Below, piece after piece: positions 1 through 37,725 of a stretch of DNA of 37,725 bases. The stretch covers positions 1 to 37,725 of the IMG/VR virus record IMGVR_UViG_3300035034_000608; one strand, given 5' to 3'. This stretch comes from a virus. A program made the position numbers and the translations under genes. Positions within the stretch are counted from its first letter, which is position 1. Every line of letters begins with the position of its first letter. The notes beneath the pieces are model-generated. The model made no database searches. It worked only from the letters and a program-made list of their open reading frames with translations, and had not been told where the DNA came from.

Positions 1-1
1 A

Positions 2-613
2 ATGATATATAATAAAGAGTCCTCCTTAAAAGGAGGTAGAAGATTGAGTTCTACTGGACCAAGAAATGTTCAGAGTAGGGCTTCTATAGTAAATAACGCT
101 TCTGAAGACATAAAAGAACTTAAAGCTGAAATAATTAAATTGGCTAATAGTAGTAATATAGTTTCTAGTGGTTATTCCCAGCAGCAAGTAGATGATATGT
201 TGAATGAGGCAATAGCAGAGGTTTCGATTGAGTTAGAAAAAAAATATATACAAAATATTAAACAACTTGAGTTAAAAATAGTAGAAATTACTACAACCAT
301 GGATAAAATGGAACTAGTTTTAGACAAGAAAGAGGCGGTACTTGAGTCTAAAGATAACATTATTTTAAGTTTAACTGATAAAATAACTAAGTTATCAAGT
401 TTAACAGGTAGCGCGCCTTCAATTAGTAATACTCAATCAGAAGAAGGATCTGATAGACCTTCTATGGATGATATATTTATTGACCCGTCTAAGAAAGGGG
501 CTGAAGATAAAATGGAATCTCATGTTAAAATTAAAGAGATTAAGTATAATTCTAATACTGAAGCTAACATAAATAAATTAAAAAATCTTATGGATAAATT
601 ACCTAAAAAATAG
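2..613 (+). CDS. Coiled-coil hypothetical protein upstream of actin-like gene
   Basis: I do not recognise this 203-residue protein. The N-terminal 30 residues are basic and Ser/Arg-rich, and residues about 63-133 read as a long charged heptad-type helix (coiled coil). The tail is acidic then Lys-rich, ending in KLPKK. There is no signal peptide or membrane segment. The ATG lies at the very edge of the window, so the true start could be further upstream. It ends 9 bases before the actin-like gene and is probably cotranscribed with it. Small coiled-coil or DNA-binding partners are often encoded next to prokaryotic actin-like filaments (ParR-type adaptors), so a filament partner role is a reasonable inference from context only. 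Confidence 0.75.
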   Translation: MIYNKESSLKGGRRLSSTGPRNVQSRASIVNNASEDIKELKAEIIKLANSSNIVSSGYSQQQVDDMLNEAIAEVSIELEKKYIQNIKQLELKIVEITTTMDKMELVLDKKEAVLESKDNIILSLTDKITKLSSLTGSAPSISNTQSEEGSDRPSMDDIFIDPSKKGAEDKMESHVKIKEIKYNSNTEANINKLKNLMDKLPKK

Positions 614-622
614 GAGATATAA

Positions 623-1675
623 ATGACTGAAGAAAATGAAGCTGTTGGTGTGGTTGTAGAAGTTCCAACTACACAAGCACTGATACATAAAGGACTAGAT
701 GTGGGAACTAATCTTCTAATTGCATCTAGTATGGATACAGAAGGAAATCCAATATTCAAAATGCAACGTGATGCATTCTATAGACTAGTACCTAAATCAG
801 AAGTTAATAGTAACGCTATTAAAATGTCGTTGGATAAAAGAGATGCTGACTATATTATAGATACAGATGGATCATTTATAGTGATAGGAGATGATGCATT
901 AGATATTGCTATAGAGCGTAGAGGAGTTGCTGAAAGACCTCTTAGTCAGGGGGTTATTAGCCCTAAGTCAAAAAAATCATTGCCAATAATTAAATTAATT
1001 ATTAAAAATTTATTAGGCGAAGCTGTTCCTGGTTCAAAGGTAGTATATAGCGTACCTGCCGCTCCTATTGACAGTGACTTTGACATTCTTTATCATACGG
1101 AAATTATTAATCAGTATCTTGGAAGTTTGGGCTATGCCCCACAGCCTATTAATGAAGCATTCGCTATAGCACTTTCTGAATTAATTGATGATGGGTTGGT
1201 CGGTATTGCTGTTAGTTTTGGGGCTGGGATGGCTAACTGCATTGTGATAGTAGATGGCGACCCTTTACTAGAATTCTCTATGACCAAGTCTGGTGATTTT
1301 ATAGATAGCTCAGTTGGACGCGCGTTAGATATATCTCCGTCTCTTGTACTACAAGAAAAAGAAGCTGGAACTGATTTATATAATCCTAAAGGTGATATAG
1401 CTGATGCAATTTGTGTTTACTACAATAATGTTATTAAATACACTATAGAGAATATAGCTTATGAGTTAAAAAAGAATAGTAAAAAACTTCCAGTATTTAA
1501 AGATGGAATACCTCTGGTAGTATCTGGAGGCTTAGCACTAGCTGAAGGTTTTGTTAGAAGAGTAGAAGAACAACTAGCTAAAACAGAGTTACCTATAAAG
1601 ATATCGGAAGTAAGATTAGCAGCTTCTCCACTAACTTCTGTGGCTAATGGTGCTTTATTGGCGGCTAATTTATAA
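623..1675 (+). CDS. Actin-like ATPase (phage cytoskeletal/segregation-type protein)
   Basis: The 350-residue protein has the order of motifs of the actin/Hsp70 ATPase fold. The phosphate-1 loop is GLDVGTN (residues 24-30). A connect-1-like segment has SVPAAPID and INEAFAIA (143-183). The phosphate-2 loop is SFGAGMAN (198-205), the adenosine loop is PLVVSGGLALAEGF (297-310), and connect-2 is ANGALLAA (341-348). The phosphate-2 loop lacks the usual leading Asp, having Ser198 instead. I recall the SFG-x-GM pattern from a little-studied cellular actin-like family, but cannot check this. Known phage actin-like proteins form filaments that position or segregate DNA, which is the likeliest role here. 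The start has an SD (GGAG) directly upstream, and the coiled-coil gene before it may be its partner. Confidence 0.8.
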   Translation: MTEENEAVGVVVEVPTTQALIHKGLDVGTNLLIASSMDTEGNPIFKMQRDAFYRLVPKSEVNSNAIKMSLDKRDADYIIDTDGSFIVIGDDALDIAIERRGVAERPLSQGVISPKSKKSLPIIKLIIKNLLGEAVPGSKVVYSVPAAPIDSDFDILYHTEIINQYLGSLGYAPQPINEAFAIALSELIDDGLVGIAVSFGAGMANCIVIVDGDPLLEFSMTKSGDFIDSSVGRALDISPSLVLQEKEAGTDLYNPKGDIADAICVYYNNVIKYTIENIAYELKKNSKKLPVFKDGIPLVVSGGLALAEGFVRRVEEQLAKTELPIKISEVRLAASPLTSVANGALLAANL

Positions 1676-1677
1676 AC

Positions 1678-1693
1678 ATTAATGTAACCTCTA
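1678..1693 (+). repeat. Direct repeat copy 1 (ATTAATGTAACCTCTA)
   Basis: This 16-base motif begins 2 bases after the actin-like stop codon and recurs with one mismatch at 3160-3175, again 2 bases after a stop codon. The two copies bracket the endolysin plus HNH gene pair. Confidence 0.5.
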
Positions 1694-1713
1694 AATCAGC
1701 AGGAGATAGAAAT

Positions 1714-2115
1714 ATGCCAGAGTTTGGAAAAAGATCTAAAAGAAATCTTGAAACAACTGATGTAGCTCTACAAAGATTATTTAATGAGATTATTAAGTAT
1801 TACGATTGTAGTGTTATATGCGGGCATAGAGAGCAAACGGAACAAGATAATGCATTTAATTCTGGACGTTCTAAAGTAAAGTGGCCTAATAGTAACCACA
1901 ATACATTTCCATCTAAAGCAGTTGATGTAACTCCGTATTATGTAGGGGAGGGTATCCCTTGGGAGAGTAAAGAAAAATTTGTACTTTTTGCGGGGTTTGT
2001 TCTTGGCGTAGCATCACAGATGGGTATAAATATTCGATGGGGAGGCGACTGGTCTTCTAATAGGAAAATGAATAATAAATTCTTCGACGGACCTCATTTT
2101 GAGTTAGTAGAGTGA
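1714..2115 (+). CDS. Endolysin, M15-family L-alanyl-D-glutamate peptidase type
   Basis: This 133-residue protein is a compact peptidase of the VanY/M15 fold used by phages to cut the L-Ala-D-Glu bond in peptidoglycan stems during lysis. The zinc ligands are visible: H62 and D71 in the SNHNTFPSKAVDV segment, the common phage variant of the SxHxxGxAxD signature, and H128 in GPHFEL. W109-GGDW near residue 112 is also typical. There is no signal peptide, so export would need a holin, which I do not see in the window. The SD is AGGAG at about 1701-1705. An HNH homing gene begins one base after its stop codon. Confidence 0.88.
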   Translation: MPEFGKRSKRNLETTDVALQRLFNEIIKYYDCSVICGHREQTEQDNAFNSGRSKVKWPNSNHNTFPSKAVDVTPYYVGEGIPWESKEKFVLFAGFVLGVASQMGINIRWGGDWSSNRKMNNKFFDGPHFELVE

Positions 2116-2116
2116 T

Positions 2117-3157
2117 ATGTCTAAAAAGCTTACTATAGAATATGTAAAAAGTTCTTTTGAGTCTGAAGGATATAAATTATTAGCTACTAGTTATACAAAC
2201 TCAGCTACGTTGTTAGAATATATTTGTCCTAAAGGGCATAAATATAAAATATCGTGGAATAAATGGCAAACTGGAAGAAGATGTTCTTATTGTAATCCTA
2301 ATGGTAGAGTAAGAAGAAGAACAATCGAGAGTATAAGGAAAGCTTTTGCTGACGAGGGGTATGTTTTATTAACCTCTGAATATATAAATTGTTCTGAAAA
2401 ATTAGATTATATATGTCCAAATGGTCATAAGTATAGTACTTCTTGGGATGCTTGGAGTTCTAAAAATAGTAGATGTGCTATATGTAGTAATAATGCCAAG
2501 TTAACTACTGATGATGTGTTTGAGTTACTAGCGTCAGAGGGTTATGTGCTATTAAATAAATATAAAAATGCTTTTTCTAATTTAAAAGTTAAATGCCCCA
2601 AAGGTCATATTAGAAATATTACTTGGGCAAATTGGAGTAACGGTAATAGGTGCTCAGTGTGCTCTGGTAAAGTTAGACACAATGTAGAGTATATAAAAGA
2701 TGAGTTTAGTAAAGTAGGATATACTTTACTGTCTACTGAATATAGAAATGGAAAACAGAAATTAAAATACATATGTGATAATGGACATACTAATTATGTG
2801 ACTTGGAATAATTTTAGTCAAGGTAATAGATGCCCTACATGTTATATTAATAATTATTTTGGATCAAACACTCCGAATTGGAGAGGTGGTATTACATTTG
2901 ACCCTTATTGTGAGGCGTGGAAGGATAAAGAATATAAACAAGGTATTATGGATCGTGATGGGAACGTGTGTCTAAATCCTGTTTGTTGGAATAGGGACAA
3001 GGTACTAACAATCCATCATATAGATTATAATAAAAAGAATTGTAAACCAAGTAATTTAATAACGGTATGTCGCTCTTGTAATTCAAGGGCTAATAAAGAT
3101 AGAGAGTGGCATAAGTCTTGGTATCAGGCTATATTAAATAATAGATATAAAATATAA
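2117..3157 (+). CDS. Free-standing HNH homing endonuclease with four zinc repeats
   Basis: The 346-residue protein has four tandem modules of about 55 residues. Each has a helix, then GYxLL, then CPxGH, then WxxW and a closing RCxxC, which reads as a treble-clef-like zinc unit resembling the DUF723/DUF4379 pattern. A linker with NWRGGI follows, then a C-terminal HNH nuclease with CLNPVC, IHHID, SNLI and CRSCN. Such enzymes cut intron-less or HEG-less alleles so that the gene is copied in by repair. It starts immediately after the endolysin stop with no good SD of its own, so translation is probably coupled. Close relatives lie at 23034, 26190 and, deleted, at 13983. Confidence 0.9.
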   Translation: MSKKLTIEYVKSSFESEGYKLLATSYTNSATLLEYICPKGHKYKISWNKWQTGRRCSYCNPNGRVRRRTIESIRKAFADEGYVLLTSEYINCSEKLDYICPNGHKYSTSWDAWSSKNSRCAICSNNAKLTTDDVFELLASEGYVLLNKYKNAFSNLKVKCPKGHIRNITWANWSNGNRCSVCSGKVRHNVEYIKDEFSKVGYTLLSTEYRNGKQKLKYICDNGHTNYVTWNNFSQGNRCPTCYINNYFGSNTPNWRGGITFDPYCEAWKDKEYKQGIMDRDGNVCLNPVCWNRDKVLTIHHIDYNKKNCKPSNLITVCRSCNSRANKDREWHKSWYQAILNNRYKI

Positions 3158-3159
3158 CT

Positions 3160-3175
3160 ATTAATGTAACTTCTA
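3160..3175 (+). repeat. Direct repeat copy 2 (ATTAATGTAACTTCTA)
   Basis: This is the second copy of the motif at 1678-1693, with 15 of 16 bases identical. It starts 2 bases after the HNH stop codon. Confidence 0.5.
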
Positions 3176-3196
3176 GATGTATAGTGGTAAAATATT

Positions 3197-3224
3197 TTGA
3201 TTAAATTAAAATAAGAATTATAAT
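3197..3224 (+). promoter_or_regulatory. Candidate sigma-70-type promoter for the cold-shock gene
   Basis: TTGATT (3197-3202) is followed after 16 bases by a perfect TATAAT (3219-3224) in the 135-base gap before the cold-shock gene. The region is very AT-rich, so chance matches are possible. Transcription would start inside the following palindrome. Confidence 0.4.
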
Positions 3225-3255
3225 TACTAATCATTATGGCCACAATGACTAGTAA
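3224..3255 (+). promoter_or_regulatory. 32-base imperfect palindrome in cold-shock gene leader
   Basis: A 32-base inverted repeat is centred on TGGCCA, with 14 of 16 pairs matching and two A-C mismatches. It starts at the last base of the candidate -10 box and lies about 40 bases before the start codon. It could be an operator for a dimeric regulator or a leader-RNA hairpin. Confidence 0.5.
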
Positions 3256-3292
3256 AAACTAAAATAAAATTAAAAAATGGAGAATAATTAAC

Positions 3293-3508
3293 ATGGTAGA
3301 AAAGATTGATGGAATTGTAAAATGGTTTAATAATGACAGAGGGTATGGATTTGTCTACGAGGAAGAAATGGATACAGAGGAGTATTTTGTTCATTATAGT
3401 GCTATAAATGTATCAGGGTATAAAACTTTGACTGATGGACAAGCAGTTACGTTTGCGTTGAAAATTACCGATAAAGGTACTCAAGCAATAGATGTAACAC
3501 CTGTATAG
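3293..3508 (+). CDS. Cold-shock domain protein (CspA-like)
   Basis: This 71-residue protein is the length of a single cold-shock domain. It contains the expected VKWFNNDRGYGFV region holding RNP1 (RGYGFV) and an RNP2-type segment (EYFVHYSAI), followed by GQAVTFAL, which matches the usual GQ-V-F strand. Members bind single-stranded RNA or DNA and melt secondary structure, affecting translation and antitermination. There is an acidic insertion (EEEMDTEE) between RNP1 and RNP2. The SD is GGAG at about 3280. It has its own leader with a palindrome and a candidate promoter, suggesting independent control. Confidence 0.92.
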   Translation: MVEKIDGIVKWFNNDRGYGFVYEEEMDTEEYFVHYSAINVSGYKTLTDGQAVTFALKITDKGTQAIDVTPV

Positions 3509-3549
3509 TAACTAATTAATAATAACACTAACTAGTTTAAAATAAATAG

Positions 3550-3575
3550 GGGCTTTAACTAGTAGCCCGTTAAAG
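3550..3575 (+). promoter_or_regulatory. Two mutually exclusive leader hairpins over a ribosome site
   Basis: Stem A pairs GGGCT (3550-3554) with AGCCC (3564-3568). Stem B pairs CTTTAAC (3553-3559) with GTTAAAG (3569-3575). They share bases and cannot form together. Stem B covers most of the SD AAAGGA (3572-3577) of the gene starting at 3586, while stem A leaves it free. This is a candidate translational switch; it could alternatively act as an end signal for the cold-shock transcript. Confidence 0.4.
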
Positions 3576-3585
3576 GATAAAAATA

Positions 3586-4302
3586 ATGTACGGTAATAAT
3601 TTTATAGTAGTGATTAAGCATAAGGGTAAAGTATTAAGAGAATTCAATAATAATGTAGTACGATTACCATTTGGTTCAGACTACTCTCTTTTATTAAAAA
3701 ATAAAGAAAGTAGAAAGGCACTCGTAGAGGTGAAAGTCGACGGTCAGGATGTTTTAAATGGTAATAGTATAATAATTGATCCTAACGGGTCTACAGAATT
3801 AAAAGGATTTATGAATGGATTAAAAGTTACTAATAAATTTAGATTTATAGAGCGTACTGAGTCTATATCTAAATTTAGAGGTAATTTAATAGAGGATGGT
3901 TTGATAGAAGTAACTTATAGGTTTGAGGAACGAGAGTTTACTAGCCAGACTAGATCTTCTTTTTTTAAAGAGACTGGTATTTGTTATGGTAACTTTTGTG
4001 ATCCTCTTGCTTATTCTGCAAATAAATTTGAATCTATTGTGTCTGACTATAATGAGTCCGAAAATGCCGTAGGTATCACAGTCCCTGGTAAAGAGATTTT
4101 TCAAGGGTTTGTTACTGGGGCTATTGGTAAGTTAGAGCTTTTTCCATACACAATTATACTAAACCTTAAAGGTGAGGTTAAAAGAAAAAAAATACAAAAA
4201 CCTATTACTGTTAAAACTAAAGTTACTTGCCCAACCTGTGGCCATCGTTGGAAAAGTAATATTAAGTACTGCGGTAATTGTTCAACAAGCTTACGCTATT
4301 AA
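3586..4302 (+). CDS. Conserved virion-type protein with C-terminal zinc ribbon
   Basis: The 238-residue protein has a beta-rich N-terminal domain with the pattern VEVKVDGQDVLNG, then an acidic loop, then GFMNG and NKFRF. I associate that arrangement with uncharacterised proteins seen in large phages and bacterial viruses. The C-terminus is a clear zinc ribbon: CPTCGHRW followed by CGNC at about residues 215-232. There is no signal peptide or membrane helix. Its function is not known. The start is preceded by AAAGGA inside a structured leader. It lies between the cold-shock gene and a small helical protein. Confidence 0.8.
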   Translation: MYGNNFIVVIKHKGKVLREFNNNVVRLPFGSDYSLLLKNKESRKALVEVKVDGQDVLNGNSIIIDPNGSTELKGFMNGLKVTNKFRFIERTESISKFRGNLIEDGLIEVTYRFEEREFTSQTRSSFFKETGICYGNFCDPLAYSANKFESIVSDYNESENAVGITVPGKEIFQGFVTGAIGKLELFPYTIILNLKGEVKRKKIQKPITVKTKVTCPTCGHRWKSNIKYCGNCSTSLRY

Positions 4303-4315
4303 ACAATAGGAGATT

Positions 4316-4720
4316 ATGTACTTACGAGAAAAATTAGATGAACGTATATTATTAAAACAAAAAATAAACGAGCTCAGGAGAAAATTATCTTCTGGGCTTG
4401 TAAATGAGATAGAAGCTAATGGTATTGTAGTTGTGTTATTAAATTATATTAATAAATTACAAACTATAAATTTAATATTAATTCAGGCTAATACACAGTC
4501 TAAGATTAGTATAGGAGATACTGAAGTAACTCTTAGTACTGCTATTGAACTCAGAGAAGCTATAGAATTAAAAGTAGCTGTTATTACGGAACTTATTGGT
4601 TCTGATAATAAAAGTTTGGATATAATAACTTTACAAAAACAAAGGGACGGTTTATTGCACGAGTTTGTTAGTATTGATAGCGCTATTAGACAGCTTGATT
4701 GGAGAGTAACTATTGATTAA
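4316..4720 (+). CDS. Small helical hypothetical protein
   Basis: I do not recognise this 134-residue protein. It is almost entirely predicted helix with charged heptads at the N-terminus (LDERILLKQKINELRRKL) and the C-terminus (LQKQRDGLLHEFVS). This suggests a helical bundle or coiled-coil oligomer. The SD AGGAG is 7 bases before the ATG. It is in the same transcript as its neighbours. Confidence 0.75.
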   Translation: MYLREKLDERILLKQKINELRRKLSSGLVNEIEANGIVVVLLNYINKLQTINLILIQANTQSKISIGDTEVTLSTAIELREAIELKVAVITELIGSDNKSLDIITLQKQRDGLLHEFVSIDSAIRQLDWRVTID

Positions 4721-4735
4721 TATAAAGGAGTACCT

Positions 4736-4825
4736 ATGGAAAACGCCTATGATAAGCAAGCACTAAGTGGTATAAAAGATTGGGATACATTTTGTAGTGT
4801 AATTAGACTTTTAAAAAATAAATAA
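4736..4825 (+). CDS. 29-residue small protein
   Basis: A short frame reads MENAYDKQALSGIKDWDTF and ends in a Lys-rich tail (29 residues). It has a strong SD (AAAGGAG, 4724-4730) 5 bases before the ATG, and it fits exactly between two genes. The codon use looks like its neighbours. Nothing is known about its function. Confidence 0.5.
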   Translation: MENAYDKQALSGIKDWDTFCSVIRLLKNK

Positions 4826-4834
4826 GGAATTAAA

Positions 4835-5422
4835 ATGGCTCTAATAGTTATAAGCTCTAAGGCTAGATGTGGAAAAGACACCTTAGGTAAAATGTTACAA
4901 GATGTAATGGATGCTAATTATTTTATTATGGGTTACGCTAATAATCTTAAAGAAAGGTTAGCTAACGATTTTGGTTTAAGCTCCGCCCAATTGTATGGTG
5001 ACTTAAAGGAAGTACCTGATAAGAGGTATCCTAAAACTCTACTTGATAACGACTTATCTGAGATAGAGTATTGGACTCCAAGAGAGATTATGCAGTATAT
5101 GGGTACTGAAGCTTATAGAACTATAGATAATAAGTTTTGGATAAAACAGTTATTTAATCATATAGACAGTAGTGGTCTTAAAAATGTTATTATCACCGAT
5201 GGTAGATTCCCTGACGAAATTAAAGCTGTTACAGATCGTGGAGGTTACCATATAAAAATAAATAGAAATCATGATATTAAAATACATAATACTCAGCATA
5301 CCTCAGAGACATCTCTTGATGACTTTTGTGATGCCGATTTTGTGGTAGATAATAATGGTACATTAGATGAATTGAAATTAAAAGCTTTAGAAATTAAAAA
5401 GGAGATTGAAAATGAAAGATAG
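4835..5422 (+). CDS. Deoxynucleoside monophosphate kinase
   Basis: The 195-residue protein begins with a P-loop (SSKARCGKDT, G13-K14-D15-T16) of the GxxxxGKDT type found in phage dNMP kinases such as T4 gp1. It goes on with a lid-like segment (TPREIMQYMGTEAYR) and IITDGRFPDE, which resembles the substrate-binding DxRxxxE element of this family. It would phosphorylate dNMPs to dNDPs with ATP in the cytoplasm, feeding the DNA precursor supply during replication. The C-terminal end overlaps the next gene by 11 bases. Confidence 0.85.
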   Translation: MALIVISSKARCGKDTLGKMLQDVMDANYFIMGYANNLKERLANDFGLSSAQLYGDLKEVPDKRYPKTLLDNDLSEIEYWTPREIMQYMGTEAYRTIDNKFWIKQLFNHIDSSGLKNVIITDGRFPDEIKAVTDRGGYHIKINRNHDIKIHNTQHTSETSLDDFCDADFVVDNNGTLDELKLKALEIKKEIENER

Positions 5423-5804
5423 TAACTTTAATGTAGGTATTGATGTTAAAACGGTTAAGAATGCTGTTATTAGTAGATACAGTGATGGATATAATTACGC
5501 TAGTATCTCTTCTAAAATGGGTGATAATGAGTATATGAGTGTGCACTATGAGTGGAGTGGGAAACAAATTCCTGAGTTTGCACTAAATGTTATGGAAATC
5601 ATGAAATCAATAGGTAAGGAAGAATCATCTAAAGATAATGATTATGCAGCTTCTTTGGAAAGGGCTGGGAACTTTTTTATCGAGCAAGCAGCTAAAATGA
5701 AAGAGGATAAGAAAGATAAGAAAGATAATAAAGATATGGAAGACGAAGAAGATGATGATTTTCCTTTTAAGAAAAATAAAAAAGATGATAAGAAAAAAAA
5801 GTAA
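5412..5804 (+). CDS. Hypothetical protein with highly charged Lys/Asp tail
   Basis: I choose the ATG at 5412 because GGAG (5401-5404) sits 7 bases upstream. A TTG at 5406 would be too close to that SD. The 130-residue protein has a folded-looking N-terminal part with YxxYxS-type beta strands. Its last 40 residues consist almost wholly of Lys, Asp and Glu, surely disordered. No family is recognised. The polyampholyte tail could bind nucleic acid or a basic/acidic partner. Confidence 0.75.
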   Translation: MKDSNFNVGIDVKTVKNAVISRYSDGYNYASISSKMGDNEYMSVHYEWSGKQIPEFALNVMEIMKSIGKEESSKDNDYAASLERAGNFFIEQAAKMKEDKKDKKDNKDMEDEEDDDFPFKKNKKDDKKKK

Positions 5805-5832
5805 TTAATTATGTGAATAAAGGGGGAGTATA

Positions 5833-6078
5833 ATGCCAATTAGTGAAAATGAATTTAGAGAACCCCAACTAAGTAGATACCGAGAAAGATACCCTATTAG
5901 TTATAATAAAAATGATAGGTGGACTGCTACAGTAGTTAATCCTAAAATAGCTCAAGGCAGATCGCATAGTATAGATGGTAGTGGTTGGAAACAACCAGGG
6001 TACAACCCTAATCACAATTCTACATCTATCGAAAGAATTAATTTAACTACGGATGATTTACAACTTCGTCCGTACTAG
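5833..6078 (+). CDS. Small hypothetical protein
   Basis: This 81-residue protein is rich in Arg, Asn, Pro and Tyr (for example SRYRERYPISY), with no recognised domain, signal or membrane segment. A strong purine SD (GGGGGAG) precedes the ATG. It may be a minor structural or DNA-binding protein, but nothing decides this. Confidence 0.7.
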   Translation: MPISENEFREPQLSRYRERYPISYNKNDRWTATVVNPKIAQGRSHSIDGSGWKQPGYNPNHNSTSIERINLTTDDLQLRPY

Positions 6079-6093
6079 TATTTGGAGAATTAA

Positions 6094-6663
6094 ATGAGAA
6101 GTAAACAAAGAGAAGAGATGTTTGAAGCTGAATTAGCACTAATAACTGATTCTAATATTAGAGAATTTACTAAATTATGTTTAGCATTAGCTCCTGATTA
6201 TATTTTTACAGATTGTCCTGCTAGTTCTACTGGTAAGTATCACCCTCTAAATGAATTGAGTTGGGATGGTACTATTATACACACTAAAAAAGTATTTCAT
6301 ATAGCTTACGCTCTAACTAGAGCCCTTGCTATAGACAGTAATCGTGATGCTGTTTTAAGTGCTTGTATAATTCATGATTTATTAAAACGCGGAAAGGAAA
6401 AAACCAGCTGGACCTTAAAAAATCATCCTAGATTAGCGGCTGATTTGGTTATGGAGGTACAGAGAGACACTCAATTACTAACTGAAGAAGATTATAACAT
6501 AATTTATGGTAGTGTTTATTATCACTATGGTCCTTGGACTACTAAAGCTTTTGCTAAGCCTATGACTGAATATACTTTACCAGAACTTTGTGTTTATATA
6601 AGTGATTATATAGGGTCTAAAAAGTTCTTAGACGTTCAATATAAGGATATAAAACATGAGTAG
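6094..6663 (+). CDS. HD-domain phosphohydrolase
   Basis: The 189-residue protein has the metal ligands of the HD superfamily: H63/H69 in the first helix pair, the H94-D95 doublet in CIIHDLLKRG, and later H111 and H144. HD proteins hydrolyse phosphate esters of nucleotides or cyclic/alarmone nucleotides. Next to a dNMP kinase, a role in nucleotide turnover is plausible, but the substrate cannot be read from the sequence. An alternative is hydrolysis of a signalling nucleotide. The gene overlaps the next by 8 bases. Confidence 0.85.
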   Translation: MRSKQREEMFEAELALITDSNIREFTKLCLALAPDYIFTDCPASSTGKYHPLNELSWDGTIIHTKKVFHIAYALTRALAIDSNRDAVLSACIIHDLLKRGKEKTSWTLKNHPRLAADLVMEVQRDTQLLTEEDYNIIYGSVYYHYGPWTTKAFAKPMTEYTLPELCVYISDYIGSKKFLDVQYKDIKHE

Positions 6664-7069
6664 AGTTAATAAGAGTAGTACTGAGTATCTAGATAGTTTG
6701 TTACTTGAGGGTGAAGGTTTAGTGGTTAGAGATGTAATGGATGCATTTAAAGGTTACTGTGGTCTATTTTCTTTTGTGTTAAGTATTTCTCAGATGGATA
6801 ATTTAAGTAATAGTAAAAAAATAACACTAATAAAAGAAATACTAGATTCTTCAATGCTTTTTATGGTAAGGAAATATAAGGCTAACTTAGAAGTATATAA
6901 TAGAATTATAGAGGATAGACCTGAACCTGGGAAAAGGTTTAATGACTCAGTAGTAGTTCCTTTAAAATTACAAGAGGATTATGAGTTAGGGATAGAGGAA
7001 GCTAAGCAGCTTTTGTATATAGAGATAGAAGATATTTTAAAAATTCTAAATATAGATCTCGAAAGTTGA
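6656..7069 (+). CDS. Helical hypothetical protein
   Basis: I do not recognise this 137-residue protein. It is mostly helical with alternating charged and Leu/Ile residues, and ends in an acidic segment (EIEDILKILNIDLES). Its start overlaps the HD gene, which suggests translational coupling. It could be a structural or assembly protein of the packaging block, but there is no motif to show it. Confidence 0.72.
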   Translation: MSRVNKSSTEYLDSLLLEGEGLVVRDVMDAFKGYCGLFSFVLSISQMDNLSNSKKITLIKEILDSSMLFMVRKYKANLEVYNRIIEDRPEPGKRFNDSVVVPLKLQEDYELGIEEAKQLLYIEIEDILKILNIDLES

Positions 7070-7082
7070 ACAGGAGAAGTAT

Positions 7083-7397
7083 ATGAATAAAGATAATACA
7101 TTTGGTAGTTTAGGTACAGGGGAATTAAGACCTGGGCAAACGCCTAGAAGATGGGAACCGGAAGGAGGGGTTACTAAACTAAATGAGAAAATACATAAAG
7201 AGAGTAAGTTTGCAGATCATTATAAAAACTTACCGTTTGAGTTTAGAAAACCGTTAAAATCTAAAGGGAGATCTTCCGTTATTAGGTGTGATAATTGTGG
7301 TAAAATACTTTATGGAACGACTGCTACTGTAGGTGTAATATGTAGTGGTTGTAATAAATTTTCTTCAGTATCGGAGGTAACTTATGAAACCGATTAG
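7083..7397 (+). CDS. Small protein with C-terminal zinc ribbon
   Basis: The 104-residue protein has a disordered Gly/Pro/Glu-rich N-terminus and a C-terminal zinc knuckle pair: CDNCGK about residue 69 and CSGCNK about residue 90. The spacing is that of a small rubredoxin-like ribbon. Such ribbons in phage late regions may bind nucleic acid or stabilise a virion protein. It overlaps the next gene by 14 bases, just before the terminase block. Confidence 0.75.
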   Translation: MNKDNTFGSLGTGELRPGQTPRRWEPEGGVTKLNEKIHKESKFADHYKNLPFEFRKPLKSKGRSSVIRCDNCGKILYGTTATVGVICSGCNKFSSVSEVTYETD

Positions 7398-7785
7398 ACT
7401 AACTCAAGGTAGAAAAGGTAGACCTATTGGTTTTAAACTTAGTGAAGCTAGTAAGCATGCTATAAGTGAAGCCAAGAAGGGACAAAAACATAAAGAGGCT
7501 ACAAAAAATAAAATATCAAGATCTTTACAGAATTATTTTAGAAGAAAAGACCCTTTATCACAAGAAATTATAAATACTTATTGTAGAATAATTGATGATG
7601 ATATGTGTGAGTGGGTATTAAATGTAGAGGAGGAATTGGATGATATACGTGATGTATTGACTTTTAAGTCTTTACAGAATAAATTAAGAATAGAGATTTC
7701 ATATGGTGAAAACATAGAAGAAATGTTTGGTCATTCTTTAACTCCTGAATTACTCCTAATGTACAAACAAAAAATGGAGGAGTAA
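7384..7785 (+). CDS. DNA-binding protein with NUMOD3-like motif, terminase block
   Basis: The 133-residue protein has an N-terminal basic segment (residues about 15-48) with the repeating pattern S-EA-K-AISEA-KGQKHKEATKNKIS. This is like the NUMOD3 DNA-binding modules of homing endonucleases. However, there is no nuclease domain; the rest is an acidic helical domain. Since it lies two genes before the large terminase, I infer a virion or packaging protein, possibly a small terminase subunit or accessory, that carries such a motif. Automatic annotation could mislabel it as an endonuclease. Confidence 0.6.
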   Translation: MKPIRLTQGRKGRPIGFKLSEASKHAISEAKKGQKHKEATKNKISRSLQNYFRRKDPLSQEIINTYCRIIDDDMCEWVLNVEEELDDIRDVLTFKSLQNKLRIEISYGENIEEMFGHSLTPELLLMYKQKMEE

Positions 7786-7790
7786 AGATA

Positions 7791-8300
7791 ATGGCTAGAC
7801 CAAAATTACATCCAGCACATAGAAAAGTTAGAGACCTTTTGCCAGCTAAAGATATTTTTGATGATGATGAGTTGAAATTGTACGGAGAGTATGTAGAGGT
7901 ATACTTAGCAGATTTTGATGCTGATGAGTTAATTTCTAGTGATCTAGATGACATTATGAGTTTGTCTATGAATAAAGTATTGTCGTTTAGACTATTAAAA
8001 GAAACTAAGGGTGACTCTGATAAACAACTTGATATGGCGGCTACTATAGAGAAGCTTGATAAACGAAATGAAAAACTTAAAGAAAACTTGTCTTCTAGGA
8101 GGCGAGATAGGATTAATCCTAATGAGCTTAAAGGCTTCTCCATTGTTGATTTAGCGGTAGCCTATGACCAGCAAGCAAAAGCAGCTCAAGCCAAACGTAT
8201 GGCTAAACTAAGAGCTGAAGAGAAGTTGATGAGGAAAAATAGAGAAAGTTATGATGGCAACAGGCTTGATATAGAGGAAACAAAAGGCGAAGAAGACTAA
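7791..8300 (+). CDS. Probable small terminase subunit
   Basis: This 169-residue protein directly precedes the large terminase with a 1-base TAATG overlap, the usual place for the small terminase, which recognises phage DNA and regulates the motor. It has a basic N-terminus (MARPKLHPAHRKVRDLLP), an acidic helical middle, a long charged helix at about residues 82-105 and a basic Ala/Lys/Arg helix at about 125-150. No helix-turn-helix can be assigned with certainty. The call rests mainly on position and composition. Confidence 0.5.
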   Translation: MARPKLHPAHRKVRDLLPAKDIFDDDELKLYGEYVEVYLADFDADELISSDLDDIMSLSMNKVLSFRLLKETKGDSDKQLDMAATIEKLDKRNEKLKENLSSRRRDRINPNELKGFSIVDLAVAYDQQAKAAQAKRMAKLRAEEKLMRKNRESYDGNRLDIEETKGEED

Positions 8301-11290
8301 TGGCTAAAAAAAGACAAAACATGGAAGCGTTGCTGGTACAAGGTAAGGAACTTATAGAGTTTTATAGAGCTCACCCTTGTACAGCCGCTTATGAGCTCCT
8401 AGGGGTAGATTTAGCACCTATTCAGCGATTGGTTTTTAGAGACATGTGGTTTAAGAACTACGTCATAGCTATTTGTGGACGTGGCGTGGGAAAAACTTTT
8501 ATGCTCGGTACTTTAGCTGCATTAAGTTGCTTGTTGTATCCAGGTTATAGGGTAGGTCTAATTGGCCCAGTATTTAGACAATCGTTAATAAAATCAGACA
8601 CACTTGCTACGTTTTGGACAAATGAAGGATTAAATACAGGTACAGAGGATTTTTATAATAAAGTAATTCCAGGAAAAACAAGAGTACAGTCAAATTTTAA
8701 TCATAATACAGTAGTCAGTAAATGGACAGATAAAGATAAAGCATGTAAGTATATAAAAACTACAAAAGGATTTGAATTGTCTGGTACTATAGATCATGCC
8801 GTTGTGTGTTTAAACGATGATTTAGATACTGAATTTAAAGACTTACAGGATATAAAAGATGAATATATAGCAATAAAAACAGGATTTAATTATTTTGGTA
8901 ATGATAACTCGATGCCTGAATTTGAATTTGAACATGATTGGAGAACTAAAAATTGTTTAATACCTAAAGAATTAACACCTTCTTTATCTTATTGGATGGG
9001 TCTTTTACTAGGTGATGGCTGTGTTTCTGTTAGTAAAAATAAAAGAAAACAGCGTGTAGACTTTGTAAGTGAAGACCAGGATTTATTAGACTCTTTTGAG
9101 AATAATCTAAGAAGATATTTTTGTGTAGATAAAGAAGAAAAGATAGATAGAAGGAATAGAAGGAATGATACTTGGGAAATTCAATACTTTTGTAAGCAAC
9201 TAGCCCAGTATTTATTAGAGTGTGGTTTTACTAAAACAACAGCTCTGGATAAAAAGATTCCTAGTATTTTAAAAAAAGCTTCACGAGATAACTTAATAGC
9301 TTGTTTACAGGGTTTATATGACACAGATGGGTGTTTTTATGTGCAAAAAAATAAAGGTTCTGAAATTGCCTTTAGTACTTCTTCTAAACAACTAGCTAAA
9401 GAAGTGCAGGCTATACTACTAAATTTAGGTATAGTGTCTAACTTTGGTATAAGTAAAAAGGCATGTATAAGACAATTATCGCAAGGAAATAAACCGTCTA
9501 AATGTGCAGAAGCCTATAAAGTTAGGATTACAGGACAAACTTTTATCAAAAGATTCAATGATACTGTTGGATTTAGATGCTTAAGAAAGAAAGAAAAGCT
9601 TAATGCTTATATAGATAACCATTTTAATCAAGAAGAAAGTTTAGCTAGGGCTATTGGTCTTACAAATAAATTAATAAAGGATAATTACAATAAAGCCAAA
9701 AAATTATATGAACAAGGGTTATACTTTGTTAAAATTAAAGAGGTTGATTACTTCTTTTCAGAAACAATAGATATAGAAGTAAAAAATGAACACTGTTATT
9801 GGGCTAACGGGTTTATTAATCACAATTCAAAAATGATATTTGCTGAAGTAGAGAAACTATATGATCAATCTTCAATTCTTAGAGAAGCTTCTGCAAAGAA
9901 ACCAACTCGTGGTTCAGACACAGCTTATTTAAAATTTAAGTCGGTTGCTGGTAAAACTCCATCATATATTGAGGGACTACCACTAGGAGATGGTAGTAAA
10001 ATTCGTGGATCACGTTTCTATCTAATTCTTGTGGATGAGTTAGCGCAAGTTCCAGATCAAACTTTGGATATGGTAGTAAGACCAATGGGAGCAACCTCTT
10101 TGGCACCGATGGAAAGAGTTCGTAGACTAGAGGAACAGACTCGTTTGATTAATGCTGGTCTTGCTGCTGCTGATGATTTTGCTGAGGAAAAAGTTAACAA
10201 GATGGTAATGACTTCCTCAGGGTATTATAAATTTAATCATATGTGGCGACGTATGAGGGACCATTGGAAGATGGTGGCGGAAGCTGAAGCTCAAGGTAAG
10301 GATTGTGATTATGCAGTGTGGCAAGTACCTTATTGGGACTTACCTGAGGGGTTCTTGGATAATAATAATATTGCTGAAGCTAAACGTATTATGTCTAGAC
10401 ATGAGTATAGTATGGAATATGAAGCTGCCATGGTTTCAGATTCAGAGGGATTTTTTAAGGCATCCCTATTAGATGATTGTACTTTAGGGAATGATTTTAC
10501 TTTACAGTTCAATGGAGCGCCTAATAAACAGTATATAATGGGTATTGACCCTAATCAGGGGGGAAGCGCCAGTTGTGGTGTGGTTATTATTGAAATAGGT
10601 AAACCTAATAAAATAGTTAATGTAATAGAACTTAAAAAGCAGACCACACAAGGACTTACAAGATCAGTACAACAACTTTGTAATCAATATAATATCATTA
10701 GAATATTCATGGATAAAGGCGGAGGTGGAAAGGCAGTATGTGATTTATTAGAGGAGGGTTACGGAGAAACCGAACCTATTATTGATAGAGGAAACCAAGA
10801 TCATATACATTTAGAAGGAAGACATATACTAGATATGGTTAATTTTAATCCTACTTGGATAGCTGATGCCAATTTTACTACAAAAGCTATGTTTGAGGAT
10901 AAGAGTCTTTTATTTCCAGATAATCCATCTAATTCTACTAACGATTTATTAGCTAGGGCTTATATAAATATAATAACGCTTAAATCACAGTTATTAAATA
11001 TAGTAGTTACTCAAACTTCTACTGGTATATTGCATTTCGATACTCCTACTAAGCATATGAATAAGGATTTATATTCTGCACTTATATTAGGAGCCCATGG
11101 AGCAAGACAGGTTGAGAGGGAACTCGAAGAGGGAGATGGTCCTATTCTTCATAGTGTAAGTGGCTTAGTGCGTAGTAGAGTAGGGACTAGTTTTGATTAT
11201 TTAGGATCTCAAGGCACTTCAAGTTTTCAAGCACCCCCACTATTGGAATACGGACTAGGCCACGCGGTATTAAAGAAAAGAATTAAATAA
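8300..11290 (+). CDS. terL: Large terminase subunit precursor, interrupted by intein
   Basis: The 996-residue precursor yields a 581-residue terminase after removal of a 415-residue intein (residues 95-509). The terminase powers DNA translocation into the prohead and cuts the concatemer. ATPase motifs are Walker A GRGVGKT (60-66), Walker B LILVDE (575-580) and coupling motif MTSSG (637-641). Nuclease (RNase H-fold) motifs include D750 in MGIDPNQGG, D805 in IFMDKGGGG and a final Asp in MNKDLYSALILGAHG. Without the intein the sequence reads GPVFRQ-SKMIFAEVEK, a normal run for the segment after Walker A. The start overlaps the upstream stop as TAATG. Confidence 0.95.
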   Translation: MAKKRQNMEALLVQGKELIEFYRAHPCTAAYELLGVDLAPIQRLVFRDMWFKNYVIAICGRGVGKTFMLGTLAALSCLLYPGYRVGLIGPVFRQSLIKSDTLATFWTNEGLNTGTEDFYNKVIPGKTRVQSNFNHNTVVSKWTDKDKACKYIKTTKGFELSGTIDHAVVCLNDDLDTEFKDLQDIKDEYIAIKTGFNYFGNDNSMPEFEFEHDWRTKNCLIPKELTPSLSYWMGLLLGDGCVSVSKNKRKQRVDFVSEDQDLLDSFENNLRRYFCVDKEEKIDRRNRRNDTWEIQYFCKQLAQYLLECGFTKTTALDKKIPSILKKASRDNLIACLQGLYDTDGCFYVQKNKGSEIAFSTSSKQLAKEVQAILLNLGIVSNFGISKKACIRQLSQGNKPSKCAEAYKVRITGQTFIKRFNDTVGFRCLRKKEKLNAYIDNHFNQEESLARAIGLTNKLIKDNYNKAKKLYEQGLYFVKIKEVDYFFSETIDIEVKNEHCYWANGFINHNSKMIFAEVEKLYDQSSILREASAKKPTRGSDTAYLKFKSVAGKTPSYIEGLPLGDGSKIRGSRFYLILVDELAQVPDQTLDMVVRPMGATSLAPMERVRRLEEQTRLINAGLAAADDFAEEKVNKMVMTSSGYYKFNHMWRRMRDHWKMVAEAEAQGKDCDYAVWQVPYWDLPEGFLDNNNIAEAKRIMSRHEYSMEYEAAMVSDSEGFFKASLLDDCTLGNDFTLQFNGAPNKQYIMGIDPNQGGSASCGVVIIEIGKPNKIVNVIELKKQTTQGLTRSVQQLCNQYNIIRIFMDKGGGGKAVCDLLEEGYGETEPIIDRGNQDHIHLEGRHILDMVNFNPTWIADANFTTKAMFEDKSLLFPDNPSNSTNDLLARAYINIITLKSQLLNIVVTQTSTGILHFDTPTKHMNKDLYSALILGAHGARQVERELEEGDGPILHSVSGLVRSRVGTSFDYLGSQGTSSFQAPPLLEYGLGHAVLKKRIK
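8582..9826 (+). mobile_element. Intein with LAGLIDADG homing endonuclease in terminase
   Basis: The intein lies in frame between Q94 and S510 of the precursor. Block A reads SLIKSDTLA, so the first residue is Ser rather than the common Cys. Block B is GTIDH with H166. Two LAGLIDADG motifs are present, MGLLLGDGCV (about 233-242) and LQGLYDTDGCF (336-346). The C-terminal blocks read HCYWANGFINHN followed by Ser +1. Both splicing ends and the endonuclease look intact, so it should splice and be mobile. It is inserted shortly after the Walker A motif, at a highly conserved terminase site. Confidence 0.93.
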
Positions 11291-11304
11291 GGGGGAAGTT
11301 TATA

Positions 11305-11682
11305 ATGGAAAATTATAATATTTTATTTATCGACGATGATAAAAATATAATATCAGTATATAGAGCTATTATGGCACTATCTCCTTACTCTTATAAAATA
11401 GCTACAACCGGAGAAGAAGCGCTGCAGTTAATAGAGACTATGTCTTTTGATATTTTTATAGTAGACATTAATTTAAGAAGTAAGGAACTATCTGGTGTTG
11501 ATTTAGGTGTAGTTTTTAGGAAGAAATTTAAAGATGCTAAGATTTATGCTATGACTGGTTATTCTAATATATTTGATTCTATAGAACCGTCAGTAGCTGG
11601 ATTTGATAAGGTATTGAGTAAAGGTTTTGGTTTTACTGAGCTTGTTGAGCAAATTAAAAAAGATTTAACAGGTAATAATTAA
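11305..11682 (+). CDS. Single-domain response regulator (CheY-like receiver)
   Basis: The 125-residue protein is a complete receiver domain with no output domain. The acidic triad D10-D11-D12, the phosphoacceptor D54 (FIVDINLR), T84 (AMTGY) and K106 (VLSKGF) are all present. It should therefore accept phosphate from a histidine kinase or small phosphodonor. It lies between the terminase and portal genes with a good SD (GGGGGAAG), so it is made with the packaging and head genes. It might divert or mimic host two-component signalling, or act as a phospho-controlled assembly factor. Neither is shown. Confidence 0.92.
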   Translation: MENYNILFIDDDKNIISVYRAIMALSPYSYKIATTGEEALQLIETMSFDIFIVDINLRSKELSGVDLGVVFRKKFKDAKIYAMTGYSNIFDSIEPSVAGFDKVLSKGFGFTELVEQIKKDLTGNN

Positions 11683-11714
11683 CTAACCTCTGTAATAATT
11701 AGAGTATTTATATA

Positions 11715-11777
11715 GTGGGGCCTTGGTACATGGTAAAAAAATAAATAAAGCTTTTGATTACCCAGGTACCCACTTTT
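11715..11777 (+). terminator. Candidate long-loop terminator hairpin
   Basis: GTGGG (11715-11719) pairs with CCCAC (11769-11773). After a two-base internal loop, CTTGG (11722-11726) pairs with CCAGG (11762-11766). TTTT follows the stem. The loop is long (about 35 bases, AT-rich), so this is only a possible terminator or leader structure between the receiver gene and the portal cluster. Confidence 0.35.
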
Positions 11778-11796
11778 AATAATAGGAGGATTGAAT

Positions 11797-12000
11797 ATGT
11801 CAGAAGAAAATAGAGGTGAAGCTATTGGTACACCTTGGTGGATAAATAATATGCCTGCTGACTATACCAAAAGTAGATCTGGTAAGGCTACTTGGACAAT
11901 GGATGATATAATAGGAAGAAAAGATGTTACTAAATGGATATTATCTACTGATTCTGTAGCTACAGTATCAGGTACTCCTGGTAGTATTTTAAAAGGATAA
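11797..12000 (+). CDS. Small hypothetical protein before the portal
   Basis: I choose the ATG at 11797 because AGGAGG (11784-11789) sits 7 bases upstream, rather than a TTG at 11791. The 67-residue protein contains TPWWINNMPADY and ends SGTPGSILKG. There is no recognised domain. It sits 10 bases before the portal gene and is probably a minor head protein. Confidence 0.7.
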   Translation: MSEENRGEAIGTPWWINNMPADYTKSRSGKATWTMDDIIGRKDVTKWILSTDSVATVSGTPGSILKG

Positions 12001-12010
12001 AGGTTATTAA

Positions 12011-13990
12011 ATGGCAGATGATAATATAATAGATATAAATAAACTAACTTCTGATCTACAAAATAGATACCCAGATGCTGGTATAGAATCTCTAGAGATA
12101 AATAGAGAGACTGGTCAATCTGTTTTTATGCTCAAACCAAATAAACGTAATCTAGCTATATTAGATAAACCTGGTATGGCTATTAAACCTAGGCTTGAAT
12201 CTGCTGCAACTATAAATAGAGACTATACTTCACGGCAAACTTTGGATTTAGCCCTGAGTAAAAATCCTTATGACGAAGACCCTAAAACACTATATAAACA
12301 AGCAGAAAAACATTATTACACTGATCCATTGGTTGGTTCTGCTACAAACGCCTTAGCCTCTTTGTCAATGAAAGGGTTTGAAAATGATATTGATGATGAG
12401 AATATCAAACAGTTTTATGATACCTGGACATTTGATGTAGATTTTAAAGAAGTACTAGAGTGGATTTTTCTTGATTTTTTTAAGATAGGACATGTTGTAA
12501 CTTATAAAGTTTTATCTAAGTATGAACCTAGAGTATCTTTTTTATCACCCGTACCAGGGCAGAAGACTAAAAAAGGCGACTCTGCTTCAGAAACTGTCAG
12601 GCTTCATAAATTACATGCTGAATTTGAAGATGAAAAAGATGCGGAAGTGGCAAAGCTTGTCGAGTCTGCTAAGAAAAAAGGTGCTTCTTTTGAGCAGTTA
12701 ATGGAGGTTGAAAAAGCCGCCAAAAAAAATATATGGTCCAAAGGATTTCTTCCCTCCTCATACACAGTTTTAAATCATCAACTAGTTAATATAGAAGGTA
12801 ACCTTTTATTTGATAAAGTAGCTGTAAAATTAACTCCCCCACAAGAGCTAGGTCAGTTATTACAAAAAGCTTCTGGAGAACTAACAGAAGAAGAAAAAGA
12901 ACTAATTAAGTCACTACCTAAAGAGATTAAATCTGCAGCAGAGCAAGGCGGTGAGTTTCAACTAGATTCGAGACTTGTGGGAATGGTTACTTATAGAAAA
13001 CAGCCTTATGAACGTTATGCAAGACCTAGGGTAACTAGGATATTGGATACTATAAAATATAAACAATCACTACAAGAGGCTGATGTAAGTACACTTGATG
13101 GTATTTCTAATTATATTCTAAAGATTACCATAGGTAATGATGAGTACCCAGTCGTTAGTCAGCAAGAATTAGAGACAGTTGCTCAGTTATTTAATAGTCC
13201 ATCAAAAGCATTTGATGTGGTATGGAACCATACACTGGATATTCAAAAAATAGTTTCGCCCGAGATTGAAGCTATTTTAGGGCAAGATAAGTACAAACAG
13301 GTAAACGAGGATATGACAGCAGGTCTTGCTGTAACTCGTGCCATAATAGATGGAACAGGGGATATCAATGCAGCAGAAGTAAATTTACTTACTAAAGGTC
13401 TAATGGAGGAGATTCATTATGCCCGTCGGCAAGTAGAGAAATGGATTTATAAGGAATATAGACAAATAGCAGAGGCAATGGGTTTTGATCGTTTTCCTAA
13501 AATACGTTGGGACGATAGTGTGTTACGTGATGAGGTATTATATATGAGCACATTGAGTTCGCTAGTCGATAGAAGGATGTTGTCATATCAAACAGCCTTA
13601 GAGGCCTTAGGGTTTGATTACGATAATGAATTAAAGAATATGCAAACAGAGTTGCCTTTAGTAGAAGGTGGTATTTTTGGTATAATTGGCAGCCCGTTTC
13701 AAAAAGCAGTAGATGGTCCAGGAGTTCAGCCTAAGCAAAAATCACCTACAGGAACACCTAGTAAAGGAAGACCGGCTGGTGAAACAAAGACAAAGAAAAA
13801 ACCTAATACAAACCCAGACAAACAACCTGGTAGTAAGCCTACTAAACCAAAAAAGACAGCGGCTATTGGGGATATAAGTGTTATGGATGATGAACAGTAT
13901 TCGGCTTTTCTGGGTGGCGCAAGAAGTGTTTTAGATGATACAGAATACGCAGAATTTTTGGAAGCTGTAGAGGTAGTTAGGTATGAGTAA
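12011..13990 (+). CDS. Portal protein
   Basis: The 659-residue protein has the size and position of a phage portal, the dodecameric ring at the capsid vertex through which DNA enters and leaves. The N-terminal third has the wing-type segment (YYTDPLVGSATNALASLSMKGFE), then EVLEWIFLDFFKIGHVV. The stem/crown part is helical, with SLVDRRMLSYQTALEALGFDY near residue 515-535, a pattern I associate with portals. The C-terminal 100 residues have a Pro/Lys/Thr-rich linker and an acidic end. It follows the terminase block and precedes the protease and scaffold. Its end overlaps the start of a homing-gene remnant by 8 bases. Confidence 0.88.
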   Translation: MADDNIIDINKLTSDLQNRYPDAGIESLEINRETGQSVFMLKPNKRNLAILDKPGMAIKPRLESAATINRDYTSRQTLDLALSKNPYDEDPKTLYKQAEKHYYTDPLVGSATNALASLSMKGFENDIDDENIKQFYDTWTFDVDFKEVLEWIFLDFFKIGHVVTYKVLSKYEPRVSFLSPVPGQKTKKGDSASETVRLHKLHAEFEDEKDAEVAKLVESAKKKGASFEQLMEVEKAAKKNIWSKGFLPSSYTVLNHQLVNIEGNLLFDKVAVKLTPPQELGQLLQKASGELTEEEKELIKSLPKEIKSAAEQGGEFQLDSRLVGMVTYRKQPYERYARPRVTRILDTIKYKQSLQEADVSTLDGISNYILKITIGNDEYPVVSQQELETVAQLFNSPSKAFDVVWNHTLDIQKIVSPEIEAILGQDKYKQVNEDMTAGLAVTRAIIDGTGDINAAEVNLLTKGLMEEIHYARRQVEKWIYKEYRQIAEAMGFDRFPKIRWDDSVLRDEVLYMSTLSSLVDRRMLSYQTALEALGFDYDNELKNMQTELPLVEGGIFGIIGSPFQKAVDGPGVQPKQKSPTGTPSKGRPAGETKTKKKPNTNPDKQPGSKPTKPKKTAAIGDISVMDDEQYSAFLGGARSVLDDTEYAEFLEAVEVVRYE

Positions 13991-14168
13991 GAGACTTACA
14001 TATGCATTTGTTAAAGAGTCATTTGATTCAGAAGATTATACTTTACTTAGTAAAGAGTATGTCAATAATGGTTATAAATTAGATTGTATTTGTCAGAAGG
14101 GGCATAAAGGTTGGCATCGGGTGGTGCTTAAGAATAGGTATAATATAAAAGCGGTGTCATATGTATAA
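13983..14168 (+). pseudogene. Internally deleted HNH homing gene remnant
   Basis: The 61-residue frame starts like the zinc-repeat HNH genes (MSKRLTYAFVKESFDSE) and runs through half of the first repeat to CQKGHK. It then jumps to the C-terminal end of that family (WHRVVLKNRYNIK), matching the WHK-x-WYQxILxxRYNI ends of the intact copies. All the other repeats and the whole HNH domain are missing. The fusion is in frame and lies near 14100-14115. It starts inside the portal stop region, as an intact copy would, so a homing gene once occupied this site. No nuclease activity is possible. Confidence 0.85.
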
Positions 14169-14814
14169 ATATGATTCAAATATAAAAGTAGACGGTATTG
14201 TTTATAAAGTAACTAATATGATAAATAATAAAGCTTATATAGGACAAACTATCCATTCTTTGAATAAAAGAAAAATTAAACATTTAAATCTGGCTACAAG
14301 ATCAAATATAAAAACTCATTTTCATAGGGCAATTAATAAATACGGGGAAACTAATTTTGTTTGGCAAATTCTATGTTCTTGTAATAGAAAGGCTGAGTTA
14401 GACAAGAAAGAGGTGTACTACATCGAGTATTATGATACATATAAAAACGGGTATAATATGACTTTAGGTGGTGAAGGTACTGTAGGAAGAATATGTAAGG
14501 AAAGTACTAAATGTAAAATTTCCAAAGCTAAAACTGGTAAAAAAATGTCTGAAGAATTTAAGAAAAAATTATCAACTATGCGTCGTGGGGTTAAAAAATC
14601 AAAAGCTCATGTGGCTAATGTAGTAGCATCAAAAAGTAAGTATTGGGATGTAGTGTATCCTAACGGTACTCATAAGGTAATAAAAAACTTAAGTGCTTTT
14701 TGTAGAGAGAATAATTTAAATGATTCAGGAATGAGATTGGTAGCACTTTATGGTAGAAATCACCACAGAGGATTTAAATGCCAAAGAATAGATAATATAA
14801 AAGCAAGTCAGTAA
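14161..14814 (+). CDS. GIY-YIG homing endonuclease
   Basis: The 217-residue protein begins with a GIY-YIG nuclease domain: VYKVTNMINNKAYIGQT, a later catalytic Arg-containing helix, and the YYIEYYDTYKNGYNMT end with its conserved Glu and Asn. A NUMOD3-type segment (ESTKCKISKAKTGKKMSEE) follows. The C-terminal region has the IENR-like pattern of homing endonucleases (LSAFCRENNLN, RNHHRGFKC). It overlaps the HNH remnant by 8 bases, so this site after the portal gene has taken two successive homing genes. Confidence 0.9.
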   Translation: MYKYDSNIKVDGIVYKVTNMINNKAYIGQTIHSLNKRKIKHLNLATRSNIKTHFHRAINKYGETNFVWQILCSCNRKAELDKKEVYYIEYYDTYKNGYNMTLGGEGTVGRICKESTKCKISKAKTGKKMSEEFKKKLSTMRRGVKKSKAHVANVVASKSKYWDVVYPNGTHKVIKNLSAFCRENNLNDSGMRLVALYGRNHHRGFKCQRIDNIKASQ

Positions 14815-14858
14815 TAATTAGTTGATTCATAATAAATAAAAACTCACGGAGAATATTA

Positions 14859-14975
14859 ATGACTTTTGATATAGACTATGTGGCGTTTTATAATGAAATG
14901 AAAGAATTGATTATGAATGGTTATGATTTTTATAGCGCTCTTGAGATATTAAGAGAGAAGTATGGAAATAAATAG
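14859..14975 (+). CDS. 38-residue small protein
   Basis: The short frame (MTFDIDYVAFYNEM, ending LREKYGNK) has a GGAG SD 6 bases before the ATG and fills the gap between the GIY-YIG gene and the protease. It is acidic and helical. Function is unknown. Confidence 0.5.
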   Translation: MTFDIDYVAFYNEMKELIMNGYDFYSALEILREKYGNK

Positions 14976-15000
14976 AATAAATAATTACTAGGAGAGGATA

Positions 15001-16164
15001 ATGGAAGATAAGTATAAATTTTATTTAACAGCTAGTATTGACATGGATGAGGAAACAGAGGAATTAAAGAAGGAGGTGGCTTCTGTAATCAATTTACCAG
15101 GTCCTGGTGAGAAACAACCCGACCTTTCTTATTTTTCTGCCATTCTTGTTAGCTCAGGTGAAAACCTTAACCATGCTTTTTTCTTAGGGTCAGAGCTAGT
15201 AGCCGCTGCTAATACTATTGTTAGTAAAGCACTAGATGTGGAACATGAAGAGACTGAGATTATTGGTCATTTATATTCTCATGCTTTTACTGATGATCAG
15301 CATAAAGCACTTGACCTTACTGAGTTGTCCTCTACTGAGACTGCAACTTTAGATACTAAGGATATGCATATACAAATAGGTTCTATTGTTTATAAAAATA
15401 GATTTCCAGACATAGCAAAAGAAATTGCTAATAATGAATGGAAGGTATCTATGGAATGTTATTTTAAAGACTTTGATATTAAAGTAGGTGATATGATTAT
15501 ACCAAAGTCTGTAGCAAACTCTTTAGGTATTGAGTTATCTGATGAAAGTATTTTTGGAAAATCAGCAAAGATAATGAAAGGTGGTAAAGAGGTAGCCGAA
15601 GGCACTGTAGCTAGAGTACTTAGAGGGATATGTTTCTCTGGGTGCGGGATTGTTAAAAATCCAGCTAATCCTCCGAGTGTTATTTTAGAAACCGCGTCTG
15701 ATGATGATATTAAACCGATTATATTTGATCTTGATTTAGTAGAAAATAGTTCTACAAAAGAAGAAGTTGTCACACCTGTTATTGATAAAAAAGTTGAGGG
15801 TATTAATGTAACCTCCCAAAGTATAGAAGATAAAAAAGAAAACTCTAATTTAAATTATGATGATACAGTGGGTATTTGTATAAATTACAAAAAACGTCTC
15901 ACTGATAAGCACGATGTTGTTTTGGCTGAAAACTACTGTACTTTGTTTGATTCTCCGTGTACTTCTGATACAAGAGATGCGCTTGACCCGCGCTGTCTCA
16001 GGTTTATTGCAGAATTTACGGCGTCATCTTATACAAAGAAGCTTCTAGCTGGTAAACAATTTGAACTCGATAGTAAAGAAAGTTCGAGATGTTTGTTAAG
16101 ATTAGAAAAAGCATTGGTTAATGCCAAAAAAGTTTTTACTGACAAAAATAAGGAGGAAAACTAA
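15001..16164 (+). CDS. Probable prohead protease
   Basis: The 387-residue protein lies between portal and scaffold, the usual place of the capsid maturation protease. Candidate catalytic residues are H82 in LDVEHEETEIIGHL and S150 in EWKVSMEC, which resembles the H...S arrangement and the VS-E strand of herpesvirus-type/T4 gp21-type phage proteases. A conserved-looking stretch FSGCGIVKNPANPPS (212-226) follows. The C-terminal 100 residues are a separate, Cys-containing, Lys-rich domain. The protease would cleave scaffold and capsid proteins during maturation. The assignment is from context plus weak motifs. Confidence 0.6.
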   Translation: MEDKYKFYLTASIDMDEETEELKKEVASVINLPGPGEKQPDLSYFSAILVSSGENLNHAFFLGSELVAAANTIVSKALDVEHEETEIIGHLYSHAFTDDQHKALDLTELSSTETATLDTKDMHIQIGSIVYKNRFPDIAKEIANNEWKVSMECYFKDFDIKVGDMIIPKSVANSLGIELSDESIFGKSAKIMKGGKEVAEGTVARVLRGICFSGCGIVKNPANPPSVILETASDDDIKPIIFDLDLVENSSTKEEVVTPVIDKKVEGINVTSQSIEDKKENSNLNYDDTVGICINYKKRLTDKHDVVLAENYCTLFDSPCTSDTRDALDPRCLRFIAEFTASSYTKKLLAGKQFELDSKESSRCLLRLEKALVNAKKVFTDKNKEEN

Positions 16165-16592
16165 TGCCAGATTTAGGACAAGCACAAACAGGTTCTTTAA
16201 ACAGCACACCTAGACAGGTAAAGATTACAAGCTCAGCAAATTCTGCTACTGTATTCAAGAATATGGGTAATAACCATAATGTACCGTTTATGTGGTCTGC
16301 TACTGCTACTGTTGCAAGTGGTACTACCTCTGTTACTGTTGCTAGTGGGGTTAAGTTCTATGATATGGACTTGGCTGCTTACGCTAGTGTAACAGCTACA
16401 CCTACAACTAATGCAGGCTCAGATCATTGGGTGGCTTTTGATACTGAAGCTAACACAATCGAAATTAAAATGGCCAGTGTAAAAGCCGATGCAGATGTAG
16501 ATTTTAATTTACAGTTTATGTTAGGACCAAAAATTGATGTAAGCACACTTAGTACTAGAGGTACTGGAGCACCATCACAGAGTTACCCATAA
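16164..16592 (+). CDS. Small beta-rich structural (decoration-type) protein
   Basis: This 142-residue protein overlaps the protease stop as TAATG and is dominated by Ala/Thr/Ser/Val strands (SATATVASGTTSVTVASG), the composition of a capsid decoration or head-fibre protein. Its base composition and codon choice are richer in GC-ending codons than the homing genes, as in other highly expressed structural genes here. No specific family is recognised. Confidence 0.6.
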   Translation: MPDLGQAQTGSLNSTPRQVKITSSANSATVFKNMGNNHNVPFMWSATATVASGTTSVTVASGVKFYDMDLAAYASVTATPTTNAGSDHWVAFDTEANTIEIKMASVKADADVDFNLQFMLGPKIDVSTLSTRGTGAPSQSYP

Positions 16593-16665
16593 TTAATTAA
16601 AATAGCTTATTAACTATTGCGGAAAAGGGTATTAAAATTTTTACTAAAATAGGTTGGTAGCCAAA

Positions 16666-16722
16666 ATGAGTAAACAAAAGTTAATAACAAAAAAAACAAT
16701 TTATAAGGAGGAAATACCTTAA
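16666..16722 (+). CDS. Possible 18-residue leader peptide before the scaffold gene
   Basis: A short frame (MSKQKLITKKTIYKEEIP) contains the SD of the scaffold gene, and its TAA overlaps the scaffold ATG. Translation through it could couple or open the scaffold ribosome site. Its own SD is weak, so it may be chance. Confidence 0.25.
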   Translation: MSKQKLITKKTIYKEEIP

Positions 16723-17429
16723 TGGATAAAGACACATTAAAGCAAGACATTGAAGCTATTGTAACAGAAATCTTTTCTGATAAAGAAAGGGCTGGACAAG
16801 TACAAAAAACACAGGATGCACTCAATGAGTCTGCTGAAACAATCGAAACACTTACTCAGTCACTGGAAGCAAAAGTGATTGAGCTAGAAGAAGCTAATGT
16901 ATCTTCTAAGACACTTACTGCTGAGAAAGATACTAAAATTTCCGAACTTACTACTGAGCTTGAGGCGGCACAGTTAAAAGTAACGGAATTAGAGGCTTCT
17001 CTTGTAGAAACCAAAGAAGCACTGGAGAGTATAGAAAAAGATAGGGTAGCTGAGTCTAGAATGACTGAACTCAAAGAAGAGAAGGTAGCTATTTTGTCTG
17101 ATCTTAAAACACAGACCGCCAAAGTTAAGGAACTTACTGATGAAGAGTTTGCATCTTATAAGGCTGACCGTGTAGAACTTCGTAATGCTGTATCTGCAGA
17201 GCTAGAGGCTGCTTCTAAACAAGAGCCTGCTTCTGACAAAGAAGAGGGTACTTCTGGGAAAGAAACTGCGTCTAATAAAGACGTAAAGACTCCTCCAGCT
17301 AAAATTACTCCTGGACAGAGTATGGCTGCTGCAATGAATTTTGAAAGTAAACCATCAGATGATATGTTGACTAAGTACGCTAATATGGGTAAAGCCATGG
17401 CTGCTAGTATGACTAAGACTGATAAATAA
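16722..17429 (+). CDS. Probable scaffolding (prohead core) protein
   Basis: The 235-residue protein is a long acidic coiled coil from about residue 25 to 165 (heptads such as LEEANVSSKTLTAEKDTKIS). A disordered Ser/Glu/Lys linker follows, then a Met/Ala-rich C-terminal helix (GQSMAAAMNF, MGKAMAASM), as scaffold C-termini that bind capsid protein often have. It lies between the protease and capsid genes. It would template capsid assembly and be removed or cleaved by the upstream protease. The SD AAGGAGG is strong. Confidence 0.75.
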   Translation: MDKDTLKQDIEAIVTEIFSDKERAGQVQKTQDALNESAETIETLTQSLEAKVIELEEANVSSKTLTAEKDTKISELTTELEAAQLKVTELEASLVETKEALESIEKDRVAESRMTELKEEKVAILSDLKTQTAKVKELTDEEFASYKADRVELRNAVSAELEAASKQEPASDKEEGTSGKETASNKDVKTPPAKITPGQSMAAAMNFESKPSDDMLTKYANMGKAMAASMTKTDK

Positions 17430-17467
17430 ATAAATAAATATTGAAATTAATAAGGAGGAAATAAAGT

Positions 17468-18091
17468 ATGTTTATTCCTAGACATTCAGTTGTAGAGAAT
17501 CAATTTTGTAGCTACGCGGAGAATGCTTCTTTTGGGGCTGCCGGGGTTGGGGGTGTTATTGCTTATGCCGGTTCTGTAGTGTATCTTGATCCTGACGCAA
17601 CTAACCAAGAAGCAATGGTAAAAAAAATGGCTCACAGTGTTTCAGAAACACCGTTTGGATTTCTTATGCAAAAAGTTAAAGCTGGATACCACAGTGTACA
17701 TCCAACTGGGTTTGTTATGCCAGGTGATTTAGGTTCCAGTGATGCTATATCTCAACCAGTTTATGATAACACTGGTGCGATTGTGGGTACTAAATCGGTA
17801 CCAGTAGGTGTAGCGCACCTCGGTATTTTTGACACCGTGCATTACACATCACTTAATGGTGTTGCTGCAATAGCGCCAGGTGAGTCCTTGAGGGCTGCTG
17901 CTGATGAAGCAAGAGTAACAACGAGTGTTGGTTCATCTGATGGTTCTACTGACAAAGCAACTGGCGCAGCTATTAGTGGCGCGTCTGGTACTGTTGTTGC
18001 TAGAGTAGTTAAGGGAGCTAGTGCTGCTAAAGCTACTGCTAATATTGCTAACACCACGCTATACCCAATTAGAATTAAACTTTTAGTTTAG
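17468..18091 (+). CDS. Head structural protein, capsid-adjacent
   Basis: The 207-residue protein immediately precedes the major capsid gene. It has a mixed beta domain (GGVIAYAGSVVYLDPDATNQEAMVKK...) and then a low-complexity Ala/Ser/Thr/Gly strand region (about 125-190). Position and composition suggest a decoration or auxiliary capsid protein made in high amount, with a strong SD (AAGGAGG). Many tailed phages carry a decoration gene just before the capsid gene. No active site or membrane segment is seen. Confidence 0.65.
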   Translation: MFIPRHSVVENQFCSYAENASFGAAGVGGVIAYAGSVVYLDPDATNQEAMVKKMAHSVSETPFGFLMQKVKAGYHSVHPTGFVMPGDLGSSDAISQPVYDNTGAIVGTKSVPVGVAHLGIFDTVHYTSLNGVAAIAPGESLRAAADEARVTTSVGSSDGSTDKATGAAISGASGTVVARVVKGASAAKATANIANTTLYPIRIKLLV

Positions 18092-18103
18092 ATTTTAAAA
18101 AAC

Positions 18104-18132
18104 TTTGGATTAATGTGATATACACATCCAAA
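18104..18132 (+). promoter_or_regulatory. Hairpin in the leader of the capsid gene
   Basis: TTTGGA (18104-18109) pairs with TCCAAA (18127-18132) and TGTG (18114-18117) with CACA (18123-18126), with a 4-base bulge on the 5' side and a 5-base loop. It lies about 28 bases before the capsid ATG and leaves the SD (AGGAGG) free. It may protect or process the capsid mRNA. Confidence 0.45.
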
Positions 18133-18160
18133 ATTATTATAATACATTTAGGAGGAAATT

Positions 18161-19234
18161 ATGGAAAGAAAGGAAATGATGGAGCTTTTTAGAGCAACCG
18201 CAGAGGTTAATACCCCTGAAGGTTTGGCTGCTTATCGAGCATTTGCAGCTGCTTTAACAACTCCAATACTACAAAAGATCGAGCTCGACTCTATTATGCG
18301 TCAGCTCTTTACAGTGGAAAGATTAGGCCCGGGCGCTCAGGCGGTTTATCCCGTCGCAGAAGATTTTGAGATTCCAGTATGGGTACTTCCAGGACTTGGT
18401 TATGTTGCACAGAACTTCATCGAAGGTATTGGTGAAGAGGTATACGTTCCTACGTTTACTATTGATGCGGCAGCTGACTGGAAAATTACATACGCAAGGG
18501 ATTCCAGGATTGATATTGCCTCAAGAGCAGCAACGCGTGCCGCAAAAGATCTAGCAAATTATGAGGAGGAGTGTGGTTGGCGTGTTATTATGCCTGCTGC
18601 TACTTCTGCTTTCTCAGGAAAAGGGCTACTTGGTTCACGCCCTGCACCTCTTTATGAGATCGCACCTTCTGCTGCTGGAGCTGGATATCTTTCTAAGGAA
18701 TTAATTAATAAGATGATTGTAGGATTTAAGAGGACAGGCAGGACACTTACTGATCTTTATGTATCCCCAGAGGATGCTGCTGACATCAGAGAGTGGACTG
18801 ACACTGATATTGACCCTGTTACTAGGCGTGAGATTTTTCAGGCGTCAGGTATGGGTAGTATTTGGAATGTAACTCTTCATGAGATTCAACATCTAGGAGC
18901 AACAGGACTTTATAACATTAATGGTAGTGCCTCTGCTTATGGTAAGTTTGTGGCCACTGCTGGTACTGAGCAGTATAATGGGTATACACTTGATAATCCT
19001 AATGTGACTGCTGCTGATGGTACTATTAGTGATCTCGGCGAGACACAGATTATGGGGTTTGACCTTAGTGTTAATGATTCTCTTGTTATGCCTATTCGTA
19101 AAGAATATGAGGCTCATGATGATCCCACTCTTCTTCGTGTTCAGAAACAAGGTTTCTTTGGTTGGGCAGAGCTCGGATTCGCTTGCCTAGATTCGAGAAT
19201 GCTGGGCATGGGTATTATAGATAGAAGTTTATAA
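18161..19234 (+). CDS. Major capsid protein
   Basis: The 357-residue protein has the position, size and composition of an HK97-fold capsid protein. It has an N-terminal helical arm, then PVWVLPGLGYVAQNFIEGIGEEVYVPTF-like strands, an Asp/Arg/Ala-rich helix segment, and a C-terminal half with DLYVSPEDAADIREW and later P-domain strands. The sequence is unusually rich in Ala/Gly and in C- or G-ending codons compared with the neighbouring homing genes, as expected for the most abundant virion protein. It has a strong SD and is flanked by hairpins on both sides. Confidence 0.85.
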   Translation: MERKEMMELFRATAEVNTPEGLAAYRAFAAALTTPILQKIELDSIMRQLFTVERLGPGAQAVYPVAEDFEIPVWVLPGLGYVAQNFIEGIGEEVYVPTFTIDAAADWKITYARDSRIDIASRAATRAAKDLANYEEECGWRVIMPAATSAFSGKGLLGSRPAPLYEIAPSAAGAGYLSKELINKMIVGFKRTGRTLTDLYVSPEDAADIREWTDTDIDPVTRREIFQASGMGSIWNVTLHEIQHLGATGLYNINGSASAYGKFVATAGTEQYNGYTLDNPNVTAADGTISDLGETQIMGFDLSVNDSLVMPIRKEYEAHDDPTLLRVQKQGFFGWAELGFACLDSRMLGMGIIDRSL

Positions 19235-19252
19235 TGTAAATATTTTAATATG

Positions 19253-19291
19253 GTGTGGGTCCTTAGGAATATTATTTTTAAGGACCCATAC
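19253..19291 (+). terminator. Stable hairpin downstream of the capsid gene
   Basis: A 13-pair stem joins GTGTGGGTCCTTA (19253-19265) to TAAGGACCCATAC (19279-19291) with one G-U pair and a 13-base AT-rich loop. No T-run follows, so it may stabilise the capsid mRNA 3' end or give partial termination rather than being a standard intrinsic terminator. Confidence 0.6.
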
Positions 19292-19317
19292 TAATAAATA
19301 AATAAAGGCATTATGTT

Positions 19318-20127
19318 ATGAAGATTAAGTATGGTAATGATGGACTTGAAAATTTAGATAGTTTTTCTTATATATATAAAAGAGATGTGTTTCGAAGAAA
19401 ACGTTTGTATTATAAATTTATAAATTCCTGTAGTGTGTGTGGTGAGTCATTTTTTATGAGGGCTACTTATCCTACAAAAATATGTAGTGCTAATTGTGCT
19501 CATCAATCAGAAACAATAAAAAAGAAAATTTCAAAAAGTATGTCTGGTGTAAAGAAGTCAAAACAAGAGTGTAAGGCTATTTCAAAAAGAATGTCAAAAG
19601 GCGGTGTGATTAAAAAAAACATTCCATTATTTGATACTTATGCTCATCAAATTTTTCCTATAGAAGAGGTAAAGAATGATAATGGTATTCTTTTAGTAAA
19701 ATGCTCATTATGTGGTGAATGGTTTGTAGCTAAAAGAACTTCTGTGGAGGCTCGTGCACAATATATAAAAGGTAATATAGATAGAGAATCAAAACTTTAT
19801 TGTTCTGATGGGTGTAGATCATCTTGTAGTATATTTAATAAACATAAATATCCAGTAGGATTTAATGTAAGAAAAAGTAGGAATATAATTGAATATACAA
19901 GTTATGAATTACAAATATGGTCAAAAGAGGTACTTAAAAGAGCTAAGTACGTATGTGAATATTGTGGTAAGCAAGCAACAGTCGCACATCATATACAACC
20001 AAAAAAACTAGAATCGTTTTATGCTTTGGACCCAGACAATGGAATAGCCTGTTGCAGTATCTGTCATTACAAATTTGGGCATAGGGATAATTGCACAACA
20101 ATTAATATAGCAAATTTTGTATGTTAA
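19318..20127 (+). CDS. HNH homing endonuclease with zinc fingers
   Basis: The 269-residue protein has an N-terminal zinc finger (CSVCGE ... CSANC, 38-60) and a NUMOD3-like basic segment (about 64-95). A second zinc finger follows (CSLCGE ... CSDGC, 129-166). The C-terminal HNH domain has CEYCG (213-217), AHH (223-225), N241 and CSICH (246-250). It is not closely related to the zinc-repeat HNH family elsewhere in the window. It follows the capsid gene and is followed by a second nuclease gene, so this site has also gathered two homing genes. Codon use is A/T-rich. Confidence 0.87.
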   Translation: MKIKYGNDGLENLDSFSYIYKRDVFRRKRLYYKFINSCSVCGESFFMRATYPTKICSANCAHQSETIKKKISKSMSGVKKSKQECKAISKRMSKGGVIKKNIPLFDTYAHQIFPIEEVKNDNGILLVKCSLCGEWFVAKRTSVEARAQYIKGNIDRESKLYCSDGCRSSCSIFNKHKYPVGFNVRKSRNIIEYTSYELQIWSKEVLKRAKYVCEYCGKQATVAHHIQPKKLESFYALDPDNGIACCSICHYKFGHRDNCTTINIANFVC

Positions 20128-20145
20128 TTGGATAAAAGGACTAAA

Positions 20146-20994
20146 ATGTATAAAGATAAAGTATGCACTATGTCGGGTTGTAATGAGGTTTTTACACCTA
20201 CTTCAGGCAGTCAAAAATATTGTAATAATTGTAAAGATATTGCTAAACAAGATAGAGAAAAGATTCAATGGAGAAACCAAAGTAGGAAAAGAAATAATTA
20301 TGTAGAATTTACGCGCAATTGTAAGTTTTGCGGTGTAGAATTTATTACTTATTATAAAAATAAGACTACTTGTGGCAGTCTATCATGTGAAAAATCCAGA
20401 TTAAAAAAAAATAATCTAAAAGCAGAAAAAAAGCGTAATATTAAGAAAAAATATATTACTAAATCAAATCAAGAAAAAAAACGAATAAATGATCTTAAAA
20501 TTTTTACTATTTATTTGAATAATTATAATTATAATATAATTGATAGTTCAAATTACATTAATTCGCATGTTGGTAAATTATTATTAGAATGTCCAGAAGG
20601 GCATAAATGGTATTCGACCGTTCATAATTTTAAAGATAATAATAATAGATGTTTTATTTGTTACTCACAAAATAATTATACTTCTAAGTTTGAACAATCC
20701 GTTAGAGAGTACATAAAAAATATATATGATGGTAATATTTTATATAATAATAGAGAGGTAGTATTTAACGAAGTAACTGGTAAATATTTAGAGCTTGATA
20801 TTTATTTGCCGGATATTAATAAAGCAATAGAATGTGACGGTGAATATTGGCATTCCAGAAAAGACATGATTTTTAGAGATAAAATTAAGGATATATTTTG
20901 TGCGGATAATAATATTAACTTATTACGTATTAGTGATAAAAGTTGGTATAGAGATGAGTGCTTTGATTTAATAACTAATTTTGTAATTAACTGA
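20146..20994 (+). CDS. EDxHD/Vsr-like homing endonuclease with zinc repeat
   Basis: I choose the ATG at 20146 because AAAGGA lies 5 bases upstream, over a TTG at 20128. The 282-residue protein has two N-terminal zinc fingers (C7/C12/C26/C29; C59/C62/C76/C81) and a basic linker. Next comes one zinc module like those of the HNH family here (CPEGHKW ... NRCFIC, 149-172). The C-terminal nuclease of the PD-(D/E)XK/Vsr type has LELDIYLP (215-222), then IECDGEYWH (228-236) and D240. This resembles the EDxHD homing endonuclease family (I-Bth0305I type). Confidence 0.8.
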   Translation: MYKDKVCTMSGCNEVFTPTSGSQKYCNNCKDIAKQDREKIQWRNQSRKRNNYVEFTRNCKFCGVEFITYYKNKTTCGSLSCEKSRLKKNNLKAEKKRNIKKKYITKSNQEKKRINDLKIFTIYLNNYNYNIIDSSNYINSHVGKLLLECPEGHKWYSTVHNFKDNNNRCFICYSQNNYTSKFEQSVREYIKNIYDGNILYNNREVVFNEVTGKYLELDIYLPDINKAIECDGEYWHSRKDMIFRDKIKDIFCADNNINLLRISDKSWYRDECFDLITNFVIN

Positions 20995-21015
20995 CTTTAT
21001 AATAAGTAGGTATTG

Positions 21016-21330
21016 ATGTATATATTTATGTATAATATCGTAATGGCTGTGATACTAACTGAAGCATTAACTGAATTAGTGGTTAAATCTGAGCTTTTTT
21101 GGCCAATGAGAAAATGGTTATTTGATCGTGGACAAAATAGTAGAGTATTTAGCTTTTTCCATGAGCTTATAGATTGTGGGTATTGTTTTTCAGTTTGGGC
21201 TGGTTTTTTTTCACTGGTGTTAGTATTAAATTCTGATTATACACCGATTTTATTTTTTATTACAGGACTTATTATACACCGTTTATCAAATTTAATACAT
21301 AATTTGATAGATAAAACAAGAACTAATTAA
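21016..21330 (+). CDS. Small membrane protein, DUF1360-like
   Basis: The 104-residue protein has hydrophobic segments at about residues 1-18, 58-72 and 76-88, with a CGYCFSVWAGF motif between (about 52-63). This recalls the CxxC-x-FW signature of DUF1360 membrane proteins found in phages and bacteria. The ATG at 21016 is preferred over a TTG at 21013 because of spacing to a weak AGG. Its function is unknown; a role at the host membrane is inferred. It sits after the capsid and before neck genes. Confidence 0.65.
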   Translation: MYIFMYNIVMAVILTEALTELVVKSELFWPMRKWLFDRGQNSRVFSFFHELIDCGYCFSVWAGFFSLVLVLNSDYTPILFFITGLIIHRLSNLIHNLIDKTRTN

Positions 21331-21371
21331 AAGGACAAGGTAATTAACAAACAGAAAAGGAGAAAACTATT

Positions 21372-21848
21372 ATGATTATGCGAGGATATGTTAAGAACAT
21401 TACACCTAATTGGGCATACGCTATGAAAAGGTCTGTACGCCCTGGAGGAGAAATTGCACTTCAAGATCTTTTTGAGCAGTACGGTAAAAAGCACGGTATG
21501 CCTCCTAATGAACAATTTATTAGTTGGCTTAAAGATGTAAAGCTACCGGATAAAACTACTTGGAAGATTGTCTATAATGAAGATTTGGATAAGTTAGAAG
21601 TTGATATTCCGGTAGAACCTCAAACAAGAAGCCAAGGGGGCAGTAATGTACCTCCGATGGTTAGTAAGGAGACTACTGTAGATGATATAACGTCATTATC
21701 TGTAAGAAAAGCAAGAGAAGCTTTACCAAAAATTACTAATCTTAATTTACTAAGATACGCTTTGAAAGAGGCTAATCAGCTTACTGGAAAGGATAGTCTA
21801 TGTAAATTATTACATAAGAGAGTACGTGAATTACAGATTTCAAGATAA
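21372..21848 (+). CDS. Hypothetical head or neck structural protein
   Basis: This 158-residue protein has a compact N-terminal domain (WAYAMKRSVRPGGEIALQDLFEQYGKKHG), a Pro/Gln/Ser-rich linker near residue 85-100 and a helical C-terminus (residues 110-158, KAREALPKITNLNLLRYALKEA type) that looks like a small helical DNA- or protein-binding unit. The position between capsid and connector genes suggests a virion protein. A strong intrinsic terminator follows the gene. No family is recognised with certainty. Confidence 0.7.
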   Translation: MIMRGYVKNITPNWAYAMKRSVRPGGEIALQDLFEQYGKKHGMPPNEQFISWLKDVKLPDKTTWKIVYNEDLDKLEVDIPVEPQTRSQGGSNVPPMVSKETTVDDITSLSVRKAREALPKITNLNLLRYALKEANQLTGKDSLCKLLHKRVRELQISR

Positions 21849-21870
21849 ATAAAATTAGTTATGACCTATT

Positions 21871-21908
21871 AAAGGGCTGTGCGTTTATTAGCGTATGGTC
21901 CTTTTTTT
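21871..21908 (+). terminator. Intrinsic (rho-independent) terminator
   Basis: AAAGGGCTGTGCG (21871-21883) pairs with the mirrored strand ending GTCCTTT through a 13-pair stem including G-U pairs. The loop is about 7-8 bases, and the 3' arm runs directly into seven T residues. It should end the capsid-region transcript. About 110 bases without a gene follow, with no clear promoter match. Confidence 0.75.
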
Positions 21909-22025
21909 ATTTATGTAACCTGCTTATAACTAGTTGGTTTTTGCAGATAATTATTTCGGTATTGGGAGCAGACTACGGTGATTGATACTGACTTACTACT
22001 GAATACATAATACTAAGGAGAATAC

Positions 22026-23030
22026 ATGATAAGTTTATCGTTTACAGTTGATAATATAGCTACAGTACTTACAGCGTATAACTATATACAGATTGCTAAG
22101 TACGCAGGCAATGAACCGGATCAGCCACCAAACCCTACTGAGGATTTAATTGATTGGGTAACTGTATTAGGGTCAGAGACTTTTCCAATACCTATTGCAT
22201 TACACGCAGGTCAGACTTTCTATCAAACTTATGATACTGACGGTAACTTCAGTGATTGGTATAGTTCTAGGTATATTATGGTTACTACTGAAAGTGGTAT
22301 TGATACTATTAGTGCTGCTAATGGGTGGTCATCTCCAATACTAGGAGAGACTGGGGATCTTTATTATAATCCGGAATTCCCCAGAGAAGTCTTATATGAT
22401 ACAGATAATCAACGTATTATAAATAGAATAAGGTTGTATATAGGTGACCCTTTATCACTTATAAGAGAATACGGAGTTGAAGCTCAATCATCTATTCATC
22501 CTGATGGTAAAACTTTTCAGCTTGATCAAAAAGGATGGCCGGTTTTTATAACTATGGGGGGTAAGTCTTTTATAGACACTTTAAATCCTTCAGTAAATGG
22601 TTATAAGTATCTTAAGTTTCAAGAGTACATAGATGAGGTATGTATAACTTGTTCAGGTATAACTAATATTTGTGGTACAGATACAATAAAAGAGATCGAA
22701 CACGGGGTAGATATTTTTTACCACTCTTTTAGGCATTCTGATAGAGAGATTATGGAGGCGTATGATACTGTAATGCCTCCTACTGGGCTAACAACTGTTA
22801 CAGCTACTTCTCAGGCGTATATATTACAGACTGCTATAGACTTACTGCGTAAAGAGTTATGGGAGGACGCTACTGAAGATGGGAGCTTCATAAAAGATGA
22901 AGGATCTTCCTATAACCCAGAAGCCGGCTTAAAAATTAGAAAAATGTTGTTGGATGACCTGAAGAAAGATTTAGATGAGGTAGTGAATTCGTTAATGTTG
23001 AAAGGAATTACGGGGGTTAGAGTTGATTAG
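22026..23030 (+). CDS. Head-tail connector (adaptor-type) protein
   Basis: The 334-residue protein follows the terminator and begins the neck gene group. The N-terminal 110 residues are beta-rich with aromatic residues (YNYIQIAKYAG, WVTVLGSETFPIP), resembling a fibronectin-like or binding domain. The C-terminal part has INRIRLYIGDP and a long helical segment with AYILQTAIDLLRKELWEDA. This helical pattern recalls the adaptor proteins that dock under the portal. Its role is inferred. An HNH homing gene starts 3 bases after its stop codon. Confidence 0.65.
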   Translation: MISLSFTVDNIATVLTAYNYIQIAKYAGNEPDQPPNPTEDLIDWVTVLGSETFPIPIALHAGQTFYQTYDTDGNFSDWYSSRYIMVTTESGIDTISAANGWSSPILGETGDLYYNPEFPREVLYDTDNQRIINRIRLYIGDPLSLIREYGVEAQSSIHPDGKTFQLDQKGWPVFITMGGKSFIDTLNPSVNGYKYLKFQEYIDEVCITCSGITNICGTDTIKEIEHGVDIFYHSFRHSDREIMEAYDTVMPPTGLTTVTATSQAYILQTAIDLLRKELWEDATEDGSFIKDEGSSYNPEAGLKIRKMLLDDLKKDLDEVVNSLMLKGITGVRVD

Positions 23031-23033
23031 ACT

Positions 23034-23882
23034 ATGGGTAAAAAATTAACAATAGAATACGTAAAAGATTCTTTTGAAAAAGAAGGTTATGTTTTGCTTA
23101 GTGAAGTGTATATCAATAATAAACATAAGTTAGACTATAGTTGTCCTAAAGGACATAAGCACAGCATTGCTTGGAATGATTGGCAACAAATCCATAGATG
23201 CCCTACTTGTGTAGGAAATACTACTCTTGTTATTGAATATGTAAGAACTTGTTTTAATAATGCTAATTATATACTTGTTTCTAAAGTATATAAAAACGCT
23301 TACACTAAGTTAGATTATATTTGTTCTAAGGGGCATAAGCATTCTATTACTTGGACTGATTGGCAGCAAGGACACAGATGTCCTTATTGCGTAGGACAAG
23401 GTAAGCCAACTCTAAGCACAGTTAAAAAATCTTTTGAAAAAGAAGGGTATACACTTATATCTGATAAATATAAACGTAGTAAAGATAAGTTAGGTTACAC
23501 GTGTAAGGAAGGGCACACACATTTAATTACTTGGGCTGATTGGCAGCAAGGATACAGATGCCCTACTTGTTCACATATTAAGAATGCAGGCACTGGTCAT
23601 TATAATTGGAAAGGTGGTATCTCGTTCGAACCTTATTGTGAAGTTTGGAAAGACAAAGAATACAAACAAAGTATAAGAGATCGTGACAATAATAAATGCT
23701 TAAATCCGTATTGCAATTCTAAAAATCCAAATGATCTAACTATTCATCATATAGATTATAATAAAAAAAATTGCAAACCAAGTAATCTAATAACAATTTG
23801 CAGATCGTGCAATTCTATGGCTAATAAAAATAGAACGTGGCACAAAGCTTGGTATAGAGCAATAATTAAAAATAGATATTAA
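23034..23882 (+). CDS. Free-standing HNH homing endonuclease with three zinc repeats
   Basis: The 282-residue protein belongs to the same family as the genes at 2117 and 26190 but has three zinc modules (closing motifs HRCPTC, HRCPYC, YRCPTC). A NYNWKGGI-type linker follows, then the HNH domain (CLNPYC, IHHIDYNKKNC, SNLITICRSCN) and the shared ending WHKAWYRAIIKNRY. The start ATGGGTAAAAAATTAAC lies 3 bases after the connector gene stop with no SD. Translational coupling to the host gene is likely. Confidence 0.9.
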   Translation: MGKKLTIEYVKDSFEKEGYVLLSEVYINNKHKLDYSCPKGHKHSIAWNDWQQIHRCPTCVGNTTLVIEYVRTCFNNANYILVSKVYKNAYTKLDYICSKGHKHSITWTDWQQGHRCPYCVGQGKPTLSTVKKSFEKEGYTLISDKYKRSKDKLGYTCKEGHTHLITWADWQQGYRCPTCSHIKNAGTGHYNWKGGISFEPYCEVWKDKEYKQSIRDRDNNKCLNPYCNSKNPNDLTIHHIDYNKKNCKPSNLITICRSCNSMANKNRTWHKAWYRAIIKNRY

Positions 23883-23896
23883 AAGGAGAGCTTAAT

Positions 23897-24490
23897 ATGG
23901 CTCGTGGACGTATTAGCCCAAAAACAAAAAACAGATTTCGTACGGCTATGAGGGACGTTATAAAATGTTTAAGTAGAAAAGTGCTTGTTTATAAACAATC
24001 TATAAAAAGTCAATGTAGTAATTGTTATTATGATAAAGGCACAGATAGCTCTACAGGTAAGTGTAAGTGGACTGCCCTTGAGGCAAAAATTAAACAGTCT
24101 GAATGGTTAGCTGATGGTAATATGTCTTTACAGTTTAAATATTTTAAAGTAGGTAGGTGCCCTATATGTCTAGGTAAAGGGTTTTTAGAAACACCTCGTA
24201 AAGTTTATACAAATTGTTTGATTACTTGGAATCCTGATGATAGAAATAAGATGGTTTATACACCAGCCGGTTCTGAGGGGTCATCAGTAGTTCAATTAAA
24301 AACAGATCCTAAAAATTTTGATACATTTAAAAATTGTAAAAAATTAGTAGTCGACGGTGTAAATTGTAAGTTATCTAAGCCCCCAGTATTAAGAGGTCTA
24401 GGTAATCAAACTGTGTTAGTAATAACTGCGTTTACTACTGATAAGCCTAGTATTGATAGTGATGAGATAATAAAGGATTATAGTAGTTAA
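23897..24490 (+). CDS. Neck protein with zinc-binding cysteines
   Basis: The 197-residue protein has an internal cysteine cluster: CSNCYYD (about 40-46), C57, then CPICLGKGF (about 93-101). This is a likely structural zinc site in an otherwise beta-rich small protein. Its length and position just after the connector and before two further neck genes fit a head-completion or stopper protein. The start has a strong SD (AAGGAG), and the stop overlaps the next start as TAATG. Confidence 0.65.
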   Translation: MARGRISPKTKNRFRTAMRDVIKCLSRKVLVYKQSIKSQCSNCYYDKGTDSSTGKCKWTALEAKIKQSEWLADGNMSLQFKYFKVGRCPICLGKGFLETPRKVYTNCLITWNPDDRNKMVYTPAGSEGSSVVQLKTDPKNFDTFKNCKKLVVDGVNCKLSKPPVLRGLGNQTVLVITAFTTDKPSIDSDEIIKDYSS

Positions 24491-25122
24491 TGGCTGATTC
24501 TTCTAGAATAACTAGGGTAGTAAAAGATATAGAACGTGCTTTTACTTATCATTTAAAAGAGCGTTTAGTGGCTGAAGTACCTAATTTTAAAGACCTTATA
24601 TTGACAGGTTTTGATGGGCTTTCTGATAGGATAACTGATCCAAACAGTAACACCGATCCTGCTTTATTTAGAAAAATATTTCAAGAGTCTCTTGATGCAT
24701 TTAAGTTTATAGGGGAACATCCTACTACTGGTGTACGTATTATTTTACCTGATCTATTAAATTTTGACTTTAATGGTATGAAAATAATAGAACGTATTTT
24801 AGAGGGTACTCCTGGTACTTATGTAGAGGTTAGTCATGATGATTTGGAAAAAATAACAGGTAAAACAACTATTAATGCTGATCCTATCGACTCTACTGTT
24901 CCAAGAAAAAAACGAGTATATATAATACAGTATACTCCTAGTCTTAAAAATAAAGAGAAAACTGTTTTAAGTCGAGAATTGATTAAATTTCCTTTTTCTA
25001 ATGTACCGCCTCTAGAAGACGAAGTATTTGGCGCCGCAGATGAGTATTATGAGGAAAATATAGACGCTTGGATAGACGAAGCAAACGAAAAAAGCACTAG
25101 ACTGATCAAAACAAAATATTAA
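24490..25122 (+). CDS. Neck/tail completion protein candidate
   Basis: This 210-residue protein starts within the TAATG overlap of the previous gene. It has a helical N-terminus (ITRVVKDIERAFTYHLKERL), a mixed central domain (GVRIILPDLLNFDF) and an acidic C-terminus (EYYEENIDAWIDEANEK). Gene order suggests a head-tail joining or tail completion protein. I recognise no specific family, so the call is contextual. Confidence 0.6.
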   Translation: MADSSRITRVVKDIERAFTYHLKERLVAEVPNFKDLILTGFDGLSDRITDPNSNTDPALFRKIFQESLDAFKFIGEHPTTGVRIILPDLLNFDFNGMKIIERILEGTPGTYVEVSHDDLEKITGKTTINADPIDSTVPRKKRVYIIQYTPSLKNKEKTVLSRELIKFPFSNVPPLEDEVFGAADEYYEENIDAWIDEANEKSTRLIKTKY

Positions 25123-25132
25123 GGAGCTTGTT

Positions 25133-26173
25133 ATGGAGATGACCCAGTTAAGAAAAGAAGATCTAAGTTTATATAGGTATATAAAAGACACCGCTCTCAG
25201 GAATTTTATTGAGAAAGACGAACAAGTTTCTTTACAGATTATGGAGCATTTAACTTGTGCTGGAAGTTATGTGTACCAAGCTATGTCTAATACTCTTCCT
25301 AGTCCTAATGATAGGGGACGTGGTTGGGTATTTTTTGACTGCCCATCTTATGATAAAAACGGAGAATGTCAGTATTTGAATTCTACATGTGTTCCTGAAT
25401 TTGTTACAGTACAAGGTAGGGATCTTGATACTTCTGTTTCAGGATGTTTATACTCAGACGGTAGTTATTATACTACTGAAAGTGGGATTACTAATTGTTC
25501 TGGGATTATGGTATTTGGTGGTAATAAGTGTGTAGGTACTCCTGAACAATCAAACAGGGTAGAGGTTTATGATGAAAATTTTGTAGTAATTTCTGGTACA
25601 GAGTATATGATAGATTACAAAGATGGTAGGGTTATTTTTGATAATAATAAGGTTATTCCTCGGTATATAGATTATTATTGGAACTACGTAAGTGTTGTCG
25701 ATGAATGGGCGGCTATTGAGGCAGCAGAGCCTCCAGTAGTAGTGGTAGACATGCATGGCACAGACAAAGAGGGGTATCAATTAGGCGCTGGTAAAAAGAT
25801 TCAGCGAAAAGTAGATATACATGTGTTTGCTAGTAGTCCTTCGGAGCGAAACGATTTAGTAGAAACTATATATGATAGTTTATATTTGAAATCCGCTCCT
25901 ATATATAACTTTCCTACTGGGGATGTACTAGATTATGATGGTACTTTTTATGGTAGAAAGAAAACTTCTAATAAACTAACCTCTCTATTTAATAGAACCT
26001 CTTTAGATGATTTAGGAGTTACGCACGGTAATATGACTTTTAGTAAAGTTTCTGCTAGACATATTAATTTACCGTTAGTAATGTCTCGTAGCACTAATGA
26101 AGTAATACTTAGTGATCTTAATGCTTATAGGTCACGAATAAGTTTTGAAATAGAGACTTATACAAGGAAATAA
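25133..26173 (+). CDS. Neck or tail-terminator region protein
   Basis: The 346-residue protein has a helical N-terminus, then a cysteine-bearing beta region (FDCPSYDKNGECQYLN, then SGCLY and NKC). A C-terminal domain follows (VVVVDMHGTDKEGYQLGAGKKIQRKVDIHVFAS and SRISFEIETYTRK). This C-terminal pattern, with its HVFAS strand and helix, resembles neck/tail-terminator folds of myophage-like viruses. Start: SD AAGGAG 6 bases before the ATG; a second in-frame ATG lies 6 bases on. The role is inferred from order and general shape. Confidence 0.6.
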   Translation: MEMTQLRKEDLSLYRYIKDTALRNFIEKDEQVSLQIMEHLTCAGSYVYQAMSNTLPSPNDRGRGWVFFDCPSYDKNGECQYLNSTCVPEFVTVQGRDLDTSVSGCLYSDGSYYTTESGITNCSGIMVFGGNKCVGTPEQSNRVEVYDENFVVISGTEYMIDYKDGRVIFDNNKVIPRYIDYYWNYVSVVDEWAAIEAAEPPVVVVDMHGTDKEGYQLGAGKKIQRKVDIHVFASSPSERNDLVETIYDSLYLKSAPIYNFPTGDVLDYDGTFYGRKKTSNKLTSLFNRTSLDDLGVTHGNMTFSKVSARHINLPLVMSRSTNEVILSDLNAYRSRISFEIETYTRK

Positions 26174-26189
26174 AGGAAAGGGTCACAGT

Positions 26190-27251
26190 ATGCCTTTAAA
26201 ATTAACAATAGAAAGAGTTAGAAAAGAGTTTCAGGAAATTAAGTATACTTTAGTGTCAACCGTATATATTAATTCTAGACAATCTTTTAAATATGTTTGC
26301 GACAAAGGGCACGAGGGTAGTATGCGTATAGATCATTTAAGAAAGGGTGTAAGATGTTCTAAATGTGTAGGTAATAGGAAATTATCTATCGATTTTGTGA
26401 GAGCCTCTTTTAATGATGCTGGCTATGTACTTTTAACTGATAAATATATAAATTCTAAAAGTAAATTAAAGTATATTTGTCCTAAAGGGCATTTAGGTAG
26501 TGTTATTTGGAATAATTGGTTACTTGGTAATAGGTGTATGGAGTGCTCTGGTAAAAAGAGGGCATCATTTAAAAAAATAAAAGCTTCTTTTGAGTTAGAA
26601 GGTTATACTTTATTAAGTGATAAATATATTAATAGAAATAGTAAACTTATTTCTATATGCCCAAAAGGGCATGTTTACAAAGTAAGTTGGGAAAATTGGA
26701 ATCGTAATAGCTCTAGGTGTTCAAAGTGTTATATGGCTAAAATAATGCCCACAATATATGAAATAAGAAAATCCTTTGAAAGTGAGGAATATATTTTATT
26801 GAGTAATGAGTATAAAAATGCACGTACTAAATTAAAGTATAAATGTTCTAAAGGGCATTATAACTCTATAAATTGGAAAGATTGGTCGTCTGGACATAGA
26901 TGCCCTGATTGCTATTTTATAAGTATATCAGGGGATAAAAACTATAATTGGAAGGGTGGTATCACCTTTGAGCCGTACTGTGAAGCCTGGAAGGATAAAG
27001 AATACAAACAAGACATAAGAAATCGTGATGGAAATAAATGTTTAAATCCGTACTGTAATTCTAAAAATCCAAAGGATTTAACAATTCATCACATTGATTA
27101 TGATAAAAAGAACTGTAACCCAAGTAATTTAATAACCATCTGTCGTTCTTGTAATAGTAAAGCCAATAAAGATAGAACTTGGCATAAGAATTGGTATCAA
27201 TCAATTTTGTATAAAAGATATAATATAAAGGAAAGGTTATCGGTTGTATAG
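26190..27251 (+). CDS. Free-standing HNH homing endonuclease with four zinc repeats
   Basis: The 353-residue protein is the third intact member of the zinc-repeat HNH family. Four modules end in VRCSKC, NRCMEC, SRCSKC and HRCPDC; a NYNWKGGI linker and the HNH domain (CLNPYC, IHHIDYDKKNC, CRSCN) follow. It ends WYQSILYKRYNIK, the end preserved in the deleted copy at 13983. It lies between a neck gene and the intron-bearing tail gene. It has a weak SD (AAAGG), about 10 bases from the ATG. Confidence 0.9.
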   Translation: MPLKLTIERVRKEFQEIKYTLVSTVYINSRQSFKYVCDKGHEGSMRIDHLRKGVRCSKCVGNRKLSIDFVRASFNDAGYVLLTDKYINSKSKLKYICPKGHLGSVIWNNWLLGNRCMECSGKKRASFKKIKASFELEGYTLLSDKYINRNSKLISICPKGHVYKVSWENWNRNSSRCSKCYMAKIMPTIYEIRKSFESEEYILLSNEYKNARTKLKYKCSKGHYNSINWKDWSSGHRCPDCYFISISGDKNYNWKGGITFEPYCEAWKDKEYKQDIRNRDGNKCLNPYCNSKNPKDLTIHHIDYDKKNCNPSNLITICRSCNSKANKDRTWHKNWYQSILYKRYNIKERLSVV

Positions 27252-27343
27252 TAAAGCCTCAATATATAACTGGTAATACGGACATGAATTATCATACCAA
27301 CCTGAAAGCAGTATAAAAAAAAATTAACAGGAGGATTTAAAAC

Positions 27344-27453
27344 ATGGCAAGAAATAGAATAATCTATGCTTCACAATCAGTTTGGGTTAATGGAGAAGTG
27401 CTCTATCGAGTACAGTCTCTAGGAACCACGACATCATTTACGAGCGAGGACAT
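27344..27453 (+). CDS. Tail-tube-like protein, exon 1
   Basis: This exon encodes the first 36 codons and two bases of the next (MARNRIIYASQSVWVNGEVL ... TSED). A strong SD (AGGAGG) precedes the ATG. Without splicing, reading continues for two more codons (ATA AAC) to a TAA. Joining T27453 to A28520 restores the frame as GAC-ATA-TTT-GAG (D-I-F-E), giving a 528-residue protein with exon 2. The 92 bases before this exon hold no other gene that I can see. Confidence 0.85.
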
Positions 27454-28519
27454 AAACTAAATGTGTCCCTTATTTGGTAACAAGTAAGAGAAAAAATTTC
27501 ACGGTATGCGGGAAACTCTAGTTAAGCTTTAGGTACTAACCTGAATTGGTAGTAATAATCTTAAAGATATAGACAATCCGCAGGAAAGGATTTATAATGA
27601 AAAGAAATAAAGTAAGTAAAGAAAAACTTCAAGAATTAATAGATTGTCATAAATCTGTGGCCAAAGTTGCTACAGAGTTATCTATACCCTATAGTACTAT
27701 ATATTCGTGGTATAAATCTTATGATATAGAACTTTTACCTAGTTGTATGACTGTTTATGAAGAGTTAAGATCTGTAGAAATATCAGATGTTCATAGATCT
27801 GTTATATTAGGCTCTATTTTAGGAGACGGCTCTTTGCTAAAGAATAGGAAATCTAAAAATGCTAGATTGCAAATTGGTCATTGTACTAAACAATTAGATT
27901 ACTTAAAATGGAAAAAAGATTTATTATCTCCATTTGTTAAAAAAATAACTTTAGCAGAAAAACCAGGACCTAAAATTATTAATGGTAAAAATTCATACTC
28001 TTCAGGTTACTATTTTATTAACACAATTGCTCATCCAGATATAACTGAGTACTTTAATAAGTTTTATGTTAAAGGTAAAAAAAGAGTAATTACTGATGTA
28101 ATAGAAGATTTAGATTTATTAGCTCTTTGTATTTGGTTAGCTGATGATGGAAGTTTTTCTTTTCATGGTAGTAAAACAGCCTTAAGAGGTTCAATTGCTA
28201 CATGTAGTTTTACTTTAGAAGAAATAGAGGTCTTAATAGTAGCTTTACGTAAATTTTTTAAAGGTACTATAAGTATTGATACTTATAATAGTACTATAAG
28301 ACTAGGTAAAACTAAATACTTACATGATTTACTGGATATGGTAACATATATATTACCAGAATGTATACATTATAAATTTGTTCCCCAACGACTGCGTGTG
28401 AAACCCCTTTTAAAAAGGGTGAAGGTACAGTCTGAACTTGGCGGAGACGCCAAGAGGGAGAGTCGAAGAACTTTCCCCGCCTAACAGGTAAAGCTGAGGT
28501 CACTAAAAGTAACAGAATG
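27454..28519 (+). mobile_element. Group I intron with LAGLIDADG homing gene
   Basis: The 1066-base intron follows the group I rules. P1 pairs the exon end GGACAT (27448-27453) with GTGTCC (27463-27468), giving the required U-G pair at the 5' splice site. P10 pairs AAAT (27459-27462) with exon 2 ATTT. P2 is CTTATTTG-GTAA-CAAGTAAG (27469-27488). P3 pairs TGCGG (27507-27511) with CCGCA (27578-27582). P7 pairs TAGAC (27570-27574) with GTCTG (28430-28434). P9 is a 7-pair stem with a GAGA loop (28437-28454). The last base is G28519. It should self-splice from the tail gene transcript. Confidence 0.93.
27597..28484 (+). CDS. Intron-encoded LAGLIDADG homing endonuclease
   Basis: The 295-residue protein has an N-terminal helix-turn-helix (residues about 17-42, VAKVATELSIPYSTIYSWYK) and two LAGLIDADG motifs, VILGSILGDGSL (69-80) and LLALCIWLADDGSF (174-187). 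It would cut intron-less alleles of the tail gene. The SD is AGGAAAGGA. The frame lies between the P3/P7 strands and the P9 part of the intron core. Its C-terminal codons run through the P7 3' strand and P9 hairpin, so RNA folding and coding overlap. Confidence 0.9.
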   Translation: MKRNKVSKEKLQELIDCHKSVAKVATELSIPYSTIYSWYKSYDIELLPSCMTVYEELRSVEISDVHRSVILGSILGDGSLLKNRKSKNARLQIGHCTKQLDYLKWKKDLLSPFVKKITLAEKPGPKIINGKNSYSSGYYFINTIAHPDITEYFNKFYVKGKKRVITDVIEDLDLLALCIWLADDGSFSFHGSKTALRGSIATCSFTLEEIEVLIVALRKFFKGTISIDTYNSTIRLGKTKYLHDLLDMVTYILPECIHYKFVPQRLRVKPLLKRVKVQSELGGDAKRESRRTFPA

Positions 28520-29996
28520 ATTTGAGCTTGGTCACTTAGATATAATCGACGTAGTAGATGATGTCCCTGCCGTTTCAGTAACATTGAACACTAATGACTT
28601 TGGGGATGTTAAGACTTTAGCCACATTGGCTCAGGTTATCCCAGCCAAGGTTGAGATGGCTATTACCGCAGTTGATGGTAATGCGAATTTGGTATCAGAT
28701 CCAACAGGGACTGCTAATTATCTGCATGGGGTATCTCTAGCAGACTTTGCAGTAACTTGTGGTAACTTGCCTGGTGTAACTTTATGGGCACCAGTACAAG
28801 AGGAATGTTCTATTGGAACATTGTCTAATAATATTGATCAGACATTGTTTCTTGATGAGCTTTTTGTTAATAGTCTCGAATTTAGTTACTCTACTGGAGC
28901 AAATGCTACAGAGAATTATGGAGCAGAGACTGATAACAAGATGTGGTTGTTAAATGATGGTAGGTTTGTAAACTACGAGGAGTTTACCCTTTTATCAGCT
29001 GGGGCTCTAACAGATGGATTTGTTATGATGACCTTAGGGGCTGGTAATGATGTAGCTACACTAACTACAGGGCTTGGTTTTCTACGGAAGAGTGATAGTG
29101 GAGCTCCTGCTGTTACTTGGTTCGATGAAAGTAAAAATGAGATGATTAACGTTGAGGTTGTAACCGGCACGGCAGCTGCTGCGACTACTTATGTTTATGA
29201 TAATACCACTATGCCAGCACAACATAAGCTTTATCTACCTACAGGAACTAATGCTCCAGCAGATGGTGACAGGCTTCAGTTGATTTACTCTGCGGATGCT
29301 TATACTCCTACTACTAATAATTATTTTGTTGAGCTTGAAGAGCCTACTGAAAGACCTGATAGTGTTGGTGCCCTTAGACAGGGTCAGGTAGAGGTGTATA
29401 TCGTAGATCCGGATTCTTCTGCTACAGCGTTTGCTAATGCTTGGCGTTTGACGAGTGCTAATATTTCAGTTGATTTGACTCGTGAGCCTCTTACTGAGTT
29501 AGGGCATTTAGGACCTTATGATAGACCTCTAACTATGCCTATTCCTATTACATTGACTGTAGATACTACAGCTGGTGATTTGGAGAACTGGGCAAAGTTT
29601 GCAGGAAAGTTGGATGATTTGGATACTATGGGGGATATTAAACTTAGTGATCTTATGATTAAGGATAATCTTATCCTCGTAGTTAAGGTATATGAACAAA
29701 CAGATGAGGAGGCTGGAGGAACTAGTACTGATAGAAAAGTTGTCAGTGGTTCTGCTCTTGACGGTGAGGATTACTTCCTTGACGGTGTTCTTGATACCTA
29801 TGCAGCTGGGGATACTGAACGTGCTCTAAAAACGGTTGTAGTTAAAAACCTGAAGATTACTGATGAAGGTATGTCTCTAGATGTTGGATCTAATGCTACT
29901 CAGACTTTTGGATTTAGAACCACTAATGATCTATACGTTATAAAAGGTGATATTAATTATGCTACTGCAAAAGCTAGGCTTGCGCGTAACGCATAA
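28520..29996 (+). CDS. Tail-tube-like protein, exon 2
   Basis: Exon 2 supplies the remaining residues of the 528-residue tail protein. Its first codons read FELGHLDIIDVVDD, and a similar strand-turn pattern recurs at about 29490-29530 (LTELGHLGPYDRP), so the protein appears to contain two related tail-tube-type units. It is rich in Thr/Ala/Asp beta strands and has the codon use of a highly expressed structural gene. Starting at TTG 28584 instead would wrongly remove 58 residues. It lies after the neck genes and before assembly-type genes, as a major tail protein would. I see no sheath gene in the window. Confidence 0.8.
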
Positions 29997-30059
29997 TTTT
30001 GATTAGGGGAGGGGTAATTCCCTCCCTTATATAAATACGGTAAAGGAAGGAAAAGGGCT

Positions 30060-30314
30060 ATGGATAAAAAATATATTGAAGCTAGCAGAGCTAGATTAAT
30101 ACAAGATACTAGGAAAGAAATCACTAAAATGATGGAGCAGTCTTTAGATTTTGCACACGTGGCTTGTCCTACAGAAAATTTTAAACAATTAAGATCTAAA
30201 ATCCTAAGGGCAGGGAACAATTGTATGCGAAATATGGCTAAAGAGTTGGATAACTATAACATTGAATATACCAGACTCACTGAAGAAGTAATTGAGTTTA
30301 GGAATAAAGGGTAA
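30060..30314 (+). CDS. Small helical tail-region protein
   Basis: This 84-residue protein is all helical (SRARLIQDTRKEITKMMEQS) with two Cys (CPTENF and NNCMRN). No recognised family. Start: SD AAGGAAGG. It sits between the tail-tube-like gene and probable assembly genes and may be a small tail assembly or virion protein. Confidence 0.7.
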   Translation: MDKKYIEASRARLIQDTRKEITKMMEQSLDFAHVACPTENFKQLRSKILRAGNNCMRNMAKELDNYNIEYTRLTEEVIEFRNKG

Positions 30315-30329
30315 AGGAGAAAATTAAAA

Positions 30330-31100
30330 ATGAGTAACGAAAATTTAAGTGATCGAAGAAGTTTTTTAGGTACGGATGAGACAGAGTATTTTATTGGTAC
30401 TCCAAGTGCTGATGCTATTAGAAAGGCTGATTGGCAGTATAGTAAAACATACACTAATTGTTTAGTGGAGGGTATTACTACTAGTGCAGAGATGTTGGAT
30501 ATTCTTAAGAGGCGCGGGGTGATTGGAGAAGCTTTTGAAAACAGAGTAGAGGAGTTAACTACTATTCTGAATGAGTATATTCTTAGACTACGCGAAGCTA
30601 GCAATAATGAAGAAAAAGCTGAGTTGGCAATTCAGATTTCTAAAGCACGAGATAATCTTTTTCAGTGGAATCAGCGTCTTAGTGGTCCTATGAGTAACAC
30701 TTGTGAGCAGATGGCGGATGACGCTAGACTTGAGGCACTAACATCTCGTATGATTGAGTATGATGACGGTACCAAGGTTTGGCCAGATTATGATGCTTTT
30801 TTGTCGTCAAAAGATCAGGCACTGTCATTGAAATCAAGGTATGAAGTTATGTTATTTTTGCAGGGATATGAGTCTGACTTTCTTGATAATACACCAGAGG
30901 CAGTAGCAATGCAAGAAGTACAAACAGATATTATTAATCAGGCTTCTGTAGAGGCTGAAAAAGCAAGACTAGTTGATTTGGAGAAAGATGTAAATAAGCC
31001 TGGTAAGATTGAAACCCCTAAATCAACAGATGATTCCTCTATTAAAGAAGGTGTTAAAAAGGCACCAGTTAAAAAATCCACGAGTACTAAGAAAAAATAA
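30330..31100 (+). CDS. Probable tail assembly protein
   Basis: The 256-residue protein is helical and acidic, with a Lys/Ser/Thr-rich C-terminal tail ending in KKK before TAA. It lies between the tail-tube gene and the giant tail gene, where tail assembly chaperones are normally encoded. The next gene is in the same reading frame with only one stop codon and four codons between, so readthrough would give a fused product. I recognise no family, so the chaperone role is inferred from location. Confidence 0.6.
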   Translation: MSNENLSDRRSFLGTDETEYFIGTPSADAIRKADWQYSKTYTNCLVEGITTSAEMLDILKRRGVIGEAFENRVEELTTILNEYILRLREASNNEEKAELAIQISKARDNLFQWNQRLSGPMSNTCEQMADDARLEALTSRMIEYDDGTKVWPDYDAFLSSKDQALSLKSRYEVMLFLQGYESDFLDNTPEAVAMQEVQTDIINQASVEAEKARLVDLEKDVNKPGKIETPKSTDDSSIKEGVKKAPVKKSTSTKKK

Positions 31101-31112
31101 AGGCACAAAAGA

Positions 31113-32117
31113 ATGATAACAGATGCTGAAGTAGATCAATACTTAGTGAGAATTTCTTCTGGTAAGTTAATAACTCAAATAAATAAAGAGTTTATAATCT
31201 TTAAGTATCCCACTAATGATGTAAAACTATACGCAGATGCTATCTATACAATGGCATATCAGGAGGCTCTCGATGAGGGTCTCCTGAATGATATAGACTT
31301 AGAGAAATTGATAAGAGATCGTAATATTTTTACAGCTGAAGATGAAAAAAAATTATCTAAATTAGAGTCACAGTTGGATGCCCAAAAAATTTTATTAGGG
31401 AAGACTACTAGAGTTAGGGCTAATCAAGATCGTATAAAGAAAATTATACAAAAGATCAAAGAAGAAATGTTTGTAATATCTAGCAAAAAATCTTCTAGGA
31501 TGATGATGTCTGCTGAAGTTAGAGCTAATGAGGAACGTACTTTATATTTATGTTGGGATAGTACCTATGACCATAGGTACAATAAATACTGGAGTAAATT
31601 AAAGTACTTTAAAGAGACTACAAATATATCTTTTAGAGAAGAAGTTTTAAATACTTTTTTAAGGTTTTATTATGGTATACCTACCAATATAATTCGTTAT
31701 ATAGCTAGACATAGTTTATGGCGTATTAGGTATGTAAATAGTCAAAAGGTTTCAGAAAAGTTGTTCGGAAAACCTTCTTCTGATTACACTACTGATATGT
31801 TAAGCTTAGCATATTGGTCTAATTACTACGATAGTATTTATCAAATGATGCCAGAGGATCGACCAAGTGACTTAGTTATTGAGGATGATGATTCATTAGA
31901 TGCTTATATGAAATCATTCTATGAGGAAAGGACACGCGAGGACGCTTCACGGCGAAGCAAACATAAGACACCTGGTAAGTTATCTGCATTTGATCAAGAA
32001 GAGGTTATTATTACTGCTTCTAACTCTCTGTATCGTGATATAACGTATGATACACCTAGAGAGGCAAAAAAATTAAAAGATAGAGCTGACGTGAAAAAAA
32101 GGACGAAACGCGGATAG
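31113..32117 (+). CDS. Probable tail assembly protein, second
   Basis: The 334-residue protein is basic and helical, with a coiled-coil segment at about 70-120 and aromatic-rich middle (YLCWDSTYDHRYNKYW). An acidic stretch (VIEDDDSLDAYMKSFYEE) and a disordered basic end (RADVKKRTKRG) follow. The SD is only AAAGG. Its place directly before the giant gene fits the second of a tail assembly chaperone pair. No catalytic motif is seen. Confidence 0.6.
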   Translation: MITDAEVDQYLVRISSGKLITQINKEFIIFKYPTNDVKLYADAIYTMAYQEALDEGLLNDIDLEKLIRDRNIFTAEDEKKLSKLESQLDAQKILLGKTTRVRANQDRIKKIIQKIKEEMFVISSKKSSRMMMSAEVRANEERTLYLCWDSTYDHRYNKYWSKLKYFKETTNISFREEVLNTFLRFYYGIPTNIIRYIARHSLWRIRYVNSQKVSEKLFGKPSSDYTTDMLSLAYWSNYYDSIYQMMPEDRPSDLVIEDDDSLDAYMKSFYEERTREDASRRSKHKTPGKLSAFDQEEVIITASNSLYRDITYDTPREAKKLKDRADVKKRTKRG

Positions 32118-32197
32118 GAATTAAGTAACTTGTGTAGAATTAAAGGGTATTTAATTATACCATAGTTTCGTATAAATTAAATTTTGGAGGCACTATC

Positions 32198-35100
32198 TTG
32201 GGCGAAAAAAACGTCAATATAAATATTAAATCTACTGGTACCACTTCAGGGGCAAATGAACAGTCAGCCCCAAATTCCAGCTTAAAGCAATTATACACTG
32301 AGTTTAATAAGGGGATGTCAAGCACGCAGGACGGTATCGTTAATGCGGTAGCATCTGCTATTAAAAAAGAACTCCCTACTATCCTTAGTAAGGTTATAAC
32401 TAGTAATGCGTCTGGAGATAGTGGTGGTGTAACCAAGACTGAATTAGCCAATATGTTACAACGCCTTGTTGTGGACATCACTAAGCAGTCTGTTAAAGAT
32501 GTAGCTGCTAAAGTACAAAAGTCTCCAGAGTCAGGCCTGGTAGATGTTGCTTCCGCATTGAAAATATCTAGTAAGCAAAGAGAAATCGCATATAAAAACT
32601 TTGCAGATGAGTTATCTAAAAACACTAAGGGTGTAGTAACAATAGATCCCTCAGTTTTTAAAGGTATTGAGAATGCATTGAATTCTAATTTAAAAGCAGC
32701 TATGCCTACTGATATGATAGCTTCTCTCAAAGATATTTCTGCTATTTTAAAAAGATTAGAGTCAAGTTTTACTAAAATAGCTTCTGCTGGTAAGGCTGTA
32801 AATGAGCAGCGTAAAAGTGGTGGTGGTTTTGATATAACCGAGTTTAAAACGTATTTAAGTTTGATGGCTCAAATGGGTACTGCTTTTAAAGAGTTAATTG
32901 CTGATATTACTTTGGTGCGTAGTGAAGTTAAGAAGCTTCCTAAAGAGTTTAATGATGGGGCATCAGCTTTTAAAGAAAGTGTGACAAGTTTTAGGGCGTC
33001 CGCTGTTAAGAAGAAGACTGCGGTGGTAAAAAAAGCCACTGAAGATCCTTTAAAATTAGCTCAAGTAATAACTTCAGAAATATCTAAAGTAATAAACAAA
33101 ATCCCTCAAGCAAAAGAGTCTGAGGTGGGAAAATCTTTAGATGCTATAGCTAAAAAGTTAGAGAGTGTTCCTGATTTTATTGTTGTTATGAAGCAGCTAA
33201 CTAAGCTAGTAGAAGAATTGAAGGGTAGTCCTTCTGGGTCTATAGATGCTGATGCTTTAAAGGGGAATTTAGTTAAGTTAACTGACGCTGTATCTATGAT
33301 ACCTAAAGAATTAGTACCTAAAGGTGTTACCAATAATAAAGAGGTTAAAGATTGGAATGCTAAATTAGAACTTGTTGTAGAAGGTGCTGGAGAAGTAGCT
33401 ACTTTTATTAAAGATATAAAGTCATTAGCCGGTATTGAGGTTCCCTTATCTGTAGTTACAGATAAAAGTCTTAAAGGTGCAAAAAAAGATTTAGACGACT
33501 TAGGTAGGAGTAAGAATGTCGATTTCACTGCTTCTGTGTCTAAAAATACTATAATAAGTGATCTAGAAAAGCTTAGAAAGAAGGCTGACTCTACACCGTT
33601 TAATATTGAACTAGTTACTGATTCTCAAAAACTTATAACTCAACTACAGTCTGATTTTAAACAACAATTTAATGTCGCAGTATCCGCTTCAAGTACTACA
33701 GGAAATAAGCCCGATGAAAAAATATTTTCTGACCTTAACCAGTTTTTATCAGTACTTAAAGATACTTTAAGATCTAATCTTTACGTTGAACCTAAAAACC
33801 AGTCATCACAGGGCCTTTACGACGCTATTATGAAAGTAGTAACACAGATTGCTGCTTCTAAAGACGACCCAAATAAACTTAAAGCTGTGATTACTAGTGG
33901 TATAGACACTAAAACTGCTGGTAACTTATTGTCTAAGGAAATATTACCTCGTGATATTACTAGGTTAATAGCCTCTCTTGGTGACAAGTTATCTGATTTA
34001 ACAGACGCTATAAATAGCCAACAAACATCTAATCCTTTTTCTGGAACTACAGGTTCTACTTCTCAAAATAGACTACCAAGTACAAATGAGCAAGATAAAC
34101 TTAAACAAATTGAAGTAAGACAGCGTATGAGGGAGCAGTCTGAGAAGTTTAGACTTGGTAAGGATATTAAAACTAGTCAAAAATCGGCTCCTGCAGACTA
34201 CAAGTATAAAACATCAAAAGAAACTTTATACGGGTATAAATCAGATGTAATTACCCCAGGAAAAGATTATGAATTGCCCACACCTAAAACCCGTATTGAT
34301 ACAGGAGAGAAAGCAAGACAGATCATTAAAGAGAATGTTAATACTACTGCTAAATCTTTAATGGATCTAAGGAATTTTATGATTAAGCAGGTTGAAGAAG
34401 GCTTGGCATTGCGAGGTCCTGTTGAACAAACTTATGATAAAAAAACTAAAGTCATCACTCAGTCACAAAAGTGGAAAATTCTTAGGGGGGATGACGCTCA
34501 AGATCCGTCAGAATATTTTAAGCTTGCTTCTGGTATTAATAAGAAAGTAGCAGGTAAACAATGGACTTTTCAAATTGCGGATGTTGGGGCTATCGCTAAA
34601 GAAATTGAGAAGATGAGGCGGGATAATAAAGATTTTACTCCTGTTGATAGAACTCAATCACCTGAGGCACTTAAAAGCTTATTTAAAGATACAGTTAAGA
34701 ATGACCTTTTAAATAAGAATAGGAGTAATCTTGGTGAATCCGTAGGTACTTGGTTAAAGCGTGTACCCACTGATGATATAAAGTCTTGGAAGTTTTCTCA
34801 ACCAGACTCTGCTGAAAATTTAGTTAGAATTAAAAATAAAACTAATGAAGCTGGTCCAGGCGTTCCTAAAAAAATGAGTGATATGCTTAATAGTATGAAT
34901 ATTGGTAAGTTAGAGAGTATTTACCAGGAAACTTTAGGGGAGATGGAAGCCAATAAACGGCTTAATATTGGAGTAGCTGGATCGTCAAAAGGTAGTAAAA
35001 GTAGGAGTGCTCTTACCAGGACTTTAGCTGTACCCGCAGCACGTCTTACTGAGACAGGTGCTCAAATATTTGAAACATCTACTGGTAGTCAACGAGTTAT

Positions 35101-37725
35101 ACCTAAATTTGCCGAATATAAAACTGGTTTTGAAAATCTATTTAATCAGCTTAAAAGTTTTGGTACTAATATGCCAGAAAAGTACACTGAAAGAATACAA
35201 AAAGCAGGTATACGCCCTGATAGAAAAGAGTATGTTGAGTCTAATAAACTAGCTCAGGAGATGCTTACAGATCTCGCTTCTGCAAGTGACGCAAATAAAG
35301 GTAGATTAGTGAGAACATATAAAAAAGGGGCTATTGTTAGATCAGCGGAGTTAGCACGTACGGAGCAAGGTGACCCTGAAACATTTAAAGTAGAAGCTAT
35401 TAGAAATATAGATCAAATGGGTGAAAGTTTAAAGGATGGTTCAATTTCAGTAGGGCAATTCATACAAGCTATGGATGGTGCTGGAGTGTCTGCTCTTGAT
35501 GTGGTTAAACGTATGGAAACAGTTGATTTTAAAAATATATACCAAGTATTTGAAAAAGTACTATCCAATTACGCTCCAGGAGAGTCTCCAATTGATAAAC
35601 TTACAAAAAATCCAAATCATGATAAAACAGTTCGCGAGTATGAGTCTTATCTAAGTAAGCTAGTGGGTACAATACCTATAGCAGACCCCTCTAGACCAAG
35701 AAGATATGCACATCAAGAAAAAATAGTCAATATGATGACTATGACCTCGCCGGTTTATGAGAAAGGTGCAGCTGGGTTAGATCCTGATCAATCTAAAAGT
35801 TATATACGTGATTTAAATATGGTATTAAAAAACTATATGAATGAATCTAAGGTATTATCTACTACTGAGTATGCTAGAAATATACCACAAGATGTTACAA
35901 CTTTATCTACCCTTGGTGTTCCTGAGTCTTCCGCCTCTACGTTAGATGAATACAGATCCTCTTTTAAGGAAGACAGTAAATATCTTAGTAGTTTAAAGGC
36001 TACTAATTTGAAAATGCACTCTGATGTTTTACCTGAGATGTCACCTTTTGGACAACAATTTCAGCAGGCAGGCAGAAATATTGCCAGTACTACTAATGCT
36101 ATGGCTTACAGACAAAAAGGTGTGCCTGGTACTGAGTTTCCAGGATTAAGGTCTACTAGGGAGAACGAGCAGATTGCTGGCGGCAGGTACGGGGATCAAG
36201 GTTATGGTTTCAATGTAATAGCTGAGTTAAGAAGTACTGCAAATACATTTGAAGACCAGATGGTTATTTCAGGTAAATTAGCAGAAGTACTTACCAGTGT
36301 TACTAAAACAATCGTGCAGCCTGACGCTTTAGGTAGATTGGATTTAATAACAAGTGAAGGTAATTTACGAGATCTACCGAGTAATGCAATCAGTGTGGAA
36401 GATATTAGATCTAGAATTAAAGGGGAAGGCGGAAAGAAAGGGCAGGGTAATGTACTTACTGATACAGATCCGTTAGCGCAAATAGATGAACTTAATAGAG
36501 TATTTCAAAATGTACTAGGTGTGCCACAAAAGTATAGAGGTAGGGCTGATAAAACACTAATAACAGATATACAGAAGGCTGTTACCGTAGCTAGGGGACA
36601 GGATATAAACGTACAGACCGCTAAGATAGCTGAAACCTTTTTTAACTACTATGGTAGAAAATTTACTACCAGGTATGGTATGAAGGGAGTGGCTGTATCT
36701 CCTTCTAAAGGGTTTAAAGATTCGTCTGTATTAGAAGCCGCCTATAAGACTAAAAATATAAAAGTACTAAGTGATTCTGAGAGAGAAAAAGCAGGATTAG
36801 GTACTGCTATTCTTCCAAAAAGTATGGGTTCGTTACTTTCTGAGGTTATACAAAAAAATAGAGCAGTTATTCTAAGAAGTGACCCGGACTCTGAAACAGG
36901 GACCAAGTACACAGGTAAGGACGTTGATTTATTAAAGGATCAGTTAAAAGCTAGTGGTAGTAAATTTATGATGAGTATGTTTACTGATAAATCAGCAGGG
37001 GTGGTTTCTGAAAAAGATGCAATGGTACAATCGGATCTTTTTGAGGATGCCAAGAAAATGGTTAATTCTTTTGGGGGTTCGTTAGAACAAGGTTTATCTG
37101 GTATAGCTGGTGTAAAAATGTTACATCGTAAGGAAGTAGAAGGAGCTAAACAGTTTGAAGAAAAACCTATAGATATTAGAATTAACTCTAGTAATGCTGG
37201 TAAACGTGGTCTTCAAACAGAAAGCCTTGAGATGATGATGAATAACGTAATTGGATCTGGCTGGCAAGGGTCTACAACATTAAATACTAAGTTTGATACT
37301 AATACTTATAAAAGCATGCTTGGTACTATGGAAGAAGGTAAAGAGTTATTTCCTAGTCTAGGTGAATATAGTAAAGTTTTGGGTTTTTCAGGCACTGGAA
37401 AGTCACAAGGGTCCATACGTGATTCTTTGTTAAAGGATATGACAGTCAGTAGGGGTTTGATATCTGGTACTGAGGCAAAGGGACTTAGAGATAAAAAGAC
37501 TAAGGGGGGCGTACTTTCAGAAGATGAAACCGAGTCTTTATCTAAACGAGATAAAGCGGTTACAGAAGCAAACGCAGCTGCAGCTTTAGAAGCTAAAAGT
37601 AGTTATTACTCACGTATTATAGATGAGTTTGGTAAAGCTAGGAAAGGTTTTGTTGGTCCTAAGTTTGTAGAGATAGTTGAAGATCCAAGTGCTAATCCAG
37701 CGTGGAGCAAGTCTGACATAGAGAA
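32198..37725 (+). CDS. Giant tail-locus protein with RNA polymerase beta-like domain (partial)
   Basis: The frame is open for 1842 codons to the window end. The start is TTG at 32198, with GGAGG (32186-32190) 7 bases upstream. Residues 1-about 620 are Lys/Ser/Asp-rich helices, like a tape-measure or virion-packaged protein. The C-terminal part matches multisubunit RNA polymerase beta in order. MAYRQKGVP (1302-1310) resembles NMQRQAVP. NVIAEL then NTFEDQMVIS (1349-1358) resembles GYNFEDAILIS. K1488 and K1496 lie in K-x3-RYGMKGV, like the catalytic K-x3-RHGNKGV. GKRGLQTESLE (1668-1678) resembles GGQRFGEME. Spacing (135 residues from FED to the first Lys, 174 to the last motif) fits bacterial beta. 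Confidence 0.8.
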   Translation, partial: MGEKNVNINIKSTGTTSGANEQSAPNSSLKQLYTEFNKGMSSTQDGIVNAVASAIKKELPTILSKVITSNASGDSGGVTKTELANMLQRLVVDITKQSVKDVAAKVQKSPESGLVDVASALKISSKQREIAYKNFADELSKNTKGVVTIDPSVFKGIENALNSNLKAAMPTDMIASLKDISAILKRLESSFTKIASAGKAVNEQRKSGGGFDITEFKTYLSLMAQMGTAFKELIADITLVRSEVKKLPKEFNDGASAFKESVTSFRASAVKKKTAVVKKATEDPLKLAQVITSEISKVINKIPQAKESEVGKSLDAIAKKLESVPDFIVVMKQLTKLVEELKGSPSGSIDADALKGNLVKLTDAVSMIPKELVPKGVTNNKEVKDWNAKLELVVEGAGEVATFIKDIKSLAGIEVPLSVVTDKSLKGAKKDLDDLGRSKNVDFTASVSKNTIISDLEKLRKKADSTPFNIELVTDSQKLITQLQSDFKQQFNVAVSASSTTGNKPDEKIFSDLNQFLSVLKDTLRSNLYVEPKNQSSQGLYDAIMKVVTQIAASKDDPNKLKAVITSGIDTKTAGNLLSKEILPRDITRLIASLGDKLSDLTDAINSQQTSNPFSGTTGSTSQNRLPSTNEQDKLKQIEVRQRMREQSEKFRLGKDIKTSQKSAPADYKYKTSKETLYGYKSDVITPGKDYELPTPKTRIDTGEKARQIIKENVNTTAKSLMDLRNFMIKQVEEGLALRGPVEQTYDKKTKVITQSQKWKILRGDDAQDPSEYFKLASGINKKVAGKQWTFQIADVGAIAKEIEKMRRDNKDFTPVDRTQSPEALKSLFKDTVKNDLLNKNRSNLGESVGTWLKRVPTDDIKSWKFSQPDSAENLVRIKNKTNEAGPGVPKKMSDMLNSMNIGKLESIYQETLGEMEANKRLNIGVAGSSKGSKSRSALTRTLAVPAARLTETGAQIFETSTGSQRVIPKFAEYKTGFENLFNQLKSFGTNMPEKYTERIQKAGIRPDRKEYVESNKLAQEMLTDLASASDANKGRLVRTYKKGAIVRSAELARTEQGDPETFKVEAIRNIDQMGESLKDGSISVGQFIQAMDGAGVSALDVVKRMETVDFKNIYQVFEKVLSNYAPGESPIDKLTKNPNHDKTVREYESYLSKLVGTIPIADPSRPRRYAHQEKIVNMMTMTSPVYEKGAAGLDPDQSKSYIRDLNMVLKNYMNESKVLSTTEYARNIPQDVTTLSTLGVPESSASTLDEYRSSFKEDSKYLSSLKATNLKMHSDVLPEMSPFGQQFQQAGRNIASTTNAMAYRQKGVPGTEFPGLRSTRENEQIAGGRYGDQGYGFNVIAELRSTANTFEDQMVISGKLAEVLTSVTKTIVQPDALGRLDLITSEGNLRDLPSNAISVEDIRSRIKGEGGKKGQGNVLTDTDPLAQIDELNRVFQNVLGVPQKYRGRADKTLITDIQKAVTVARGQDINVQTAKIAETFFNYYGRKFTTRYGMKGVAVSPSKGFKDSSVLEAAYKTKNIKVLSDSEREKAGLGTAILPKSMGSLLSEVIQKNRAVILRSDPDSETGTKYTGKDVDLLKDQLKASGSKFMMSMFTDKSAGVVSEKDAMVQSDLFEDAKKMVNSFGGSLEQGLSGIAGVKMLHRKEVEGAKQFEEKPIDIRINSSNAGKRGLQTESLEMMMNNVIGSGWQGSTTLNTKFDTNTYKSMLGTMEEGKELFPSLGEYSKVLGFSGTGKSQGSIRDSLLKDMTVSRGLISGTEAKGLRDKKTKGGVLSEDETESLSKRDKAVTEANAAAALEAKSSYYSRIIDEFGKARKGFVGPKFVEIVEDPSANPAWSKSDIE

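Follow-up and report, generated by a model that had tools for sequence, protein, structure and literature searches.

The window (the whole stretch of viral DNA analyzed here, 37,725 nt) ends within an open reading frame (ORF; 32198-37725, + strand) that is the start of a giant tail tape measure protein (TMP). Ahead of its tape-measure domain, this protein carries the conserved motifs of a two-barrel RNA polymerase (RNAP) in a single chain. We propose that the ORF encodes a virion RNAP fused N-terminally to the giant TMP of a large-genome tailed phage, and that this RNAP is ejected and transcribes the early genes. We place the probability of this reading at about 0.88.

Giant reading frame and gene neighborhood

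The giant ORF and the genes preceding it were read as follows.

32198..37725, + strand: residues 1-1,842 of the giant fusion of RNAP and tape measure, with a TTG start and a frame open at the window end
32186..32190, + strand: Shine-Dalgarno-like GGAGG, 7 nt 5' of the TTG at 32198, by direct reading
31113..32117, + strand: 334-aa gene directly upstream of the giant ORF
30330..31100, + strand: 256-aa gene, upstream

By-eye comparison located counterparts of the 334-aa and 256-aa genes at the same places in a related locus (L004; 338 and 257 aa, respectively). Judged from position, their products are putative tail assembly chaperones. A near-identical contig (L002) extends the giant protein of the window to residue 3,307, and the open frames of relatives span 7,477 to 7,939 codons (n = 5). 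The family comprises at least 47 metagenomic contigs besides the window, most of them fragments and the largest reaching 238 kb; a further scan for loci found 45, none of them new. The conserved RNAP core covers ∼1,500 to 1,700 residues.

Conserved catalytic motifs

An earlier note on this DNA had described four elements, in one frame, that follow the order and spacing of an RNAP beta subunit. All four strings were located in the ORF starting at TTG 32198, within a region that also contains two conserved elements delimited here.

36011..37303, + strand: RNAP beta-type catalytic region (∼residues 1,270-1,700), the stretch entered in alignments A4, A5, and A7
36044..36079, + strand: PFGQQFQQAGRN element, just upstream of MAYRQKGVP and conserved in the family
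36101..36127, + strand: MAYRQKGVP, residues 1302-1310
36242..36271, + strand: NTFEDQMVIS, the FED motif, residues 1349-1358
36659..36691, + strand: KFTTRYGMKGV, residues 1488-1498, containing both putative catalytic lysines (K1488 and K1496)
37169..37231, + strand: IDIRINSSNAGKRGLQTESLE, IDIRINSSNAG followed by KRGLQTESLE, conserved in the family
37202..37231, + strand: KRGLQTESLE, residues 1669-1678, conserved

We compared these elements across 32 aligned, nonredundant sequences with 31 to 59% identity to the phage of the window. The reading of NTFEDQMVIS as a FED motif was borne out, with the ED pair invariant in all 32. K1488 and K1496 lie where the note had placed them, in a block (RK-x3-R-x-G-x-K-G) that was likewise invariant throughout; at the level of loci, RK..R.G.KG was present in 44 of 45, and the exception, L118, stops short of the motif. 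In 20,000 shuffles of the window protein, [FY]ED followed 60 to 350 residues on by K...R.G.KG arose once, and divergent relatives keep both motifs.

Two of its proposed equivalences were dropped. MAYRQKGVP, likened to NMQRQAVP, was not conserved in the family; the conserved element is instead PFGQQFQQAGRN just upstream, in which GRN is present in 20 of 20 sequences (alignment A5), P is invariant, and F and R are each kept in at least 90% of the 32 (A7). We presume that this element resembles PF...RN of archaeal and eukaryotic Rpb2. KRGLQTESLE had been likened to QRFGEME; taken together with IDIRINSSNAG, as IDIRINSSNAGKRGLQTESLE, it appears by eye to be the equivalent of another E. coli beta element, the E. 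coli string for this comparison having come from the alignment to a second (sister) RNAP and not to the window family.

The beta'-type DFDGD motif lies ∼1,000 residues downstream of the beta-type region in the same chain, beyond the window, as seen in contig L002. LD[FY]DGD lies in the same frame in every one of 44 loci, and a second DYDGD in G017 was rejected as it falls outside any ORF of at least 150 aa. Both sets of motifs share one frame in 41 of 45 loci; L086, L118, and L119 are truncated, and L100 is broken by in-frame TAG codons. A split gene was ruled out for L100, whose three ORFs share one frame with two TAG codons between them. Invariant columns across the 32 sequences number 28 in the 431-residue beta region and 17 in the 441-residue beta' region, and they include K1488, K1496, and the DxDGD aspartates (D146, D148, and D150 of the beta' alignment).

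These counts bear on whether the polymerase is dead, i.e., whether an RNAP domain was captured by the TMP and now serves as tail structure or channel only. So large a TMP domain could be structural. However, the lysines and aspartates of the presumptive active site are among the few columns left invariant at this divergence, as expected under selection for catalysis. We regard a dead polymerase as improbable, and the domain is likely to be enzymatically active.

Fusion to the tape measure domain and a second RNAP gene

In the chain, a connector follows the beta-type region and leads to the beta'-type DFDGD; QKGxDVKxAG, also conserved, comes next, ahead of the tape-measure domain. That domain shares the DxDGD frame, with the RNAP first, in 39 of 44 loci, and the remaining five are cut off by a contig end no more than 1,205 aa past DxDGD. 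In G003, the domain matched PF10145 (E = 3.5e-31) and PHROG 4211 (E = 9.6e-88). Many relatives have a PD-(D/E)XK nuclease-like segment before the tape-measure domain. The suggestion that a divergent phage RNAP is encoded among tail genes was supported, the protein turning out to be the TMP itself. In lineage L060, the TMP is split into two ORFs, and the RNAP and the start of the tape-measure part stay joined. A HELSH metallopeptidase-like motif occurs in the C-terminal part of the G003 protein, the only one among the loci examined.

A second, free-standing RNAP gene was detected in G001 (1,178 aa, on a near-identical 238-kb contig) and in G012 (1,088 aa, 43% identical). The G001 product matched Pfam Rpb2_6 at 24.9 bits in one search and 22.3 bits in another (cutoff, 23.4), PHROG 3295 "RNA polymerase beta subunit" (E = 1.6e-6), and RpoB chains in the PDB (E = 5.6e-4). 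Among 10 contigs searched directly, one had such a gene, and scanning 13 with the DFDGD pattern added another; neither approach found one in the 234-kb contig G004. The fused and free RNAPs thus occur together in two of the three largest contigs of the family. When searched against viral contigs, the free RNAP matched its own contig alone, and against phage records it gave weak partial matches only (best E = 7e-4).

An active RNAP might also be released from the TMP by cleavage once the protein has been translated in the host cell, and stay unpackaged. A metallopeptidase-like motif such as that of G003 could point this way, as could the two-ORF TMP of L060. In L060, however, the break falls past the tape-measure start, to which the RNAP is still joined, and two contigs already have a separate RNAP gene. 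Moreover, virions of Thermus phage P23-45 are reported to contain the full-length fusion (Chaban et al., Nat Commun 2024, PMC10770324). We consider a cleaved, non-virion RNAP slightly less probable even than a dead polymerase, and the giant fusion protein of the window family is probably present in virions.

Profile searches and predicted fold

The window protein had no match to RNAP in Pfam, PHROGs, or PDB sequences, an indication that such enzymes evade searches. Beta-region members and beta-region profiles likewise gave no RNAP match in Pfam or PDB sequence searches. None of nine family members matched Pfam RNA_pol_Rpb2_6 directly, so we did not class the domain with cellular-type beta subunits. 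Pfam Rpb1_2 matched six of the nine (best E = 0.0017); a position was given for a single member, where the match lay at DFDGD. Small profiles searched against PDB sequences returned unrelated matches only, mostly coiled-coil proteins (best E = 0.0049), and of two tblastn comparisons with phage records, one gave no match and the other three weak ones, led by a Bacillus phage BpSp virion protein (E = 0.4). In hhalign comparisons of nine-sequence profiles with single known sequences, E. coli RpoC aligned at DFDGD only (E = 0.002 to 0.012); the other known sequences gave E values of 0.046 or worse, and shuffles gave 0.11 or worse. The family profiles gave no match to E. coli RpoB (E = 0.24).

The connection to recognizable polymerases runs through the second RNAP gene, represented by a profile of two sequences (the G001 gene and its homologue). 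The core profile aligned with it over 537 columns (97.4%, E = 1.3e-11; three column shuffles, E = 0.27 to 0.78), and the beta-region profile did so at E = 1.3e-7 (10 shuffles, E = 0.32 to 0.94). Direct search also linked the second RNAP to the giant ORF of G006 (E = 9.2e-6). The earlier claim of a beta-like domain therefore held in profile comparisons by this indirect route, the direct match to Rpb2_6 having failed.

A first AlphaFold model, built from nine sequences, was poor, with pLDDT below 50 around the barrels; we turned instead to a shorter relative with more sequences aligned. The resulting template-free model represents L112 rather than the window protein (32 sequences; pLDDT, 72.3; pTM, 0.58). 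All 50 matches listed by VIA were RNAP entries (Z = 15.2 to 16.1; root mean square deviation, 2.8 to 4.2; model residues 1-526), which from their chain letters we take to be second-largest-subunit chains (RPB2/RpoB). The 50 matches listed by Foldseek against the PDB were also all RNAP entries, with low TM-scores and E values of 1.3e-3 to 1.8e-2, none at 1e-3 or better. For the beta' half, Foldseek matches to largest-subunit chains were weak (E = 1.3e-3 upward, low TM-scores). The model is weak around the FED motif and the lysines, with pLDDT below 50 in stretches next to FED (81-83 and 93-101) and next to the lysines (177-199 and 216-219). Judging from this relative's model, the beta half is predicted to have the fold of the RNAP second subunit, in keeping with the beta-subunit reading.

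Although the window protein has no direct database match to RNAP, the idea that the motifs are chance or convergent features of a coiled-coil tail protein is negligible given motifs invariant in 32 relatives, an E value of 1.3e-11 to a recognizable RNAP, and the fold matches.

Proposed mechanism and significance

Since RNAP and tail protein form one chain, the virus probably injects its own RNAP with its DNA, as in the P23-45 group. As part of the TMP, the RNAP would be built into the tail and ejected together with the TMP at infection. It would then transcribe the first genes, with the entering DNA as template, and the free-standing single-chain RNAP may take over later. A broader idea, which we advance tentatively and hold at somewhat below even odds, is that the TMP-tethered two-barrel RNAP, rather than being peculiar to Thermus phages, represents an old and widespread coupling of ejection and transcription, and that the window family achieves it with an RNAP lineage duplicated within phages into tail-borne and free copies, separately from or long before P23-45.

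The family adds a diverse second group with a TMP-RNAP fusion, whose proteins are half as large again as those of P23-45. It offers a natural data set on the passage or docking of a polymerase at the tail tube, on a possible coupling of transcription to ejection, and on the kinship of single-chain phage RNAPs with cellular beta and beta'.

Comparison with known polymerases

Like cellular beta/beta' and Rpb2/Rpb1, the family has FED, K-x3-RxGxKG, and DFDGD motifs and, in the relative's model, a beta-half fold at Z of ∼16. Unlike cellular RNAP, it has both subunits in one chain, a fusion to a tape measure, and no direct match to Rpb2_6. The RNAP of crAss-like phage phi14:2, which we take from its length to be gp077 of KC821624, is also a large single-chain two-barrel enzyme. 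However, family profiles reached only E values of 0.28 to 0.5 against its 1,577-aa part, and phi14:2 has DFDID rather than DFDGD. In the P23-45 report, crAss-like RNAPs are placed together with virion RNAPs that are fused to large proteins (PMC10770324). Jumbo phages of the phiKZ/AR9 type likewise encode two-barrel RNAPs, described in virion and non-virion versions; these are multisubunit enzymes of several polypeptides (PMC7824862), whereas the motifs of both barrels lie in one TMP-fused chain here.

The closest parallel is P23-45, in which gp96 is described as a TMP-fused virion RNAP and gp64 as a non-virion RNAP. Such fusions are reported for P23-45 and its relatives P74-26, G20c, and TSP4, as a previously unsuspected association, and the crystallized RNAP fragment of gp96 (327-1124) as clampless and flat (PMC10770324). 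Among the literature matches listed, this was the sole report of a TMP-RNAP fusion, and the window family was undescribed. gp96 has 5,002 aa and its genome 86 kb, against ∼7,500 to 7,900 codons and contigs of up to 238 kb here. The same report states that gp96 has no detectable similarity to known RNAPs outside DFDGD (PMC10770324), whereas the beta-type motifs of the window family can be read by eye. Against gp96, the beta' profile aligned at DFDGD (E = 0.044) and the core profile gave an E value of 0.29; we place the window family apart from that of gp96, without established sequence homology to it. The free RNAPs resemble gp96 around DFDGD (E = 8.4e-5). As in gp96, a giant TMP carries a predicted single-chain two-barrel RNAP with DFDGD toward its N terminus, and as in P23-45, a metallopeptidase-like motif can occur in the TMP (among the loci examined here, in G003 alone) and a second, free single-chain RNAP gene is encoded in the same genome (here in G001 and G012).

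A giant reading frame within a probable late structural region

The giant open reading frame of the window (37,725 bases of a virus record) starts at a TTG codon and runs for 1,842 residues without a stop before the window ends. The genes that precede it, among them those for terminase, portal and head proteins and, immediately upstream, a pair with look-alikes at the same place in a relative (L004), are as expected for a late structural region; the window also carries endonuclease genes:

32198-37725 (+): giant frame, N-terminal part of a fused RNA polymerase (RNAP) and tail tape measure protein (TMP)
8300-11290: large terminase gene with an intein (splicing domain, E 8.5e-9) that includes LAGLIDADG endonuclease domains (LAGLIDADG_3, E 2.6e-23)
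2117-3157, 14161-14814, 19318-20127, 23034-23882, 26190-27251, 27597-28484: six homing-endonuclease-like genes (HNH, GIY-YIG or LAGLIDADG families)

In a near-identical contig of 237,910 bp (G001), the frame extended to residue 3,307, where the contig ends. The frame of L004 (contig G003) is uninterrupted over 7,939 codons (36% identity over 3,287 alignment columns), and frames of 7,477, 7,652, 7,751 and 7,820 codons were found in four more relatives. In locus L060, an overlapping stop/start TAATG (16538-16542) divides the TMP into two frames within its tape-measure part. In locus L100, two in-frame TAG codons (9831 and 10848) interrupt the RNAP-TMP frame with homology on both sides; from 4311 to the locus end they are its sole stops, and TAG recoding in this phage is possible.

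Conservation of the RNAP residues

Direct reading of the giant frame confirmed, each in its place, the four strings that the earlier note had likened to RNAP beta motifs. Viral-contig scans detected relatives in at least 47 distinct contigs besides the window (45 listed plus two more), some of which are near-identical to one another. A further relative, one of 162 pattern matches, was located in a Candidatus Fermentibacteria MAG (QNDS01000020.1; 4,633-aa frame, open at either end); this placement may be a host hint or a binning error.

The lysine block RK-x3-R-x-G-x-K-G was present in 44 of 45 loci, with the sole miss (L118) stopping short of the motif site. FEDQ was found in 42 (misses L101, L102 and L126), and the downstream beta'-type motif DxDGD in 41; of the four without it, L086, L118 and L119 are truncated and L100 has the motif after its TAG codons. 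We aligned 32 sequences, after removing L086, L100, L101, L118, L119 and a further eight rows that shared more than 88% identity with another row. The aligned sequences are 36-59% identical to the window's phage over the beta region and 31-55% over the beta' region. Invariant columns numbered 28 in the former, including the ED pair (32/32, L102 and L126 among them) and the R, K, R, G, K and G of the lysine block, and 17 in the latter, including R.P..G..S..P, PG.P and LD.DGD....H.

A free RNAP gene links the family to RNA polymerases

Direct searches were negative or marginal: Pfam Rpb2_6 matched none of nine family members, and Rpb1_2 matched six of nine weakly (best E 0.0017), the match with a printed position lying at DFDGD under the cut-off (E 0.077). 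The family's link to RNAPs comes instead through a second, non-fused gene. Of eight contigs searched with both domains, one (G001) encodes a free RNAP that counts 1,178 residues from the ATG; Rpb2_6 scored 24.9 bits on it (cut-off 23.4; 22.3 bits, slightly under it, for a 972-aa piece) and Rpb1_2 had E 9e-6, under that domain's cut-off. This protein also matched PHROG 3295 (RNAP beta subunit; E 1.6e-6) and RpoB chains in the PDB (E 5.6e-4). A homologue of 1,088 residues (43% identical) was found in a 228-kb contig (G012), and the gene was not found in the other contigs tested, most of them fragments, but including one of 234 kb (G004). A profile of the two free RNAPs matched E. coli RpoB (E 3.8e-5), with KLTNTHGNKGVI aligned on KMAGRHGNKGVI. 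About 3 kb past the G001 gene (L016:5461-7962) lies a helicase-like frame of 833 aa, within which, by eye, there seems to be an intein; in group 1 jumbo phages, a Rad25-like helicase is reported to accompany RNAP genes (PMC7824862).

The family core profile matched the two-sequence free-RNAP profile at 97.4% (E 1.3e-11, 537 columns), versus E 0.27 to 0.78 for three column-shuffled controls. Taken separately, the beta region matched at E 1.3e-7 (ten shuffles, 0.32-0.94) and the beta' region at E 0.0011, at DFDGD (shuffles 0.085 or worse). In the printed alignment of the family to the single G001 sequence, FED fell on FED and GRKFTTRYGMKGV on ATKLTNTHGNKGV. The G001 free RNAP also had a direct match in the giant frame of G006 (E 9.2e-6, 30% identity) and a weak one in that of G009 (E 0.011). 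The profile check against RNAP beta that the earlier note proposed gave no direct match; the connection runs in two steps, from family to free RNAP and from free RNAP to Rpb2_6.

Predicted fold

AlphaFold2 performed poorly around the barrels with nine sequences. With 32 sequences, the shortest relative (L112, 1,200 residues) was modelled at a mean pLDDT of 72.3 and pTM of 0.58, with pLDDT below 50 beside FED (81-83, 93-101) and the lysine block (177-199, 216-219). All 50 VIA-align matches listed were RNAP entries (Z 15.2-16.1, rmsd 2.8-4.2, 200-254 residues), confined to model residues 1-526; from their chain letters we take them to be second-largest subunits. The 50 listed by Foldseek were likewise all RNAP entries, presumably mostly the largest subunit by chain letter, with low TM-scores and E 1.3e-3 to 1.8e-2; none of those listed against the PDB reached 1e-3 or better. 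For the beta half, this model of a relative favours the RNAP-like fold that the earlier note had named as a check. The window's protein has the sequence features of a two-barrel RNAP and, in its beta half, the corresponding predicted fold; for the beta' half, the model weakly supports such a fold.

Against predicted viral proteins, the model had two matches below 0.001, the best (E 8.9e-5, 1,255 columns, TM 0.22) being a 'Minor tail protein' of Siphoviridae sp. ctnpt50 (BFVD A0A8S5SD80_1). This model-based match hints at more tail-protein-RNAP fusions, perhaps a third lineage.

Fusion to a tape measure protein and comparison with phage P23-45

After the RNAP, the G003 protein matched PF10145 (E 3.5e-31) and the tail length tape measure protein family PHROG 4211 (E 9.6e-88), with matches to more TMP families in its C-terminal part. 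The G003 TMP segment was matched in frame with DxDGD in 39 of 44 loci; in the other five, the contig edge was reached 110 to 1,205 residues past the motif. On these profile matches, the giant RNAP-bearing protein is a tape measure protein. Between the two parts, a PD-(D/E)XK-like pattern (GTIDVL...VIDIKT) was seen by eye in 33 of 44 loci; the segment is not universal, since 8 of the 11 misses run well beyond its site. Among the matches listed in searches of the open-licence literature, none described this family.

The comparison system is Thermus phage P23-45, whose gp96 is a TMP-fused virion RNAP. Fragments of its RNAP part are reported to extend RNA, virions to contain full-size gp96, and gp96 to be bound to the pre-early genes at 5 minutes into infection (PMC10770324). 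By analogy, the RNAP described here is probably carried within the TMP as a component of the tail, and would enter the cell along with the TMP and transcribe the first genes off the incoming DNA; later genes would fall to the product of the free RNAP gene. The family profile matched P23-45 gp96 at E 0.044 at best, so sequence homology is not established, and the conserved core has about double the length of the crystallised gp96 fragment. The HELSH motif in the C-terminal part of the G003 TMP is comparable in kind to the metallopeptidase reported in the P23-45 TMP (PMC10770324). At the gene level, the family shares with P23-45 the RNAP-TMP fusion and, in two contigs, a second RNAP gene.
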